NCBI RefSeq assembly: GCF_028657945.1
Contig: NZ_CP059693.1
Coordinates: 1,736,001 to 1,800,000 of the forward strand
DNA length: 64,000 nucleotides
Direction: 5' to 3'
Source of the DNA: Thalassomonas haliotis
GTDB taxonomy: Bacteria; Pseudomonadota; Gammaproteobacteria; Enterobacterales; Alteromonadaceae
The notes under the pieces are model-generated. The model ran no database searches. It had not been told where the DNA came from and was given only the letters and a program-made list of their open reading frames with translations. This document shows positions 1 to 64,000 of the stretch, piece after piece; the first letter of the stretch is position 1; each line of letters opens with the position of its first letter. The position numbers and the translations under genes were made by a program.

Positions 1-128
1 ACGGGCAGGGATTTGGCCATGGACAGCAAGGCAATGGCCGGGAAAATCATGGTTTTGAACAGCAGGAGCTGGTAATGCAGGCGAGTCTGCAGCAAGTGAG
101 TGCTTCCGGGGTTGATTATTATGCCTAG
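1..128 (+). CDS. fliK: FliK flagellar hook-length control protein, C-terminal end (partial)
   Basis: Only the last 41 codons are inside the window; the reading frame starts at position 3 and stops with TAG at 126-128. The peptide is Gln/Gly-rich and ends in VSASGVDYYA, which matches the usual extreme C-terminus of FliK (a glycine-valine-aspartate followed by a tyrosine-rich end). FliK measures hook length and triggers the export specificity switch in FlhB. The downstream order fliL-fliM-fliN-fliO supports the call, since fliK precedes fliL in polar-flagellum gammaproteobacteria. The 171-bp gap to fliL is larger than other gaps in this operon, so fliL may have its own promoter, but I could not identify one. 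Confidence 0.8.
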   Translation, partial: GQGFGHGQQGNGRENHGFEQQELVMQASLQQVSASGVDYYA

Positions 129-299
129 CTCCGGCCCGGTCCATGTTTGTGTCATTTACGGACCCCAGAGCTAATGCTGGTTAAAGCCTGTGCAGTTGGC
201 CTTGATTCGCCTATAAAAAATAATAAATTCATTGGCTCAGTGGCTATTCAAGGATATAGTCTAGTGTAGATTGGCTAATTTTAAGAAAAAGGGTCACAA

Positions 300-839
300 A
301 TGGCTGATGACAAAGAATTAGAGTTGGATAAACCGCCAAAAAATAAAAAGATTATCATCATAGTAGCTGTGGTTGCCGTTCTTGCCCTGGCTGGTGGTGG
401 TGCCTTCTTTTTCCTCGGTGGCGACTCGGTAAGCGAAGCCGAACTTGAAGCGGCGCTTGATACCGCAGATCCGGCAGCTGTTGCTGCCCAGGTCGAAGAA
501 ACGTCAGCGGCAGAAGCCGGTACTGCCTTGTATGTGCCTATGCCACGTCCGTTCCGTTTTAATGTCCCGGGGGCTTCCCGTGACCGGTTTGTTGAAATCC
601 GGGTACAATTATTGGTGCGTGGCGGCGACAATGAAGAAACCGCGAAGAAACACGTGCCTTTACTGGAAAGTACCTTGCTAGGGGTCTTTTCGCAGGCCAA
701 TGCCGATGATCTCTCCACCAGTGCAGGAAAAACCTCGCTGAAGCAAAAATCGCTGGCGGAAGTGCAAAAGATTATGATGGATATCGCCGGTAATAAAATT
801 ATTGAACAGGTATTGTTTACCGGTTTTGTTATGCAATAG
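300..839 (+). CDS. fliL: FliL flagellar basal body-associated protein
   Basis: This 179-aa single-pass inner-membrane protein associates with the stators around the MS ring and affects motor torque. A short charged cytoplasmic N-terminus rich in Lys (residues 1-18) is followed by one hydrophobic segment (about 19-40, IIIIVAVVAVLALAGGG) and then an acidic Ala-rich linker. The periplasmic domain from about residue 80 contains the FliL core, with PRPFRFNVPG, RFVEIRVQL and a C-terminus ending GNKIIEQVLFTGFVMQ; the IEQVLFTxFVxQ ending is typical of FliL. The length is normal for the family. It is the first complete gene of the fliLMNOPQR-flhB set and lies 30 bp before fliM. Confidence 0.93.
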   Translation: MADDKELELDKPPKNKKIIIIVAVVAVLALAGGGAFFFLGGDSVSEAELEAALDTADPAAVAAQVEETSAAEAGTALYVPMPRPFRFNVPGASRDRFVEIRVQLLVRGGDNEETAKKHVPLLESTLLGVFSQANADDLSTSAGKTSLKQKSLAEVQKIMMDIAGNKIIEQVLFTGFVMQ

Positions 840-869
840 CAATGTGGCTGCAACAAAGAGTACTACTGA

Positions 870-1931
870 GTGAGTGATTTATTATCGCAAGACGAGATCG
901 ATGCGCTACTCCATGGTGTCGATGATGTCGAAGAAGAAGAGATAGTCGAGGAGTCCGTCGAGCAGGAAGGGACTTCCGATTATGATTTTTCCTCACAAGA
1001 CCGTATCGTTCGCGGCCGTATGCCGACCCTGGAAATGGTGAACGAACGTTTTGCCCGCCATATGCGCATCAGTTTATTTAACATGATGCGCCGCAGCGCC
1101 GAAGTTTCCATCAATGGTATCCAGATGATCAAGTTTGGTGAGTACGTACATACCCTGTTCGTACCGACCAGTTTGAATATGGTACGTTTCAGACCACTAA
1201 AAGGTACCGCCTTGATCACCATGGAAGCCCGGCTGGTGTTTATCCTGGTAGATAACTTCTTTGGCGGTGACGGCCGTTACCATGCCAAAATCGAAGGACG
1301 GGAGTTTACCCCGACCGAGCGCCGTATTATCCAGATGCTGCTTAAGCTGATCTTCGAAGATTATAAAGAGGCCTGGTCGCCGGTGATGGACGTTTCGTTT
1401 GAATACCTGGACTCTGAAGTTAACCCGTCGATGGCCAATATCGTCAGCCCCACCGAAGTGGTGGTGATCAGCTCCTTCCATATCGAACTCGACGGCGGCG
1501 GCGGCGACTTCCATGTCGCTCTGCCTTATTCCATGCTTGAGCCGATCCGTGAATTGCTTGATGCCGGTGTACAAAGTGATAAAGAAGATACCGATATGCG
1601 CTGGTCCAAAGCGCTTCGGGATGAAATCATGGATGTGCCGGTGGAGTTGTCCACTAAGTTCCTGGAAGTGGATTTACCGCTGTCGCAGGTGATGGACCTT
1701 GAGGCAGGGGATATTATCCCGATTGAAATGCCGGATCACATTACCGTGCTGATTGAAGATCTGCCGTCATTCAGGGCCAAACTTGGCCGCAGCCGCGATA
1801 ATGTTGCCCTGAAAATAGAATCGAAAATCAAGCGTCCTGAATCGGTGAAATCTGAATTAACGATATTAACCAAAGGCGGTAAACGCCTGGACAGTGATGC
1901 CGAGCTTCATCTGTTAGAAGATGATTTATAG
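870..1931 (+). CDS. fliM: FliM flagellar motor switch protein
   Basis: FliM is the C-ring protein that binds phosphorylated CheY and switches rotation direction. The 353-aa product starts at GTG 870. Its N-terminus, SQDEIDALLHGV (residues 6-17), is the classical CheY-P-binding peptide. An acidic linker follows, then the CheC-like middle domain (RMPTLEMVNERFARHMR from about residue 50, FFGGDGRY at about 130) and a C-terminal SpoA-type domain (about 260-335) that pairs with FliN. The length is close to the 330-360 residues usual for FliM. The same acidic-LL-HG peptide motif recurs in the CheA linker and resembles the CheZ C-terminus in this window, as described in the findings. Confidence 0.97.
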   Translation: MSDLLSQDEIDALLHGVDDVEEEEIVEESVEQEGTSDYDFSSQDRIVRGRMPTLEMVNERFARHMRISLFNMMRRSAEVSINGIQMIKFGEYVHTLFVPTSLNMVRFRPLKGTALITMEARLVFILVDNFFGGDGRYHAKIEGREFTPTERRIIQMLLKLIFEDYKEAWSPVMDVSFEYLDSEVNPSMANIVSPTEVVVISSFHIELDGGGGDFHVALPYSMLEPIRELLDAGVQSDKEDTDMRWSKALRDEIMDVPVELSTKFLEVDLPLSQVMDLEAGDIIPIEMPDHITVLIEDLPSFRAKLGRSRDNVALKIESKIKRPESVKSELTILTKGGKRLDSDAELHLLEDDL

Positions 1932-2040
1932 AAGATTATTTATAAAGTGAATGTATAGCTGATTAATGGCTTAGAGAAGGTTTGACCCTTTGAGGGATTT
2001 TTTAAGTGATTAAGATCATGAATGTATTGAGGTAAGTGCC

Positions 2041-2451
2041 ATGAGCAATGAAAATGATGATGATCTGGGGATGTGGGACGAGGCACTGAATGAACAGGCT
2101 GCCGCCAAAGCCCAGGCCAGCGGCGATTTAGATGCCGAAAAGGTTGAGCTGGAAGAGCTTGAGGAAGATGCCCCGATTTCCGGCGAAGAAAAACGTAAAC
2201 TGGATGCGATTTTGGATATCCCGGTCACCATTTCCATGGAAGTGGGCCGCAGCCATATCAGTATCCGTAACCTGTTGCAACTAAACCAGGGCTCGGTGGT
2301 GGAACTTGACCGGGTGGCCGGTGAGTCCTTGGACGTCCTGGTTAACGGCACCCTGATAGCCCACGGCGAAGTGGTTGTGGTGAATGACAAGTTTGGTATT
2401 CGCCTGACGGATGTCATCAGTCAGATAGAAAGAATCAAGAAGTTAAAATAA
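2041..2451 (+). CDS. fliN: FliN flagellar motor switch protein
   Basis: This 136-aa C-ring protein partners FliM and the export ATPase complex (FliH). The N-terminal 60 residues are acidic and low in complexity (DDDLGMWDEAL, then ELEELEEDAPISGEE). The C-terminal SpoA domain (about 58-134) carries the conserved ILDIPVTISMEVGRSHISIR and VVVNDKFGIRLTDVIS segments. ATG 2041 follows a GAGG at about -10. It lies 109 bp after fliM and 9 bp before fliO, within the switch/export operon. Confidence 0.96.
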   Translation: MSNENDDDLGMWDEALNEQAAAKAQASGDLDAEKVELEELEEDAPISGEEKRKLDAILDIPVTISMEVGRSHISIRNLLQLNQGSVVELDRVAGESLDVLVNGTLIAHGEVVVVNDKFGIRLTDVISQIERIKKLK

Positions 2452-2460
2452 AGGCAGGAT

Positions 2461-2964
2461 ATGATGCGGTATATACTTGCCTGTTTTTTACTGATGTTTT
2501 CTTTTGCAACCTTTGCCCAGGAAGCAGCCCGGGAAGTTGCTGAGAAAAAGGCCGAAGAAACGCCCGCGGCAACGGCGCAGCAGGCAACCGGAGCGGATAG
2601 CGGGCAAGCGACTGCTGAATCAGCCCCAACCGAGGTCGGAAAGCATGTCGGCACTAACATGGACTCGATGAGTTTTATCCTGTCTTTTTTGATGATCCTG
2701 GCACTGATTTTTGTTTGCGCCATGCTGTTAAAGAAGTTTCAGCCGGGATTGCAGCAGCAAAACGGCTTGAAGGTTGTCACCAGCTTAAGTTTAGGGGCAA
2801 AAGAACGTGTGGTTGTGGTCCAGGCGGGCGAGCAGCAATTATTATTAGGGGTGACCGCCCATCAGATCACTTTGCTTGACTCTCTCGAAGAACCTTTGGC
2901 CCAGGGGACGCCTATCACAGGTGAGCTTGGACAATCATTCGCCAAGTTATTAAGAAAGTCGTAG
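2461..2964 (+). CDS. fliO: FliO flagellar biosynthesis protein
   Basis: FliO is a bitopic membrane protein that scaffolds assembly of the FliP ring during build-up of the flagellar export gate. The 167-aa product has an N-terminal signal-like hydrophobic stretch (residues 1-19, ending ATFAQ), an Ala/Glu-rich periplasmic linker, a transmembrane helix at about 75-92 and a small cytoplasmic domain with [20 protein letters not shown]. This SLxxKERVxxVxxGxxxLLLG pattern is the FliO signature. Cleavable-looking N-termini are common in gammaproteobacterial FliO. It sits immediately upstream of fliP, and its TAG overlaps a possible GTG start for that gene. Confidence 0.9.
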
Positions 2965-2984
2965 TGGGACGGCAAAGCGGATTT

Positions 2985-3782
2985 ATGAAACAAACTCAAG
3001 CCATAAAAACCAGCGCCATTAAAAGTTTTCTCCCGGGCATCTTTTTATTATTGGGCCTGCTGTTGTTGCTCAGTGGTCAGGCTTATGCCGCCGATGATCT
3101 GGGCATGTCGGCATTAAAGCTGACTACCAACCCCGACGGCTCCCAGGAGTATTCCGTTACCCTGCAAATCCTGATCTTTATGACGGCGCTGGGTTTTATT
3201 CCCGCGGCGGTGATCATGATGACCTCTTTCACCCGAATTGTCGTGGTGATGGCGATTTTGCGGCAGGCGATCGGGCTGCAGCAAACCCCTTCCAACCAGG
3301 TAGTGATCGGCCTGACCCTGTTTATGACCTTGTTTGTGATGACCCCGGTCTATAATCAAATCAATGAAGTGGCGATCCAGCCTTACCTGGCGGAGCAGAT
3401 GACCTCGATAGAGGCGGTTGATAAGGCCAAAGTGCCGCTGAGGGCTTTTATGCTGGAGCAGACCCGGCTTAAAGATCTGGATACCCTGGCACAAATGGCG
3501 GGAGTTGAAGCAAATGAACCGACAGATCTGCCGATGACAGTGATCATTCCGGCTTTTGTCATCAGTGAATTGAAAACTGCGTTTCAAATCGGTTTTATTT
3601 TATTTATTCCGTTTTTGATCATCGATTTAGTGGTCGCCAGTATCCTGATGGCGATGGGGATGATGATGTTATCCCCTATGATAGTCTCCCTGCCGTTTAA
3701 GCTGATGTTATTTGTGCTGGTGGACGGTTGGAACCTGGTGATAGGCACCATAGCCACCAGTTACGGCATGGGTGCAGTGTAA
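2985..3782 (+). CDS. fliP: FliP flagellar export gate protein
   Basis: FliP forms the FliP5-FliQ4-FliR1 export gate in the inner membrane. I chose ATG 2985 (265 aa), because it gives a clean signal peptide (positive n-region, h-region [11 protein letters not shown], then QAYAA). A GTG at 2964, overlapping the fliO stop, would add seven residues and cannot be excluded. Family features include [19 protein letters not shown], the proline-rich [15 protein letters not shown] segment, the [15 protein letters not shown] segment and the C-terminal [17 protein letters not shown]. Four membrane segments are visible in the mature part. Confidence 0.96.
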
Positions 3783-3794
3783 AGGAGTCTTGGT

Positions 3795-4064
3795 ATGGGA
3801 CCCGAAGTTTTTGTTGATATCTTACGTGATGCCCTGTTCCTGGTGATAGTGCTGGTGAGCGCGGTTATCGTCCCCAGTCTGCTGGTTGGTTTGGTGGTGG
3901 CTATTTTCCAGGCGGCCACCTCGATTAATGAACAAACCTTAAGCTTTCTGCCGCGTTTGCTGGTGACCCTGATGGCCCTGATCGCCGGCGGCCATTGGCT
4001 GGTGCAAAAATTAATGGATTATACCTTCCGCCTGATTGCCAGTATTCCCAGTGTGATCAGCTGA
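3795..4064 (+). CDS. fliQ: FliQ flagellar export gate protein
   Basis: This 89-aa protein has two transmembrane helices and belongs to the FliPQR export gate. The sequence shows PEVFVDILRDALFL at the start, the conserved GLVVAIFQAATSINEQTLSF central region and a second hydrophobic segment ending in a short C-terminal tail. The length matches the family (about 89 aa). It lies 12 bp after fliP, and its TGA overlaps the ATG of fliR (TGATG), which implies translational coupling. Confidence 0.97.
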   Translation: MGPEVFVDILRDALFLVIVLVSAVIVPSLLVGLVVAIFQAATSINEQTLSFLPRLLVTLMALIAGGHWLVQKLMDYTFRLIASIPSVIS

Positions 4065-4849
4065 TGGAGTTTACCGAAGCAGTTGTTAACCAGTTTATGG
4101 CTGATTTCCTGCTGCCTCTGTCACGGATCACCGCGCTGGTGATGACCATGATAGGCCTGAGTTCCCAGACGATACCTGCGCCGATAAAACTGGCTTTTTC
4201 TGTGGCCATTACCGTGGCGATCATGCCGGCCATTCCTCCTTCAAGTGTCGGCAACCTGTTCTCATTTGCTACTGTCATTCTGTTAGCAAAACAAACCATT
4301 ATCGGGGTCTTGATAGGCTTTGTCACGGTATTGGTGATCAATACTTTTACCCTGGCGGGTCAAATCATTGCCATGCAAACCGGTTTAGGTTTTGCTTCCC
4401 TGGTGGATCCCGTCAGTGGCATGAATGTCCCGGCAGTGGGACAATTTTTCCTGATTTTATCTTCCTTATTATTCTGGGCGATGGACGGACACCTGATTTA
4501 CCTGCAATTTATCACCGCCAGTTTTGATACTATCCCGGTTTCCAGCAGCCATATCTATCCCAGTGTCCGTTTTAAAGAGCTGGTGGAGTGGGCCAGCTGG
4601 ATGTTTGCCACTGCTTTATCGTTATCGCTTGCGCCGCTTACCGCCATGCTGCTGGTGAACTTTTCTTTTGGCATCATGACCCGGGCTGCGCCTCAGCTTA
4701 ATATCTTTGCCATAGGCTTCCCTATTACCATGTGCGCAGGTTTATTGATTATGTGGCTGACCATGGGGAATTTTCTCACTCACTTTGAATTGCAATGGCA
4801 ACGGGCGGTAGACTTTAGCTGTTATTTAATTAACTGCAGGTCAACTTGA
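4064..4849 (+). CDS. fliR: FliR flagellar export gate protein
   Basis: FliR is the single-copy subunit that closes the export gate. The product is 261 aa from ATG 4064, which overlaps the fliQ stop; a longer in-frame start at 3995 would overlap fliQ deeply and is rejected. Multiple hydrophobic segments span the length. Family landmarks are RITALVMTMIGLSSQTIPAP, GQIIAMQTGLGFASLVDP, NVPAVGQFFLILSSLLFWAM and the final PLTAMLLVNFSFGIMTRAAP with the FxxGFP motif (FAIGFP). Gene order and length are normal. flhB follows after 45 bp. Confidence 0.96.
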   Translation: MEFTEAVVNQFMADFLLPLSRITALVMTMIGLSSQTIPAPIKLAFSVAITVAIMPAIPPSSVGNLFSFATVILLAKQTIIGVLIGFVTVLVINTFTLAGQIIAMQTGLGFASLVDPVSGMNVPAVGQFFLILSSLLFWAMDGHLIYLQFITASFDTIPVSSSHIYPSVRFKELVEWASWMFATALSLSLAPLTAMLLVNFSFGIMTRAAPQLNIFAIGFPITMCAGLLIMWLTMGNFLTHFELQWQRAVDFSCYLINCRST

Positions 4850-4894
4850 TGAAACGGTTACAGTTACCCCACAACAGGGCTAAGGACTGAGTAA

Positions 4895-6025
4895 ATGGCT
4901 GATTCTGACAGCGGGGAAAAGAGCGAAGAGCCGACGGCGAAAAAGCTGTCGGACGCCCGAAAAAAGGGCCAGATAGCCAGATCCAAAGAGCTGGGCACTA
5001 TGTTTGTGCTGGTCGGCAGCGCCAGCGCGCTGTTAGTGACCGGGGACTCGCTGGTGGCGGCCTTGTCCACTATGATGAAGCGCCTGTTTAGCCTGTCGCG
5101 CCAGGAAACCATGGATATCCATGCCCTGTACCAGGTGGTCAGCGACAGTGTTGCTTCGGTGGCGACACCCTTATTGTGGATGTTTTTCATTATTATGCTG
5201 GCGGCCTTTATCGGCAACACCTTGCTTGGCGGCATGAGCTTTTCCTGGGGAGCGATGGCGCCGAAATTCAGCAAACTTTCTCCTTTGGCGGGCTTTAAAC
5301 GTATGTTTGGCGTGCAGGCCATGGTGGAGTTTGTTAAATCCCTGATGAAGTTTTTTGTCGTTTTTATCGTCGCCTACCTGCTGCTGTCCGGTTTGTTTGA
5401 TCAAATTCTCGGCTTGAGCCTGGAGTCAATTCCGAATAATTTTGGCCATGCGGTGGATATGCTGTTATGGATGTTTATGGCATTGACCTTTTCCCTGATC
5501 ATTATTGCCGCCGTCGATGCTCCCTACCAAACCTGGAACCATAACCGCCAGTTAAAAATGACCAAGCAGGAAATCAAGGACGAGATGAAAAACTCCGAGG
5601 GTAACCCGCAAACCAAAGGGCGTATCCGTCAGAAACAATATGAAATGTCGCAGCGGCGCATGATGCAGGAAGTACCCAATGCCGATGTCGTGGTCACCAA
5701 CCCCACCCATTATTCGGTGGCGTTAAAATACGATGCCGATCAGGGGGGAGCGCCTGTGGTGGTCGCCAAAGGCATAGATGAAATGGCGATGCATATCCGC
5801 ACTATCGCCAAAGAGCACGGCGTGGAAATTATCCAGTCGCCGGCGCTGGCCCGCTCCCTGTATTACACCGCAGAAATAGATCAGGATATTCCGGAAGAGC
5901 TTTTTGCCGCGGTAGCGCAGATCCTGGCGTTTTTATTCCAGCTAAGGGCCCACAGAAAGGGCAAGGGGCGCAGGCCCCAGGCGCTGGCGAAGCACCTGCC
6001 CATTCCCGAAGAGTTTCGTTATTAG
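4895..6025 (+). CDS. flhB: FlhB flagellar export switch protein
   Basis: FlhB is the autocleaving export-gate component that changes substrate specificity from hook to filament once FliK signals completion. The product is 376 aa. The N-terminal EKSEEPTAKKLSDARKKGQI is typical of FlhB, followed by four transmembrane segments. The cytoplasmic domain carries the self-cleavage motif NPTH (VVTNPTHYSVALKY, at about residue 270), so cleavage between Asn and Pro is expected to be intact. The Pro- and Lys-rich C-terminal tail is also usual. flhA begins 148 bp downstream behind a separate promoter. Confidence 0.97.
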   Translation: MADSDSGEKSEEPTAKKLSDARKKGQIARSKELGTMFVLVGSASALLVTGDSLVAALSTMMKRLFSLSRQETMDIHALYQVVSDSVASVATPLLWMFFIIMLAAFIGNTLLGGMSFSWGAMAPKFSKLSPLAGFKRMFGVQAMVEFVKSLMKFFVVFIVAYLLLSGLFDQILGLSLESIPNNFGHAVDMLLWMFMALTFSLIIIAAVDAPYQTWNHNRQLKMTKQEIKDEMKNSEGNPQTKGRIRQKQYEMSQRRMMQEVPNADVVVTNPTHYSVALKYDADQGGAPVVVAKGIDEMAMHIRTIAKEHGVEIIQSPALARSLYYTAEIDQDIPEELFAAVAQILAFLFQLRAHRKGKGRRPQALAKHLPIPEEFRY

Positions 6026-6118
6026 CAAGCCGCAGATATAAGGCAGGCATATGGATTTATTTCAGCAAAAAACCTTTTTGGTTAAGCTTTGTCCACTTGA
6101 ATACATCAACGCATAATC

Positions 6119-6134
6119 TGGTCCGCTTATTGCT
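6119..6134 (+). promoter_or_regulatory. Predicted sigma-54 promoter of flhA
   Basis: The bases TGGTCCGCTTATTGCT fit the RpoN consensus TGGCACG-N4-TTGCW. The invariant GG (6120-6121) and GC (6132-6133) have the required 10-base separation. It lies 40 bp before the flhA start, in the only sizeable gap between flhB and flhA. In Vibrio and Pseudomonas the flhA-flhF-fleN operon is RpoN/FlrC-FleQ dependent, which agrees. The site was read by eye; no scan of the rest of the window was made. Confidence 0.6.
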
Positions 6135-6173
6135 TTTTAGTGCCAGGCGTCAAATTTTTATCAAGAAGTAACT

Positions 6174-8276
6174 ATGCAACTAGCAGCGTATTTTAATAAG
6201 TTCGACAAAAGCAAATTAAGCTACTTTTCCGGGTTAGGCACCCCCTTATTGGTGATGGCCACTTTAGGCATGGTGATTTTACCTATGCCGGCTTTGCTTT
6301 TGGATGTGCTCTTTTCTTTTAATATCGCCCTGGCGCTGGTGGTATTACTTATTACCGTATATACCTTAAAACCCCTGGATTTTGGCTCATTCCCCGCGGT
6401 GCTGCTCATTGCCACCATCTTACGACTGGCGCTTAATGTTGCCAGTACCCGGGTGGTTTTGCTTGAAGGCCATGAAGGCGGTGATGCCGCCGGTAAAGTG
6501 ATTGAAGCCTTTGGCTCTGTGGTCATTGGCGGCAACTATGCCGTTGGCTTAGTGGTGTTCTTGATCCTTATTATTATCAACTTTGTCGTGGTAACCAAAG
6601 GTGCCGGCCGGATTTCGGAAGTGACCGCCCGTTTTACCCTGGATGCGATGCCGGGTAAACAAATGGCGATTGATGCCGATTTAAACGCCGGTTTTATCAA
6701 CCAGGATCAGGCCCGTGCCAGGCGTGAGGAAGTCACCAATGAAGCGGATTTTTACGGCTCTATGGACGGTGCCAGTAAGTTCGTTAAAGGGGATGCTATT
6801 GCCGGCATCCTGATCCTGTTTATCAATATTATCGGCGGTTTAATCATCGGCATGGTGCAGCATGACCTGTCTTTTGATAATGCCGTTGAAATTTATACCC
6901 TGCTCACCATAGGTGACGGCCTGGTGGCGCAAATTCCCGGCCTGTTATTATCGGTTGGTACCGCCATCGTGGTTACCCGGCAAAATACCTCAGAAGACAT
7001 GGGCTCCCAGGTCAGCGGCCAGCTTGGTCAGGCGAAATCTTTATATATTGCTGCCGGTGTGATGTTTGTCATGGGCATAGTGCCGGGTATGCCGCATTTT
7101 GTCTTTTTATTCTTTGCTGCCGTGATCGGCGCCGGTGCTTATTTCGGTGCTAAGCATAAAGCGAAAAAAGCGGTGGAACTGGCCCAGGCACAAGAGCAGG
7201 AGCAGGTTGAAACCCAGCAGCAGGAAGCAGAGGTAAAAGAGCTGGACTGGGATGATGTCAACCATGTTGATATTATCGGCCTGGAAATCGGTTACCGGTT
7301 AATTCCTCTGGTAGATAAGGCGCAGGGTGGTGAGCTGCTCAGCCGTATCAAGGGGGTACGCAAAAAGCTTTCCCAGGAATTTGGCTTCCTGGTGCCTGCG
7401 GTACATATCCGGGATAATCTCGACTTAGATCCCAACTGTTATCAGATTTCCCTGATGGGGGTGGCGGTAGGCACGGCGGAAATCCGCCACGACCAGGAGC
7501 TGGCCATTAACCCCGGCCAGGTGTTTGGTCAACTCGAAGGTACAGTCACCAAAGACCCCGCCTTTGGTCTGGATGCGGTGTGGATCAATCAAAACCAGCG
7601 CGAGCATGCCCAGACCTTAGGTTATACCGTGGTTGATGCGGCGACGGTACTTGCCACCCATTTAAGCCAGATCTTAACCAATAATGCGGCTCAGCTGCTG
7701 GGGCATGAAGAAGTACAAAACCTGATGGATATCCTGGCGAAAAGCTATCCTAAGCTGGTGGAAGGTTTGATCCCGGATATCCTGCCATTAGGGTCGGTAG
7801 TAAAAGTACTGCAAAACCTGATGAATGAAGGGGTTGCCGTGCGCGATATGAGAAGCATCGTCCAGACCCTGGTGGAGTACGGTCCCAAGAGCCAGGATAC
7901 CGAAGTATTAACTGCCGCAGTGCGTATTGCTATCCGTAAATTTATTATCCAGGACCTGGTAGGCCCTGCTGTTGAAATCCCCGTCATAACTTTGTCACCT
8001 GAGTTGGAACAGATGTTGCATCAGTCTATGCAGATGGCCGGAGATGATGGCGCAGGCATAGAACCAGGTTTGGCAGAACGCATGCAAAAATCATTATCCG
8101 AAGGGGTACAACAGCAAGAAATGGCTGGCGACGCCCCGATATTACTGACATCAGGAATTTTACGCTCGGTACTGGCGAAGTTTACCAAGTATACGATTCC
8201 AAGTCTGCGGGTTGTTTCTTATCAGGAAATTCCCGACGACAAACAAATTAAGATTGTCAGTGTTATCGGCCAGTAA
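6174..8276 (+). CDS. flhA: FlhA flagellar export gate protein
   Basis: FlhA forms the nonameric export ring that docks chaperone-substrate complexes and uses the proton motive force. The product is 700 aa, which is typical. The N-terminal half carries about eight transmembrane segments, with the FHIPEP signature region (the LILIIINFVVVTKGAGRISEV and FTLDAMPGKQMAIDADLNAG segments, at about 125-175). The C-terminal half (about 350-700) is the soluble docking domain, with WINQNQREHAQTLGYTVVDA and a conserved RSVLAKFTKYTIPSLRVVSY end. It begins behind a predicted sigma-54 promoter and is followed by flhF after 66 bp. Confidence 0.98.
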   Translation: MQLAAYFNKFDKSKLSYFSGLGTPLLVMATLGMVILPMPALLLDVLFSFNIALALVVLLITVYTLKPLDFGSFPAVLLIATILRLALNVASTRVVLLEGHEGGDAAGKVIEAFGSVVIGGNYAVGLVVFLILIIINFVVVTKGAGRISEVTARFTLDAMPGKQMAIDADLNAGFINQDQARARREEVTNEADFYGSMDGASKFVKGDAIAGILILFINIIGGLIIGMVQHDLSFDNAVEIYTLLTIGDGLVAQIPGLLLSVGTAIVVTRQNTSEDMGSQVSGQLGQAKSLYIAAGVMFVMGIVPGMPHFVFLFFAAVIGAGAYFGAKHKAKKAVELAQAQEQEQVETQQQEAEVKELDWDDVNHVDIIGLEIGYRLIPLVDKAQGGELLSRIKGVRKKLSQEFGFLVPAVHIRDNLDLDPNCYQISLMGVAVGTAEIRHDQELAINPGQVFGQLEGTVTKDPAFGLDAVWINQNQREHAQTLGYTVVDAATVLATHLSQILTNNAAQLLGHEEVQNLMDILAKSYPKLVEGLIPDILPLGSVVKVLQNLMNEGVAVRDMRSIVQTLVEYGPKSQDTEVLTAAVRIAIRKFIIQDLVGPAVEIPVITLSPELEQMLHQSMQMAGDDGAGIEPGLAERMQKSLSEGVQQQEMAGDAPILLTSGILRSVLAKFTKYTIPSLRVVSYQEIPDDKQIKIVSVIGQ

Positions 8277-8342
8277 TAGATGAAATAACATTATTGCAGA
8301 GCAGTATTCAGTCACCAGCAGCTGGATGATAAGGGGTTATCA

Positions 8343-9965
8343 GTGAAAATTAGACGTTTTGTAGCGAAAGATATGCGAACAGCATTAACGCAGATAAAGG
8401 AAGAGTTAGGTGCTGATGCCGTCATTATGTCCAATAAAAAGATCCCGGAAGGGGTCGAACTGATGGCGGCGGTTGATTATAACCAGGTAGTACCGGAAGC
8501 CCGCGTTGATGATGCGGAAATGCCAACCGGCAATACTATTGCCGCCATGCCTTCGTCAGCCAATGGCCGCGCCATGGACAATGATGTGGTGATGTTAGGG
8601 CAGCAAAAGGCTGCCGCCATTCAAAATGCCATGGTGCAAAAAGGGATGGCACAACCGGTGATGCCTCAGGCAACAGCCCCCGCCAATGCTGAAAATGCTC
8701 CGGCTGATAGCTTGTCGGCATTATTGCAGCGCCAGGCCCAGAACAATGCCAATACTGCAGCTCCTGCCCCCCATACCCCTCAAGTGAGCGCGACCCAAAC
8801 CCCGGTTCCGCAGCAGCAAGCGCCGCTGGGTAGCATTGAAGAGCAGTTTAAGAACTTTACCCAAAGGCTGGAACAATCCAGCGTTGGCGGCGATGACAAT
8901 AATTTGACTGGCAGTACCGGTCAAGAAAGCGCCGGTCAAGAAAATGACATCTTTGCTGAAATGGATAACGGCTTTGATACACAAGCCAGTAGCCTAAGCT
9001 CTGCTGCCGTGAGTAACAACGGCGCCGTTGCCCGGCAAGATTTTGATAATATGAAGAAAGAAATGGCTTCTATTCGTCAATTACTTGAGCATCAGGTTTC
9101 CGGCTTGATGTGGCAGGATATGGCGCAAAAAGATCCCTCTCGCGCCCTGCTGGTGACCCGCTTAAAAGCCCTTGGTGTGACTGAACAGCTGGCGGATCAG
9201 ATTGCCGGTTATGTGCCTGCCAATGTTAATGAAGAAGATGCCTGGGAGCAGGCCTGTGAATTAATGACCCGGCAAATCAATACCACGAATAACGATATTA
9301 TTCACCGCGGCGGTGTTGTTGCCTTGGTAGGCCCGACCGGCGTTGGTAAAACCACGACGGTCGCTAAACTGGCTGCCCGTTTTGCCCAAATTCATGGCGC
9401 CGACCAGGTGGCGATGATCTCAACCGATACCTACCGCATCGGCGGTTATGAGCAGCTTGCCACTTATGGCCGTATTATCGGCTGCCAGGTAAAGCAGGCT
9501 AAAGATGCCCAGGCTTTGGATGCACTTATCCAGCAGTTCGGTAAAAAGAAATTGATCCTTATCGATACCGCAGGCATGGGGCAAAGAGATATGCGTTTAG
9601 CAGAACACTTAACTACCTTAATTGCCAATGCCCGTGTTAGAATCAGGAACTATCTGGTATTAGGTGCCAATGCGCAACAAAGAGTGATGCAGGAAAATGT
9701 TGAGCGCTTTAAAAAAGTGCCGTTGTCGGGATGTATTTATACTAAACTTGACGAAAGTCTAAGTATTGGCGAAATTATCTCTACATCCATTCAAAATGGC
9801 TTGCCAATAAGTTATCTTACTGACGGTCAAAGAGTTCCTGAAGATATTAAAGTTGCAAATGCCGAGAAATTAGTTACTCTTGCTGATAAAATGGCAAGTA
9901 AAGTCGCAGGCAATAATCCCGGGGGATGGCAATCAGTTTCGATGAACCCTGCAGCAGTTGTATAA
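8343..9965 (+). CDS. flhF: FlhF signal-recognition-particle-type GTPase for polar flagellum placement
   Basis: FlhF is the SRP-like GTPase that marks the cell pole for flagellar assembly. It starts at GTG 8343 and gives 540 aa. The N-terminal basic domain has MKIRRFVAKDMRTALTQIKE. A long Ala/Gln/Pro-rich linker (about 60-230) precedes the N and G domains. The G domain has the P-loop GPTGVGKTTTVAKLAAR (about 330), the SRP-type DTYRIGGYEQL and DTAGMGQRD motifs and the TKLDE motif near residue 470. The linker makes it somewhat longer than many FlhF proteins. flhG follows 17 bp later, which is the conserved pair controlling flagellar position and number. Confidence 0.97.
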   Translation: MKIRRFVAKDMRTALTQIKEELGADAVIMSNKKIPEGVELMAAVDYNQVVPEARVDDAEMPTGNTIAAMPSSANGRAMDNDVVMLGQQKAAAIQNAMVQKGMAQPVMPQATAPANAENAPADSLSALLQRQAQNNANTAAPAPHTPQVSATQTPVPQQQAPLGSIEEQFKNFTQRLEQSSVGGDDNNLTGSTGQESAGQENDIFAEMDNGFDTQASSLSSAAVSNNGAVARQDFDNMKKEMASIRQLLEHQVSGLMWQDMAQKDPSRALLVTRLKALGVTEQLADQIAGYVPANVNEEDAWEQACELMTRQINTTNNDIIHRGGVVALVGPTGVGKTTTVAKLAARFAQIHGADQVAMISTDTYRIGGYEQLATYGRIIGCQVKQAKDAQALDALIQQFGKKKLILIDTAGMGQRDMRLAEHLTTLIANARVRIRNYLVLGANAQQRVMQENVERFKKVPLSGCIYTKLDESLSIGEIISTSIQNGLPISYLTDGQRVPEDIKVANAEKLVTLADKMASKVAGNNPGGWQSVSMNPAAVV

Positions 9966-9982
9966 TAACGAGAAGTAGTTAG

Positions 9983-10825
9983 ATGATAGATCAAGCGAGT
10001 GGCTTACGAAAAATGCAAGATTTACAACAAATCAAAGTCATTGCTGTATCAGGAGGAAAAGGAGGGGTTGGTAAAACGAATGTTTCACTCAATACCTCTA
10101 TTGCTCTGGCACAACAAGGCAAACGAGTTTTAGTACTTGATGCCGATTTGGGTTTAGCGAATGTCGATGTGATGCTGGGCCTGAGAGTTCAGCGTAACCT
10201 GTCCCATGTCTTGTCCGGCGAATGTAAACTCGATGATATCATCATCAAAGGGCCCGCCGGCATCAACATTATCCCGGCCAGTTCGGGCACACAGTCTATG
10301 GTCGACCTGACCCCGGCAGAGCATGCCGGTTTGATCCGCGCCTTTAGTGATATGCATGGCCAGTTTGATGTGCTGGTCGTGGATACCGCCGCCGGTATTT
10401 CCGATATGGTGCTCAGTTTTTGTCGGGCTGCCCAGGATGTGATGTTAGTGGTGTGTGATGAACCTACCTCTATCACCGACTGTTACGCCCTGATGAAATT
10501 ATTAAGCCGGGATCATGACGTTTTTAAATTCAAAGTGGTCGCCAATATGGTGCGCAGTCCTAAGGAAGGGCAACAACTCTTTGGTAAATTGACCAAAGTG
10601 ACTGACCGCTTCCTCGATGTTGCCCTGGAGCTGGTGGCGGTGATCCCCTTTGATGAACATATCCGCAAATCGGTGAGAAAACAAAAGGCGGTCGTTGAAG
10701 CATTTCCCGAGAGTCCTGCTGCACAGGCCTTTAAGGCGCTGGCAAAACGCGTTATCAGCTGGCCAGTCCCGCAACAGGCGTCGGGCCATTTAGAGTTTTT
10801 TATCGAGCAGTTATTAGAGCATTAA
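9983..10825 (+). CDS. flhG: FlhG (FleN) MinD-like ATPase controlling flagellar number
   Basis: This MinD/ParA-type ATPase restrains the number of polar flagella by stimulating FlhF and antagonising the master regulator FlrA/FleQ. The product is 280 aa. It has a deviant Walker A (SGGKGGVGKTNVSLNTSIAL, at about 25-44), the VLVLDADLGLANVDVMLG motif and a DVLVVDTAAGISDMV Walker B region. A C-terminal amphipathic membrane-targeting helix is likely (the FFIEQLLEH end). The N-terminal IDQASGLRKM resembles the DQAxGLR motif of FlhG. It lies between flhF and fliA as in Shewanella and Vibrio. Confidence 0.96.
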   Translation: MIDQASGLRKMQDLQQIKVIAVSGGKGGVGKTNVSLNTSIALAQQGKRVLVLDADLGLANVDVMLGLRVQRNLSHVLSGECKLDDIIIKGPAGINIIPASSGTQSMVDLTPAEHAGLIRAFSDMHGQFDVLVVDTAAGISDMVLSFCRAAQDVMLVVCDEPTSITDCYALMKLLSRDHDVFKFKVVANMVRSPKEGQQLFGKLTKVTDRFLDVALELVAVIPFDEHIRKSVRKQKAVVEAFPESPAAQAFKALAKRVISWPVPQQASGHLEFFIEQLLEH

Positions 10826-10848
10826 TTTCATAGACTGGTGGAGCAAGC

Positions 10849-11568
10849 GTGGTCAAAACAAATGCTTATAACATGCATAACGACAAATCTGCACTTCTGG
10901 AGCGGCATACCGTTTTAGTCAAACGTATTGCCTATCATTTACTGGCCAGGTTACCTTCGAGCGTACTTGTTGATGACCTGATCCAGTCCGGCATGATCGG
11001 GCTTTTTGAAGCCGCCAATAATTTTGACGGCAGCAAAGGAGCCAGTTTTGAAACCTTCGCCGGCATCCGCATTCGCGGCGCCATGCTTGATGAAATTCGC
11101 CGCGGTGACTGGACCCCGAGATCTGTCCATAAAAACAGCCGATTGATCAGCGACGCCATCCGGGCATTGGAAGCCGAATTGGGCCGGGATGTTACCGATA
11201 TAGAAGTCGCTGAAAAACTTGATATTTCATTGAATGAATACCATCATATACTTAACGAAGTCAGTAGTGGCAAAATAATAGGCATCGCCGATTTAGGGGC
11301 CAGTGAAGATACCATCAATTTTGATGAAGACAGCCACATTGATGATCCTTATCAAAACATCGAACAGGTTGCCTTTAAAAAAGGGTTAAGCGAGTGTATT
11401 TCTACTTTACCTGAGCGTGAAGCTTTAGTACTGTCCTTGTATTATGATGAAGAGTTAAATTTACGTGAAATTGGCCAGGTACTGGATATCAGTGAATCCA
11501 GGGTCAGCCAAATTCATTCTCAGGCGATGCATAGGTTAAAAGCACGTATGCAATCCTGGAAAAGTTAA
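10849..11568 (+). CDS. fliA: FliA flagellar sigma factor (sigma-28)
   Basis: FliA directs transcription of late flagellar and chemotaxis genes. It starts at GTG 10849 behind a GGTGGAG ribosome-binding site and gives 239 aa. Region 2 shows LLARLPSSVLVDDLIQSGMI and FETFAGIRIRGAMLDEIRRG; region 3 shows a DVTDIEVAEKLD helix; region 4 shows ALVLSLYYDEELNLREIGQ and the helix-turn-helix ISESRVSQIHSQAMHRLK. All the usual regions are present at normal length. It follows flhG by 23 bp and precedes the chemotaxis genes. Confidence 0.97.
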   Translation: MVKTNAYNMHNDKSALLERHTVLVKRIAYHLLARLPSSVLVDDLIQSGMIGLFEAANNFDGSKGASFETFAGIRIRGAMLDEIRRGDWTPRSVHKNSRLISDAIRALEAELGRDVTDIEVAEKLDISLNEYHHILNEVSSGKIIGIADLGASEDTINFDEDSHIDDPYQNIEQVAFKKGLSECISTLPEREALVLSLYYDEELNLREIGQVLDISESRVSQIHSQAMHRLKARMQSWKS

Positions 11569-11614
11569 GTAGAATATAATATAAATTGATTTCAACGTTT
11601 CACCGGAGGGTGCC

Positions 11615-11998
11615 TTGGATAAAAATATGAAAGTTCTTGTTGTTGATGACTTTTCAACGATGAGACGAATAGTTAAAAACTTATTACGGGATTTAGGTTT
11701 CACTAACATTTCAGAAGCGGATGACGGCAGCACGGCTTTGCCTATGCTTCAGGGAGGAGACTTCGACTTTGTAGTGACCGATTGGAATATGCCTGGTATG
11801 CAGGGGATTGACCTGTTAAAGGCAATACGCGCCGATGAGCGTTTAGCGCATATCCCGGTATTGTTGATTACCGCCGAAGCGAAAAAAGAACAAATCGTCA
11901 TGGCAGCGCAAGCCGGCGTTAACGGTTATATTGTCAAGCCGTTTACTGCTGCGACCTTAAAAACAAAACTTGATAAGATTTTTGAACGTTTAGGCTAA
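11615..11998 (+). CDS. cheY: CheY chemotaxis response regulator
   Basis: CheY is the single-domain receiver protein that is phosphorylated by CheA and binds FliM. I placed the start at TTG 11615, because GGAGGG sits just upstream (11605-11610). It gives [14 protein letters not shown], like Vibrio CheY3; the ATG at 11627 is the alternative. The product is 127 aa. The acidic pocket is in [10 protein letters not shown], the phosphoacceptor Asp is in [12 protein letters not shown] (about residue 58), a Thr is in [12 protein letters not shown] and a Lys is in GYIVKPF. It is very close to the CheY that controls polar flagella, and cheZ follows. Confidence 0.96.
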
Positions 11999-12031
11999 TA
12001 CGTTCTGGTTGTCAATATGTAAGGACGTAGC

Positions 12032-12775
12032 ATGACAAAATTGATGAGTGGCCATGTTTCTCTGGAACAGGCCAAGTTACTGGTGGAGTATTTAGATAGC
12101 GGCCAGCAGGAAAAGGCTGATGAACTTATAGCGGAAATACAAAATCCAATTAATTCTGAGCTTTTTGCTGAAATAGGCAAGTTAACTCGTCAGTTGCATG
12201 ACTCGTTGATGAATTTTCAACTTGACTCGCGTCTGAATGATTTAGCTACAGCAGATATTCCTGACGCGAAAGAACGCTTGAATTATGTCATTACCCGTAC
12301 CGAAGAAGCAGCCAATAAGACCATGGATGCAGTCGAGTCTATCTTTCCTGCGATAGACTCACTTCAGGATCGGGTGAAAACCGTTAATCCGCTTTGGCAA
12401 AAGCTGATGGATAATCAACTTAATCTGAGTGAATTTAAAAACCTTTGCTTAGATATAGATGCCTTATTAAAAATGACCGGGACGGAATCCGAACGTATCC
12501 ATTCCTTGATGACAGATGTCCTTATGGCCCAGGACTTTCAGGATTTAACCGGTCAGGTTATCCGCAAAGTTATCGATTTGGTAAGAGAAGTAGAAGATAG
12601 CCTGATCGGCATGTTAACCGCGTTTGGTATCTCGTCCGCGAGCGGGCAGGCGGCTGCCAAACCCAGCGTCGGCGATAATCTGGTAGAAGGGCCGATAGTC
12701 AATACCGAAGAAAGAGATGATGTTGTCAGCGATCAGGATGACGTAGATGATCTTTTGTCTAGTCTAGGATTTTAA
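12032..12775 (+). CDS. cheZ: CheZ CheY-phosphate phosphatase
   Basis: CheZ dephosphorylates CheY-P to end the chemotactic signal. The 247-aa protein is mostly helical. The catalytic region has TDVLMAQDFQDLTGQVIRK, and its Asp and Gln (DFQDLTGQ, at about 168-176) are the active-site signature. The extreme C-terminus, DDVDDLLSSLGF, is the CheY-binding tail helix joined through an acidic linker. The length is normal for Vibrio/Shewanella CheZ. It starts 33 bp after cheY, and cheA starts 13 bp after its stop. Confidence 0.96.
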   Translation: MTKLMSGHVSLEQAKLLVEYLDSGQQEKADELIAEIQNPINSELFAEIGKLTRQLHDSLMNFQLDSRLNDLATADIPDAKERLNYVITRTEEAANKTMDAVESIFPAIDSLQDRVKTVNPLWQKLMDNQLNLSEFKNLCLDIDALLKMTGTESERIHSLMTDVLMAQDFQDLTGQVIRKVIDLVREVEDSLIGMLTAFGISSASGQAAAKPSVGDNLVEGPIVNTEERDDVVSDQDDVDDLLSSLGF

Positions 12776-12788
12776 GGGGAATAAAAGT

Positions 12789-14966
12789 ATGTCCTTTGAA
12801 GCAGATGAAGAAATTCTTCAGGATTTTTTAATAGAAGCTGGTGAAATACTCGAATCTCTGTCTGAGCAGTTGGTTGAACTGGAGAATGATCCCGATAACG
12901 CAGAGTTACTTAATGCGATTTTTAGAGGATTCCATACCGTTAAAGGCGGGGCCGGATTTTTATCATTAACCGAGCTGGTTGATGTTTGTCACGGTGCAGA
13001 AAATATTTTCGATATCTTGCGTAATAACCAGCGCTCGGTGACGTCTGAATTGATGGATGTCATCTTACAGGCGCTCGACTCTATTAACGAAATGTTTGAA
13101 AATGTTAAAGAGCGTATTCCGCTGGAAGCCGCCGAACCTGAATTGCTGGCTGAATTGCACCGTTTGAGCATACCCGAAGGTGCTGCCGAGCCGGCCTCAA
13201 GCGATGAAGCAGCCGTTGTCGAACCCGAACCTACTTTTGAAGAGTTTGAACAGGGGGATGATTTTGAAGCGGCAACGCCAAACGAGTCGGGCGATGCTTC
13301 TGATGAAATGACCGAAGATGAGTTTGAACGTTTGCTTGATGAACTTCATGGCAGCGGCAGCCCGGGAGCGAGTGAACCGGATAAGGCAGATGATGTCAGC
13401 AGTACGGACATCACAGATGATGAATTTGAGTCTCTGCTTGATGAACTCCACGGACAGGGGGCATTTTCTCCCGGTGTTGGCGCTCAGGCTGCGACTTCAA
13501 GCGGCAGCGATGAAATTAATGACGCTGAATTTGAAGATTTGCTTGATCAGATACATGGCAAAGGGCAGGCGCCAAAATCGGTAATATCTGCAGCTGATAG
13601 TGCGCCACCGGCACCTGCCGATAAAGTCGAGAAAGCTGAGCCTAAACCCAAAGCCGTTCCTAAGCCAAAAGTTGTGCCAGCGCAAAAAGCCGCTCCGGCA
13701 GCAGCCAAGACTGCCGCCAAACCCGCAGCTAAAGGCGGAGAAGATAAAAAAGCGTCGCAAACCCCAGCCCCGCAAGCAGAAACTACCGTACGTGTTGATA
13801 CCAAACGTTTGGATCAGATCATGAATATGGTGGGCGAGTTGGTTTTAGTGCGTAACCGTCTTACCAGTTTAGGCATGACTAAGGAAGATGAAGATTTAAC
13901 CAAGGCCGTGTCCAACTTAGATGCCGTGACTACAGATTTACAGGGCGCGGTAATGAAAACCCGGATGCAGCCGATTAAGAAAGTTTTCGGACGTTTTCCC
14001 CGGGTCGTAAGGGATCTGGCACGCAGCCTGAAAAAAGAAATCAAGTTAGTGCTTGAAGGGGAAGAAACCGATTTAGATAAAAATCTGGTCGAAGCATTGG
14101 CAGATCCCCTGGTGCATTTAGTGCGCAACTCGGTGGATCATGGTGTGGAAGAGCCGGATGTACGCCAGTCTTTGGGTAAACCGCGCGAAGGTACGGTTAT
14201 TCTTTCCGCTTCCCAGGAAGGGGATCATATCCTGTTAACCATCAAAGATGATGGTGCTGGTATGAATGCCGAGAAACTCAAAGAAATAGCAATAGAGCGC
14301 GGCGTCTTAGATGCGGATGCCGCGGCGCGCATGTCGGATAAAGAAGCTTTTAGTCTGATTTTTGCTCCGGGATTCTCAACCAAAACGGAAATTTCGGAAG
14401 TCTCCGGCCGTGGTGTCGGCATGGATGTGGTGAAAACCAAGATCACCCAGCTTAACGGGACCGTTAATATCGATTCCGAACTCGGCGTCGGTACTGTCCT
14501 GGAAATCAAGGTACCGCTGACATTGGCAATTTTGCCGACCTTGATGGTGGTGGTAGGTGAGCAAACCTTTGCCCTGCCGCTAGCCGGTGTTAATGAGATA
14601 TTCCATCTCGATTTGACCAATACCAATAGCGTTGACGGTCAGTTGACTATCATTGTCAGGGAAAAAGCGATACCGCTGTTTTATCTTGACCAATGGCTGG
14701 TGAAGGACTTTGAAGAAAAAAGCCGCGACAAGGGACATGTGGTTATTGTCCAGCTGGGTAACCAGCAAGTTGGCTTTGTGGTTGACAGTTTGATTGGCCA
14801 GGAAGAAGTGGTGATTAAACCTTTAGATCGCCTGCTTCATGGCACTCCGGGTATGGCGGGAGCAACGATTACCAGCGATGGTGGTATAGCCCTGATCCTG
14901 GATGTTCCTAATATGCTGAAATACTACGCTAAAAAGTCGCCAGTTCATAAAAAATTGCGCTCATAA
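12789..14966 (+). CDS. cheA: CheA chemotaxis histidine kinase
   Basis: CheA is the core kinase of the chemotaxis array, phosphorylating CheY and CheB. The product is 725 aa. The P1 Hpt domain has phosphoacceptor His49 in RGFHTVKGGAGFL. Residues about 130-335 are an acidic, then Ala/Pro/Lys-rich linker. It lacks an obvious P2 domain but holds three copies of an EF-E-x-LLD-x-[LI]-HG motif (residues 175-188, 209-222, 244-257). P3 dimerisation and P4 kinase domains follow (LVHLVRNSVDHGVE as N box, DDGAGMN, GRGVGMDVVK), then the P5 CheW-like domain ending at residue 725. It lies between cheZ and cheB. Confidence 0.97.
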   Translation: MSFEADEEILQDFLIEAGEILESLSEQLVELENDPDNAELLNAIFRGFHTVKGGAGFLSLTELVDVCHGAENIFDILRNNQRSVTSELMDVILQALDSINEMFENVKERIPLEAAEPELLAELHRLSIPEGAAEPASSDEAAVVEPEPTFEEFEQGDDFEAATPNESGDASDEMTEDEFERLLDELHGSGSPGASEPDKADDVSSTDITDDEFESLLDELHGQGAFSPGVGAQAATSSGSDEINDAEFEDLLDQIHGKGQAPKSVISAADSAPPAPADKVEKAEPKPKAVPKPKVVPAQKAAPAAAKTAAKPAAKGGEDKKASQTPAPQAETTVRVDTKRLDQIMNMVGELVLVRNRLTSLGMTKEDEDLTKAVSNLDAVTTDLQGAVMKTRMQPIKKVFGRFPRVVRDLARSLKKEIKLVLEGEETDLDKNLVEALADPLVHLVRNSVDHGVEEPDVRQSLGKPREGTVILSASQEGDHILLTIKDDGAGMNAEKLKEIAIERGVLDADAAARMSDKEAFSLIFAPGFSTKTEISEVSGRGVGMDVVKTKITQLNGTVNIDSELGVGTVLEIKVPLTLAILPTLMVVVGEQTFALPLAGVNEIFHLDLTNTNSVDGQLTIIVREKAIPLFYLDQWLVKDFEEKSRDKGHVVIVQLGNQQVGFVVDSLIGQEEVVIKPLDRLLHGTPGMAGATITSDGGIALILDVPNMLKYYAKKSPVHKKLRS

Positions 14967-14980
14967 AAAAGAGAATATGA

Positions 14981-16087
14981 ATGACCTATAAAATACTCGT
15001 TGTTGATGATTCGAGTTTTTTCAGACGTCGTGTCACTGATATCTTAAATAAAGATCCTAATCTCGAAGTGATTGATGTTGCGGTAAACGGCAAGGAAGCC
15101 GTTGAAAAAGCGAAACTTTTAAAGCCTGATGTCATTACCATGGATATCGAAATGCCGGTGTTAAACGGCATTGAGGCGGTTAAACAGATCATGGCTGATT
15201 CGCCGGCGGCTATTATCATGTTCTCTTCCCTGACCCATCAGGGGGCGAAAGCGACCCTGGAAGCACTTGATGCCGGTGCTTTGGACTTTTTGCCGAAAAA
15301 GTTTAATGAAATCGCGCAAAATAATGAAGATGCCGGCAGCGTGTTAAGGCAGAGGGTTTCCCAGCTGGCCCGGCGCAGGGCTTTTGCTGTCCGTCGTCCG
15401 CTGAGAAGCAGTATAACCCGGCCTGACAGGGAAGCCGTTAAAGAGAAGGCCACAGTCACGCCGGCAAAAGAAACCATTGCCAGCAGAAGAGCACGTGCTT
15501 CCGGTAAGGAATATAAGCTCCTGGCCATAGGCACATCCACCGGCGGCCCGGTGGCGCTGCAAAAAATACTCACTCAGCTGCCTGCTAATTTTCCCGTTCC
15601 TATTATTATGGTGCAGCATATGCCGGCAGCCTTTACCCAGGCGTTTGCCAATCGTCTTAATTCTTTGTGCAAAATTGAGGTCAAAGAAGCCAGTGATGGT
15701 GATGTGCTTAAGCCGGGGCATGCCTATTTGGCCCCGGGAGGCAGGCAGATGCTGCTTGACGGCAAGGAAAGTAATGCCAGGTTAAAGATTGTCGATGAGC
15801 TGGCGGCGAAAGTGGCTTATAAACCCAGTGTCGATATCAGTTTTGGCTCGGCGGCTAAAGTTTTCCAGGGTAATGTCCTGGGGGTGATCTTAACCGGTAT
15901 GGGTTCGGATGGCCGTGAAGGCTCGCGTATGCTGAAAAGCAAAGGTGCCACTATCTGGGCTCAGGATGAAGAAACCAGTGTAGTTTATGGCATGCCGCAG
16001 GTGGTAACCGCTGCCGGTATCGCCGAATTATCCCTGCCGTTGGAAAATTTTGCCGAGTCTATCCTCAAGGAAATACAGCATGGATAA
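14981..16087 (+). CDS. cheB: CheB protein-glutamate methylesterase
   Basis: CheB is the response-regulator methylesterase/deamidase that resets chemoreceptors. The product is 368 aa. The N-terminal receiver domain has [11 protein letters not shown] and phospho-Asp in [13 protein letters not shown] (about residue 55). After a basic linker, the C-terminal esterase domain starts at about residue 178, with the catalytic Ser in [13 protein letters not shown], His in VQHMPAAFT and Asp in [11 protein letters not shown]. All triad residues are visible. Its last codons overlap the start of motC (ATGGATAA), so the two are probably translationally coupled. No cheR is seen in the window. Confidence 0.96.
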
Positions 16088-16826
16088 ACTCAGTATCGCT
16101 GGCCTGTTCATCGCTATCCTGGCAATTTATGTCGGTTTTAGCGTTGAAGGCGGTACTGTTTCTGCATTATTTGAGTTGCCGGCATTTTTGATTGTTTTTG
16201 GCGGTACCCTCGGGGCGGTGATGCTGCAATCATCGACCAGGCAATTCTTTCATGCCATGTCCCTGCTTAAATGGGTTTTTACCCCGCCGGTTTATGATAT
16301 TGACCAGGGAATTAAAAATATTATCTCCTGGGCGGAAAAAGCCCGTGAGTCCGGCTATCTGGCATTGGAAAATATCGCCCTGGATGAAAGAGACAACTAT
16401 ATCTATAAAGGCCTCAACCTGCTGGTTGATGGTGCTGAAATTGAAAACTTCAGGGTTTCACTGGAACTGGATTTAGAGCTTTACCGGGAGCATAACCTCA
16501 GATCCGCCCATGTGTTTGAGTCTATGGGGGGCTATAGTCCGACCATAGGTATCCTTGGTGCGGTACTTGGTTTGATCCAGGCGCTGGGCAATCTCAGCGA
16601 TCCCGATTTATTGGGACAAGGCATAGCTACTGCCTTTGTCGCGACCATCTATGGGGTCGGATTTGCCAATCTTATTTATTTGCCGATAGCAAATAAGATG
16701 AAAGATATTATTCACCAGCAGACTTTATACCGGGAAATGATCGCCGAAGGGCTGATCGCCATCGCCCATGCAGAAAATCCCCATGCTATTGAAAATAAGC
16801 TTTCAGCTTTCAGGTTACAGCAATGA
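16080..16826 (+). CDS. motC: MotC-type flagellar stator protein (MotA/PomA family)
   Basis: This is the four-transmembrane stator subunit that works with the next gene as an ion-driven torque generator. I start it at ATG 16080, overlapping the cheB stop (248 aa); a start at 16050 inside cheB is unlikely. The sequence shows an N-terminal helix ([20 protein letters not shown]), [15 protein letters not shown], the cytoplasmic charged loop and the C-terminal pair of helices with [19 protein letters not shown] and [18 protein letters not shown]. Its position after cheB and before motD matches the Pseudomonas motCD arrangement rather than pomAB. The coupling ion cannot be told from the sequence by eye. 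Confidence 0.92.
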
Positions 16827-17794
16827 ACAGGTCCCGCAGCAGAAGACACAGTGTCGAACATGACGATGTTCATCGTTGGCTGGTGTCTTATGCCGATTAT
16901 ATGACCTTGCTGTTTGCCTTGTTTGTGGTGTTATATGCCATGGCGATGGTGCATGAAAAGCCTTTTGAAACCATTACTGAATCTTTGGGACGGGTATTTC
17001 AGGCGGATCAAGAGCTCACCAAAAATAAGGGACACGGTGACGATATTTTGCTGGTGAATACTAAAAAAAGCAATAAACCCCTGTATGGCGACGGTTTACT
17101 GGAAGATGCCGGCCCTGAGCTTTTTGAGGGAGAAAACGAGCTTTCCAATATCAAAGACAGCCAGGTTGGCTCTAACTTATCTGCCCTGGAAGAGCAGTTG
17201 CATGCGGCATTATTTGAGCTGGAGCAGTCGGGTTACGCCAAAATGCAAATTGACGGTGACTGGCTGGAGATTGAATTAAACAGCGGCCTGCTGTTTCCCA
17301 GCGGCTCTTCGTCGGCGACCCTGGCGGCAAAGGCTATCTTAACGGAAATATATAAGGTAATAGGCCCGGTGACTAACTTTATCCGTATTCGGGGTTATAC
17401 TGATAACCAGCCGATTAATAATGAGATTTTTTCGTCAAACTGGGAATTATCGGTTTATCGCGCCACCGCGATTTTGCGTATGCTGGAACAAATGTCCCTC
17501 AACCCTGCCCGGATGGCAATAGAAGGCTATGGCCAGTATTATCCCAGTGCCGACAACAGCACTGCACAAGGGCGTGCTCAAAACCGCAAAGTGGTGATTG
17601 CCATTTCCAAGTACGGTTTGCAGCAGTTGGAGTTACTGGAAAATCCGAGTGTAGCGGTAGACAATTTACAAAGCCAGGCACAGCAGAGTGAACCTGCGGC
17701 CGAGCAAGATGCGGTTAAGATTATTCAACTGGACAGTGGTGGCATTCGCATCACCACCCGGGATGAAGAACAACAACCAGAACCAGATAATTAG
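16823..17794 (+). CDS. motD: MotD-type flagellar stator protein (MotB family, OmpA domain)
   Basis: This is the peptidoglycan-anchored stator subunit partnering MotC. The product is 323 aa and overlaps motC by 4 bp. The single N-terminal transmembrane helix has the ion-binding Asp in SYADYMTLLFALFVVLYAM (about residue 26). After a plug/linker region, the OmpA-like peptidoglycan-binding domain (about 155-265) shows FIRIRGYTDNQPINNEIFSS and SLNPARMAIEGYGQYYP with NRKVVIAI. A Gln/Pro-rich tail of about 55 residues follows. The length and arrangement fit MotD. Confidence 0.93.
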   Translation: MNRSRSRRHSVEHDDVHRWLVSYADYMTLLFALFVVLYAMAMVHEKPFETITESLGRVFQADQELTKNKGHGDDILLVNTKKSNKPLYGDGLLEDAGPELFEGENELSNIKDSQVGSNLSALEEQLHAALFELEQSGYAKMQIDGDWLEIELNSGLLFPSGSSSATLAAKAILTEIYKVIGPVTNFIRIRGYTDNQPINNEIFSSNWELSVYRATAILRMLEQMSLNPARMAIEGYGQYYPSADNSTAQGRAQNRKVVIAISKYGLQQLELLENPSVAVDNLQSQAQQSEPAAEQDAVKIIQLDSGGIRITTRDEEQQPEPDN

Positions 17795-17803
17795 GATGCA
17801 GCC

Positions 17804-18580
17804 TTGGTCATTTGGACGATAGCAAATCAAAAAGGCGGCGTGGGTAAAACGACGTCTACCATAACATTAGGTGGCTTACTTGCCGAGCAGGGGCACAGGG
17901 TCTTATTAGTCGATACCGATCCGCATGCTTCATTAAGTTATTATTTTGGCATAGAATCGGAAGATCTCGAACTCAGTGTTTTTGACTTGTTTGTTCAGGT
18001 TTCCACCAAAGAGCAAATAGAGCAAAGCCTGTGCCCGACACGGTATAAAAATATTGATATTTTGCCGGCGACTATGGCGCTGGCAACCTTAGACCGTTCC
18101 CTCGGCAGTAAAGGCGGCATGGGCTTAGTGTTAAAAAAGGCGATGGAGCAGCTTAACGGCGAATATGACTATGTGCTGATGGATTGCCCGCCGGTGCTGG
18201 GAGTGTTGATGGTGAATGCCCTGGCCGCGTCAGATCGTATTTTAGTACCGGTACAAACGGAGTTTCTTGCTCTTAAAGGCCTGGACAGGATGATGAAAAC
18301 CCTGGATATCATGCAGGGAGAGCAGGACAAGCCTTTTTCCTATACCATTATTCCGACCATGTATGATAAAAGAACCAAAGCATCCTTGCTGGCTTACCGA
18401 TCTTTGCAGGAAATGTACGGGGATAAGGTCTGGTCGAGTGTGGTTCCGATTGATACTAATTTCAGGAATGCCAGCGTTGAGCAAAAAATCCCTTCGGATT
18501 ATGCACATTCAACACGCGGCGTATATGCTTATAAAAAACTGTTAAATTATTTAATAAATTTACCAGCGGTGAACAAATAA
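17804..18580 (+). CDS. parC: ParC-like ParA-family ATPase (polar localisation of chemotaxis arrays)
   Basis: This 258-aa ParA/MinD-type ATPase sits in the chemotaxis operon. In Vibrio the orthologue ParC places chemotaxis arrays at the cell pole. The deviant Walker A motif is NQKGGVGKTTSTITLGGLL (from residue 7), followed by VLLVDTDPHASLSYYFG and the Walker B region YVLMDCPPVLGVL. The start is TTG 17804 after AGGATG, which gives MVIWTIANQKGG and matches the family N-terminus; no ATG lies near. It is not a chromosome-partition pair member, since no parB is adjacent. parP starts directly at the next base. Confidence 0.9.
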   Translation: MVIWTIANQKGGVGKTTSTITLGGLLAEQGHRVLLVDTDPHASLSYYFGIESEDLELSVFDLFVQVSTKEQIEQSLCPTRYKNIDILPATMALATLDRSLGSKGGMGLVLKKAMEQLNGEYDYVLMDCPPVLGVLMVNALAASDRILVPVQTEFLALKGLDRMMKTLDIMQGEQDKPFSYTIIPTMYDKRTKASLLAYRSLQEMYGDKVWSSVVPIDTNFRNASVEQKIPSDYAHSTRGVYAYKKLLNYLINLPAVNK

Positions 18581-19369
18581 ATGAGTAAACCTTTAGCTGC
18601 CAGTAAAAAAGTTATGCAAAATTATCTGTCGGAATTATTGACGGATGAAAACGCTGAGCCGGCACAAGCAGATGAGAAAGAAAAAAAGCTGGAGAAGTTG
18701 CTGCAAAATGTTGCTGCTCCCCAGACTGAATTGCCGCCGAGAGCCTTGTCCCGTAAAAGAAAAACGCCGCTTAGAGCAAAAGTCAAAACGGCTGAGGTCG
18801 ACGAGCCGGAAAAAACTTTACCGGTTAGCGATACTAAGGTTGAACAAGTTGTCCGGGAGCAGCCGCTGCGTACCCGAAAAAGTGAAGGTCCGTTAACAGT
18901 TAAGACTGAAGCCAGTTACCGCAAGGGCAGTTTTCAGGCATTGTTTTTTGAAGTTGCCGGCCTGGTAATCGCCGTGCCCCTGATTGAACTGGGGGGCATA
19001 CACAATATGGATAAAACCAGTGCCCTGATGGGCAAACCGCCCTGGTTTAAAGGGGTGATGATCCACAGGGAGGAGCAAATCCAGGTGGTGGATACCGCGA
19101 TGTGGGTTATGCCGGAAAAATGTGATCAAAAACTAAAAGCATCGCTAAACTATCAATATGTTGTTATGTTAAGTAATACACACTGGGGTCTGATGGCGGA
19201 ATCTTTGGTTGATACCGTGACCCTGGAGCAAGAAGATGTCAAGTGGTTAGATGCCCCGAGTAAGCGTCCGTGGTTAGCCGGCTTAGTGAAAGATCGTATG
19301 TGTGCTCTGCTTGATGTGGTGGAGCTGACGAAATTACTTGATCAGGGGATGAGTATAAATCAGGAATAA
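18581..19369 (+). CDS. parP: ParP-like CheW-domain protein
   Basis: This 262-aa protein has a low-complexity N-terminal half (charged, Lys/Pro/Glu-rich, about residues 1-110) and a C-terminal CheW-like domain (about 113-255, with FFEVAGLVIAVPLIELGGI and LMAESLVDTVTLEQEDVKWL). This is the layout of Vibrio ParP, whose N-terminus binds ParC and whose CheW-like array-integration domain binds CheA and receptors. It begins on the base after the parC stop and is followed by a canonical cheW, as in Vibrio. The assignment rests on domain layout and synteny. Confidence 0.85.
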   Translation: MSKPLAASKKVMQNYLSELLTDENAEPAQADEKEKKLEKLLQNVAAPQTELPPRALSRKRKTPLRAKVKTAEVDEPEKTLPVSDTKVEQVVREQPLRTRKSEGPLTVKTEASYRKGSFQALFFEVAGLVIAVPLIELGGIHNMDKTSALMGKPPWFKGVMIHREEQIQVVDTAMWVMPEKCDQKLKASLNYQYVVMLSNTHWGLMAESLVDTVTLEQEDVKWLDAPSKRPWLAGLVKDRMCALLDVVELTKLLDQGMSINQE

Positions 19370-19443
19370 TAGTGATTAAATTGGTGATGGAACTCGCTGA
19401 TTTAATTAATATAATAGGATTGATAAATTGAGAGGCTAGTTGT

Positions 19444-19938
19444 ATGTCTGACGAGAGACGCAATGCAAGTGAAAAAGTAGATACTAATGACGAGGTGCTG
19501 CAGTGGGTAACCTTTAAGTTAGAAAAGGAAACCTATGGCATTAATGTGATGCAGGTGCAAGAAGTGCTGCGTTACAGTGAGATTGCTCCTGTGCCCGGCG
19601 CACCCAGTTATGTGCTGGGGATCATTAATTTACGGGGTAATGTTGTAACCGTGATCGATACCCGCATCCGCTTTGGTCTGGAAACGACGGAAGTCACCGA
19701 TAATACCCGGGTGGTGATCATCGAAGCAGAAAAGCAAGTGATTGGTATTCTGGTGGACAGTGTCGCCGAAGTGGTTTACCTGAGGGCCTCAGAGATCGAC
19801 ATTGCGCCTAATGTCGGCAATGATGAAAGTGCTAAATTTATCCAGGGGGTGTCGAACCGAGACGGTGAATTGCTTATCCTGGTGGACTTAAATAAACTCT
19901 TGTCAGATGATGAATGGGATGAATTGAAGCAGTTTTAA
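19444..19938 (+). CDS. cheW: CheW chemotaxis coupling protein
   Basis: CheW links chemoreceptors to CheA. The product is 164 aa. The core shows WVTFKLEKETYGINVMQVQEV, VPGAPSYVLGIINLRGNVVTV and the NRDGELLILVDLNKLL end, all standard CheW landmarks. It starts at ATG 19444 and lies 74 bp after parP. A strong hairpin terminator closes the chemotaxis operon 17 bp after its stop, so cheW is the last gene of the main fla/che transcript. Confidence 0.97.
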   Translation: MSDERRNASEKVDTNDEVLQWVTFKLEKETYGINVMQVQEVLRYSEIAPVPGAPSYVLGIINLRGNVVTVIDTRIRFGLETTEVTDNTRVVIIEAEKQVIGILVDSVAEVVYLRASEIDIAPNVGNDESAKFIQGVSNRDGELLILVDLNKLLSDDEWDELKQF

Positions 19939-19954
19939 TCGCTGATTTTGTCAT

Positions 19955-19981
19955 AAAAAGCCTGCATTGCGGGCTTTTTTT
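19955..19981 (+). terminator. Rho-independent terminator after cheW
   Basis: AAAAGCCTGC (19956-19965) pairs with GCGGGCTTTT (19969-19978) through a 10-bp stem with one G-T wobble and a 3-base ATT loop, followed by a run of T to 19980. It lies 17 bp after the cheW stop and 18 bp before the next start. Confidence 0.85.
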
Positions 19982-19998
19982 ATGGAGGGAGAGTTCTT

Positions 19999-20457
19999 TT
20001 GTCGTTAACTGTTGTGATCTTGGCTGTTGTTGCGGCTATTCTTTTATTGGTGGTTTTAGGCCTTTATTTTGCCTTAAAGTCCCTGAAAGCGAAATTAATG
20101 CTGCTGGAGGCGCAGGTACAGGCATACCCGCTATTGATGGAAGAACTGCAAGCCGGCATTACCGAGCAACAGGCTATGATTGCAAGTATGGATGAAAAAT
20201 ATAGCCACAGGGGACTGGAACATGAGCAAGTATCCAAACAGCTGACCCACAGGGTAAAAGTGGTGCAGGATGAGCTGGCGAAGGTAAAGGAAATGTTTGA
20301 GCAGCACCAGGAGCAGCAGCCGGAAGACAAACTCTACAGCCGGGCATACAAGCTGGCGGAATTGGGGGCTGATGTTGAAGAAATTATCAATGAATGTGAT
20401 TTACCGCGGGCGGAAGCGGAAATGCTGCTTTCCGTGTATAAGAAAAAAATCCGCTAA
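19999..20457 (+). CDS. DUF2802 membrane-anchored coiled-coil protein
   Basis: This 152-aa protein has no assigned function. The N-terminus is one transmembrane helix (about residues 3-27, VVILAVVAAILLLVVLGLYFAL), followed by a long coiled-coil-like Gln/Glu/Lys region to about residue 110. A short C-terminal helical module follows (YKLAELGADVEEIINEC and LPRAEAEMLLSVYKKKI). The layout and its position right after cheW match the DUF2802 gene found there in Vibrio, Shewanella and Pseudomonas. The start is TTG 19999, 9 bp after GGAGGGA. The association with chemotaxis is positional only. Confidence 0.75.
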   Translation: MSLTVVILAVVAAILLLVVLGLYFALKSLKAKLMLLEAQVQAYPLLMEELQAGITEQQAMIASMDEKYSHRGLEHEQVSKQLTHRVKVVQDELAKVKEMFEQHQEQQPEDKLYSRAYKLAELGADVEEIINECDLPRAEAEMLLSVYKKKIR

Positions 20458-20635
20458 CAAAGTTCAAGCAAGATTTTCTCCTTTAATCTTGTAAGGTTTT
20501 TTCTTACATTTTTTAACAAGTATCTGACATTTGTGAACATAAATTCTTGGTGAAAGGATGTGGCAAAAGCAATAGCCATGGTAAACTATCATCTTTAATT
20601 TTGATCAAGATCAGAGCAAATCTAAGGGAATTTTT

Positions 20636-21448
20636 GTGCAACTTCTTTTTACTCAACAGGTTACCAGGGCCTATCGCAGAGTCAGACAACTGGCTGCGCC
20701 TGCTTTAATGATTTTTTTATCGGTGCTACTTAGCGCCTGCTCAAGCACTTCCGCAATCAGCGATGCCGATAGCCGGGATCCGTTGGAGCCGGTCAACCGG
20801 CCGTTTTGGACCTTCACCTGGGATTATGCAGATAAATATGTGATCAAACCGACTTCAGAAGCTTATAGTGACTATACGCCGACATTTTTGCGTTCCGGTC
20901 TTTATAATATGGCGCTTAACCTGAATGAGCCGTCAACAATCATCAATAACTTACTGCAACTAAAATTTAGCGAGGCGGCATCGAGTACCGGGCGTTTTGT
21001 GCTTAATTCCACTATCGGTATGCTGGGTTTTTTTGATCCTGCCAGTGACTTTGGCTGGAACCGGGAGCAGGAAGAGTTTGGTGAAGTCCTTGGAAAGTAT
21101 GGCGTTGGTGATGGTCCCTATCTGGTGGTGCCGGCACTGGGGCCAAGCTCGGTCAGGGAAGAGGCGGGTGATTTTGTCGATCGCTATTACTGGCCGCTGG
21201 CGGTTATTGATTTCTGGCCAAACATGCTGCGCTCTGCGGTTATCGGTCTGGAAAAACGGGTTGCACTGGCGGATCAGGAACAGCTGATCATAGAGTCAGT
21301 CGATTCTTATGAATTTGTTAAAAATGCCTATTTTCAGAATATGAATTACAAGGTGTATGACGGTAACCCGCCAATCGTTGTCGATGAAGAGGAAGAAGCT
21401 GAAATTGAAGCCTTTCTTGATGAGTTTGATGACGAAATTGAAGAATGA
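20636..21448 (+). CDS. mlaA: MlaA (VacJ) outer-membrane lipid asymmetry lipoprotein
   Basis: MlaA removes mislocalised phospholipid from the outer leaflet of the outer membrane and passes it to MlaC. The product is 270 aa from GTG 20636. The N-terminus is positively charged, then hydrophobic, and ends in lipobox LLSAC (Cys35). The mature protein has the family segments RDPLEPVNRPFWTFTWDYAD, LNEPSTIINNLLQLK, RFVLNSTIGMLGFFDPASD and LVVPALGPSSVREEAGDFVD. A Glu/Asp-rich tail ends the protein. The other mla genes are elsewhere, which is normal for this lineage. It marks the boundary between the conserved block and the surface cluster. Confidence 0.95.
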   Translation: MQLLFTQQVTRAYRRVRQLAAPALMIFLSVLLSACSSTSAISDADSRDPLEPVNRPFWTFTWDYADKYVIKPTSEAYSDYTPTFLRSGLYNMALNLNEPSTIINNLLQLKFSEAASSTGRFVLNSTIGMLGFFDPASDFGWNREQEEFGEVLGKYGVGDGPYLVVPALGPSSVREEAGDFVDRYYWPLAVIDFWPNMLRSAVIGLEKRVALADQEQLIIESVDSYEFVKNAYFQNMNYKVYDGNPPIVVDEEEEAEIEAFLDEFDDEIEE

Positions 21449-21470
21449 AACCTGAGTAATCAATTCACTT

Positions 21471-21505
21471 TCTATCAAGTAAGGCGCTTAAGCTTGCTTG
21501 ATAGA
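21471..21505. other. Inverted repeat downstream of mlaA, possible terminator
   Basis: TCTATCAAG (21471-21479) and CTTGATAGA (21497-21505) are perfect 9-bp inverted copies with a 17-base spacer that also contains TAAG/CTTA. It lies 22 bp after mlaA. No T tract follows, so a terminator role is only possible. The remaining 240 bp up to the SLBB exporter gene hold only a small TTCC/GGAA hairpin near 21650. I found no JUMPstart or ops element there. Confidence 0.4.
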
Positions 21506-21746
21506 TGCTTTAACAGCTTTGAGTGATTCGGAAATCTTATTATCACTATTTTTGATAATACATTACGTCTATTTTCTTTTTAAATTTTGCTATTTGGGGC
21601 TCCCCGAGTCATGAGTGTACTCCTAGGGCTTGAATTTCAGTAAAAAAGTTCCTTTTAGGAAATAGACTATGGTGCTAAACTGCGGCTCAAAATCAGCATT
21701 TACTTGCTTTAACCTCTTTATTTGAACAGGACGTGGCATTTTCTAA

Positions 21747-24485
21747 ATGAAAAAGATCATATTTAAAATATTTCTTGGCTGTTTTGCCGTCTTTTTATCT
21801 ACTTCCCTAGTTGCTGCTAATCAAATTTCCCAGCAGCAAATAGAACAATTTAAAAAATTGTCACCCAGCCAGCAACGGGCGTTGGCCCAAAGTATGGGGG
21901 TAGATTTAAATACTATTAACGCACAAATTAGACGTTCAGCGTCAGATGAAGAAGAAGAGCAAACAACCCAGCAGGTTTATCCTCGAGATACTCAATTTGA
22001 CCAGTTTGGTAATCCCGTTTTACCTGATGAGTTAGAGCTGGAAGAGGAAGAAGAGAGCGATGAGCCTCAACCTTTTGGTTATGATATTTTTGCCAACGCC
22101 CCTGCTACTTTTGCGCCAACAATGGATATCGCTATTCCGCAAGGTTATGTTATCGGCTCAGGTGATGTGCTTAATATTCGGATCTTTGGTAAAGAAAATA
22201 ATGATTATGAGGCGCCTGTATCCCGTGAAGGGCAGGTGCTTATTCCGAGTTTAGGTGCTTATAATGTTTCCGGTATGACTTTTCCTGAAATGAAAAAATA
22301 CTTAAGCAGTAAAATCCAGGATAAGATTTTAGGAGTAGATGTTGTTATTACCCTGGCTGAGTTACGTTCAATGCGGGTATTCGTGCTTGGTGATGCATTC
22401 AAGCCAGGTCCCTACACCTTAAGTTCATTATCAAGTATTACCCATGCGATATTTGCTGCCGGCGGTATTAATGATATTGGTTCTTTGCGCAACATCCAGC
22501 TTAAAAGGGCCGGTAAATTAATTACCACGCTGGATTTATATGACTTGCTGATAAACGGTGATTCTTCAAATGATATTATGTTGCAGTCGGGTGATGTGGT
22601 TTTTATCTCGCCTGTAGGTAAACGGGTTACGATTGACGGTGAAGTTACCCGCCCGGCCATTTATGAATTAGCAGAAAATGAAACTTTTGAAACAGCGATA
22701 AAAATGGCAGGAGGCTTATTGCCTTCGGCTTACCCTTCTTCCACTGTTGTTGAACGTTTTAATGAGCAAAACCTTCGTTCATTGCTAAATATTGATTTGA
22801 GTAAAAAGGCTTCATTGAAAAAACCGGTTCAAGGTGGTGATTATATCCGGGTAATGAAAACCTCTGAACAATTTGCTCACTCGGTAACCATTATTGGCGC
22901 CGTTTCCCGTCCGGGGAATTATCAATGGCAAAAGGGGCAACGCATTACGGATTTGCTTCCTAATATTAATGCCTATCTATTACCCGATGCTGATTTAAGC
23001 TACGCGCTAGTGATCCGTGAGAAAGGGCGGGGACGGGATATCGAGGTTCTGCAGTTTGGCCTTTTTAATGCGGTCTCCGATTATGCTTCTACAGATAACC
23101 TGGTACTGGAACCCCGTGACAAAATTTTGGTTTTTTCTAATGATGAAAAACCATCATCAGAGAATATATCGTTAGAAAGCTTAGCGTTAACGAAAGAAGA
23201 GTTGCTGGAAAAAGAAAAAGATACCGCCAAGCTTGATTATGAAGACAGATTGTTTTGGCAGCAATATGGCACCGAGCAGCAGATAGATCTGGCCTTTGAA
23301 GAAAAAGATGAGCTGGAAGAGCAGCTTAAACTTGCTTCCCAGTCGCTGGAAGAGCTCACCGGCGGAACGGTTACCGAAGAGCTTGAGTTAAGAGAGCTTG
23401 GTCTTTTCTCCAGAAAGCGTTTGTTAACTCCTGTGATACAGCAACTGAAAAGACAAGGGGCATCGGGAGAGCCTATACAACTAGTAGAAGTTGCTGGTGA
23501 AGTTAAATTCCCTGGGACCTATCCCCTTGCAAGCAATATTACCGTGAAAGATTTAGTTATTGCCGCTGGCGGCTTAATGGAGTCAGCATATCTCGATAAA
23601 GCAGAAATCACCCGCAATGTCTTTTTTCAGGGGGCGGCAACTAAAAAGTCTAAAAATGTCGATTTAAAGGCTGCATTGGCCGGTGTTGGTGAAAATAATG
23701 TCTTGCTGCAGAGTAAAGACCGTCTCAATGTTCATCAGATCCCCGCCTGGCAGGAAAATCATGTAATAGAACTGCGCGGCGAATTTCTTTTCCCCGGAAA
23801 ATATACCATACGCCGTGGAGAAACCTTGGGTCAGCTGATTGAACGGGTAGGTGGCTTTACCGGTTATGCTTATATCAATGGCTCAGTATTCACTCGTGAA
23901 AAACTGAAGCAATTAGAGTTGCAAAACTTACTCAAGGTTTCGGCTGACCTACGCATGGAGATTGCTTCTAAAAGCCTGGCCCAAAGTAAGGGCAATCCGA
24001 TGATCGATTATGATCAGGCAAAGAAATTGTTGGCGGATTTGACGAAAGTAAAACCTATAGGGCGCCTGGTTATTGATTTACCGAAACTGGTGTCAAACAG
24101 TGATTTTGATGTTTTGCTAGAAGACGGTGATGTGCTGTATGTGCCGACCAGACAAAATTCTATCAATGTTATTGGCCAGGTGCAGCTAGCCTCTTCACAT
24201 TTATACCAGAAGGAATTATCGGTAGAAGATTATCTGCGTTTAAGCGGTGGTGCTAAAAAGCAGGCAGATGAAGATCGTCTCTATGTGATCAGGGCTAACG
24301 GCTCTGTAATGATCCCCTCGCAGAGTAATTGGTTTAGTGAGCGTGATACCAGCACATTGAGTCCGGGGGATACACTAGTGATCCCGCTTGATTCGGAATA
24401 TATGGACAACCTGACCCTATGGGCCACAGCCACGCAAATTGTATATCAGGCAGCGGTGGCTATTGCGGCCGTGTCCGGCATATAA
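21747..24485 (+). CDS. Multi-SLBB outer-membrane polysaccharide export protein (OtnA/WbfF-like)
   Basis: This large (912 aa) Wza-class exporter probably forms the outer-membrane channel for a capsule or exopolysaccharide. A signal peptide (residues 1-23, ending LVAAN) precedes a QQQIEQFKKLSPSQQRALAQ helix and an acidic stretch. A poly-export domain (GYVIGSGDVLNIRIFGKEN, at about 130) and several SLBB domains follow (VLGDAFKPGPYTL, VTIDGEVTRPAIYEL, VEVAGEVKFPGTYPL, IELRGEFLFPGKYTI, VIGQVQLASSHLYQ). Classical Wza is about 380 aa; the long multi-SLBB form resembles OtnA/WbfF of Vibrio capsule loci. The C-terminus is hydrophobic (VYQAAVAIAAVSGI). The partner Wzz lies 28 kb downstream. No tyrosine kinase is seen. 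Confidence 0.85.
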   Translation: MKKIIFKIFLGCFAVFLSTSLVAANQISQQQIEQFKKLSPSQQRALAQSMGVDLNTINAQIRRSASDEEEEQTTQQVYPRDTQFDQFGNPVLPDELELEEEEESDEPQPFGYDIFANAPATFAPTMDIAIPQGYVIGSGDVLNIRIFGKENNDYEAPVSREGQVLIPSLGAYNVSGMTFPEMKKYLSSKIQDKILGVDVVITLAELRSMRVFVLGDAFKPGPYTLSSLSSITHAIFAAGGINDIGSLRNIQLKRAGKLITTLDLYDLLINGDSSNDIMLQSGDVVFISPVGKRVTIDGEVTRPAIYELAENETFETAIKMAGGLLPSAYPSSTVVERFNEQNLRSLLNIDLSKKASLKKPVQGGDYIRVMKTSEQFAHSVTIIGAVSRPGNYQWQKGQRITDLLPNINAYLLPDADLSYALVIREKGRGRDIEVLQFGLFNAVSDYASTDNLVLEPRDKILVFSNDEKPSSENISLESLALTKEELLEKEKDTAKLDYEDRLFWQQYGTEQQIDLAFEEKDELEEQLKLASQSLEELTGGTVTEELELRELGLFSRKRLLTPVIQQLKRQGASGEPIQLVEVAGEVKFPGTYPLASNITVKDLVIAAGGLMESAYLDKAEITRNVFFQGAATKKSKNVDLKAALAGVGENNVLLQSKDRLNVHQIPAWQENHVIELRGEFLFPGKYTIRRGETLGQLIERVGGFTGYAYINGSVFTREKLKQLELQNLLKVSADLRMEIASKSLAQSKGNPMIDYDQAKKLLADLTKVKPIGRLVIDLPKLVSNSDFDVLLEDGDVLYVPTRQNSINVIGQVQLASSHLYQKELSVEDYLRLSGGAKKQADEDRLYVIRANGSVMIPSQSNWFSERDTSTLSPGDTLVIPLDSEYMDNLTLWATATQIVYQAAVAIAAVSGI

Positions 24486-24507
24486 CCCCCATTAAGCATT
24501 TCTTAGC

Positions 24508-24548
24508 CAACTAAGTCAGTATATCAACAAGTTATACTGGCTTAGTTG
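24508..24548 (+). terminator. Long hairpin, probable terminator after the SLBB exporter gene
   Basis: CAACTAAGTCAGTATA (24508-24523) pairs with TATACTGGCTTAGTTG (24533-24548) over 16 bp with a single wobble and a 9-base loop, 22 bp after the exporter stop. The T tract is short, so it may act by processing or as a bidirectional structure rather than as a classic terminator. Confidence 0.6.
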
Positions 24549-24686
24549 TTGATAGACGTCTATAATAAGCGCGCTTAGATCGTAATGAGATAGGTTATGA
24601 TGATAAGTGATTATTTTTTCTAAATTTCTGTGCAAAATTATTTGCCAGGAAATACTTGCTAAATTATTCCACTTGGTACTAATTGA

Positions 24687-25745
24687 ATGTTATTTCTCTT
24701 ACCAGCTTTGTTTGTCGCTTTTTTCGCCTCTATTTCTACCATTAAAGTATTACTACCACTTGCCCCCCATATCGGACTCGTTGATTTGCCGACAGAGAGA
24801 AAGAACCACGACGGGGCAATTCCTCTTATTGGCGGAATTTCAATTTTTACCGGGGTCTTGATTGCTTCCAGCTTATTTATAGAACAAAGTCAGCTGTTGA
24901 ATCTTTATTTGATCTCATCGGCATTCCTGGTTTTTCTCGGTACTTTGGATGACATATACGACTTAAGTGTGATCTCCAGGATTATATTCCAGGGCATAAT
25001 AGCATCAATATTGGTCTTTGGGGCCGGTATCTACATCAGTGATTTTGGTGATATTTTCTCTAGTGGCCCGGTAAATATTGGCATTTATGGCATGATCTTT
25101 ACTTGTGTTGCCTGTATTGCCGCGATAAATGCTTTTAATATGGTTGATGGTATTGATGGTTTAGCGGGCTCAATGAGCATAGTCACTATAGCTTCTATTG
25201 CTTTACTAAAACTACTTTCAGCGCAGTTAGATTTGATTTTATTGCCTTTAGTGTTGGTGGTGGCGATAGTACCGTTTCTTTTCTATAACGTCAGTAGACG
25301 TAATCCCCGAGGGAAAAAAATCTTTATGGGGGATGCCGGCAGTATGTTTATGGGCTTAACGGTGATCTGGTTGCTAACCTTGGAAACCCAGGGAGAGAGC
25401 GCATCTTTTCGCCCTGTAACCGCATTATGGATAATTGGTATCCCGCTGATGGATATGTTGTCGGTGATGCTTCGCCGTATTCGTCAGGGGAGTTCTCCTT
25501 TTAAGGCGGATAATAACCATATACATCATATTTTCATCCGGGCCGGCTATTCCTCAAGGCAAGCTTTGATCGGCCTGAGTGCAATTGCTATTTTATTTGC
25601 CTCTATCGGTATTGCCGGAGAAGTCATGCAAATTCCAGAATGGCTAATGCTTAGTGGTTTTATTATGCTTTTTGCCCTTTATACCATGATTTTGTTTCGT
25701 TATAGTCAAATAGAGACTACTGTAAAAAAGTTACCAAGTACTTAG
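24687..25745 (+). CDS. WecA/TagO-like undecaprenyl-phosphate sugar-1-phosphate transferase
   Basis: This multi-pass phosphoglycosyltransferase (352 aa, glycosyltransferase family 4 of the MraY/WecA type) would load the first sugar phosphate on undecaprenyl phosphate. Motifs visible are GLVDLPTERKNHDGAIPLIGG near the N-terminus, the catalytic aspartates in GTLDDIYDLS, NAFNMVDGIDGLAGS, FMGDAGSMFMG and the HIHH motif in NNHIHHIFIRAGYS. About ten membrane helices are present. The sugar is probably an N-acetylhexosamine, as for WecA, but this is inferred from the family. It sits between the exporter and the secretion operon, closed by a terminator, so it is probably its own transcript. It is a candidate initiator for the downstream polysaccharide. 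Confidence 0.88.
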   Translation: MLFLLPALFVAFFASISTIKVLLPLAPHIGLVDLPTERKNHDGAIPLIGGISIFTGVLIASSLFIEQSQLLNLYLISSAFLVFLGTLDDIYDLSVISRIIFQGIIASILVFGAGIYISDFGDIFSSGPVNIGIYGMIFTCVACIAAINAFNMVDGIDGLAGSMSIVTIASIALLKLLSAQLDLILLPLVLVVAIVPFLFYNVSRRNPRGKKIFMGDAGSMFMGLTVIWLLTLETQGESASFRPVTALWIIGIPLMDMLSVMLRRIRQGSSPFKADNNHIHHIFIRAGYSSRQALIGLSAIAILFASIGIAGEVMQIPEWLMLSGFIMLFALYTMILFRYSQIETTVKKLPST

Positions 25746-25785
25746 GGTCTACAAGCGATAAAGCAAAATTTTGTAACACATAATT

Positions 25786-25821
25786 GAGTCGTATCAACTC
25801 GCTTTGATCGACTCTTTTTTT
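25786..25821 (+). terminator. Rho-independent terminator between the WecA-like gene and the secretion operon
   Basis: GAGTCG (25786-25791) pairs with CGACTC (25809-25814), and a run of seven T follows. It lies 40 bp after the WecA-like stop and 48 bp before gspG, separating the two transcripts. A weak promoter-like TTGGTA-17-TAAATA (25827-25855) lies between, but its predicted start is almost on top of the gspG ribosome-binding site. Confidence 0.65.
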
Positions 25822-25868
25822 ATTACTTGGTATTATTTCTAATAATTGATAAATATTTAGTAGGATTT

Positions 25869-26264
25869 ATGGTTAAAAATCGTGGTTTTACGATGATTGA
25901 ACTACTCATCGTTATTGTTATTTTAGGCTTATTGGCTTCATTAGTGGCACCTAAATTTTTCTCACAACTCAGTACCGCTGAGCGTGGTATTGCTTCAGCA
26001 CAAATGAACGCCTTTGAAACAGCACTGGATACTTACCGTCTGGATTTAGGAACTTATCCTGAAAACTTAGCTCAGTTAAGGGTAAGTGATAAACCACGCT
26101 GGGATGGGCCATACCTGCCAAAAGAAGTACCTATGGATCCCTGGGGCAATCCTTATGTTTATAAGAAGCCGGGGGAAAACGGCAATCCGTATTCCATTAT
26201 GTCTTATGGGGCTGATGGCCAGCCAGGCGGGACAGATAATAATGAAGATATAGTGCACCACTAA
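25869..26264 (+). CDS. gspG: GspG-like major pseudopilin
   Basis: This is the major pseudopilin of a type II secretion-like system. I start at ATG 25869 (131 aa) after AGGA; an upstream in-frame start would add 14 residues before the prepilin leader. The leader VKNRG/FTMIELLIVIVILGLLASLVAP is a canonical prepilin peptidase site with Glu5. The C-terminal calcium-binding loop is typical of GspG (PMDPWGNPYVYKKPGENGNP, then SYGADGQPGGTDNNEDI). It is the first gene of an 11-gene operon, whereas canonical T2SS operons start with C and D. Its stop overlaps the gspE start (TAATG). Confidence 0.92.
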   Translation: MVKNRGFTMIELLIVIVILGLLASLVAPKFFSQLSTAERGIASAQMNAFETALDTYRLDLGTYPENLAQLRVSDKPRWDGPYLPKEVPMDPWGNPYVYKKPGENGNPYSIMSYGADGQPGGTDNNEDIVHH

Positions 26265-27916
26265 TGCAGTTAACTCAGTTATTACTTGAACGGTTTCATA
26301 TTGCTGCTGCTGATATTGAACGTGCTGAAAGTTTTCAAAAGCGTTATGGTGGTCGGTTAGAGCAAATCTTGGTCAATATGGGCAGCTTACCTGATGATCA
26401 AATTCCTGCGTTATTAAGTGAGTATCTTGAGATCCCGCTGTTAAATATCCTCGATTGGCAAGAAGTCGAAGCACCATGCGTTGAGGCTGAAAGTTTATAT
26501 CTATTGTTAGAGCATCAATGGATACCACTTGCCGTATCGGATAACAACTGGATCTTTGCTTGCCGATTTCCATTGGAACCCGTAATTAATGAATGGTTGT
26601 TACAGCACAATGTTGTGTTTGAAGTTTTTATTGCTAGTGAATCGGACATACAAGCCTTATCTGCAAAGTTTGAGCTACTAATTGCAGAATCGGATGAAAA
26701 TGAATTTTCCGGCGATGAAGATGAACGCTTACGTGAGTTGGCCAGTGAGGCTCCTACGGTAAACCTGCTTAATTCTCTCATTTCTCGGGCATTGCGTCAG
26801 GGCGCTTCAGATATGCATCTTGAACCTTATCAGGGACGTTACCGAGCCAGGTTCCGAGTTGATGGTGTGCTACATGATGCAGAAGCGCTGGCACCAAGAA
26901 TGCAGTTGCCGATAGTAACTCGCTTGAAAATTTTATCAGGTATGGATATTGCGGAAAAACGTCGACCGCAAGATGGTAAGATTGAGATGAAGATTGCTAA
27001 TCAAGAGCTTGATATTAGGGTTTCGGCATTGCCGTTAAATGATGGCGAGTCTATGGTGCTACGTTTCCTGCGAAAAGATAATGTTCAATACGATATGTCC
27101 GTTTTGGGGCTTTCGGATGATATTGAAACTATGATCCGTGAAGATATTAGAACTACCGCAGGGGTGGTGCTATTAACCGGACCTACCGGTTCGGGAAAGA
27201 CTACTACACTTTATACCTTCTTAAATGCCCTGAATAATAACGATGTAAAAATCATAACCTTGGAAGACCCGGTTGAATATCAATTGGAAGGTATAAACCA
27301 GGTTCAGGTCAATAGTGATATCGGTTTTAACTTTTCAGCTGGCCTACGTAGCATTGTACGTCAAGATCCTGACATTATTATGCTTGGGGAAATTCGTGAT
27401 AAAGAAACGGCGCAAATTGCGCTGCAATCCGCATTAACAGGGCATTTGGTCTTCTCTACTGTGCATACCAATGATGCGGCGAGTGCCTATACCCGGCTCT
27501 TAGATTTGGGGGTTGAAGAGTTTCTATTAAATGCGGCCTTGGTCTCTATTGTGGCTCAGCGTCTGGCACGTAAGGTTTGTGCGCAATGTACTGAACCACA
27601 CCCAGACTCACTTGATATCATAGAGAAATATCAGCTAAATGCTTTAGCCGAACGTTTTCAGGTCAATGATATTAGTCTCACCCGAGGGAAGGGGTGTGAA
27701 AGCTGTGCTTTTACCGGATATAAAGGGCGAATGGCAGTGACCGAATATCTGCGTTGTGACGATGAAATAAAGTCGATGCCCAAAGATTCTGATTTTATTC
27801 CTAAGGCGAAGAAACATAATAAAACTTTGCAGCGGAGGACTTTGTTAGAAGATGGCTTATACAAAGCTATCTTGGGATTAACGACTGTTGATGAAGTAGT
27901 TCGGGTTGCTGGTTAA
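26264..27916 (+). CDS. gspE: GspE-like secretion ATPase
   Basis: This is the hexameric cytoplasmic ATPase that drives pseudopilus assembly. The product is 550 aa. An N-terminal GspE N1-type domain (1-150) precedes the nucleotide-binding core, with Walker A GPTGSGKT (residues 306-313), the Asp box ITLEDPVEYQLEGINQVQVN, Walker B DIIMLGEIRD and the His box TGHLVFSTVHTNDA. A C-terminal tetracysteine metal site is present (CAQC near residue 440, CESC near 480). This is the type II secretion/type IV pilus family; the metal site and the F gene downstream fit GspE. It overlaps gspG and gspF by one base each. Confidence 0.93.
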   Translation: MQLTQLLLERFHIAAADIERAESFQKRYGGRLEQILVNMGSLPDDQIPALLSEYLEIPLLNILDWQEVEAPCVEAESLYLLLEHQWIPLAVSDNNWIFACRFPLEPVINEWLLQHNVVFEVFIASESDIQALSAKFELLIAESDENEFSGDEDERLRELASEAPTVNLLNSLISRALRQGASDMHLEPYQGRYRARFRVDGVLHDAEALAPRMQLPIVTRLKILSGMDIAEKRRPQDGKIEMKIANQELDIRVSALPLNDGESMVLRFLRKDNVQYDMSVLGLSDDIETMIREDIRTTAGVVLLTGPTGSGKTTTLYTFLNALNNNDVKIITLEDPVEYQLEGINQVQVNSDIGFNFSAGLRSIVRQDPDIIMLGEIRDKETAQIALQSALTGHLVFSTVHTNDAASAYTRLLDLGVEEFLLNAALVSIVAQRLARKVCAQCTEPHPDSLDIIEKYQLNALAERFQVNDISLTRGKGCESCAFTGYKGRMAVTEYLRCDDEIKSMPKDSDFIPKAKKHNKTLQRRTLLEDGLYKAILGLTTVDEVVRVAG

Positions 27917-29112
27917 TGGCGTTATATACCTATAAGGCCTACGACAAATCTGGTGCCAAGGTTGATGGACAGCTTGAAGCTGTGGATAAAGGAGCCGCTT
28001 TAACCGAGTTAAAAGCTCTGGGGCTGCTACCATCGGAACTTAAAGAGTTTAAGGCCACAAGCTCTTTGTTTGTCGGGAAAAAAGTTTCGCTAGCGGATTT
28101 GGAATTCCTTACTGCAGAGTTAAGCTTGCTACTTGAATCCGGTGTTCGCATTGATAAGGGCATAGATATTATCCGCCGTACCAAGGCAAAACCTGCATTG
28201 GCGACCTTGCTCAATGATATTAGCCGCGATATAAAAAAGGGTAAAAGCTTGTCGGAGGCGTTTCGTTCTCATGATAGTATTTTTGATAATCTTTATTGCA
28301 ATTTAATCGAATTGGGAGAAGCAACAGGTAATCTAAGTGATATTTTTAATGATCTTGCCAAAGATCTCAAATTCCGTCGTGAATTGCAGCGTAAAATAGT
28401 CAGCTCACTTGCATATCCATTGGTTATTTTCTTTGTCTGTATTTTAAGTATATTTTTTATTTTTAATATTATTATTCCCAAAATGTCTTCCATGTTTACA
28501 GGGGTTGAAAATCTCCCCTGGTACACAGCCAGCATGCTTGCAACTAGTGAGTGGATGATTCAATATCAAGGTCTGCTAATAGCAGGTATTTTCGGCTTCA
28601 TCTTTGCGCTTATCTTTGCCTCTAAACACCCCTCTGTGGTCCATTGGTGGCAAAGGTGGAGTTTAAGATTACCGGTATTAAAAACGGCGATTATCACCGT
28701 AGAGCGTATTCGCTTTAACAGTGGCTTAGCCATGATGGTCAAAGCGGGCGTACAAATAGATCAAGCAATACAATTATCAACCGGCAATATCAAGAATCAA
28801 ATGTTACGTCGAGAAATGGAAATCGCCAAGACAAAAGTTAAAGGAGGAAGTGCGTTAACACCTGCTTTAGGGCAAACATCACTTTATCCTGACTTTTTCA
28901 CTTCTTTGCTGGAAGTTGGTGAAGAGTCCGGTAATTTAGCCAGGGTATTTGATGAAATTGCCAATCGTTCCAGACAGGAATTTGAAAGTTGGACAGATCG
29001 GGTGACCACTTTAATCGAGCCATTGATGATTTTATTTATGGGGGGCTTTGTCGGGGGAGTCGTTGTGGTAATGTTATTAAGCATGGTATCGATCAATGAG
29101 ATTGGTCTTTAG
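27916..29112 (+). CDS. gspF: GspF-like inner-membrane platform protein
   Basis: This is the polytopic platform protein on which GspE acts. The product is 398 aa with the standard GspF layout: an N-terminal ALYTYKAYDKSGAKVDGQLEA segment, two T2SSF domains (about 70-190 and 270-390) and three membrane helices (near 170, 220 and 370). Conserved pieces include FLTAELSLLLESGVRIDKGI, LIELGEATGNLSDIF and the mirrored SLLEVGEESGNLARVFDEIA. The length is normal. A 70-bp gap separates it from the pseudopilin genes that follow. Confidence 0.94.
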   Translation: MALYTYKAYDKSGAKVDGQLEAVDKGAALTELKALGLLPSELKEFKATSSLFVGKKVSLADLEFLTAELSLLLESGVRIDKGIDIIRRTKAKPALATLLNDISRDIKKGKSLSEAFRSHDSIFDNLYCNLIELGEATGNLSDIFNDLAKDLKFRRELQRKIVSSLAYPLVIFFVCILSIFFIFNIIIPKMSSMFTGVENLPWYTASMLATSEWMIQYQGLLIAGIFGFIFALIFASKHPSVVHWWQRWSLRLPVLKTAIITVERIRFNSGLAMMVKAGVQIDQAIQLSTGNIKNQMLRREMEIAKTKVKGGSALTPALGQTSLYPDFFTSLLEVGEESGNLARVFDEIANRSRQEFESWTDRVTTLIEPLMILFMGGFVGGVVVVMLLSMVSINEIGL

Positions 29113-29182
29113 AGGCTATGTGGCATAGTGCTTAAACTTGTCAATTACCTAGTTTGATGACAAGGCAATAAAGTTATTTGTT

Positions 29183-29629
29183 ATGAAAGTATTTAAACAT
29201 AGGCAAACCGGTTTCACCCTGATAGAGCTTATGGTTGTTATGTCAATAGTGGCTTTATTAATGGGCATGGTTGGTCCGTTGGCGATTAACAGTTTGGAAA
29301 AGGCCCAGGCCAAGCAAGAAATGTTGAGTTTGAAGAATTGGTTTCGTAAAGTCAGTGCCAGGGCATTTAATACCGGGCAACAGCATACCATTAAATTAAC
29401 GGGCAAACAGGTCGCCTTGTATGTTAACAAACAGGGTCCGGTAGAAAGCGTTCGTTTTGAATTTTTGTTTTTCCAACCGCAAACCCTTCATTTTAGCACC
29501 AAAGGCTTTGTTGAGCCATTACTGGTAACGGGTTCTTATCGGGGAAGCCCTTTGACACTAGAACTGGCTGCCTGGATTAATGGTCATACACTTAATGAGC
29601 AACAGTTACAAAGTTTTGCGGCAAAATAA
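29183..29629 (+). CDS. gspH: GspH-like minor pseudopilin
   Basis: This 148-aa minor pseudopilin has the leader RQTG/FTLIELMVVMSIVALLMGM with Glu5 and a hydrophobic N-terminal helix. The globular part (LSLKNWFRKVSARAFNTGQQ, then beta-rich) resembles GspH/FimT. It is the first of three consecutive leader-bearing minor pseudopilins before GspK, in the usual H-I-J-K order. The start is ATG 29183. Specific assignment as H is by position and size. Confidence 0.85.
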   Translation: MKVFKHRQTGFTLIELMVVMSIVALLMGMVGPLAINSLEKAQAKQEMLSLKNWFRKVSARAFNTGQQHTIKLTGKQVALYVNKQGPVESVRFEFLFFQPQTLHFSTKGFVEPLLVTGSYRGSPLTLELAAWINGHTLNEQQLQSFAAK

Positions 29630-29637
29630 CTTAAAGT

Positions 29638-30090
29638 ATGACGGTAATGATGCAAGTTAAGCAGCCTAGTAAGACCCGAGGTTTCACTCTGATTGAAGTT
29701 TTAGTAGCGACTATCATCCTGTTTACTTCAATCGCCACCGTCTCAATGATTTATCGTGGTGCATTTCTTAGCAGTGAAAAGGCTGACAGGCATATAAAAG
29801 TCACCAGTGTATTACCTGCATTGTTGGCTAATATACGCAATGATATTCGAGCGCAGGGAAATTCACCTGAAGAAGAGCTCAGTAAGCAAGGAAAAGCCTG
29901 GTATGTTCAATATAGTTGGCGGGCAAAACTCGTGGATCATAAGTCGGCTCCCCGACGGCTAGATGTCGATACCGGAAATTATATTACTCCGCCCTTGAAG
30001 TATAAATTATGGTTGGTTGAGTTAACTATGCAGTTTCAAACGACGACCAGAGAGTATCAATTTTATGAACTGAGCTGGTCTAATGATTAA
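29638..30090 (+). CDS. gspI: GspI-like minor pseudopilin
   Basis: This 150-aa minor pseudopilin has the leader KTRG/FTLIEVLVATIILFTSIATV with Glu5, typical of GspI. In canonical systems I, J and K form the tip complex that primes the pseudopilus. It starts 9 bp after gspH; an internal ATG at 29647 is a possible alternative start. Its end overlaps gspJ by 8 bp. Identification as I is mainly from order and leader style. Confidence 0.83.
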   Translation: MTVMMQVKQPSKTRGFTLIEVLVATIILFTSIATVSMIYRGAFLSSEKADRHIKVTSVLPALLANIRNDIRAQGNSPEEELSKQGKAWYVQYSWRAKLVDHKSAPRRLDVDTGNYITPPLKYKLWLVELTMQFQTTTREYQFYELSWSND

Positions 30091-30787
30091 TCAAGTTAGA
30101 ATACGCCGGCAAAAAGCCAGAGGTTTTACGCTGATAGAGCTTATGATAGCGGTAACCATTTTATCTTTGTTATTGTTCACTGCAAGTTATACCTATAGCT
30201 TAATGTCGACACGCTGGAACAAAGAACTGGGCGAGTTTAGTTCATCGGCACGCATAGCTAAGCACCTTGAATTAACACAAAAATTACTCGAAGGCATCCA
30301 AAGTTATGTGGTTCGAGATAAAACAGATAACCCCTTCTTTTTTTTCATCGGTCATTCAAACAGCTTACTGGCGGTGAGTCAGGCGGGTTTGTTTAGCGGT
30401 GAGTATCCTGAAGTATTTCGCTTAACTGTGGTAGAAAAAGAAAATGGCTTGGTGGATCTTATATATCAATCTTTATCGACGGAACGTTTTTTATTGACCA
30501 GGACGGAACAGGTTATTGATTTTTCAAGGGCGTTAGTGCTTTTTACTGATGTTGAATCTGTTGATTTTAACTATTTCGGCTGGCGTCACTATAATGATAA
30601 GTCAAATCGTCAGCAAAGAGGGAAGAATGAAAGCTGGCGTAGTCAATATTCTGGTATTGATAGTCAGTATATGCCGTCAAAACTGCAGTTAACTATCACC
30701 CTTGCCGGGCAGGTGTTAACCATACCTGTTGTATTAGAAACAGATGTTGAAAAGTGGCTGTCACCATATTTTGAGCGGGATAGCTGA
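30083..30787 (+). CDS. gspJ: GspJ-like minor pseudopilin
   Basis: This 234-aa minor pseudopilin has the leader KARG/FTLIELMIAVTILSLLLFTA, with Glu5 and a long periplasmic domain, the largest of the leader-bearing minor pseudopilins as expected for GspJ. The globular part has RFLLTRTEQVIDFSRALVLF and a beta-rich C-terminus. It overlaps gspI by 8 bp and ends 1 bp before the gspK start, so translation of this stretch is tightly coupled. Confidence 0.85.
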   Translation: MINQVRIRRQKARGFTLIELMIAVTILSLLLFTASYTYSLMSTRWNKELGEFSSSARIAKHLELTQKLLEGIQSYVVRDKTDNPFFFFIGHSNSLLAVSQAGLFSGEYPEVFRLTVVEKENGLVDLIYQSLSTERFLLTRTEQVIDFSRALVLFTDVESVDFNYFGWRHYNDKSNRQQRGKNESWRSQYSGIDSQYMPSKLQLTITLAGQVLTIPVVLETDVEKWLSPYFERDS

Positions 30788-30788
30788 T

Positions 30789-31691
30789 ATGCGTTTGAAT
30801 AATAAAGATCAAGGCATTGCTTTGATTCAGGTTTTGTTGGTTACTGCAGTACTTTCTGTTTTAGCGTTATTTATGACACAAACGGCTAAAAATCAGGTCA
30901 GTCAAGCCCAGTGGGTGAATGACAAAGCTCAGGCACAAGTCGAACTGTATAGCGCTGAAGCATTATTATTATTTGAGTTGCTAACACAGAAAAAAATAAA
31001 ATCTCCCCAGATGTCTGAAAGTGTTACCGGTGATATTGCCAGCCGCTGGAATTTCTTTGCTATGCCTTTCTCGTTGAAAGACGGCGTTGAGGTTAAAATA
31101 CAAGACCAAAGTGGTTTGCTTCAATTGCATTATCCTGATAGCGGCTTATTAAAAAAATTAGTTGCGACTGTGGAGCCATCTCCTGCCAAAGTTGAAATTA
31201 TTGTCGATAGCATAATGGATTGGCAGGATTTAGATAATACTTTGCGGGCAAACGGGGCTGAAGCTGGTAAATATAGCTCAAAAGGGCTCATTCGAAATGG
31301 CGCAGTCCCTTCCGTTTATGATATAAAGCACGTTAAATCAATTACTCCGGCCGTATTAGAATTGTTAAAAGAAAATACAACAATATACCAAGCCGGCGCT
31401 TTTAGTCCCATTAATGCGCCTGAAGGGTTATTAAATGCCTTAATGGATCTCAATACCGTCGAACAGGTATTGAGTTTAAGACGTTCAAATCAAATGACGA
31501 ACAATTTATTTAGTGACATCACAGGTATTGTTGAGGATGACGACACTTATTTTTACACCTCCAACTACTTAATGATTGACTTAGTCAGTGAGATTGGAGA
31601 ATCTAAAGTGAATAGGAAGTTGTTCATTCATCTGCAGCCTTATGCTGAAGCTGATAAGAAACCCATAAATATTTTTTTAAGCCGTGGTTAA
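30789..31691 (+). CDS. gspK: GspK-like minor pseudopilin
   Basis: GspK is the large pseudopilin that caps the pseudopilus tip. I start at ATG 30789 (300 aa), because it gives a short basic leader; an upstream start inside gspJ is unlikely. The leader DQG/IALIQVLLVTAVLSVLALFM has a Gln in place of Glu5, and GspK normally lacks Glu5. The mature part contains SIMDWQDLDNTLRANGAEAG, the DWxDxDxxxxxxGAE signature of GspK, and a VYDIKHVKSITPAVLELL helical region. The length fits the family. Confidence 0.9.
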   Translation: MRLNNKDQGIALIQVLLVTAVLSVLALFMTQTAKNQVSQAQWVNDKAQAQVELYSAEALLLFELLTQKKIKSPQMSESVTGDIASRWNFFAMPFSLKDGVEVKIQDQSGLLQLHYPDSGLLKKLVATVEPSPAKVEIIVDSIMDWQDLDNTLRANGAEAGKYSSKGLIRNGAVPSVYDIKHVKSITPAVLELLKENTTIYQAGAFSPINAPEGLLNALMDLNTVEQVLSLRRSNQMTNNLFSDITGIVEDDDTYFYTSNYLMIDLVSEIGESKVNRKLFIHLQPYAEADKKPINIFLSRG

Positions 31692-31694
31692 TTT

Positions 31695-32879
31695 GTGATA
31701 ACAGAACTCCCCGACAATCCTCAAGAAGTTAAAATGCCCATCACTTTAAAAAAAGCCTTATCTATCCTGGGCTATTATTTTGATGGCCGGTTAAAGCGAT
31801 TTTATTTGGATGAACATCAACAATTAAGATTAAAAAAAGTTGAAGGAAATGAAAAAAGCATACCTTTGCTGATCCTTTCACGACAATATTACAGTGAATT
31901 GGCAAAAACGTACCCTATTGATAATAAATCAGAATTAAAAAAATTATTAAAGCTGGAATTTATTGATGAGCCATCAACACATTATCATGTGTGGCACCAA
32001 AAAGATGGCTATTCCCAGGTGAATATATGGCGATTTGTCAATAATATTCCTGCGGCATTAATAACACTGCCTGAGTCTCTGTTGATTGCGCTGGGCAATG
32101 ATGATGCTCAAGTGGCGCAGGTTAAAACTGACAGCACATTGTTTGTAGGCAGACATAATGCGTTAGTACATTCGGCCTTATCAAATACGGTCATTACCTC
32201 CTGTCAGCGTTTTGTTATGTCGACCGGGGTGCTGGATAGCCGTCCGATACGAAATATAAGTGCAGATACATTTGCACAGCAGCTGGCCTCAGGGTTCAAT
32301 AAAGCTATATTCCCTGCTTTATCTGCTTTTATTCGGGCGCCGGAGCGAGCGCTAAACCTGCAAATCGTGAAAAAAATATTGATTCCTTTTTCATTGGTAT
32401 TTTCGTGTTATTTAATAGCAAGCAGTACTTATTTAGTGGGAATAAATTATTTATTGCAGCAGGGAGGGAAAGATCAGACTAAGGAAATCAATCAGGTCCT
32501 GGCGGCACAGCAGGAAGTTGATCTGTCTTTACAGCGTTTTCTCCAGTTAAAAGCTTTTTGGGCTGAGCAACAAAATTCCAGTCAACTTTGGCTGGTATTG
32601 CCTGAGTTATTTCCGTATGCCCAATTTAGCAATATTCGTATCGTTGACGGACGATATGTGTTGCGTGGTTCTGCGCAAAAAGCCACTGATCTTTTAGCAC
32701 GGCTGAGTAGTCTTGAGCAGGTTGTTGATGCCAAGTTTGATTATCCGACAAGAAAAAGTAAAGGACGTGAGTTATTTGTGATTGGTTTTTCCTTTTCCGC
32801 AGTAAAAATGGCTATTGCAGAAGCCGGTGAGATAAAAAGACAGGCTTTAATACAAGATGAGGTAGCTCAAAATGACTGA
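31695..32879 (+). CDS. gspL: GspL-like inner-membrane assembly protein
   Basis: This bitopic protein would link the ATPase to the periplasmic parts. It starts at GTG 31695 and gives 394 aa. The N-terminal half is a cytoplasmic actin-like region, without motifs I can name. One transmembrane helix lies at about 230-250 (ILIPFSLVFSCYLIASSTYLV), followed by a coiled-coil stretch and a small ferredoxin-like periplasmic domain (YAQFSNIRIVDGRYVLRGSA). This is the GspL/PilM-N layout. Sequence similarity to classical GspL is not obvious by eye, so the call rests on layout and position between K and M. Confidence 0.75.
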   Translation: MITELPDNPQEVKMPITLKKALSILGYYFDGRLKRFYLDEHQQLRLKKVEGNEKSIPLLILSRQYYSELAKTYPIDNKSELKKLLKLEFIDEPSTHYHVWHQKDGYSQVNIWRFVNNIPAALITLPESLLIALGNDDAQVAQVKTDSTLFVGRHNALVHSALSNTVITSCQRFVMSTGVLDSRPIRNISADTFAQQLASGFNKAIFPALSAFIRAPERALNLQIVKKILIPFSLVFSCYLIASSTYLVGINYLLQQGGKDQTKEINQVLAAQQEVDLSLQRFLQLKAFWAEQQNSSQLWLVLPELFPYAQFSNIRIVDGRYVLRGSAQKATDLLARLSSLEQVVDAKFDYPTRKSKGRELFVIGFSFSAVKMAIAEAGEIKRQALIQDEVAQND

Positions 32880-33462
32880 GCTTAGAAAACATGCATTCCT
32901 TATTGCTGTATTGCTGTTGCTAGTAGTGATCAAATTTATTTTACTACCTATTTTCCAGTGGCAAGAGCAATTATCTATTGAAAATAATCGATTAGAGAAA
33001 AAAGCGGCTAAAATCTCCAAGGTTTTAACTGATGACGGGCGAGTGGCAGAGGTACGACAACAACTTGTCCGTCAACTTAAACTTGGCGAAAGTTTGCTTT
33101 TTTCTTATCAGGAGGAAGCTGCATTTAAGTTAACACAACAGCAAGTCTTTGAACGTTTACTGGAAAAGCATGCTTTAAAGGCGAGTAATATCGGTTGGCA
33201 AACCGGCAGTGCTTTGGAGAATGTCGGCTTAGTGAAATACCAGGTTAAAATAAAATTTGATGGAAAATTCGTTGACGTTATTGCCATGTTTGCCGAATTA
33301 GAAAGTTCAACTCCCTGGTTGCAAATCCATGATTTTAATATAACAAGTAAGGGACAGAAAGCAGATGATCTTGGTTATATTAGGGGGGGAAGGGTGACAA
33401 TTAATTTATTTATGAATCAGTCGCCATCCGATGCTTTCGTAGCTGAAAGTAAGGAGGCTTAA
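32872..33462 (+). CDS. gspM: GspM-like inner-membrane protein
   Basis: This 196-aa bitopic protein has a short cytoplasmic start, a transmembrane helix at about 8-25 (FLIAVLLLLVVIKFILLPIF), a coiled-coil segment (about 28-75) and a small periplasmic alpha/beta domain (about 90-185, with KYQVKIKFDGKFVDVIAMFA and TPWLQIHDFNITSKGQ). The last part resembles the GspM/PilO ferredoxin-like fold. It overlaps gspL by 8 bp and abuts the next gene. In canonical systems GspL and GspM heterodimerise. Confidence 0.75.
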   Translation: MTELRKHAFLIAVLLLLVVIKFILLPIFQWQEQLSIENNRLEKKAAKISKVLTDDGRVAEVRQQLVRQLKLGESLLFSYQEEAAFKLTQQQVFERLLEKHALKASNIGWQTGSALENVGLVKYQVKIKFDGKFVDVIAMFAELESSTPWLQIHDFNITSKGQKADDLGYIRGGRVTINLFMNQSPSDAFVAESKEA

Positions 33463-34047
33463 GTGATTACCTCAGGACTAAGCAAAGCGATATTGACAGA
33501 TAAAATAGCGCTTGTGACAATAATATTGACCTTGATTTGGGTTGTTGGCGATGTTCAAGAACGTCTGCTGAGTAATAACCAACAAAGCAGTAAAGTTACA
33601 ACGTATCCAACAATTACTCCTTTATTGTTACCGTTACTAGCCAAAGATAAAGCGGAGCAGATCCAGCAAAAATATTTGCAATATCGCATAGCCCCTCAGG
33701 CTAAAGTGTCCGAGTCTGCTGGAATGACTGCTGAAGAGCAGGCGCGGCAGCATGGGGAGTTAACCCGGGTTTTTGCCGGTGAGCATGAACTGAAACTAAA
33801 AGCGGTCATTGAGAGCGTCGATAAGGATGGGGTCAAAACTAGCAACGAGCTAATGGCTTTGATAGCTGTCAAAAACGTAACTACTGGTCAAACAACAATA
33901 GAAAGCTTCCTTCAGGGCTCACAGGTCTATGGTTTCCGTCTGGGGATTGAGAATAACACCCAAGTTATATTAACGAATACAAGCCAGCAAGGCGAGCAAA
34001 AAATCATCTTATCTATGTATGCACTTAAAGAAGAAGTAACCAATTAA
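33463..34047 (+). CDS. gspC: GspC-like inner-membrane protein with HR domain, no PDZ
   Basis: This 194-aa bitopic protein starts at GTG 33463. It has a transmembrane helix at about 15-33 (ALVTIILTLIWVVGDV), a linker and a periplasmic beta-rich domain (about 105-190) with HELKLKAVIESVDKDG, QTTIESFLQGSQVYGFRLG and NTQVILTNTSQQGEQKIILS. That pattern resembles the homology-region domain of GspC, which binds the secretin N0 domain. No C-terminal PDZ or coiled coil is present, unlike typical GspC (about 270-300 aa). A PilP-like role is the alternative. It abuts the secretin gene directly. Confidence 0.65.
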   Translation: MITSGLSKAILTDKIALVTIILTLIWVVGDVQERLLSNNQQSSKVTTYPTITPLLLPLLAKDKAEQIQQKYLQYRIAPQAKVSESAGMTAEEQARQHGELTRVFAGEHELKLKAVIESVDKDGVKTSNELMALIAVKNVTTGQTTIESFLQGSQVYGFRLGIENNTQVILTNTSQQGEQKIILSMYALKEEVTN

Positions 34048-36081
34048 ATGAATAATATCAAAAACTTCAGTCTTAGCTTTATGACCGTTCTCTTGTTAAC
34101 TGCTTGTGCGGGGCAAGGGAATAATGAACTTCAGATCAAGCAGTCATTCCTAAAAAAGAAAGGCCTGACTACCGAAGTGGCGAATGCAGAACTTGTAGCG
34201 AATAGTAATCCTGCTGAAGAAGTACCTCAGCAGGAATTCCGTTTTGTGCCACCAATAAAACTCAATACCAATCAGGCGAAATCGGCACAAGAAGTTTTAA
34301 CTCAATTCAGCGCAACTAAGGAACTAACTATTACCGCGAATGAATTGCCGCTAAAGGATTATTTACATCAGGTTTTTGGAGAGCAATTGCAGCTGAGTTA
34401 CATTTTAGCTGAAGAGGTGAAAAGTGATAATCAGTCGGTGTCACTGAATTTGCAAACCCCGATCACAGAGCGCAAGCTTTTTACTCTGACGGAAGAAATT
34501 CTAACACAACGTAATTACACGGTTCGTTTCGACGATGGCATTTTTTACATCCATAAAGCCACCCAAAAAGCGGCCAAAGGTAATGTTGTTTATGGCTATG
34601 GCAAACAATTGTCGGATGTACCGCAAACGTCATTAGATATTATTCAAATGGTTCCATTTGAATACGGCGCACAGACTTCCCTGGGAAACACCTTAAGACA
34701 ACTGTTGGGGGTCAAGGCATTAACGGATCAGCAGCGAAGCAGTATTACCGTCCAGGGCAAGCGGAAAGATGTCATACGTGCGCTGGAGTTGATCCAGATC
34801 ATGGATCAGCCTTTATTTAAAGATCGTCAAATAGGCGTGTACAAGAGTGCTTTTTTATCAACCAAAGAGTTGACCGGTAAATTGACTGAGCTTCTAGGCC
34901 AGGAGGGCATATCTGTCGGCAAAGGTAAAGCTGCAACGCTGGCCCTGTCTATTGTCGAGTTGGATAAGCAAGGAGAATTGATTTTCTTTGCCAATAATAT
35001 CGATGTTATTGAACGCGCTGTGTTTTGGGCAAAAACTATTGATAAACCGCTTCTAAGTTCTGAAAAGAAATATTTTATTTATTCTCCTATGTATTCCCGG
35101 GCAATAGATATGGGGGAAAGCCTGGAGGCGCTTATCGGCAGTGGCGGCAGCGGTCTTGGCAATAGTACTTCGGCAGCAGAGCAGAATAAAGGCGCGTCCC
35201 AGTCTCAGGTACGCAGCGCCAGTTCAAAAGATATGAAGATGGTGATTGATGAACGGGCTAATTCGTTGATTTTTTTCACTTCAGGCGAAGCCTATCAGCA
35301 ATTGTATCCCTTGATAAAGCGATTAGATGTGTTGCCTAAGCAAGTGATGCTGGAAGTGGTTATTGCGGAGGTGAAATTAACCGATGAATTTAAAAGCGGT
35401 GTTGATTTTAATTTGACTAATCAGGGCAGTGCTACCACAGCGGGCGGTTTTAATCTTGAAGGAAGTGATACTGGGCTAAGTTATGTGCTTTCCGGTACCC
35501 GCGGCAAGTTATCGGTTAGCCTGTTCCAAAAAAATGATAATGTGAATGTTTTATCCCGTCCGACTTTGCTTGTACGCGACGGCGTAATGGCGACTATTAC
35601 CGTCGGGGATGATATTCCCACCGTTGGTGCTATCGTGACTGATCCGGTTAACGGCAGTACCACCTCTGTTGTTTATCGAAAAACCGGAGTGGATTTGAAG
35701 GTTCAGCCGACCATTAATGCCCGCGGCGTCATTATTATGGAGATTAACCAAAAAATCAGCAACCAGGCAACGGGCAGTTCTTCTGTGGAAAATTCACCGA
35801 TTATTTTTGAGCGAACCATAGAAACCGAGGTGATTGCCGAAAGCGGACAAACCATAGTGCTGGGGGGGTTAATGAGCGAAAACCGTACCATAAATGATAC
35901 CAGCGTGCCGTTCTTTTCCGACCTGCCGTTTGTCGGGAAATTATTCGATAGTAAAAATGATACTAAGGATAAAACTGAATTAGTGGTGCTGGTAACCCCA
36001 CGCATCATCGAATCTTCTGATGAATGGGAAGACATTAAGGCGAGGTTTTCCGGGATTATGGCGGATTTACTCCTGGAATAG
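34048..36081 (+). CDS. gspD: GspD-like outer-membrane secretin lipoprotein
   Basis: This is the outer-membrane channel of the secretion system. The product is 677 aa. The signal ends in lipobox LLTAC (Cys20, followed by Ala), so it is itself a lipoprotein and may not need a pilotin. N0/N1-type domains lie at about 85-330, followed by a Ser/Gly-rich loop (GSGGSGLGNSTS). The secretin core has VMLEVVIAEVKLTDEF, NVNVLSRPTLLVRDG, GDDIPTVGAIVTDPVNG, TGVDLKVQPTINARG and TIVLGGLMSENRT, and ends VPFFSDLPFVGKLFDS with a LVVLVTPRII strand. All secretin landmarks are present. It is the last gene of the operon; the next gene is its candidate substrate. Confidence 0.93.
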   Translation: MNNIKNFSLSFMTVLLLTACAGQGNNELQIKQSFLKKKGLTTEVANAELVANSNPAEEVPQQEFRFVPPIKLNTNQAKSAQEVLTQFSATKELTITANELPLKDYLHQVFGEQLQLSYILAEEVKSDNQSVSLNLQTPITERKLFTLTEEILTQRNYTVRFDDGIFYIHKATQKAAKGNVVYGYGKQLSDVPQTSLDIIQMVPFEYGAQTSLGNTLRQLLGVKALTDQQRSSITVQGKRKDVIRALELIQIMDQPLFKDRQIGVYKSAFLSTKELTGKLTELLGQEGISVGKGKAATLALSIVELDKQGELIFFANNIDVIERAVFWAKTIDKPLLSSEKKYFIYSPMYSRAIDMGESLEALIGSGGSGLGNSTSAAEQNKGASQSQVRSASSKDMKMVIDERANSLIFFTSGEAYQQLYPLIKRLDVLPKQVMLEVVIAEVKLTDEFKSGVDFNLTNQGSATTAGGFNLEGSDTGLSYVLSGTRGKLSVSLFQKNDNVNVLSRPTLLVRDGVMATITVGDDIPTVGAIVTDPVNGSTTSVVYRKTGVDLKVQPTINARGVIIMEINQKISNQATGSSSVENSPIIFERTIETEVIAESGQTIVLGGLMSENRTINDTSVPFFSDLPFVGKLFDSKNDTKDKTELVVLVTPRIIESSDEWEDIKARFSGIMADLLLE

Positions 36082-36086
36082 CCTAT

Positions 36087-36137
36087 ACGAGCGTTATTTT
36101 CCGGTAGATGCAAAAAAATGCATGCTCGTGTGTATTT
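36087..36137 (+). terminator. Probable terminator after gspD
   Basis: ACGAGC (36087-36092) pairs with GCTCGT (36124-36129), enclosing an inner ATGCA/TGCAT hairpin (36108-36123) with an A6 loop, and a T-rich tract follows. It lies 5 bp after the gspD stop and probably separates the secretion operon from the downstream structural gene. Confidence 0.5.
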
Positions 36138-36377
36138 TTGTGTGTGATTTTTGCACTGTCATGCTAACATTTTGCTGGAAAATGCCAGTAACTAACTAAA
36201 TTTTAACACTAATTTCTGAGGATTGATTCAACTCATTATTTTCCCTGGGATGCTTGAAATACTGTGGTTTCTGGGTTAGGGTTCTGCCTGAAAGTTTTAC
36301 TCCTGGCTTTTTGGTTGAAAAATGGTCAACTATCTGTTTTTCATTCACTTAGTTAGCTAAGTTTTGTTACGGAATAC

Positions 36378-36405
36378 TTGACAAGCTAAACTCACGGCGT
36401 AAACT
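36378..36405 (+). promoter_or_regulatory. Strong sigma-70 promoter of the 561-aa surface protein gene
   Basis: A perfect -35 box TTGACA (36378-36383), a 16-base spacer and a -10 box TAAACT (36400-36405) precede the surface-protein gene by about 120 bp. A perfect 6-bp inverted repeat ACTTAG-TTAG-CTAAGT (36347-36362) lies just upstream of the -35 box and could be an operator or a hairpin. The rest of the 444-bp gap (36138-36346) shows nothing I can name. Confidence 0.7.
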
Positions 36406-36411
36406 TACTGG

Positions 36412-36440
36412 CGTTAGAAGTCGCTTTGGCGACGGCCTAA
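36412..36440 (+). other. 5' untranslated-region stem-loop of the surface protein mRNA
   Basis: Near the predicted transcription start, GTCGC (36420-36424) and GCGAC (36429-36433) form a TTTG-loop hairpin. It is extended by TTAG (36414-36417) pairing with CTAA (36437-36440). A stem-loop at the 5' end, followed by about 85 bases of leader and a strong GAAGGAAA ribosome-binding site (about 36511-36518), is what long-lived, highly translated mRNAs often show. The stabilising role is inferred. Confidence 0.45.
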
Positions 36441-36525
36441 GTGTTAATTTTTTAACGTAATAATTATTTGAGCGAGTAAAAATAATTTTATTAACTCTGT
36501 TTCATGAAACGAAGGAAAACAAAAA

Positions 36526-38211
36526 ATGTTTAAAAAAACTCTTTTAGCATTAACTGTTGCAAGTTTATCTTGCGCTGCCAATGCTGGTACTATTTACCCA
36601 GCAGTAACTGACAGTGTTATTACTGCGGCCGATTTTACCGTAACTCCTGCTGCTGCTGAAGCACTTGGTGCCGATGGTGCTTTAGCCGGTGGTGATGATA
36701 ACTGTGATGTAGCAGCAACTGACTTATCTGTTACTTTAGGTAACACAGGTAACGGCGAAGGCGGCAACAATGATGCAGTATCTAATGCTAACCAAACCGG
36801 TATTTTCGATAGCGCTACTTCTGTAACTATGGATGGTGCTGGTACTTGTGATGCAATTCAAGCCGATGTCATCACTACTGCTCCTATCTCAAGCAGTATC
36901 GAAGCGGCTCAAAACACTTTAGTTCCTGTTACTGCTTCTTTAGTTGCTGGTATCGGTGGTTATGATGTTGGTGATACTCTAACGTTCAACCTTACCGGTG
37001 CGACAATCGACACTGCTAACTCTCCTGCTCCTACGCTGACAAGTAACGAAGCCGGTATTGTTATCAATGTATTAGACATTACTACAACTACTGTTCGTTT
37101 TACTGTTGATGCAACTTCAAACAAAGTTTCTGGTTTAGGTATCCTGAACCTGGGCGGCGTTAACTTAGACGCAACCGGTTTAAGCACTTCAACTGAAGTA
37201 TCTTTAAGCTCTTTCGCCACTAACACCTCTGGTACTCAGTTCGACGTAACTGCTGCTGCTGTTGTTGCTGATTTAGTGCCTCAGTACTCTACTGAAGTAA
37301 CTACCGCTATGGACGGTGTTATTGACGTTTCTTTAGACCGTCAGTCTCTTGAAGATGTTGGTGCCACTGATACCGCAGGTACTGGTGAAGCCGTTGATAA
37401 CGATACTTTAGTATTAACAACTACTTTAGATGCGACCGGTACTACTGTTACTCCTAGCACTATCACATTTACTTTCGGTGGTGATTTCACTTGGTTAGAA
37501 ACTGTTGCCAACACTAGTGATGACTCAGTTGCTGCTACTGATGCCGAAGTATTGTTATACCTAGATACTACTCAAACAGCTGCTTTCTTAACTGGTGGTA
37601 CTGATGACGCCATGACCGCTGCTTCTTTAAACGAAGACATGGATGAGTTGACTATTACGGCAAGTGCTGGCTCTAACGTTGTTGATGGTACTCATACCTT
37701 CATCTTCGAAGTTCCTGGCCAAGCAGATACCAGCCCGGTATTAGTTGAAAGTGACTACACTGTTAACATGACTGTTAATGATGCTACTGCTTCTCCTAAC
37801 ACTATCACTATGAATGCTGGTACTGTTGACGCCGGTGCATGGACATTAAATGGTTCTGTAGTAACTATTCCTTACATGCCTTTCGATGACAACACAGCTG
37901 TTATCTTACGTCACACCAACACTGGTGTTCAAACTGGTGATGTGAGCGTACGTTACATGCTTGAAGGTGTTTCTAGCGATTGGGTATCTGTTGGTGTAGT
38001 TACTTCTTCATCTCGCGGTGTTCAAAATATCCGCGATGCAGTTATGAATGCAATCACAGCTGATGCCGGTGTAGACAGCGGTAAAGTTGCAATTGAAATC
38101 ACTACTAACGTACCAAGTGCTGACGTAACCGTTTACGCAGCTTACAAAGTACGTGACGAGCAAGACCGTGGTTTCGTTGGTACTTTCGGCCAGCACGGCT
38201 CAGCACAGTAA
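36526..38211 (+). CDS. Abundant secreted surface protein, S-layer candidate
   Basis: The 561-aa protein has a signal peptide (MFKKTLLALTVASLSCAANA, cleavage after ANA at about residue 20). The mature part is rich in Thr, Ala, Val and Asp, poor in Lys and beta-rich by appearance. Two early cysteines (DDNCDVA and GAGTCDAI) may form a disulfide. The C-terminal domain has VRYMLEGVSSDWVSVGVV and ends AAYKVRDEQDRGFVGTFG. I do not recognise a named family. Codon use is strikingly restricted (ACT, GCT, GGT, GTT, TTA), unlike the neighbouring genes, as in very highly expressed genes. It has its own promoter, leader and strong terminator and follows the secretin gene. I infer it is the dedicated substrate and an S-layer-type subunit; an abundant exported enzyme or adhesin is the alternative. 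Confidence 0.75.
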   Translation: MFKKTLLALTVASLSCAANAGTIYPAVTDSVITAADFTVTPAAAEALGADGALAGGDDNCDVAATDLSVTLGNTGNGEGGNNDAVSNANQTGIFDSATSVTMDGAGTCDAIQADVITTAPISSSIEAAQNTLVPVTASLVAGIGGYDVGDTLTFNLTGATIDTANSPAPTLTSNEAGIVINVLDITTTTVRFTVDATSNKVSGLGILNLGGVNLDATGLSTSTEVSLSSFATNTSGTQFDVTAAAVVADLVPQYSTEVTTAMDGVIDVSLDRQSLEDVGATDTAGTGEAVDNDTLVLTTTLDATGTTVTPSTITFTFGGDFTWLETVANTSDDSVAATDAEVLLYLDTTQTAAFLTGGTDDAMTAASLNEDMDELTITASAGSNVVDGTHTFIFEVPGQADTSPVLVESDYTVNMTVNDATASPNTITMNAGTVDAGAWTLNGSVVTIPYMPFDDNTAVILRHTNTGVQTGDVSVRYMLEGVSSDWVSVGVVTSSSRGVQNIRDAVMNAITADAGVDSGKVAIEITTNVPSADVTVYAAYKVRDEQDRGFVGTFGQHGSAQ

Positions 38212-38228
38212 TTTGTGATTATGCCTAA

Positions 38229-38281
38229 GCGTTAAGTTATTTAACGCTAAGATAAAAAGCGAGCTTAGGCTCGCTTTTTTT
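38229..38281 (+). terminator. Double hairpin terminator after the surface protein gene
   Basis: A first hairpin pairs GCGTTAA (38229-38235) with TTAACGC (38241-38247). A second, stronger one pairs AAAAAGCGAGC (38254-38264) with GCTCGCTTTTT (38269-38279) across a TTAG loop and ends in a T run. It is an efficient-looking intrinsic terminator 17-70 bp after the stop, isolating this gene as a single transcript. Confidence 0.88.
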
Positions 38282-38320
38282 GTGACTAAAGCTAAAACAA
38301 CGGTATTAAGATAGGTTTTT

Positions 38321-38647
38321 GTGAGTATTTTAGATTCAGACAAACTGCGTAAAGCCGATAAGTTCTTTACTGACGGGCAATACCAAAAAGCAGATAAAAT
38401 CATCAGAAAGGCAAAGGGCAATAGTGAGCAGAAGTTAGCACTCGCCCTTAAAGTGAACTTTAAACTGAATAAGATGGCGCAGGGGCTTGCAGTAGCACAG
38501 CAGTTAACCCGACTGCTGGGACAAACTGATAAACCTCTTTACCATACTTCAAAAGAGAAGTGGCACCGATACAGGCAATATCTTGAGCCTTATATCCCTG
38601 AGCTGGAATACTTTATTCAAAAATACGGGTATAGGGTAAGTGATTGA
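38321..38647 (+). pseudogene. Internally deleted remnant of a TPR-sulfotransferase
   Basis: This is a 108-aa open frame starting at GTG 38321. The first ~70 residues (SDKLRKADKFFTDGQYQKAD and on) look like the N-terminal TPR-type start of the 577-aa sulfotransferase encoded at 40204-41937. The last ~35 (HTSKEKWHRYRQYLEPYIPE, then LEYFIQKYGY) match the extreme C-terminus of that same family (compare KTSIYKWKNYQQNIEQYIPR). The P-loop and the rest of the catalytic domain are absent. I therefore read it as a gene that lost its middle by an in-frame deletion. It could still be expressed as a small protein. It overlaps the next gene by one base (TGATG). Confidence 0.55.
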
Positions 38648-39621
38648 TGACAGCAATAAGGTTATTAATAGCGCAGCTAAAAAGAAGGATTAAAAAGCTG
38701 CCGGTAATTCGTACCTTGGTAAAATACCGACATATAGGGTACTTGTTAGCAACAAGTCAGCATCAGTTAAAGCTGGCGATTGAAGCTTATGAGGCCGCAG
38801 CTAATCAAGGGGTTTCTCAAAGCCCGTTACGTCAGCAGAGCGTACTTGCGCCAGCTAATGTAACAACTGCTGATGGCGTGGAAAAACCGGGGGTCACTGT
38901 TTCACTCACCAGCTACGGCAGACGGGTTGAAACTGTTCATTTAACCCTGTTAAGTTTATTGCAGCAAACTTACCGGGCTGACCGTTTAATTTTGTGGTTA
39001 GCCGAAGATGAGTTTACCCTGGAAACCTTGCCCCGGCCTTTATTGGCCTTACTCGAATGTGGAGTTGAAATTATATTCTGCCCGGATCTTAGATCCTATA
39101 AAAAGCTTATTCCGGCGTTGGCACGTTATCCTGAGGATATTATTATTACCTTCGATGATGATATTATCTACCCTCAAGATCAGGTTGAACGCCTGATAAA
39201 GGCTCATGAACAAGATCCCGGTGTTGTTGTGTGTCACCGGGGGCATAAGGCACTTAAGACTGAGGATGGCAGCTTACTTCCTTACACTGACTGGCATTTT
39301 GACTTGCCTGAAAGTCAGGCGCAGGCGGATGTTTTTCCCATCGGCATAGGTGGCGTGTTATACCCCGTTAATAGTTTGCACCCTGAGGTGATGAAAGAAA
39401 GCGTATTTATGACGTTGTGCCCTAATGCCGATGATTTATGGTTCAAAGCGATGGCGCTTAAAAATGGCACTTTGGCGAAGGTGCTGGAGGATCCTATGCC
39501 ATACCTGGATTATTTACAAATCCCTGACAGCCAAGAACTTTCTTTATGGCAGAGTAACAGTATCAACAATGATGTTCAGTTGCAGGCCATTTTAACTGCC
39601 TATCCTGAGCTGAACTTTTAG
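38647..39621 (+). CDS. GT-A-fold glycosyltransferase
   Basis: The product is 324 aa from ATG 38647, overlapping the upstream stop. After a basic amphipathic N-terminus (RLLIAQLKRRIKKLPVIRTL), the core starts at about residue 80 with VTVSLTSYGRRVETVHLTLL, a GT2-like first strand. The metal-binding DDD is in ITFDDDIIYP (about 167-176). Further pieces are PIGIGGVLYPVNSL and PNADDLWFKAMAL, the acceptor-side region of such enzymes. The donor sugar and acceptor are unknown. It has no signal peptide and probably acts at the cytoplasmic membrane face. Given its neighbours, it probably contributes to a sulfated glycan. Confidence 0.75.
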   Translation: MTAIRLLIAQLKRRIKKLPVIRTLVKYRHIGYLLATSQHQLKLAIEAYEAAANQGVSQSPLRQQSVLAPANVTTADGVEKPGVTVSLTSYGRRVETVHLTLLSLLQQTYRADRLILWLAEDEFTLETLPRPLLALLECGVEIIFCPDLRSYKKLIPALARYPEDIIITFDDDIIYPQDQVERLIKAHEQDPGVVVCHRGHKALKTEDGSLLPYTDWHFDLPESQAQADVFPIGIGGVLYPVNSLHPEVMKESVFMTLCPNADDLWFKAMALKNGTLAKVLEDPMPYLDYLQIPDSQELSLWQSNSINNDVQLQAILTAYPELNF

Positions 39622-39737
39622 TAAAGTATCGACAGATAGAATTATCCTGGTGGGCTAAATCAAGTCGACCCGCTTCTGAGTTGGGTATATTATAACTGTG
39701 CAAGTTACGATTAGAAGTTTCCTAATCGTTAATGACT

Positions 39738-40165
39738 GATAAGCCCTTTATGGATAAGCACGGTTGTATCGCTATTCATATACTTAAATATCTGCGGCAA
39801 TCTGTGACGTTTATTTAAATGATGCCTGTTAAGTGGGGATCTTTATTTGGGAAGCGAAAGCATAGGTTTATTGTGCTCCGGGAGCTAACAAAAAGGCTTT
39901 ATTCTTCCTCAGGTATTTGTCAACAGATAGGGAGGGAGGAAAGTCCGCCATTAACACTGCTTATAAGAGTCCATAGCGGCAGTGAATCAGGTTTGATAAG
40001 CTCTTGTATAAAATGTTGATTTTTATCTGTCGTCAGTCTATTTTCAGGCCGCCATATTGGCATATTTTTATTTGCGAACTGGTTGGTGTGTTGATCTTCT
40101 ACTCGGGTATGCGCATTTTATATGGCAAGGGGATGATAGTAGCCCACCCCAGTTTGCCGTTATTT
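39738..40165 (+). pseudogene. Decayed sulfotransferase (copy related to the gene at 42777)
   Basis: Pieces of a sulfotransferase can be read in different frames and match the intact 226-aa protein encoded at 42777-43457. They are KPFMDKHGCIAIHI (intact: KPFMHTYNCIFIHI), then after a stop KHRFIVLRELTKRLYSS (intact: YHKFAIVREPAERLYSA). From about 40019, DFYLSSVYFQ and CVDLLLGYAHFIWQ match intact DFYMLQPLFQ and RVDRLLRYETLMQDW. DNA identity is still obvious at the start (TAAGCCCTTTATG shared). Frameshifts, stops and a deletion make it non-functional. Short open frames here are fragments of this relic. The PAPS-binding PKNAGSS motif is lost (reads LKYLRQS). Confidence 0.75.
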
Positions 40166-40203
40166 AATTTGACATACCTGCTGAATTTATCCTGAAACCA
40201 CTT

Positions 40204-41937
40204 TTATAGGGAGGTTTCATTATAGCCATAACGATCAATGAATTCTTGTACTCTGGGAATATATTGCTCTATGTTTTGCTGATAATTTTTCCATTTGTAG
40301 ATAGAAGTCTTGTACAGCGGCTGTTTTACTTGGTTCCTTGAAGGCGTTTGGATAAATTTATCCTTAGCTTGTTGGTGAAATAATGAATAATCATCGCATT
40401 GGCTTATATTAAGAAATGAAAAGACTCTTTCTGCTTCTGTATATAAATCGTTGACCAAATCCTCGTACCGGATAAAAATTAAATCAGGTTTGAGATTTTT
40501 TTGGTAATCATCAAATAAGCTCAATACTTGCCGGTAGCGCTTAATACAATCCTCAAAGTCTATCAGATAATACATTTCCTGGTTTAAAACATAATCTTGC
40601 TGAAAGTTACTTAAACATACGTCCAGTGGGTGACGTAAGGAAAATATTATCCTGGCGTTGGGGAAAAGAGTTAATATTAATGGAAGATGGATGGTACTGA
40701 TTGGCATTTTGTCAATGACTATAGAATCGCTGTTAATTTTTTCTCCTTGGGGGAGTTGGGCAACATAATCATAATAAACCTTTCTTAATAAAGAAATCTC
40801 GTCGTTGGACAGTTTTGTCAGTGCCTGGGGGTATTGCTTTTTAAGTTTTTCTTGAAAGGCAAGTATCACCGCTGTAATCGCTCCTGTCTCACTTAAGGTT
40901 ACAACCTCGGATTGAGTCGCTAATATCATATCCAGCAATGTTGTTCCCGAGCGCGGAAAACCGATCATAAATACCGATTGAAATTTGGGTTGGAATTCAT
41001 TACTTTTTGGTAAAGATGTGATATTTAATTTGCGGTATTTTTCTACATCGTCTTGAACATTAACATGTTTGACTTGTGCTTTGACCAGTTTGGCCATTGC
41101 CGAGAAGTCGCTAAATGCTTGCTGGTAGTTTTTTAATTTCTCGTTTGCAGAACCGCGTAACTGAAAAACCAAAGACTTATAAATCCAGGATGGCAGGTTC
41201 TTTATTAACTGGTCGCTGAGTAAGCGAATAACATCCGGGTATTGTTTGTCATGAAAAAAGAATTCAGCCTCTAAACGAACTGTCCAGGGAGGAGTACCGT
41301 GCAGTATTTTCGCTTTTGAAAGTAATGTTCGGCCTTCAGTTGTTGCATCAAGTGCGAGAAAAGTTTGTATCGAATAATAGATATAAAATGGACTCAATTG
41401 ACGGTAGTGACTCGCTAATTTATGCGTTCGGGAAAGAATTAATGCTTTATCGTTTTGATTTTTAGCTATTAAAATTAATTGATGTAGTGCCGAAGCAAAA
41501 TAATCAGACCAATTTAATAGTTTATTCGCAAGCTTTTCTGACTCCTGATAGTTGTCGTTTTTGCGGTATAATTTACAGAGCAATAATATATTTTTAGCAT
41601 TACTTATGGTGTCATCTTCTAGAATACAGTTTTGAAATGCTGTGATAGCGGCAGGATGATTTTTTAATTCTACGTGTATTTTGCCTATCGATTCCCAGGT
41701 TGTTTTTCTTCTTTTTCTATTATCCGCCAGTGAGAGCAGGTCGGTGTAAACGGTTAATGCGCGTTTGGGTTTGTCCATATTGTAAAGTGACTTTGCTTGT
41801 AGCTCTACACTATTGAAGTTTTTAAGTGATTGTTTGTTATTTATCTTTTTTAGCATGGCAAAGGCTTGATTGTATCTGCCGCAGTTAAAAGCCGTATTCG
41901 CGGCTGCCATCAGCTTGGTCATATCTGTATCATTCAT
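40204..41937 (-). CDS. TPR-containing sulfotransferase
   Basis: This 577-aa protein has an N-terminal TPR-like helical region (about 1-300, with GRYNQAFAMLKKI and KNHPAAITAFQNCI-type repeats) and a C-terminal sulfotransferase domain. The PAPS 5'-phosphosulfate loop is MIGFPRSGTTLLDMIL (near residue 325). The 3'-phosphate region is IIFSLRHPLDVCLSNFQQDY (near 430). The C-terminus YKWKNYQQNIEQYIPRVQEF and YGY is typical of this family. It probably sulfates a glycan or protein tyrosine. It is the only - strand gene between 1 and 60 kb, and runs toward the pseudogene at 39738-40165. It has no signal peptide, so it acts in the cytoplasm. Confidence 0.88.
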   Translation of the reverse strand: MNDTDMTKLMAAANTAFNCGRYNQAFAMLKKINNKQSLKNFNSVELQAKSLYNMDKPKRALTVYTDLLSLADNRKRRKTTWESIGKIHVELKNHPAAITAFQNCILEDDTISNAKNILLLCKLYRKNDNYQESEKLANKLLNWSDYFASALHQLILIAKNQNDKALILSRTHKLASHYRQLSPFYIYYSIQTFLALDATTEGRTLLSKAKILHGTPPWTVRLEAEFFFHDKQYPDVIRLLSDQLIKNLPSWIYKSLVFQLRGSANEKLKNYQQAFSDFSAMAKLVKAQVKHVNVQDDVEKYRKLNITSLPKSNEFQPKFQSVFMIGFPRSGTTLLDMILATQSEVVTLSETGAITAVILAFQEKLKKQYPQALTKLSNDEISLLRKVYYDYVAQLPQGEKINSDSIVIDKMPISTIHLPLILTLFPNARIIFSLRHPLDVCLSNFQQDYVLNQEMYYLIDFEDCIKRYRQVLSLFDDYQKNLKPDLIFIRYEDLVNDLYTEAERVFSFLNISQCDDYSLFHQQAKDKFIQTPSRNQVKQPLYKTSIYKWKNYQQNIEQYIPRVQEFIDRYGYNETSL

Positions 41938-42776
41938 TGGCTAACTTTGCTCTTCCTCTATGGATGTTTTCTATCTGCTCAGGTAAATTGTTAAAGTTAT
42001 TATTCCATAAGGATAAATTCTTGCAATGACTTATCGCATGGAAATAATGTCAACTTTTCAGATGAGATTTTTCTGATGTTAAAAAATGATGGTAAACAGG
42101 TATCGCCTTAAAAGTAGCTTTTTTGATGTCTGAGCCGATTAACTCTTTGTCGTTTGTCTATTTGCTTTGACGTAATAGTGGCTGCGGTTTTGTATATCTA
42201 TTGATGGCCAGGAAGCACTTGCTTTCCGATTGTTTTATTTTTTGTATGATACTGTGTAATTGTTTTATTCCAGATATTGATTTCAAGCAGCCAACAGCAT
42301 AATTAAACGATAAGTGGTGAATGAAGCCATTTACAATAAAAGACACTGGGAGGGCTATTTGATCATTTGCTAAGAGCAAATTGATCCTACCTGCATTTAG
42401 CTTTCTCTCAATGGGAGATCTTTCTCCCGCCGGCAAAGGTGGCGCATTATTACGGATTAGCCCCTGTGCCCTGAGCTGGTGCGGTAAAACAAAGTTATAG
42501 TCTAATGCCCGTAGCGCGAACGAGGGTTTCAAGCAATGGCGCTTAAAATGTGACCCAGGTAAAGCGCCTAAACTTCCGGTGGTTTGTATACCCTAAGCCT
42601 TCGGGAGCTTTCTTAAGACAGAGTAAAAAAACTCAGCCATGATAATCTGCTATAGGGGATTTATAGGGGGTTATCGTAGGATAGGTTGCTAAAAAAATCC
42701 CAAACGGCTTGATTAAATTTAGCTTGGGCTGATTTCTCTGTTAAACTGTTCCGCTTCCTGGTCGAGTTTATTTTCT
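41938..42776. other. Long gap, probably degraded DNA with one doubtful - strand frame
   Basis: About 840 bp lie between divergent sulfotransferase genes and must contain both their promoters. One 124-codon open frame runs on the - strand (42158-42532; NGFIHHLSFNYAVGCLKS in its middle). It has no recognisable domain and no clear ribosome-binding site, and I do not call it a gene. An inverted repeat GATCATTTGCT/AGCAAATTGATC lies at 42359-42385. No RNA gene was recognised. Given the gene relics on the left, this is most likely decayed sequence. Confidence 0.4.
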
Positions 42777-43457
42777 ATGTTAAAGCGTATATTTAGAAGA
42801 TTACCTATAAGTTATTATCCCTATAAGCCCTTTATGCATACCTATAATTGTATATTTATTCATATTCCCAAAAATGCTGGCAGTAGTGTGTTACGTGCGT
42901 TTAATGATCAGGGAGGTCGAAAACATGCTAAATGGCATGACTTTTATGCCGCCAACTCATACTTTTTCAGACGTTATCATAAATTTGCTATTGTGCGTGA
43001 ACCTGCTGAACGTCTCTATTCTGCCTATCGCTATTATTTAAAAGGGGGTAATCAGTCTGAAGAAGATTTGGCGTTAACGCAGAAAATAAGCGAGCATAAC
43101 AGTAATTTTTCTGGTTTTGTTGAATCGATTTTAGATACAGACTTTTATATGCTGCAACCTTTATTTCAACCCCAGTATCTCTATGTTTATGATCGTCGGT
43201 TGATTTGCCGTGTTGATCGCCTGCTCAGGTATGAAACATTAATGCAGGACTGGCGTGATTTGGCCCGGGCCCAGGCTTTTCCGGAAAATTTGCCCTGGGT
43301 AAATGCCAGTCAAGATAAGGTGGAAAGTAATAATAAACCATCACTGCCTGCATTGAGCGAAAAGGCAATCAAAAAAATTAATCAACTGTATAAATTAGAT
43401 TTTGAGTTGTTAGGTTACCGGCCCTTGTCTTTACCCACCGATAAACAGGACAGCTAA
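42777..43457 (+). CDS. Sulfotransferase family 2 protein
   Basis: This 226-aa PAPS-dependent sulfotransferase belongs to the carbohydrate sulfotransferase type. The 5'-phosphosulfate loop is HIPKNAGSSVLRAF (residues 29 onward), and the 3'-phosphate site is in KFAIVREPAERLYSAYRYY (about 74-92). Further on are DTDFYMLQPLFQPQYLYVYD and CRVDRLLRYETLMQDW, both usual in chondroitin/heparan-type bacterial homologues. The protein lacks a signal peptide or membrane anchor. It is directly followed (0 bp) by a second sulfotransferase, so the two form an operon. A decayed relative lies at 39738-40165. Confidence 0.88.
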   Translation: MLKRIFRRLPISYYPYKPFMHTYNCIFIHIPKNAGSSVLRAFNDQGGRKHAKWHDFYAANSYFFRRYHKFAIVREPAERLYSAYRYYLKGGNQSEEDLALTQKISEHNSNFSGFVESILDTDFYMLQPLFQPQYLYVYDRRLICRVDRLLRYETLMQDWRDLARAQAFPENLPWVNASQDKVESNNKPSLPALSEKAIKKINQLYKLDFELLGYRPLSLPTDKQDS

Positions 43458-44438
43458 ATGAGTGCACGTTTATATAATTGGCAGTTGCCCACAGATGTCA
43501 GAATCCCTGACTTTATTATCTGCGGAGCAATGAAATCAGGGACGACCAGCATACATGCTATTTTAAATCAGCATCCGGATATTTATATACCCGATGATGA
43601 AGTGCATTTTTTTGATATGGATAATTTATTGCAGCATCCTGACTTTAACCATTTTGATGGCAAGCAGTGGTCAGTGAGCAGCTTGGCTAGAGATCCGCAG
43701 CAATATTATGCCTGGTATCGTTCGCGTTTTTCTCCGGCAGCTCAGCATCAGCTACTAGGGGAAGACTCCACCACTTATCTGGCATCTGAAATCGCAGCGC
43801 AAAGGATCAGCCAGCAAAAGCGCGAAACTAAATTGATTATCTTACTGCGCCAGCCCAGCACACGTGCTTATTCCCAGTATTGGCACCTGCTTAGGTCCGG
43901 CCGTGCCACCCACAGTTTTGAAGATACCATCAGGTATAACCCGCACAGCATACTTGAACGCAGCTTATATCTCACGCAATTGCAAAATGTCTATAAGCAT
44001 ATTCCACAAGAGCAAGTTAAGGTGATCGTCTTTGAAGACTTTCTTGCCGATAAACAAGCGGTGTTGATGCAGCTATGTACTTTTCTTAAGGCCGATTACC
44101 GGCGTTTGCCTGCCGACGCGCTGGGTATTCATGCCAACAGCGGCAGGCTGCCGATGTTTCCGGCAATTGAGTTAATGAAAAACCGCCTGTTCAGGGATGG
44201 AGGCAACCAGGGATACCATCAGCGCTTTAGTTGTGATTTAACCGCGGGCAATACCAGGAAAATTACCTTTTCCAAGCTGGTAAACAAAGCCCACCGGCTG
44301 GTAAATCCCCTGGTGGTGAAAAAAGCACCTAAAATACATCCGCAGACCAAAGCATTTCTTGATGATTATTTCTATCGCGAGCTGCAAGGGCTTAATGAAT
44401 TACTGGGCCGGGATATCTTAGCCAAATGGTTTACCTGA
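43458..44438 (+). CDS. Sulfotransferase (Sulfotransfer_1/NDST type)
   Basis: The product is 326 aa from ATG 43458, which follows the upstream TAA immediately. The PAPS 5' loop is DFIICGAMKSGTTSIHAILN (about 19-38), and the substrate-side VHFFDMDNLL segment follows. The 3'-phosphate motif is KLIILLRQPSTRAYSQYWH (about 132-150). The order and spacing match bacterial homologues of heparan sulfate N-deacetylase/N-sulfotransferase C-domains. With the preceding sulfotransferase it would add sulfate at two different positions of a glycan. The sulfate donor enzymes (CysDNC-type) are not in this window. Confidence 0.88.
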   Translation: MSARLYNWQLPTDVRIPDFIICGAMKSGTTSIHAILNQHPDIYIPDDEVHFFDMDNLLQHPDFNHFDGKQWSVSSLARDPQQYYAWYRSRFSPAAQHQLLGEDSTTYLASEIAAQRISQQKRETKLIILLRQPSTRAYSQYWHLLRSGRATHSFEDTIRYNPHSILERSLYLTQLQNVYKHIPQEQVKVIVFEDFLADKQAVLMQLCTFLKADYRRLPADALGIHANSGRLPMFPAIELMKNRLFRDGGNQGYHQRFSCDLTAGNTRKITFSKLVNKAHRLVNPLVVKKAPKIHPQTKAFLDDYFYRELQGLNELLGRDILAKWFT

Positions 44439-44496
44439 TCTTGTCTGTATTGCTAGCAGGCTTTACATCAAAAAGCGTTGCAGGTAAGTGCTTACT

Positions 44497-45774
44497 ATGA
44501 CGGCGGGGCTTATTTCTTCTCGGCAGCTGCTGGGTAAAAGTTCGCAGTTAATGGCGTTAAAGTTAACCGCTACCGCGCTGGCTTTTGTTTTTCACCTGCT
44601 CTTAGCCCGTCACTTAAGCATTGCGGAATATGGTTTGTTTACACTGGCGCTAAGTTGCCTGCTTTTTAGTACTTCAGTGGCGAAACAAGGCATAGAGCCG
44701 GCTGTGGTCCGTTATTTTGCTCAGCAGGAAGAGCATAAACTCGCCAGTTTGTACTTTTATGTGCTTATGTTGGTATTGTTCAATACCCTGGTGGTCAGCT
44801 TAATATTATTCCTTGCGGCTAATTTTATCGCCGTTGAATTTCTAGGCACGGTTGAGCTGGTTCACTGTATCCCGATAGTGATAGGGTTAACCGCTTTACA
44901 GACCTTGCTTGGGGTAAATAGCGGGGTATTAAAAGGGCGGAAATTTCCTTTTACCAGTTTGTTGTTTACCGGTTTTGTGGTCCACGCCCTGGCTATCAGC
45001 TTCTTTTTTTTGCAAAAACCCGCTTCCGGGCTAGCGGCATTGAATTTATTTTTTTATGCGGTGCTTTTGGCGACATTTTTCAGCTTTATTCTGCTTTATA
45101 AGAAACTTAAGTTTAAATTACGGTTAACCCCCGAATACCCGATACCAGAATCAGGTATCAAACCTTTATATCAAAGTAGCAGAGCCCTTTTTGTCAGCTC
45201 TTTCATGTCATTGCTTACTCAGCAGCTGTCGCTGCTTTTACTGGCAAAATATGCTTCTTTAGCCGAAGTTGCTGTTTATGGCATAGCCCTGAAAATATCT
45301 TTACTGATGGGTTATCCCCTGATGGTCTTAAACACTATAACCGCGCCTTTGTATGCAAAATACTACGGGCAGCAAAACATTCAGGCATTTAAAAGTTTGG
45401 CGTTTCGTACAACCAAGGGCTTATTTGTCCTGGCGACGCCTTTATGTGTTTTTGTGGCGGTATTTTCCAGCGAACTGGTGGCTTTTTTTGGCAAGCAATA
45501 TAATGATTCGGCGCAGATATTGGTTATTTTGGCGCTGGGGCAATGGGTCAACTTATCGACCGGCAGTGTGGTTTCAATGCTGGTGATGGCGGGATTTGAA
45601 AAAATTCACCGCATCAATGCTATTTTTATTTTGGTTTTTACTGTGATTGCCTTGTTGGTCTTTTTGCCTGCCTATGGAGTTGTCGCTGCGGCCTGGGTAA
45701 GTGCAATTGCCATGGCGCTCTTTAATCTGGTCAGTTTGTTTTTTGTTTGTCGTTTGATTTATAGTAAAAATTAA
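44497..45774 (+). CDS. Wzx-like polysaccharide flippase (first copy)
   Basis: This polytopic MATE/MVF-like protein flips undecaprenyl-linked repeat units across the inner membrane. I chose ATG 44497 (425 aa), because its spacing to AGG is good; a GTG at 44488 is an alternative. It has about 12-14 helices. The N-terminus LMALKLTATALAFVFHLLLA, with RHLSIAEYGLFTLALSCLLF, is the polysaccharide biosynthesis protein signature (xAxxLGxxxYGxxxLxxSxxxL). SRALFVSSFMSLLTQQLSLL and KYASLAEVAVYGIALKIS are the second family landmark. A second flippase of the same type lies at 50975-52294. Confidence 0.9.
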   Translation: MTAGLISSRQLLGKSSQLMALKLTATALAFVFHLLLARHLSIAEYGLFTLALSCLLFSTSVAKQGIEPAVVRYFAQQEEHKLASLYFYVLMLVLFNTLVVSLILFLAANFIAVEFLGTVELVHCIPIVIGLTALQTLLGVNSGVLKGRKFPFTSLLFTGFVVHALAISFFFLQKPASGLAALNLFFYAVLLATFFSFILLYKKLKFKLRLTPEYPIPESGIKPLYQSSRALFVSSFMSLLTQQLSLLLLAKYASLAEVAVYGIALKISLLMGYPLMVLNTITAPLYAKYYGQQNIQAFKSLAFRTTKGLFVLATPLCVFVAVFSSELVAFFGKQYNDSAQILVILALGQWVNLSTGSVVSMLVMAGFEKIHRINAIFILVFTVIALLVFLPAYGVVAAAWVSAIAMALFNLVSLFFVCRLIYSKN

Positions 45775-46019
45775 TTTTTACTATAATCTTCGCTTTTGAA
45801 AAGCACCTTTACCCTAAGTCCTGCCTTGTAAACATTTTTGCGTAAGGTGATGTAATGTCATTACAGATGAAAGCATGACATCATTGCTTCGGTTAAATGT
45901 TAATATTTTGTTTGGTTGTTGTTTTTTGGTGCTGTATAATCGCTTTTAGCCTTATTTTTCAGTGTCATTCTTGCTTTGTCTTCAAACAATTGATCCCTAA
46001 GTTTACAGGAGGTTTTCCC

Positions 46020-48434
46020 GTGGATAACCCGACTTTTCAAAAACATCATTTTTTTCTTACTGCTATTTTTACCAGCCTTTTAATATCTGGATGTGGCGGG
46101 GGAGGAGGCAAAGAGGGCGCCCCAACGAATACAAAAATACCGACGAGTTACACCATTCCCGCGACGGCAGGTGAAGGCGGTATTATAGAGCCCGGTAGTC
46201 AAAGTGTACAATCAGGCGCTAGCGCCAGTTTTACTTTAATTCCTGAAAGCAATTATATTTTATCCGAGGTGACTGGCTGCAATGGCAGCCTCACTGATAG
46301 TGTTTATACTACCGGTAATATTTCATCACAATGTAGCATTGTGGCAACATTTTCTCTTGTTGAGTCCGATGCTGATATCACCGCACCTACTGCCGAAATA
46401 TTATATCCCTGGGAAATATCTCAAACTAATGATGTCGCCGTTCGGGTGAAAGGTATCGCAACCGATACCAGCGACATAGCGTCGATTAAAGTGAACGGTA
46501 TCACTGCCACTATTCAAGGGGAAGTTGCAAGTGCGGGTAGCGAAAACCAGCGGAAAAACAAATTTGCAGCTGAAACAGCAACAAGCAGCGAAAATAATGT
46601 AATCACAGTTAACTGGGAAGCCATTGTTGAGATTGCCTCTGGAGATACTACCGATCTGGTGGTCGAAACAGCCGATATTCATGGCAATATCAATAGCCAA
46701 GCCGATATAGCAAAGGTGATCAACAGTAAAACCCTGGAGTCTTTTGTTTTGGACAGCAAAGAGCAGCGGTTATTAAGCTTTGCTTCATATAAAGAATTAA
46801 TCAGCTTTGATGTGCAATCCCGGCAATTTAGCACCAGCACAGTAAATTTAGACTTTGAGAACAGCTTAGCGGTTAAAGCATACAATGCAAACGATCATGC
46901 GTTGATCGGTGCTAGTTTTATTGACAGCCAGTTGGTGATATCTTCGCTTGATTTGACAACCAATGATCTTTTCAGATTAAAAGCACAAGAGATAGTGCTG
47001 CCCGGTGATGCTGATTTTCTTTGGTCAAAGCTCTCGGATATGGCCTTTGATCAACAAAGCAATGCGGCCTACTTTTTATTCAGGTATTTTGGCGAGGGCG
47101 CGACTCCTGAAGCTCATAAATCGGTTATTTTCAAGTATAGCCTAGACGAAAATGCATTGAACCTCATTGCCGATGGTGTTACTCAATCCAATAAAACCCT
47201 GGATAGCGATTTTATCACCTACAGCGAGAAAGGATTATTGGTATTTACTGATTCGGGGAATAATGGCATTTCGATATTAAAGCCCGACGGCTCAGATATT
47301 ACGCCGTTAACCACTCGTTCTGCACTGGCTGATTTAGGCATAGTCTTGTCCTTAGTCGTCGATGTATCAGCCAATAGCGTTTACGCGATTGGCAGTACAG
47401 GTATCGTTTCGGCTAACTTAGATAGCGGTGCGATAACGGCCCTTACCAGTGGAACGCTCACCAATAGGTTTAATAATCTTGGTAGCGCGGTTTTGGACGT
47501 TGCCAATAATCGTTTGCTTATCAGCGACCCTTTTTTGGATCAAATGCTGGCGGTTGATATTAGTTCGGGTGAATCCGGTGTTTTCATGCGTAGCAGTGTC
47601 GGCTCAGGGCCTGCCATGAACCCCAGGCATTTGGTGCTTGATGAAGCTAAAAACATTGCCTATGTTGGCGAAGATGACGGCAGTATAACGGCGATTGATC
47701 TGGCCTCAGGTGATCGTTCTGAAATAGCGAAAATAGATCATCAATATACAGCTATAATGAGCAGTGTTATTTTTGAGAAAGATAATGGTCTGTTATACAT
47801 AATTTACCCGGATGAAGTATTCAAGCTTGATATTAATAGCCGCCAAGTTGATGTGCTCAGTGATAGAAGTACCGGCACAGGGATTCAGTTTAATGCTTTA
47901 ACCGGTGCCGTATTAGATAAAGGCAATAACCGCCTGGTTCTTACTGACTCCACTCAAGATAAATTAATTGCCGTTGATTTAACCACAGGCAACCGCAGCA
48001 TAGTTGCCAACACAGAGTCAGAAACCGGTAATGATGTATCATTGATAGGTACAGTGGATATTGCCCTGGATGTTACAGCCAATATAGTTTTTCTACTTAA
48101 CCAGGTGCAAAACTCATTATTTTCTCTTAATTTAAACTCCGGTGAGCGCAAGTTATTAACAACGACATGTGAAGATAATCTCGGCAACAACCTTTTTACA
48201 AATGAAAGCGTACAAACGTTATTTTATCATGCCGCCACAGAGCAGCTGTTCGCGACAGGAGAAGGCATACTTGTCTATGATATTAAGGACAAGTCCTGTG
48301 CCGCCGATGGAATATATATTGATAGCCCATTGGATATCGTTGTAACCAGCCACAACCAGATACTTGCGGCTACCTGGCTTGACTTGCGCCAGCTTGATTT
48401 GGAAAGTGATTTAAAAGCCATTATATCTAAGTAG
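46020..48434 (+). CDS. Large surface lipoprotein with Ig-like and beta-propeller repeats
   Basis: I start at GTG 46020 after AGGAGG (46007-46012), giving 804 aa with a signal ending in lipobox LLISGC followed by GGGGG. Longer in-frame starts lack a signal of this quality. After a bacterial-repeat domain (residues about 40-110, TAGEGGIIEPGSQSVQSGAS) and an Ig-like segment (TAEILYPWEISQTNDVAVRV), most of the protein is built of ~45-residue repeats. These resemble NHL/SMP-30-type propeller blades, for example LDVANNRLLISDPFLDQMLA, LDEAKNIAYVGEDDGSITAI and LDKGNNRLVLTDSTQDKLIA. No enzyme motif is visible. It is probably exposed on the outer membrane. It may bind or organise the surface glycan; the role is unknown. 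Confidence 0.75.
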   Translation: MDNPTFQKHHFFLTAIFTSLLISGCGGGGGKEGAPTNTKIPTSYTIPATAGEGGIIEPGSQSVQSGASASFTLIPESNYILSEVTGCNGSLTDSVYTTGNISSQCSIVATFSLVESDADITAPTAEILYPWEISQTNDVAVRVKGIATDTSDIASIKVNGITATIQGEVASAGSENQRKNKFAAETATSSENNVITVNWEAIVEIASGDTTDLVVETADIHGNINSQADIAKVINSKTLESFVLDSKEQRLLSFASYKELISFDVQSRQFSTSTVNLDFENSLAVKAYNANDHALIGASFIDSQLVISSLDLTTNDLFRLKAQEIVLPGDADFLWSKLSDMAFDQQSNAAYFLFRYFGEGATPEAHKSVIFKYSLDENALNLIADGVTQSNKTLDSDFITYSEKGLLVFTDSGNNGISILKPDGSDITPLTTRSALADLGIVLSLVVDVSANSVYAIGSTGIVSANLDSGAITALTSGTLTNRFNNLGSAVLDVANNRLLISDPFLDQMLAVDISSGESGVFMRSSVGSGPAMNPRHLVLDEAKNIAYVGEDDGSITAIDLASGDRSEIAKIDHQYTAIMSSVIFEKDNGLLYIIYPDEVFKLDINSRQVDVLSDRSTGTGIQFNALTGAVLDKGNNRLVLTDSTQDKLIAVDLTTGNRSIVANTESETGNDVSLIGTVDIALDVTANIVFLLNQVQNSLFSLNLNSGERKLLTTTCEDNLGNNLFTNESVQTLFYHAATEQLFATGEGILVYDIKDKSCAADGIYIDSPLDIVVTSHNQILAATWLDLRQLDLESDLKAIISK

Positions 48435-48996
48435 CCTCATCGCTACTTAATCTACCTTAACTGCCATGAAGGCTAAAACCGGCCATATATGGTCAAGAAT
48501 ATTGATCATATATGGTACATTCATTTGCTTATACCGAGACTGGTAATCATTTGATAAGGGTGTTGCCCACTGATAGCAATAGACAGGAAGTACTCTTATA
48601 TTAGTGCTAAGCATAACAGTCAGGCATTTAGGGCAAAATGTTCGATGACTAAAATGAATGAGAGAATTTACCTGGGCGGGGGAACAAAGTCGTTGTTATT
48701 GGTGTAGTGGCTCAGACAGCTAAGCTAGTTCTAATTTTCATGTCCCTCTGCTTTGTCTTAAATACTGCTTACCTGACAGGCAGTTTAAAAATTAATTGCT
48801 ATCGTCATGTAACTTGTATAAAAAGTCCCGTTATCGTTATTTCATCTGGTTACTTACTTGTGGTATCATTCGCGCAATTTTTAAGTGGTTTGTAAATAGG
48901 GGAGGATACGTGTAGTTATGTCCTTCTTGAATTTACCTGTCATTGTTATATCAAAGAACTAGGATACTTCGGCTCGTTTAAGCGCCGTGCACCCAT
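48435..48996. other. Intergenic region with inverted repeat, no gene seen
   Basis: The 562 bp between the propeller lipoprotein and the next glycosyltransferase hold no supported gene. ATATGGTCAA/TTGATCATAT forms a 10-bp near-perfect inverted repeat (about 48487-48511), and CCATATATGG lies just at its left edge. A 62-codon frame at 48707-48895 has a hydrophobic look but no ribosome-binding site or domain, and I do not call it. The promoter of the next operon must lie here, but I could not identify it. Confidence 0.4.
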
Positions 48997-49824
48997 ATGA
49001 ATGAATCGCCATTAGTTACCGTTTATATTACTACTAAAAATCGTTGTAATTTATTAAAAAGAGCAATTGATTCAGTTCTTAATCAGACCTACAAAAATAT
49101 TGAGCTAATCGTTTGCGATGATGCTTCAAATGACAACACAGCACAATTGTTAGCTGATTATGCTGCGCGCCATGATAATTTATCTTATTTCTCTCAATCA
49201 CACTCTCAGGGGGCTTGTGTCCTGAGGAATAAAGCCGCGAAAATGGCATCCGGAAAATATATTACCGGCTTAGATGATGATGATTATTTTGTTTCTGACC
49301 GCATCGAAGTCCTGGTTAATGCTTTTGATGAAAAGTATTCTTTTATCTGTTCGGCCTATATCCGACAAACGGCGCAGAAAAAACGTATCGTAAAAGATGG
49401 GGTTGGCCTGCTTAGCCTCAGTGATATGCTTCATTATAATAAGGTCGGCAACCAGGTTTTTACCCTGACCAGTCGGTTCCTCTCTGTCGGGGGCTTTGAT
49501 GAGTCGCTGCCCGCTTTTCAAGATTATGATATGTGGATCCGGTTAATTGTTTCATTCGGGGATTGTTATAAACTTTCTCAGCCTTTGTATGTTTTTGATA
49601 TCTCGAAAAATCACGAAAGAATCTCTAATGACCGAAGGAAAGTGATAACCGGCTACCAAAAGTTTTTTTCTAAGCATAATAACAAGATGACATCCGCCCA
49701 CTTAAATTCAATGAAATTGCTTGAAAATGTTGTTTCAGGTAAAAAACTTGATTGGCTATCTGCAATAAAGTGGACCAATCGCGGGAATTATAAGTCGATA
49801 ATCAGTCAGTTGATTAAGGACTGA
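48997..49824 (+). CDS. Glycosyltransferase family 2
   Basis: This 275-aa GT2 enzyme of the polysaccharide locus has the N-terminal nucleotide-sugar fold VTVYITTKNRCNLLKRAIDS with VLNQTYKNIELIVCDDASND. The metal-binding Asp run is in GKYITGLDDDDYFVSDRIEV (about 90-105). The acceptor region has GGFDESLPAFQDYDMWIRLI, the typical GGFDExxxxxxDxDxWxRL motif. It is probably a cytoplasmic, inverting enzyme; the sugar is unknown. It leads a run of seven polysaccharide genes on the + strand (to 55335), and the next gene starts 9 bp later. Confidence 0.92.
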   Translation: MNESPLVTVYITTKNRCNLLKRAIDSVLNQTYKNIELIVCDDASNDNTAQLLADYAARHDNLSYFSQSHSQGACVLRNKAAKMASGKYITGLDDDDYFVSDRIEVLVNAFDEKYSFICSAYIRQTAQKKRIVKDGVGLLSLSDMLHYNKVGNQVFTLTSRFLSVGGFDESLPAFQDYDMWIRLIVSFGDCYKLSQPLYVFDISKNHERISNDRRKVITGYQKFFSKHNNKMTSAHLNSMKLLENVVSGKKLDWLSAIKWTNRGNYKSIISQLIKD

Positions 49825-49833
49825 GTTTTGACA

Positions 49834-50988
49834 ATGAAAATCGTTATTCTTCCATCCTGGTATCGAAATAATGCGTGTGCCACACAGGGCTCTTTTTTTA
49901 AAGAGCAGGCCAATGCCTTGGCGGCGTTAGGTCTTGAAGTGACACTGTTATACCCCCATGGATATTCTTTTAATAAACTGTTTGACTGTCATTCGTCAGT
50001 GACGTTTAACGGCACTATTTCCGAAGTACTATTGGGATATCCGCGTTTACCTGTACGTTTTCGCCGACTTAACCATTATATCCGCCAGAAAATGTACCTG
50101 TGGATGTTTAAACGTTATCTGGCTTGTCATGGCAAGCCGGATCTTATCTTAGCGCACTCAACTGCTTTTGGCGGCGCCGGTATCGCTGCTGATGCTATTG
50201 CAGACACTTATGGTATTCCGTTTGTTATCATGGAACATGCCAGCGCATTTGATAAAGCAAGCTTTCCAGCAAAAGAGCAACGGGCAATTTCTCAAGCTTT
50301 TACTAACGCCAATAAGGTGTTAGCTGTTTCTGAGAGTCTGAAAAGTAAACTACAGCAATTCGGGGTGGCAAGAGAGATTGTCGTTGTGCCCAATACCTTG
50401 GATTTAGACTTGTTCAACCATACCCTTTACCCAAGGAAAAGCAAAGGTGGAAATAAAAAGGTTTTTTGTGCTATCGGTTATCTCTTGCCGGTGAAAGGTT
50501 TTGATGTCTTATTGCAGGCTTTTTCCAAGCTATGCTCACAACATACTGACGTTGAACTTCGAATTATAGGGGATGGTCCGGAAAGGGAAAATTTAAAGGC
50601 TTTGGCAAAATCCTTGAATATTGACGCTCAAGTTTTGTTTTTAGGCATTAAAGACCGGCAGTCGGTTGCCCGGGAAATTGCCGAAGCAGATTGTTTTGTA
50701 TCAGCGTCTCGCTCTGAAACTTTTGGTGTCGTTTATATCGAAGCCTTGGCAATGGGGAAATATGTCATCGGTACGCAATGTGGTGGACCTGATAATATTG
50801 TAACTTTACCTTATGGCGTATTGGTGGCCGTTAATGATAGCCAGGCGCTTGCCGATGAAATGAAGTCTTTTATAGACAACAGCTTAGAGGATTGTTCCAA
50901 GCAACGCATTGAATATGTCAATGCTCATTTTAGTCCATCTGTCGTAGCACAAAAATTGAAGGAACAATTTCAATATGTTATCGGCTAA
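49834..50988 (+). CDS. Glycosyltransferase family 4
   Basis: This 384-aa GT-B enzyme starts at ATG 49834; a TTG at 49828 would add two residues. The N-domain shows LPSWYRNNACATQGSFFKEQ and the H-type acceptor segment. The C-domain has VPNTLDLDLFN, KKVFCAIGYLLPVKGFDVLL, ELRIIGDGPERENLKALAK and the retaining-GT4 EX7E motif in SRSETFGVVYIEALAMGKYV (about 290-310). The second Glu of EX7E is present, so it should be active. The donor is unknown. Its end overlaps the next flippase gene by 14 bp. Confidence 0.93.
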   Translation: MKIVILPSWYRNNACATQGSFFKEQANALAALGLEVTLLYPHGYSFNKLFDCHSSVTFNGTISEVLLGYPRLPVRFRRLNHYIRQKMYLWMFKRYLACHGKPDLILAHSTAFGGAGIAADAIADTYGIPFVIMEHASAFDKASFPAKEQRAISQAFTNANKVLAVSESLKSKLQQFGVAREIVVVPNTLDLDLFNHTLYPRKSKGGNKKVFCAIGYLLPVKGFDVLLQAFSKLCSQHTDVELRIIGDGPERENLKALAKSLNIDAQVLFLGIKDRQSVAREIAEADCFVSASRSETFGVVYIEALAMGKYVIGTQCGGPDNIVTLPYGVLVAVNDSQALADEMKSFIDNSLEDCSKQRIEYVNAHFSPSVVAQKLKEQFQYVIG

Positions 50989-52294
50989 AGTTAATTTATT
51001 TTTTACCAAATTAACTCAAGATGAAGTCTTTTGGGGCAGTTTTGTTGCCCTGTTCGTGAAGGTATTGGCCTCAGGGCTGGCTTTTTTAGTCAATGTACTG
51101 GCGGCGCGTTATCTTGGTATCAACGAATTTGGACTGTTCTCAATGGCATTGAGTGTGATGGCCGTTGGTGTTGTTATCGGTAAGTTTGGCATGGAACAAT
51201 CTATTGTTAAATTTATTGTTAAAGCGCGTCATTCTGATGACGGGGTGAATGAAAGTCAGGTTATATCGTTGAGTTTGTTGCTTACCCTGGCTATTTCCAG
51301 CGTTGTTGCGGTTATTATCTTTTTCGCTGCAGATATTCTGGCAGATGATGTCTTTGGAAAAACTCAATTGAAAAAGGTATTGCTGTTTGCTGCAGTAACC
51401 ATTATTCCTATGGCAATCCTGAATATAGCGGCACAGATCTTTAGAGCCAATAAAAACATGTTATTAAATACGCTTTTCAGTGGTGCTGTTTCTGCCTTTA
51501 TAACCCTGATTTTGCTATTTTTTATCAGGCCAAAGACGGCAAGCGAGTATTATCTTCTGATGTGCATTGCCGTCTGTGCGTCAATGTGTTTGTGCCTGTT
51601 GTCAGCCAAGTGTATGTATAAGATTTCATTCGGGTACAAAAAACCTAGCGGGCTGAATTTAATGTCTGCCAGCTATCCCATATTTATCGCCTCTTTTGTC
51701 ACTTTATTAAATCAACACTTCGGTTTATTGTTGCTCGGACGTGTTTCTTCGGCAGCAGAAGTCGGGCTATATGCCGTTGCAATGAAAATTATCACTTTAT
51801 TTATCATGATCACAGCTACTGTATGTAGTGTGACTGGCAGCTCTTTTGCCCATGCCTTTTATCAAAAGAATATCGCCAAGTTACCCGGGTTGGCTAAAAA
51901 AAGTTCATTTTTAAGTGCCGCGTTAACCTTACCATTGTTACTTGTCGTGATGTGTTTTCCTCAGGCATTGTTGGCGATTTTTGGACAAGAATTTATTGCT
52001 GCTGACTTTATCTTAGTGGTGCTTTTACTTGGATTAATTTTTAACATTTTTTTATCCCCTTGCGGTCATTTGTTAATGATGACGGGGAATGAAAAAAAAC
52101 ACCGAAGTAATGTGTTAGTGGCCGGAGGGGTTAATATTGCTCTTTTGTTGCTATTAACTGAAAAATACGATGCGCTTGGGGTGGCTACGGCTTTTAGTTT
52201 TTCTGTGATGCTGCAGAATATTTTAGCCATGTATAGCGTAAAGAAAGAGCTGGGTTTTTGGGTCTATCCAAAGTTGCCCAAACTGTCGAAATAG
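50975..52294 (+). CDS. Wzx-like polysaccharide flippase (second copy)
   Basis: This 439-aa polytopic protein has the same signature as the first flippase: VKVLASGLAFLVNVLAARYL with GINEFGLFSMALSVMAVGVV near the N-terminus, and SYPIFIASFVTLLNQHFGLL with GRVSSAAEVGLYAVAMKIIT later. It has about 12-14 helices. Two flippases in one locus imply two distinct lipid-linked substrates or a merged pair of loci. The gene overlaps the upstream glycosyltransferase, so it is expressed with it. Wzz follows 19 bp later. Confidence 0.9.
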   Translation: MLSAKVNLFFTKLTQDEVFWGSFVALFVKVLASGLAFLVNVLAARYLGINEFGLFSMALSVMAVGVVIGKFGMEQSIVKFIVKARHSDDGVNESQVISLSLLLTLAISSVVAVIIFFAADILADDVFGKTQLKKVLLFAAVTIIPMAILNIAAQIFRANKNMLLNTLFSGAVSAFITLILLFFIRPKTASEYYLLMCIAVCASMCLCLLSAKCMYKISFGYKKPSGLNLMSASYPIFIASFVTLLNQHFGLLLLGRVSSAAEVGLYAVAMKIITLFIMITATVCSVTGSSFAHAFYQKNIAKLPGLAKKSSFLSAALTLPLLLVVMCFPQALLAIFGQEFIAADFILVVLLLGLIFNIFLSPCGHLLMMTGNEKKHRSNVLVAGGVNIALLLLLTEKYDALGVATAFSFSVMLQNILAMYSVKKELGFWVYPKLPKLSK

Positions 52295-52313
52295 TATGTG
52301 TTGAGAAATTTAA

Positions 52314-53240
52314 ATGAGTGATAGGAAAACAAATAAAGAGATTAATGAATATGGCATAAAAGAGCTCATTTTTCTTTTATGGCAGAGTAAAATCTTTATT
52401 ATTGCAATGACTTTGGTATTTGCCGTCGCTTCTGTGGTTTATTCCATAGGGTTGCCGAATAAATATCTTTCAGAAGGGGTTTTTTCTTATGGTAAATCAA
52501 CTGATGGTGACATGTCTTCTTCTCTTTCCCAGCTTGGCGGTCTGGCAAGTTTAGCCGGCATTTCATTAGGAAAAAACGGCGGTGCAAATGAACAGCAAGT
52601 AGATATGGCGCTGCTGAAATCTCGTCATTTTATTTCATTTTTTATTGAAAAGAATGACATACTCATTCCCTTATTTGCAGGGGAAGAGTGGGATCCTAAC
52701 ACGAATAAATTGCTACTAAACCCTGAAATCTATGATGCTGAAAAGCAGGAATGGGTCAGGCCGATGAAATTTCCTTTTGAAAGTAAACCTTCTGCACAGG
52801 AAGCGTTTTTGGCATTTCAACAATTGCTTGTGGTTGCGGAAGATAAAAAAACAGGTTTGATTACGGTCAGTCTTGAATTCTTGTCACCTGCGCTTTCTTA
52901 TCAATGGCTTAATTTATTTATCTCGCAATTTAACGAGTTTGTCAGAAGCCGTGAACTCAAAGAGAGTGCCTCAAAAATTGCCTATTTAGAGCAGCAAGCC
53001 AAAGAGGCCAGCAATGCCAATATGCAAACCGTCTTCTTTAGCTTGATGGAGCAAGAACAAAGAAAAATGATGCTGGCAAATGTTTCGCAGGAATACGTAC
53101 TGAAGATGGTCGACCCGGCGATAGAATCACAGGTTAAGTCATCCCCCAAGCGCGCGTTAATATGTGTTGGCGGTACTATATTTGGCATGTTTATTTCTAT
53201 CATATTTGTGTTAATTCGCCAGTTTTTGAAGTCTGAGTAA
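52314..53240 (+). CDS. Wzz-like chain-length determinant protein
   Basis: This 308-aa inner-membrane protein has transmembrane helices near both ends: residues about 22-42 (KIFIIAMTLVFAVASVVYSI) and 280-303 (ALICVGGTIFGMFISIIFVL). A periplasmic coiled-coil domain lies between them, with a Pro/Gly-rich motif before the second helix (AIESQVKSSPKRALICVG). The conserved SSLSQLGGLASLAGISLGKN segment is typical of the Wzz/PCP family. It has no C-terminal kinase domain, so it is a PCP1-type (Wzz) rather than a Wzc-type protein. It sets chain length of the surface polysaccharide with the polymerase. Confidence 0.88.
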   Translation: MSDRKTNKEINEYGIKELIFLLWQSKIFIIAMTLVFAVASVVYSIGLPNKYLSEGVFSYGKSTDGDMSSSLSQLGGLASLAGISLGKNGGANEQQVDMALLKSRHFISFFIEKNDILIPLFAGEEWDPNTNKLLLNPEIYDAEKQEWVRPMKFPFESKPSAQEAFLAFQQLLVVAEDKKTGLITVSLEFLSPALSYQWLNLFISQFNEFVRSRELKESASKIAYLEQQAKEASNANMQTVFFSLMEQEQRKMMLANVSQEYVLKMVDPAIESQVKSSPKRALICVGGTIFGMFISIIFVLIRQFLKSE

Positions 53241-53245
53241 CTAGT

Positions 53246-54157
53246 ATGTCGAATTATCAAAAAAAACCATTTTTTTCCGTCATTATTCCGACATTTAATC
53301 GTGCTGGTATCATTAAGAATGTGCTTCAGAGCGTATTGAACCAAACAGAACAAGATATGGAAATTATTGTTGTTGATGATTTTTCTCATGACGTTGAACA
53401 ATTGAGTGAAGTCATTGGCCGTTTTTCTGATAATCGCATTACCTTAGTGCGACATAGTAAAAATAAAAATGGTGCCGCCGCCAGGAATACCGGTATAGAG
53501 CATGCCAGTGGCCAATACATCAGTTTTCTGGATTCTGATGATATATGGCCGAAAGAGCGGCTGGCCAAAGTCAGAGCAGAAATAGAAAGAGCAGGGCAAG
53601 ACGTAGAAAATTATGTCTTTTATGGGCAAGTAGAAATCAAGTCTATGAAGCAAAAGTCAGGTACGGTTAAGCCTCAATTCGGGATTGGCGAGATGAGTTT
53701 TTCTGAATATGTTTTTGTTCATGGCGGGCTTATTCAAACTTCAACCATCACCTGTCGACGTGAAATAGCAAACCAGATAGGGTTTGATGAACGCTTTATC
53801 CGTCATCAAGATTATGATTTTTGCCTGCGTGCACAAGCTGCAGGTTATCAGTTTCATTTTGTGCCTTCGATATTATCATATTGGATCACCTCGCCCGGGT
53901 TGTCGGTTGTATCCAAAGGAGCCAATGTTGATTTCTGTACTTTTTGGCTTAATGAGATGAAGCAGCATTTTACATCAGCCGCCAGTAGTGCCTATCGATT
54001 AAAAGTGATCGTGCCTATTGCCGTTCATTCCGGACGTTATAAGGATGCGTGTGCGCTTTTTCTTGGTAATTACCGGTGTGTGCCTGTGCGTGTAGTGATG
54101 ATGTCTTTATTTCAGTCAGGGAAAAACTTAGTAAAAAGAATGTTAGGCAAATTATAA
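53246..54157 (+). CDS. Glycosyltransferase family 2
   Basis: This 303-aa GT2 enzyme shows FFSVIIPTFNRAGIIKNVLQ and SVLNQTEQDMEIIVVDDFSH in the N-terminal fold. NGAAARNTGIEHASGQYISF and LDSDDIWPKERLAKV contain the DxD equivalent, and the acceptor motif is IGFDERFIRHQDYDFCLRAQ. The start is 5 bp after wzz, and its last base overlaps the next gene start (TAATG), so it is translationally coupled on both sides. The sugar is unknown. Confidence 0.93.
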   Translation: MSNYQKKPFFSVIIPTFNRAGIIKNVLQSVLNQTEQDMEIIVVDDFSHDVEQLSEVIGRFSDNRITLVRHSKNKNGAAARNTGIEHASGQYISFLDSDDIWPKERLAKVRAEIERAGQDVENYVFYGQVEIKSMKQKSGTVKPQFGIGEMSFSEYVFVHGGLIQTSTITCRREIANQIGFDERFIRHQDYDFCLRAQAAGYQFHFVPSILSYWITSPGLSVVSKGANVDFCTFWLNEMKQHFTSAASSAYRLKVIVPIAVHSGRYKDACALFLGNYRCVPVRVVMMSLFQSGKNLVKRMLGKL

Positions 54158-55335
54158 TGAAGCCGTATGCAGATTACTTCAACTGGGAGGGGATGCTCTT
54201 AGCCGGTTTATATGCTTTGCTACTGCTGTTCATTTTATGGGGAATATCTGCAAGACTGCTTAACAACCAGCGTGAACGAATAATTACTTGTATTGGCTTT
54301 ATCTTCCTTTGTCTCTTTTCAGCATTTGCAGCCTGCTCTTCGCTATTTCCTTACTTTCCGGATACCATTATGTTTGCGGAGCTTGTGGAATTAAATGAAA
54401 ACCACCACCAAGCTTTAGGTGTCATATTATATTTCATGGTGAGCTTGCCATTACGATTGATATCGTTTTTTCAAATTGAAGTTTACTTGGTTTTTCAACA
54501 GTTTATTTTTGTTCTTGCTTTGTTGTTTTTATGGCAGGCATGGAAGATACATAGCCAACAGAAAAATGCCTATCCGGGTATGTATGAAATTTTTTTCCTG
54601 CTGGCATTGTTGTATCCGTCAACCTTGCTTTTTATAACCATTCCACTGCGTGAATTTATTCAAATTCTGGGTTTTTGTATTTTTTTATATGGTCTGGCCA
54701 AATTTATTTATTTCAACAAACTGGGCTGGATGGTAATTGGCGGAGTGATCACGCTGTTTGTCAGGCCGCAGCTGGTAATTTTTTACCCGTTTCTTATTTT
54801 ATTAGCAAAGCATAAAAACCTGTTAAAACTGGGGATTTATGGCTTGGCAGCTTTGCCTTTTGCTGTGCTTTTATTTGAATCTATTGCCCGCTATAAATTT
54901 AAAGTTTCCTGGTTTGCCTATGTAAGGAATGCCGGGGTTAAACGCTATTATGATTCAGGTATGACCTATGGCACAGTGGAATGGGATAATTTTGGCGATG
55001 TTATTTTAGATATACCGGTATTAGCGTTGCAATTTATTTTATCTCCTTTGCCTATTTTACATTCTGTAAACCCTTTGAACTTACTGATGCTGTTTCTGGA
55101 TTTATGCTTTGTACTGGTTGTGCTCTTCGGGGCTTTTTCGGTCAAAAAGTCGATCAGCGGTTTGCATATTAAGTTATTTTTGTTTTCGGCTGTGCTTTTT
55201 TCTGTGTGGGAGTTTTATATCGGCGGAGCGGTAAGGCATCGTTACCCTTTGGTTCTGATGTTGATACCTATTGCAGGTATGTATTACAGCATTATTCTGA
55301 GTAACCTTTTGTCCTCTCGTTTTAGCCGGAAGTAA
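54157..55335 (+). CDS. Polytopic membrane protein, Wzy-like polymerase candidate
   Basis: I start at ATG 54157 overlapping the upstream stop (392 aa); a start inside the upstream gene would give a Cys-rich leader and is rejected. About 9-11 hydrophobic helices are visible, with a large periplasmic-looking loop around residues 240-290 (RYKFKVSWFAYVRNAGVKRY). No named domain is recognisable. Position after a flippase, Wzz and glycosyltransferases, with many helices and few charges, is what a Wzy polymerase shows. EpsG-like proteins are an alternative. The call is from context and topology only. Confidence 0.55.
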   Translation: MKPYADYFNWEGMLLAGLYALLLLFILWGISARLLNNQRERIITCIGFIFLCLFSAFAACSSLFPYFPDTIMFAELVELNENHHQALGVILYFMVSLPLRLISFFQIEVYLVFQQFIFVLALLFLWQAWKIHSQQKNAYPGMYEIFFLLALLYPSTLLFITIPLREFIQILGFCIFLYGLAKFIYFNKLGWMVIGGVITLFVRPQLVIFYPFLILLAKHKNLLKLGIYGLAALPFAVLLFESIARYKFKVSWFAYVRNAGVKRYYDSGMTYGTVEWDNFGDVILDIPVLALQFILSPLPILHSVNPLNLLMLFLDLCFVLVVLFGAFSVKKSISGLHIKLFLFSAVLFSVWEFYIGGAVRHRYPLVLMLIPIAGMYYSIILSNLLSSRFSRK

Positions 55336-55655
55336 AGGTATCGGCACTGAAAAAGCAGCGATAAGTCTATTTGTTTACCCTAAATGCAGTTGAGTTATTT
55401 TTGACCAGGTATCGCGTGGAGGTTTTTGATTATCTTTGTTGCCACAGTCGGCTTGATGTTGGCATTCTTTATGTGAGGGCGAAAGTATTACGGTTAACAA
55501 ATTTTTTATTCGCATATAACTAAGGTGTTATAGCGCTTAACAGGGTTTTGCCTTGGAATTGCCTGTATAGTGATATAGAATAACCGCGAATAAATTGTGC
55601 TGTGCTGCAATTACTCCTTATCCGTTATTCTTTATTATCTGGCTGATCAAATTTC
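55336..55655. other. Intergenic region, nothing identified
   Basis: These 320 bp separate the polymerase candidate from the next glycosyltransferase. I see no gene, hairpin terminator or named motif. A promoter for the following genes probably lies here, but no clear -35/-10 pair stands out. Confidence 0.3.
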
Positions 55656-56441
55656 ATGCTTACTTTTGTAATATCCACACTTAATGATGGGCTTAGCAAT
55701 ATTCAATTGCCCCCCGAAAAGCCAAACGTATGGTACACCATTGTTCACCAATATACGAAAGACTATGATTTTTCGGGATTGGAAGCGAATCCGGTACTTA
55801 AATCCAGAAATGATCTCAATTATTATGAGTTGCAAGGTAAAGGTTTATCAAAAAGTAGAAATTATGGCTTGAGTAAGGTCAGAACCCGGTATTGCTATAT
55901 TCTGGATGATGATATCGCCCTTATGGAGCATGCCCAGGAAGAAGTTATTGCAGCATTCGAAAAAAATATCAATGCCGATATTATTACTTTTCAGCATAGT
56001 GATGAATTCGGTAAGCTGAAGAAGAATGCCCGTTTAAAGGCTTTTTTTCATAACAAGTTTACTATTGCACGTGTTGCATCTATTGATATTGCGATCAAGG
56101 TCGACTCTCTTAGAAAGCATAATTTGCTGTTTGACTCTGCTTTTGGCCTGGGAACCGACTTACCTTCTGGAGAGGAGTTCATTTTTTTAAGTGATTGTTT
56201 AAAATCTGGATTAATAGTATTAAATTCAGCTGCGGTGATTACTAGCCATCCCCAGGAAGCTTCTGGTATCGACTTTGTATCGAACCGGGAAAAAATACTT
56301 GCGAAAAGAGAAATGTTCAAAAGAGTGACGGGAAAGAAAATTTCAATGATGATGGTATTGTTTTACATTAAAAAATTGCCTTCAATCATATCCCGAAATA
56401 AATTTCGCACTTTTACTAAAACATATTTTTCTTTGCGTTAA
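55656..56441 (+). CDS. Glycosyltransferase family 2-like protein
   Basis: The product is 261 aa from ATG 55656. The start LTFVISTLNDGLSNIQLPPE and GLSKSRNYGLSKVRTRYCYI lead to the metal site LDDDIALMEHAQEEVIAAF (about 88-106), a GT-A-type arrangement. The acceptor half has DSAFGLGTDLPSGEEFIFLS, which resembles the galactosyl/other GT2 motif with an Asp-Glu-Glu arrangement. It has no membrane segment. The sugar is unknown. It lies 25 bp before an ATP-grasp gene, with which it may be co-transcribed. Confidence 0.8.
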   Translation: MLTFVISTLNDGLSNIQLPPEKPNVWYTIVHQYTKDYDFSGLEANPVLKSRNDLNYYELQGKGLSKSRNYGLSKVRTRYCYILDDDIALMEHAQEEVIAAFEKNINADIITFQHSDEFGKLKKNARLKAFFHNKFTIARVASIDIAIKVDSLRKHNLLFDSAFGLGTDLPSGEEFIFLSDCLKSGLIVLNSAAVITSHPQEASGIDFVSNREKILAKREMFKRVTGKKISMMMVLFYIKKLPSIISRNKFRTFTKTYFSLR

Positions 56442-56466
56442 TCAAAAAGGGATACGAGAGTAATTA

Positions 56467-57327
56467 ATGAATCAACTGTTACAGATTTTAAAGCTTATTC
56501 CTCTTAAAATAAGGGTTTCCCTGTATTATTTCTTTAAATTCCGTCGGTTGCTTAACTTTAAGCAACCCAAGCGGTTTAGTGAAAAAATTCAAATCAGAAA
56601 ACTGAATCTTCTTCCTGAATATACGCAATTATCAGATAAGTTTTTAGTAAGGAAGTTTGTTGAAGCCAGGGTAGGTAGTCAATATTTGATCAATTTAATT
56701 GGTGTTTATGATTGCATATCTGAGGTTGACTTTGCTCTTCTGCCGGAAAAATTTGTTATTAAAACAAATCATGGTAGTGGTCATAAACATCTTGAAATAG
56801 TTAAAAATAAAGCTGATAAGGATATAGAAATATTGCGTAGAAAGTTCTTCAAGGCAATAAAAGAGGATTATATCGGGGCATTGCTGGGGGAAAACCAATA
56901 TGATGCTATTAATCGAAAAGTTGTTATTGAAGAATTAATTGAAAACGGTGAGCACGATTTAGAAGACTTTAAATTTCACTTGTTTAATTCGCAATCGGGA
57001 TTTATCCAAATAGATGTCGATCGCTTCAAAAATCACTCCAGAATTTTGTATGATCTTGATTTTAATCCCATTAACTGTAGCTTGGAGTATCCCAAGGGAA
57101 ATTATCAGTTACCGCCAGCTGAACAGTTGGCGCAATTAAAGCAGATAGCCATCAAACTCTCTGAAGGATTTGACTATGTCAGGGTAGATTTATACCTAGT
57201 GAAAGGGAAAATCTATTTTGGAGAAATGACCTTTACACCAGGCAGTGGTTTTGAACTTTTTACCCCAGAAGAATATGACCTAAAGTTTGGTCAGATGTGG
57301 CAGCAAAAGCAGCAGATGTTAATTTAA
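56467..57327 (+). CDS. TupA-like ATP-grasp protein of the polysaccharide locus
   Basis: This 286-aa protein belongs by sequence pattern to the TupA-like ATP-grasp family. NFKQPKRFSEKIQIRKL is the usual N-terminal segment, the ATP-binding stretch is KFVIKTNHGSGHKHLEIVKN (about 98-117), and VVIEELIENGEHDLEDFKFH follows. The C-terminus FDYVRVDLYLVKGKIYFGEM with TFTPGSGFELF carries acidic metal ligands of the ATP-grasp site. Family members are found in capsule and teichuronic-type loci, where they are thought to ligate an amino or carboxylic group onto a glycan. The exact substrate here is unknown. Confidence 0.82.
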   Translation: MNQLLQILKLIPLKIRVSLYYFFKFRRLLNFKQPKRFSEKIQIRKLNLLPEYTQLSDKFLVRKFVEARVGSQYLINLIGVYDCISEVDFALLPEKFVIKTNHGSGHKHLEIVKNKADKDIEILRRKFFKAIKEDYIGALLGENQYDAINRKVVIEELIENGEHDLEDFKFHLFNSQSGFIQIDVDRFKNHSRILYDLDFNPINCSLEYPKGNYQLPPAEQLAQLKQIAIKLSEGFDYVRVDLYLVKGKIYFGEMTFTPGSGFELFTPEEYDLKFGQMWQQKQQMLI

Positions 57328-57589
57328 TTAAAACAGTCGTAGTGTTTAAGGTCAGATAAGGGCAAGTTAAACCTTCTATGTTAAAACTATTATCGTTTAT
57401 GATGAGTGCTTACCGCTATAGATATGGTTAATTTAACAATCTTGCCTTAAAGGTTATAAGTTTAGAGGTTGTGTCCTGGTGGGGTTAAATTATTTGATAA
57501 ATAAAGATGATAATTCACAATGAGCGCTGGTTTTTAGATGCTGTTACCCCGGCAAACAACCTATTTTATAGAAGTGTGTTTAAGAATAT

Positions 57590-58354
57590 ATGAATAAAAC
57601 AAAACCAGAAATATCTATCATAATGGCGACATATAATTCCGCCAAATATATTGAAAAATCTATAGAATCGATTCTTAATCAGACCAACTCAGATTGGGAA
57701 TTAGTGATCACTGATGACAGCTCAACAGATGATACATTCCAAATATTGGAGTCATATCAAAGTAAATATGACAATATTCATGTGCTGAAAAATAAGGTCA
57801 ATTCCGGAGCCGCTGTTGCAAGAAATAGTTCTCTTAACCAGGCAAAGGGGAGGTTTATTGCTTTTTTAGATTCTGATGATCTTTGGCATGAGAATAAATT
57901 ACAGCGGCAAATAGCCTTTATGAAAAAATCTCAAAGCGCTATGACTTTTACCAGCTATGAAATTATCGATGAAGCCGGCCAAGCGACCGGTAAAAAAGTT
58001 GATATTAATATTCCTAACAAGATCGATTATAGGGATTTATTAAGTAAAAAAGCGACTTTTGGCTGCTCAACCGTGATTGTTGATAAAAACATTACCGGTG
58101 ATTTCATGATGCCCTTACTGCGTACCGGGCAGGATTTTGCTACTTGGTTGTTAATATTGAAAAAAATAGACTTTGCTTTGCATTTTCCTGAGGTGTTGAC
58201 GAGTTACAGAATTACTCCCGGTTCAATTTCCAGGAATAAATTTAGTAAGGCAAAAAGACAATGGCAAATTTATAGAAAAATAGAACAACTTGGCTTTTTA
58301 GAATCAAGTAGGCATTTTGTCAATTATGCTATTCGTGCCGTATTAAGAAAATAA
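57590..58354 (+). CDS. Glycosyltransferase family 2
   Basis: This 254-aa GT2 enzyme has ISIIMATYNSAKYIEKSIES, ILNQTNSDWELVITDDSSTD, the conserved SGAAVARNSSLNQAKGRFIA and FLDSDDLWHENKLQRQIAFM, an unusually clear GT2 N-domain. The acceptor half is short (RTGQDFATWLLILKKIDFAL) and the protein ends with a basic, Lys/Arg-rich stretch. It is the last gene of the polysaccharide run before the insertion sequence and follows a 262-bp gap with nothing else identified. Confidence 0.92.
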   Translation: MNKTKPEISIIMATYNSAKYIEKSIESILNQTNSDWELVITDDSSTDDTFQILESYQSKYDNIHVLKNKVNSGAAVARNSSLNQAKGRFIAFLDSDDLWHENKLQRQIAFMKKSQSAMTFTSYEIIDEAGQATGKKVDINIPNKIDYRDLLSKKATFGCSTVIVDKNITGDFMMPLLRTGQDFATWLLILKKIDFALHFPEVLTSYRITPGSISRNKFSKAKRQWQIYRKIEQLGFLESSRHFVNYAIRAVLRK

Positions 58355-58503
58355 TTGCCCGCGGGATAATTTAAGTCAGGGGATGAATTGCTTTAGGCAG
58401 ATCACAGTATGTGTCAGAACAAGACTTCCTGGCTTGATTAATACTCCTGTGGAGCAAACCACGAAAGCCTGATTAAATGTGGACTGAGCTAGCAGGCTAT
58501 TGC

Positions 58504-59997
58504 CTGTTTCTTATACACAAATTTTGTTAGTAAAATTGAGGTAAGTGTGATCTAATCTCTCCTTTTGCGAGCACACTCAATGTTTACGGAAAATCATGAA
58601 GCTTGGGCAAAGTTGCTATTTGGAGATGCTGATTTAGGGGATCTTAGAAGAACAAAGAGACTTGTTAAAATCGCAGGCGATATGGCAGCTAATGTTGGAA
58701 GTTCTGTAGTTAAAGCAAGTGCTGATGTTGCCGCTATTGAAGGCGCATACCGGCTAATCCGTAATCCTTCCATCAAGGCTGAAGATATCGCTCATGCCGG
58801 CTTCCTAAAAACAGATGAAATAGTGGCACAACGCCCATTAGTTCTCGCCATCCAAGATACCACCGGCTTAAGTTTCAGGCACTCTATTTGTGATGAATTA
58901 GGTGAAGTGACTTCTGCAGGTAAAGACTGCAAAAGCAGTAAAGGTCGTACTTTATTTGCTCATTCAACGCTAATGATAGATGCCCAGTCAGAGAGAATAT
59001 TAGGACTGGCCAACCAAGATTATGCTTACCGGGAAAAAAAGATGACCGGTAAAGCACACGACCTTCAATGCAGGCCACCTCAAGAAAAGAAAAGCTTCAA
59101 ATGGCAGAAGAACATTGAAGTATTAGCTAACAGAATGGATTCAAAAGATAATGTCATTGATGTCTGTGACAGGGAAGCGGATATTTATGAGTACCTTGAT
59201 TTCCAGTTATCAAAGGGTCATCGGTTTCTGGTTAGGGCAACCGAAAATCGCACCTTAAATAATCCTGCCGGCAAACTAAAAGATGCCTTATCTGAAATGG
59301 TGCCTGAGGATTATTTTACGATTGAAATCAAACAAAAAGGGGCACGTAAAGCACGTACTGCTAATATAGGGCTTAGTTATAGAAACATCACACTTAAAAG
59401 ACCGCAGAAAGCAAGAGGCTCTAAAGAAATATCACTAAATATGGTTGTCTGTCGGGAAGACTGCACGGACGAAGCAACAGAAAATCTCCACTGGATATTA
59501 TATACATCAGAGCCTGTTAACAGTGCTGAGCAAGCAAGGAAAATAGTCAGGTACTATGAACTTCGCTGGCGCATAGAAGAATTCCATAAAACATGGAAAT
59601 CAGATGGTGCACAAGTAGGCAAGTTACGAATGCAAAGCCGCGAAAACTTCAAAAGAATAGCCGTTATATTAGCCTTTGTTGCTGTCAGGTTTTTACAATT
59701 CCAAGAATTAATAAAAGATAAAGAGGAAGCTCAAAAGGTTCCCTGTACAAGCTGTATGAGCCAGCTAACATGGAAACTCTTATGGAAGAAGACGGAGAAA
59801 AATAAGAAGCTACCCATTCAGCCACCATCGTTATATTGGATGTATTATGCCATTGCAAGGCTTGGGGGTTGGTATGACAGTAAGCGGACTGGTCGTGTTG
59901 GGGTTAAAGCACTATGGTCAGGGTGGATTAATCTGATGGAGCTAGTTGAGTCTTTAGAATTACTGAAAGAGTTAAATGATTTGTGATCAAGAGACAG
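58504..59997 (+). mobile_element. IS4-family (IS50/Tn5-like) insertion sequence, complete
   Basis: This 1494-bp element is flanked by perfect 9-bp direct repeats GGCTATTGC (58495-58503 and 59998-60006), the target duplication typical of IS50 and Tn5. The left end CTGTTTCTTATACACAAAT resembles the Tn5 outside end (CTGACTCTTATACACAAGT). The right end, read inward, is CTGTCTCTTGATCACAAAT and resembles the Tn5 inside end (CTGTCTCTTGATCAGATCT). The two ends match at 15 of 19 positions. It carries one transposase gene, whose stop codon lies inside the right end. Both ends, the intact gene and the perfect duplication suggest a recent insertion into an intergenic region. Confidence 0.95.
58580..59986 (+). 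CDS. IS4-family transposase (Tn5-like)
   Basis: I start at ATG 58580 (468 aa); a TTG at 58565 would add five residues. The N-terminal DNA-binding domain is helical (ADLGDLRRTKRLVKIAGDMA, AAIEGAYRLIRNPSIKAEDI). The DDE catalytic core shows the first Asp in LVLAIQDTTGLSF, the second in VIDVCDREADIYEYLDFQL and the Glu in YELRWRIEEFHKTWKSDGAQ, the Y-R-E-K type signature of IS4 transposases. The C-terminal dimerisation region is complete. The length is close to Tn5 Tnp (476 aa). All catalytic residues are present, so it is probably active. Confidence 0.95.
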   Translation: MFTENHEAWAKLLFGDADLGDLRRTKRLVKIAGDMAANVGSSVVKASADVAAIEGAYRLIRNPSIKAEDIAHAGFLKTDEIVAQRPLVLAIQDTTGLSFRHSICDELGEVTSAGKDCKSSKGRTLFAHSTLMIDAQSERILGLANQDYAYREKKMTGKAHDLQCRPPQEKKSFKWQKNIEVLANRMDSKDNVIDVCDREADIYEYLDFQLSKGHRFLVRATENRTLNNPAGKLKDALSEMVPEDYFTIEIKQKGARKARTANIGLSYRNITLKRPQKARGSKEISLNMVVCREDCTDEATENLHWILYTSEPVNSAEQARKIVRYYELRWRIEEFHKTWKSDGAQVGKLRMQSRENFKRIAVILAFVAVRFLQFQELIKDKEEAQKVPCTSCMSQLTWKLLWKKTEKNKKLPIQPPSLYWMYYAIARLGGWYDSKRTGRVGVKALWSGWINLMELVESLELLKELNDL

Positions 59998-60006
59998 GGC
60001 TATTGC

Positions 60007-60397
60007 CTTTAACTTCCTCTGTCTCGAATTGATGATAAAGTACAGCACTTGCTTTTAGAGCGAAAAATGAATATCGCTTTCATCATAAGCATTAACCTTT
60101 TTTCTTGTAACTATGCTGTTGGTAATCCTCATATTTGGAACCGAAGTTAAAAGTAGCAGTTAGGCCACCACTGATGGTGGCCAGCTAATCTTTCCTTTTT
60201 AATACGGATGTGGCTGAATAGCGACCTTTTCTTTGTGTGTTTTATAGCCAACCTTCAGGTTGTAGGCTCTGATAAGACAGTAACCTGGAGGTGGCATGAG
60301 GACTTGTTCTACTCATCAGCTGAGGTAGTTATTGAACCTGTTAACCTTCTCTTGCTAGCGAGTCTTGTCAAAAGTCGATACTCGGCCCCATACCTTA
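60007..60397. other. Gap between IS and LRR gene, with terminator hairpin
   Basis: A perfect 8-bp hairpin GGCCACCA-CTGA-TGGTGGCC (60163-60182), followed by AGCTAATCTTTCCTTTTT, looks like a Rho-independent terminator. It may serve the transcripts converging from both sides. A 97-codon + strand frame at 60208-60501 overlaps the end of the LRR gene and lacks any recognisable domain, so I do not call it. Nothing else is seen. Confidence 0.5.
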
Positions 60398-63340
60398 TCA
60401 AGGTTGGCACCGCCAGGGAAAATCAACTTGGATATTTGATTGGGAAATATGGCTTGTTAAAGCCTCTACTTGTTGACATGGAAGGTCGTTATTCCAGCTA
60501 AGGTTGAGTGATTCCAGCTTACTTTCGGCAATATCTAAAGTTATAAAATAATGTAGACTCGTTAAATCATTGTCGGTCAAACTTAAAATAACCAAGTTTT
60601 TTGGCGGATTTTCAGGCTGATACTCTGTCAGTGCATTTCTACCTAAATACAAAGTAGTGAGTTTATTTAGTGGCATTTGTGGGTTAAAAGTAGTGATTGC
60701 GTTACCGGTCAGGCTTAAGCTGGTTAAGTTATTAAAACCCGTTTGTGGGTTAAAAGTAGTGATTGCGTTACCGGCCAGGTTTAAACTGGTTAAGTTATTA
60801 AAACCCGTTTGTGGGTTAAAAGTAGTGATTGCGTTACCGGCCAGGTTTAAACTGGTTAAGTTTTCAAAACCCGTTTGTGGTGTAAAGGTTGTGATACCAG
60901 AGCTGTTTAATGTTAATTTACTTAGCTGAGGTAAAGCCTCTAAAGACGGCAAATCGGCTAGTTTATAACTCGCTATGAGTTCCAACTCCTCCAGGCTTAT
61001 TAGCTGAGTTAACCGGCTGATATCAGCCAATATACTAGTGCCTAGTTCCCAGTTCTCAATAACTGTGGATTGATGTTTCAGTTGTAGAGTTTTTAATTTT
61101 AGCAGGGATTGTAAAGCTTCCAGATTGGTAAGTTTATCTGAAGGTAATCTTAAATGTTCCAGTTGTGGCATGTTAATTAAAAAAGAATAATCTCCATCTG
61201 TTAAGCCGGCTATATTTAATGTGGTTAATTTGAATAAATTTTCCAGAGCAGATAGGGAGCCTGTTTTCCCGTCTAATGACAAGCTTTCCAGCTGACTAAG
61301 GGAAGAGATAAAAGTCATATCCTCCAAGTCACGTAGGGATAGCTCAAGGTTTTTCAGTTTAGTTAATTGGCCTAGCACTATATTTTCTTCGGAAAAATTT
61401 AAAGTCTGTCCGGTATATTCTTCAATTCCGCCACTGATTGTGAGGTGTTCCAATTCTGTCAAGTTTTGCAAAGGCAATATACTCTCCGGGTAGGTTAGTG
61501 TCAGTGATGTTATTTGTGGGGGGAGTTGTGCCCCGGCTTGCAGAGCATTCTCTAGTGTCAGGCTTTTCAGCTTAGGTAATAATCTCAGAGCACTAAAGTC
61601 GGTGGTGAGCGCATTCCATAATATGCCACCTTTCATTTGAGGCACGCTAAAGGTAATGCTTTCGAGATTATGAAACTGCTCTATGCCGCTAAAGTCATCA
61701 ATGACGCCATATAGATTTAACTCGGTTACACTTGCGAGATCGCTGACTTGTTCCCTTATTACCTTGTCAATCAACCTTCTATTGTTAAACTTGTTATAAT
61801 CTGGTGCCAAAGACTCTAGACATGTTACGTTTTTATTTAATGTTTGAGCATAAAGCCCATTAATCTCATCTGCCTGGCTACAGGAATGAAGTAAATCATC
61901 TATACTAAGTTCCGCCAACAAAGGGAAGTTGGTGGAAATTAAAGGCGAATAGTCTGTGGCTAAATTTTTGCCTAGTTGCAATGAGTTAAGCTGAGTCATT
62001 TGTTTTATAAAGCTAATATCCCTGACATTGGTATTAGATAAACTCAGGGATTGCAAATTCTTTAATTGAGTCAACACAAAGCTATCACTGCTTACAGCAT
62101 TGTTTATCTCTAATTTCTTTAGCTGGCTTAATTGGGCTATTGCACTTCCTGCTTCAATATGCCCTTCCTCTATGAGAGTTAATTCTGTTAGATTATCAAG
62201 TGTTTTTACAAATGATAGATCTTCTATACCACTGTTCTCTAATACCAGGATCTCTAGGTTATTCAATTCTGCTAAAGGACTGGCATCTTTTATATTTCCT
62301 GGTACTGCATACGGCACATACTTGTAGTGATCCAGTACGTACCCGGGGTATGTCCGCTTGCAACGTCCATTACAAGCTAGGGTTAACATCTTTAATTGGG
62401 GAAGTTGATGAAGTGGTGCAAGTTCAAAAGTTAAGGAAGTGTCCAACACTAATGATTCAAGATGGTTTAGTTGCGCCAAAGATGATATGTCAGTTATAGG
62501 ACTGTTGGTGAATTTTAAGGTTTTTAATTGGCTTTGTGTGGTCAATGCCGCACTGCTTTCTATTGTAAAATACTCGATCTCCAAATGTTCAAGGCTGTGG
62601 TCTTGAGGTAAAAAGTTCAGATCTTCTAAGGTTCCCTGATAGTGCCTTGTGCCATTATAATCTCCATACCATGAACAGCTGTCTTCACAGGTGAGTTTTA
62701 GGGATTTCAGAGCTGGTAAATTGTTCAAAGGCGGTAATGCTACCTCGATATTATCTAAAAGGTCTATTGTCAGGGATTGTAAATGGGTGAACCATGAAAG
62801 ATCCGATTCTTTATACACGTTACAAGGCAATTCAGTAATATCAGAAACGGTTTGCCATTGTGATAACAACTCTTCTGTCAGGCACTTTGGCAGGTCATTT
62901 TTATTCAAATAATCGGTAAGTTTACCCGGTATCGCATTATTGATGTTGATTGTAGCTTGTGTAATTGCATCATTATTATCGGTTACAGATACTACAAAAA
63001 TAAACTCACTTTGCTCAGGCAGATGTTCGTCCCGAAGGTGAGGAGGCATAATGAAGCTTGCATTTGCACTATCTGCAGCTTCTATGTGTACATCGGGCCC
63101 CGAGACTTGTTGCCAGTGATATCCTGTGATGCTGCCGTCATCTGAAGCTGTAACATCGAGATTAACACTGCCTGGTTGAGTTATTTCGATGTTAGTCGTT
63201 ACATTAACTTCCGGAGGACTATTAACCAGGGAAGGTGGAGTAACCACGGGAATAATATCATCGTTGGGATCTGTATTGCTCCCTCCGCAACTGATAATGA
63301 GAGGGATGCTGGTTAAGAGGAATACATTTTTTAATAACAT
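60398..63340 (-). CDS. Leucine-rich-repeat surface lipoprotein
   Basis: I start at ATG 63340 (980 aa), because MLLKNVFLLTSIPLIISCGG is then a lipoprotein signal (Cys18); an upstream ATG at 63391 adds 17 residues that would spoil it. After an Ig/PKD-like domain (about 40-140, GSITGYHWQQVSGPDVHIEA) the protein is a long array of bacterial LRRs of about 22 residues (LxxLxxLxLxxNxI type; LNNLEILVLENSGIEDLSFV, NLTSLNLAGNAITTF). Cysteines near residues 150-240 may pair. It is anchored in the outer membrane by lipid, facing outward or into the periplasm. No enzymatic motif is seen. It is probably an adhesin or binding protein. It converges on the IS element. Confidence 0.85.
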   Translation of the reverse strand: MLLKNVFLLTSIPLIISCGGSNTDPNDDIIPVVTPPSLVNSPPEVNVTTNIEITQPGSVNLDVTASDDGSITGYHWQQVSGPDVHIEAADSANASFIMPPHLRDEHLPEQSEFIFVVSVTDNNDAITQATININNAIPGKLTDYLNKNDLPKCLTEELLSQWQTVSDITELPCNVYKESDLSWFTHLQSLTIDLLDNIEVALPPLNNLPALKSLKLTCEDSCSWYGDYNGTRHYQGTLEDLNFLPQDHSLEHLEIEYFTIESSAALTTQSQLKTLKFTNSPITDISSLAQLNHLESLVLDTSLTFELAPLHQLPQLKMLTLACNGRCKRTYPGYVLDHYKYVPYAVPGNIKDASPLAELNNLEILVLENSGIEDLSFVKTLDNLTELTLIEEGHIEAGSAIAQLSQLKKLEINNAVSSDSFVLTQLKNLQSLSLSNTNVRDISFIKQMTQLNSLQLGKNLATDYSPLISTNFPLLAELSIDDLLHSCSQADEINGLYAQTLNKNVTCLESLAPDYNKFNNRRLIDKVIREQVSDLASVTELNLYGVIDDFSGIEQFHNLESITFSVPQMKGGILWNALTTDFSALRLLPKLKSLTLENALQAGAQLPPQITSLTLTYPESILPLQNLTELEHLTISGGIEEYTGQTLNFSEENIVLGQLTKLKNLELSLRDLEDMTFISSLSQLESLSLDGKTGSLSALENLFKLTTLNIAGLTDGDYSFLINMPQLEHLRLPSDKLTNLEALQSLLKLKTLQLKHQSTVIENWELGTSILADISRLTQLISLEELELIASYKLADLPSLEALPQLSKLTLNSSGITTFTPQTGFENLTSLNLAGNAITTFNPQTGFNNLTSLNLAGNAITTFNPQTGFNNLTSLSLTGNAITTFNPQMPLNKLTTLYLGRNALTEYQPENPPKNLVILSLTDNDLTSLHYFITLDIAESKLESLNLSWNNDLPCQQVEALTSHISQSNIQVDFPWRCQP
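60674..60871 (-). repeat. Three near-identical 66-bp tandem repeats encoding LRR units
   Basis: The motif NLTSLNLAGNAITTFNPQTG plus two residues (22 aa, 66 bp) is repeated three times at a 66-bp period (landmark GTGGGTTAAAAGTAG at 60679, 60745 and 60811), with a degenerate fourth unit on either side. DNA identity between units is very high, much more than among other LRR units, which indicates recent duplication by slippage or unequal recombination. Confidence 0.85.
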
Positions 63341-63391
63341 GGAAGAAGTTGCTTTAGTGCCTATGGGTAGATGTAATTGCAATGTTATCAT

Positions 63392-63427
<36 letters not shown>

Positions 63428-63709
63428 ATCGTTGGGTAACGTTATGTTTTTCTTACAACGAATGGGCGTTAATAAGGATTAGGCAAAGTGCAATTATCCA
63501 TTTAAAATAGCGATAATGTATTAAAGCAGCCAGGTAGCTAGAAACTAAAAAGCTTGCTGAAGTTACTTGCTTTTGGTGAAAATGAGCATTGATATGCAAA
63601 TATTTACTTCGCTCATTTTATTCTTGGTGACAAAATCACATAAACGAGTACCGAAATAACTAGCTATTTGATAGAATTGCCGCAATTTTTATCAACGGGT
63701 GATTTATAC

Positions 63710-64000
63710 ATGGAAATCATTGAAGGTTCATTTGCTACCCCAGGCAAAAAATACGCGATTGTTGTCTCGCGTTTTAACAGTTTTATTGTTGAAAGTTTAC
63801 TCGAAGGCGCCATTGATGCGCTTAAGCGTCAGGGCAATGTCGCTGACGAAGATATCACTGTTGTCCGCGTCCCGGGCGCCTATGAATTGCCGGTAGCGGC
63901 CAAACGTATTGCCGCCAACGGCAAATTTGATGCGATTATCGCCATTGGCGCAGTGATCCGCGGCGGTACTCCGCATTTTGACTTTGTTGCCGGTGAGTGC
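63710..64000 (+). CDS. ribH: RibH 6,7-dimethyl-8-ribityllumazine synthase (partial)
   Basis: RibH condenses ribityl-aminouracil with dihydroxybutanone phosphate in riboflavin synthesis. The first 97 codons lie in the window and run off its right edge. Sequence pieces are [60 protein letters not shown] and [20 protein letters not shown]. The VPGAYELP motif, the AIGxVIRGxTxHFD motif and the active-site His are present, as in the family. The 282 bp upstream (63428-63709) contains no recognisable FMN riboswitch or strong promoter. Confidence 0.95.

What the first reader, a model, noticed from the sequence alone, without database searches (positions are those of the whole stretch)
25869..38281. 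Dedicated type II secretion-like operon with its own abundant surface-protein substrate
Eleven secretion genes in the order G-E-F-H-I-J-K-L-M-C-D end with a secretin. Right behind it lies a strongly expressed signal-peptide protein with its own promoter and terminator. A one-machine-one-substrate pair is reminiscent of Aeromonas, where a dedicated secretin (SpsD) exports the S-layer subunit. Marine gammaproteobacteria also have an S-layer family (Slr4 of Pseudoalteromonas); whether this protein belongs to it I cannot tell without a search. I infer that this operon exports a surface layer or coat protein.
Basis: partly seen in the sequence, partly recalled or inferred. Interest (0 to 1): 0.85.

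Follow-up and report, generated by a model that had tools for sequence, protein, structure and literature searches.

The report
S-layer protein with its own exporter
A marine bacterium encodes a protein-export machine directly beside the gene for the protein coat (S-layer) that it most probably exports; this pairing is already published for related bacteria, and here it holds in every genome checked and reaches coat proteins that a standard family model misses.

Summary
A divergent type II secretion cluster, G-E-F-H-I-J-K-(L-M-C)-D (25869-36081), is followed by a 561-aa protein (36526-38211) that is Slr4, a known S-layer protein (Pfam PF19526, E 2e-58). Pairing and dedicated exporter were proposed in 2020 (PMC7821379), so the kind is known; export by this machine is unproven. 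New here: (1) all 32 Slr4 genomes checked have the machine or its secretin beside an slr4 gene, though two genomes also hold an isolated second copy; of 80 named loci found through the secretin, 75 carry Slr4, four lack it because of contig breaks, one carries a diverged relative; (2) the cargo's C-terminal domain recurs in nine further genomes that Pfam's Slr4 model misses, each beside a related cluster; (3) the module sits in polysaccharide loci (62 of 71), as in Aeromonas; (4) within the genus the left flank is 90-99% identical but the module only 29-85%, which suggests cassette exchange. slr4 has the most ribosomal-like codon use of 47 window ORFs. Verdict: new member of a known kind.

The parts
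21747..24485 (+). polysaccharide export protein with SLBB domains; conserved upstream neighbour
   Evidence: Pfam SLBB E 7.9e-43, Poly_export E 1.9e-13; inside the fetched 20-kb stretch in 14 of 17 other slr4 loci
24687..25745 (+). WecA-like glycosyl-phosphate transferase
   Evidence: PF00953 E 4.8e-33
25869..26264 (+). gspG-type major pseudopilin
   Evidence: TIGR01710 138.9 bits, cut-off 88.85; PF08334
26264..27916 (+). gspE-type ATPase, divergent
   Evidence: TIGR02533 E 4e-152, below its cut-off
27916..29112 (+). gspF-type inner-membrane protein, divergent
   Evidence: TIGR02120 E 5.3e-86, below its cut-off
29183..29629 (+). gspH-type minor pseudopilin
   Evidence: N_methyl; TIGR01708 E 5.7e-11, below its cut-off
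29638..30090 (+). gspI-type minor pseudopilin
   Evidence: N_methyl E 6.1e-6; position
30083..30787 (+). gspJ-type minor pseudopilin
   Evidence: N_methyl E 1.1e-8; position
30744..31691 (+). gspK-type minor pseudopilin
   Evidence: PF21687 32.9 bits, cut-off 26.2; NF037980 E 4e-20, below its cut-off
31695..32879 (+). gspL-like protein
   Evidence: position and size; PilN hit in 4 of 10 relatives
32872..33462 (+). gspM-like protein
   Evidence: position and size; T2SSM_b hit in 1 of 10 relatives
33463..34047 (+). putative gspC-like protein
   Evidence: position and size only; no relevant family hit in 5 relatives
34048..36081 (+). secretin (gspD-type); N-terminus reads like a lipoprotein signal (by eye)
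   Evidence: PF00263 E 1.2e-41; groups with other G-first Slr4-linked secretins, 97/95
36378..36405 (+). possible sigma-70 promoter of slr4
   Evidence: 10 of 12 consensus matches; not beyond chance
36526..38211 (+). slr4: S-layer protein, 561 aa with signal peptide (by eye); mature part 54.8 kDa, pI 4.05; C-terminal domain about residues 431-561
   Evidence: PF19526 E 2e-58; codon use and composition
38254..38281 (+). intrinsic terminator behind slr4
   Evidence: second hairpin of the fold of 38225-38290
38644..58354 (.). polysaccharide locus: glycosyltransferases, sulfotransferases, flippase-like and Wzz-like proteins
   Evidence: Pfam for 38644, 40204, 43458, 44488 and 52314; the other genes by eye

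Best explanation
The locus is a self-contained S-layer module. The 561-aa protein is Slr4, made in large amounts from its own transcript, sent through Sec to the periplasm, folded, and passed through the secretin at 34048-36081 by the G-K pseudopilus machine, driven by the E ATPase. Outside, it assembles into a lattice; its conserved C-terminal domain is the likely part that is either recognised by this machine or holds the lattice on the surface polysaccharide made by the surrounding locus. The pseudopilins are processed by the genome's single prepilin peptidase, shared with the other systems. Shown: family identity, anatomy, gene linkage, codon bias, setting in a polysaccharide locus. Inferred: export by this machine, lattice formation in this species, role of the C-terminal domain, anchoring on polysaccharide.
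For: Pfam Slr4 E 2e-58. Slr4 in 18 of 394 genomes of the order, all 18 with the cluster beside it; 14 further Slr4 genomes in a family sample of 59, one read as a gene map (G400) and 13 of 13 with the secretin next to an slr4 gene by coordinates. Of 80 named loci picked by the secretin, 75 carry Slr4, 4 lack it because of contig breaks, 1 has a diverged relative behind D. D-to-slr4 gap: median 312.5 bases, at most 1500 in 73 of 74. G-first Slr4-linked secretins and ATPases each form one group apart from the canonical ones (97/95, 95/84). Secretin and Slr4 tree distances correlate, r 0.605, 0 of 1000 permutations as high. Canonical T2SS elsewhere. One prepilin peptidase match. Codon use. Polysaccharide genes within 8 kb downstream in 62 of 71 loci, none in five 20-kb stretches elsewhere in the genome by the same search. 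Slr4 of P. tunicata forms the S-layer and its deletion removes it (abstract of PMC7821379); [quoted passage not shown]
Against: No experiment on this species. Two genomes have an isolated second Slr4 gene (L185, L186), so a copy can exist apart from the machine. L, M and C are weakly or not supported, and D, E and F miss equivalog cut-offs. The promoter is not beyond chance. G230, the 18th Slr4 genome, has its secretin in another group of the tree (L043). The secretin-Slr4 correlation does not control for species history, and E-Slr4 and F-Slr4 correlate less (0.433, 0.501) than D-E (0.729). Polysaccharide anchoring rests on neighbourhood and analogy; 9 of 71 loci lack such genes within 8 kb.
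Confidence: 0.88

Rival explanations
1. Slr4 is exported by the genome's canonical T2SS, and the linked cluster serves other or additional substrates.
For: A canonical gspC-to-M set exists; T2SS machines often carry many substrates (general knowledge). Two genomes have an Slr4 copy away from any such cluster.
Against: 32 of 32 Slr4 genomes keep the cluster or its secretin beside an slr4 gene and cargo type largely follows the machine's group. I did not test neighbours as other substrates; recurrent non-polysaccharide neighbours were a nitroreductase-family protein (19 loci) and a 558-aa protein without a Pfam hit (12 loci).
Confidence: 0.07
2. The cluster is chiefly an apparatus of the capsule or O-antigen locus, and Slr4 is a passenger neighbour.
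For: The module lies between an SLBB export gene with a WecA-like gene and polysaccharide genes; the SLBB gene is within 40 kb in 19 of 21 slr4 genomes of the family sample (coordinates).
Against: The SLBB gene occurs without the T2SS cluster (five stretches L179-L183; SLBB in 44 but Slr4 in 21 of 59 genomes), whereas no Slr4 genome checked lacks the cluster or its secretin.
Confidence: 0.04
3. The 561-aa protein is periplasmic or loosely released and forms no lattice in this species.
For: Only 16-51% identity to the 72 relatives aligned; a lattice was shown in P. tunicata, as far as I read.
Against: Match to the whole Pfam profile, 1-370 of 370; extreme codon bias, acidic and lysine-poor composition.
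Confidence: 0.06

Closest known systems
Slr4 S-layer of Pseudoalteromonas tunicata D2 with upstream T2SS genes (PMC7821379: abstract, sections 2.5 and 4.5, passages; PMC11094555: passages)
   Same: Same protein family (PF19526), T2SS genes directly upstream; a dedicated T2SS is proposed there.
   Different: The window protein is diverged (Pfam match full length, but low identity to most relatives). The size of the linkage, cargo missed by the Pfam model, the polysaccharide-locus setting and the within-genus module replacement were not in the parts I read.
Aeromonas hydrophila AH-1 S-layer system SpsE-M, Orf2, SpsD, VapA (PMC4413209, passages)
   Same: T2SS cluster ending in a secretin followed by the S-layer gene, inserted in an O-antigen cluster; a putative protein (SpsM) and a hypothetical one (Orf2) stand where M and C stand here.
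   Different: Order starts E-F-G; here G comes first. VapA was not compared by sequence.
NpdA S-layer protein with 12 upstream gsp genes in Beta- and Gammaproteobacteria (PMC10765051, passages)
   Same: S-layer gene behind a gsp cluster; P. citrulli has a second gsp cluster.
   Different: A different named protein; its sequence relation to Slr4 was not tested.
Canonical T2SS of the same genome (L045)
   Same: Related G, E, F, K and D.
   Different: Order C-D-E-F-G onwards; GspC, GspD and GspL pass NCBIfam cut-offs, GspM does not and the GspN candidate has no hit; its secretin lies far from the window's.

Membership tests
Slr4 S-layer family (PF19526) | Pfam gathering score | tested here: met
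   198.8 bits against 25, profile 1-370 of 370
Slr4 S-layer family (PF19526) | Sec signal peptide | tested here: inconclusive
   Read by eye; no predictor was at hand. Residues 1-25 are the best conserved of 23 blocks in 73 proteins
Slr4 S-layer family (PF19526) | T2SS cluster adjacent | tested here: met
Slr4 S-layer family (PF19526) | Forms a square S-layer lattice on the cell | not testable with these tools
   Needs electron microscopy; reported for P. tunicata (abstract)
Slr4 S-layer family (PF19526) | Very abundant protein | tested here: inconclusive
   Codon use only
Type II secretion system (NCBIfam equivalogs) | GspD, GspE and GspF cut-offs | tested here: not met
   293.5/351.35, 507.3/630.25, 289.4/424 bits
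Type II secretion system (broad sense) | Secretin, GspE-type ATPase, GspF, GspG and minor pseudopilins | tested here: met
   PF00263, TIGR02533, TIGR02120, TIGR01710, N_methyl in H, I, J, PF21687 in K
Type II secretion system (broad sense) | GspC | tested here: inconclusive
   ORF at the right place; no family hit, no match to the canonical GspC
Type II secretion system (broad sense) | GspL and GspM | tested here: inconclusive
   Weak hits in some relatives; no match to the canonical L or M
Aeromonas Sps/VapA system | Gene order E-F-G-...-D-VapA | tested here: not met
   Window order starts G-E-F-H; Aeromonas order from PMC4413209
Aeromonas Sps/VapA system | VapA homology of the cargo | not tested
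   No Aeromonas sequence was fetched by name
NpdA S-layer family | NpdA homology of the cargo | not tested
   No NpdA sequence at hand

The most novel reading that the evidence does not exclude
Slr4 is one branch of a wider set of S-layer proteins, each exported by its own branch of a divergent T2SS and sharing a C-terminal domain of about 115 residues that acts as the export-recognition or surface-anchoring module. At least two further cargo groups exist that Pfam's Slr4 model misses: one (L081, L082, L083, L085, probably L174) beside E-first clusters, homologous to Slr4 along its length; one (L079, L080, L170, probably L078) with G-first clusters, sharing the C-terminal domain. The module behaves as an exchangeable cassette inside polysaccharide loci, so that coat, exporter and surface sugar may be swapped together.
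Probability: 0.5. Interest if true: 0.6.

Novelty: new member of a known kind. Interest (0 to 1): 0.4.

Why it matters
How T2SS machines choose substrates is a long-standing open question. A machine and cargo inherited together, with cargo groups that share one C-terminal domain, offer a clean system for finding the recognition signal. The proteins missed by Pfam are testable S-layer candidates in marine Gammaproteobacteria, and the cassette behaviour suggests how phage- and predator-exposed surfaces could be exchanged between species.

Tried and rejected
A genome-contig scan with the Slr4 protein found no relative; the scan by secretin profile did. Solved-structure searches gave weak hits only (Slr4 profile best E 0.026, six of nine rows Wza and one more a polysaccharide export protein; C-terminal profile best E 0.062; L086 cargo E 0.18); I take them as chance. 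c-di-GMP control of GspE was considered for its MshE-type N-terminus (31.1 bits, cut-off 38); at the G of the recalled RLG motif 89 of 91 Slr4-linked rows have E and 2 have D, so it is not claimed. No ops/JUMPstart element lies near the locus; no Rfam family in 20000-45000. L086-L088 carry a signal-peptide-like protein behind D, but the match to Slr4 covers 30 columns: not counted. Seven of the 14 stretches (L084, L086-L091) show no C-terminal-domain cargo. In the script results up to I had taken L078 to lack a cargo gene; one search found one upstream of G. Profile A1 was built from Slr4-linked secretins, so its score gap is partly built in; with the window secretin alone, Slr4-linked ones in L027-L042 score 446 bits or more, L043 212, the G-first sisters L078-L080 318-337, the other related loci read at most 247, the canonical one 90. 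A9 held the cargo of L079-L083, L085 and L170, so only G031, G357 and G013 are independent finds; G013's match is weak (E 3.9e-6, model positions 13-78 of 133).
Full report
What is there. Eleven co-oriented genes run from 25869 to 36081. G, E, F, K and D match Pfam or NCBIfam models and H, I, J match through prepilin N-termini. L, M and C rest on position, with weak support for L and M and none for C. D, E and F stay below NCBIfam equivalog cut-offs, so the machine is divergent. 444 bases behind the secretin starts a 561-aa ORF, which is Slr4 (PF19526, 198.8 bits, E 2e-58), with one copy in the 6.45-Mb genome. Its codon use is more ribosomal-like than that of the other 46 window ORFs. A strong terminator follows; the promoter is only plausible. 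The mature protein is 54.8 kDa, pI 4.05.

Prior knowledge. Slr4 was described in 2020 as the S-layer protein of Pseudoalteromonas tunicata, with T2SS genes directly upstream and a dedicated T2SS suggested (PMC7821379: abstract, sections 2.5 and 4.5, passages). PMC11094555 repeats the neighbourhood (passages). A full-text search for Slr4 from 2020 on listed 17 papers; I looked into four that concern this protein and judged the rest by the listing. 'S-layer' with 'dedicated type II secretion' listed one. The finding is a new member of a known kind.

Is the pairing obligate? Of 394 genomes of the order, 18 have Slr4; all 18 have the cluster beside it (window; L027-L043; L038 is cut by its contig). 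In L037 and L038 slr4 points away from G. In a family sample of 59 genomes 21 have Slr4; seven were already counted. Of the 14 new ones, G400 was read, and in the other 13 the secretin lies next to an slr4 gene by coordinates. That makes 32 of 32 genomes. Against strictness: G409 and G421 each have a second Slr4 gene with no T2SS gene found in 20 kb around it (L185, L186). From the other side, a scan of named genomes with the secretin profile kept the best 80 of 92 relatives, and 75 carry Slr4 by a profile of 19 Slr4 proteins. Of the other five, L118, L132 and L161 end just behind D; L136 is a second contig of the genome whose Slr4 is on L134. L170 has a 664-codon signal-peptide-like ORF whose start lies about 400 bases behind D. 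The two sets overlap (eight equal contig lengths). The gap from D to slr4 has a median of 312.5 bases in 74 loci. Apart from this cluster the genome has PilQ, MshL, SctC/SctV and a canonical gspC-to-M set and one prepilin peptidase match.

Wider than Pfam. Fourteen stretches around more distant secretins were read. Proteins beside several have no Slr4 hit in Pfam. Those of L081, L082, L083 and L085 align with the Slr4 profile over 407 columns (probability 97.6, P 2.7e-12). Those of L079, L080 and L170 align over the C-terminal 112 columns (93.2, P 2.9e-7). The secretin as control gives P 0.26; L086/L088 gave 49.7 over 30 columns. These values are for one pair of profiles. In 73 Slr4 proteins, residues 426-550 average 1.53 bits per column in five blocks of 25 (1.11-1.87), against 1.95 for the signal peptide, 1.78 for 251-275 and at most 1.20 for the other blocks. 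A profile of the C-terminal domain finds 27 of 394 genomes, 32 places: the 18 Slr4 genomes and nine more. All nine have T2SS genes beside it: L078-L083 and L085, G031 (L174) and G013 (L184). Of the 43 genomes found by the secretin profile, 17 lack the domain, so not every related cluster has this cargo.

Trees (22 Slr4 rows picked by me, 17 others, outgroups). G-first Slr4-linked secretins form one group (97/95), as do their ATPases (95/84). The G-first clusters with diverged cargo and the E-first clusters form others; the outgroup branches are long. G230 (L043), a Pfam Slr4 genome, falls with the E-first clusters, so Slr4 in Pfam's sense does not follow one machine group without exception. 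Tree distances of secretin and Slr4 correlate (r 0.605; E-Slr4 0.433; F-Slr4 0.501; D-E 0.729; 79 rows, L043 left out and identical secretins removed), without control for species history.

Setting. The module lies between an SLBB export gene with a WecA-like gene and a polysaccharide locus. The SLBB gene is in the fetched stretch of 14 of 17 other slr4 loci. In the 59-genome sample SLBB (E up to 1e-40) is in 44 and Slr4 in 21. By coordinates the two lie within 13 kb in 16 of the 21, at 21-38 kb in 3, on different contigs in 1, and SLBB has no match in 1. Of 73 named loci, 71 have ORFs downstream of slr4. 62 of these 71 have a polysaccharide-type gene within 8 kb (seven protein groups named by Pfam, two by eye; 60 of 71 with the seven alone). 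Nine queries by phmmer (these groups' representatives with one sulfotransferase) hit 62 of 71 loci and none of five 20-kb stretches elsewhere in the genome. In genomes without slr4, polysaccharide genes follow or flank the SLBB gene in 4 of 5 stretches read (not L181; L178 was cut by its contig end); L180 has SLBB and WecA directly beside RmlB and RmlA. In Aeromonas hydrophila AH-1, sps genes and vapA are likewise inserted in the O11-antigen cluster (PMC4413209, passages).

Exchange. Against a second species of the same genus (G400), proteins left of the module are 90-99% identical (chemotaxis, MlaA, SLBB, WecA). G, E and F are 77-85%, H to C run from 56 down to 29-31%, D is 57%, Slr4 37%, and the polysaccharide side is also low (25-63%). 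The window's E is nearer to Pseudoalteromonas denitrificans (80%) and D to a Colwellia MAG (67%) (measured over aligned columns) than to its own genus (77 and 57%, tblastn). This points to replacement by recombination, though fast evolution of L, M, C and Slr4 adds to it.

Mechanism. Most likely Slr4 passes through Sec, folds in the periplasm, is pushed through this secretin by the pseudopilus and forms a lattice held on the surface polysaccharide. Identity, linkage and setting are shown; export route, lattice and anchoring are inferred.

Noticed in passing
L131, L139, L149, L154 (Pseudidiomarina); L029/L153 (Ferrimonas aestuarii): Three to five Slr4-like ORFs in tandem behind one T2SS cluster, some of them short or weak matches; might allow coat variation.
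   Followed up: no
L185 12713-14086; L186 9309-10709: Isolated second Slr4 genes, with no T2SS gene found in 20 kb around, in two genomes that also have the linked copy.
   Followed up: partly
window 26264-26440 and relatives: GspE N-terminus matches an MshE-type c-di-GMP motif below cut-off (31.1 of 38 bits); the recalled RLG reads RLE here, with E in 89 and D in 2 of 91 rows.
   Followed up: partly
window 38321-38647 and 40204-41937: A short TPR-like ORF behind slr4 and a TPR-sulfotransferase on the other strand; similar proteins occur in 9 of 104 loci counted, within 300 bases of slr4 in L030/L097, L105, L115 and, weakly, L032/L112.
   Followed up: partly
L086 14619-16385, L087 14926-16716, L088 14645-16201: Proteins of about 500-600 aa with signal-peptide-like starts behind the secretin of a third T2SS lineage; no Pfam family over its cut-off; possible further S-layer proteins.
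   Followed up: partly
own genome, L047 (C1:3287500-3307400): A type III secretion system with SctC and SctV.
   Followed up: no
window 58565-59986: ORF that reads like a transposase at the end of the polysaccharide locus (by eye).
   Followed up: no
window 60398-63391, - strand: 997-aa protein with leucine-rich-repeat-like sequence (by eye).
   Followed up: no
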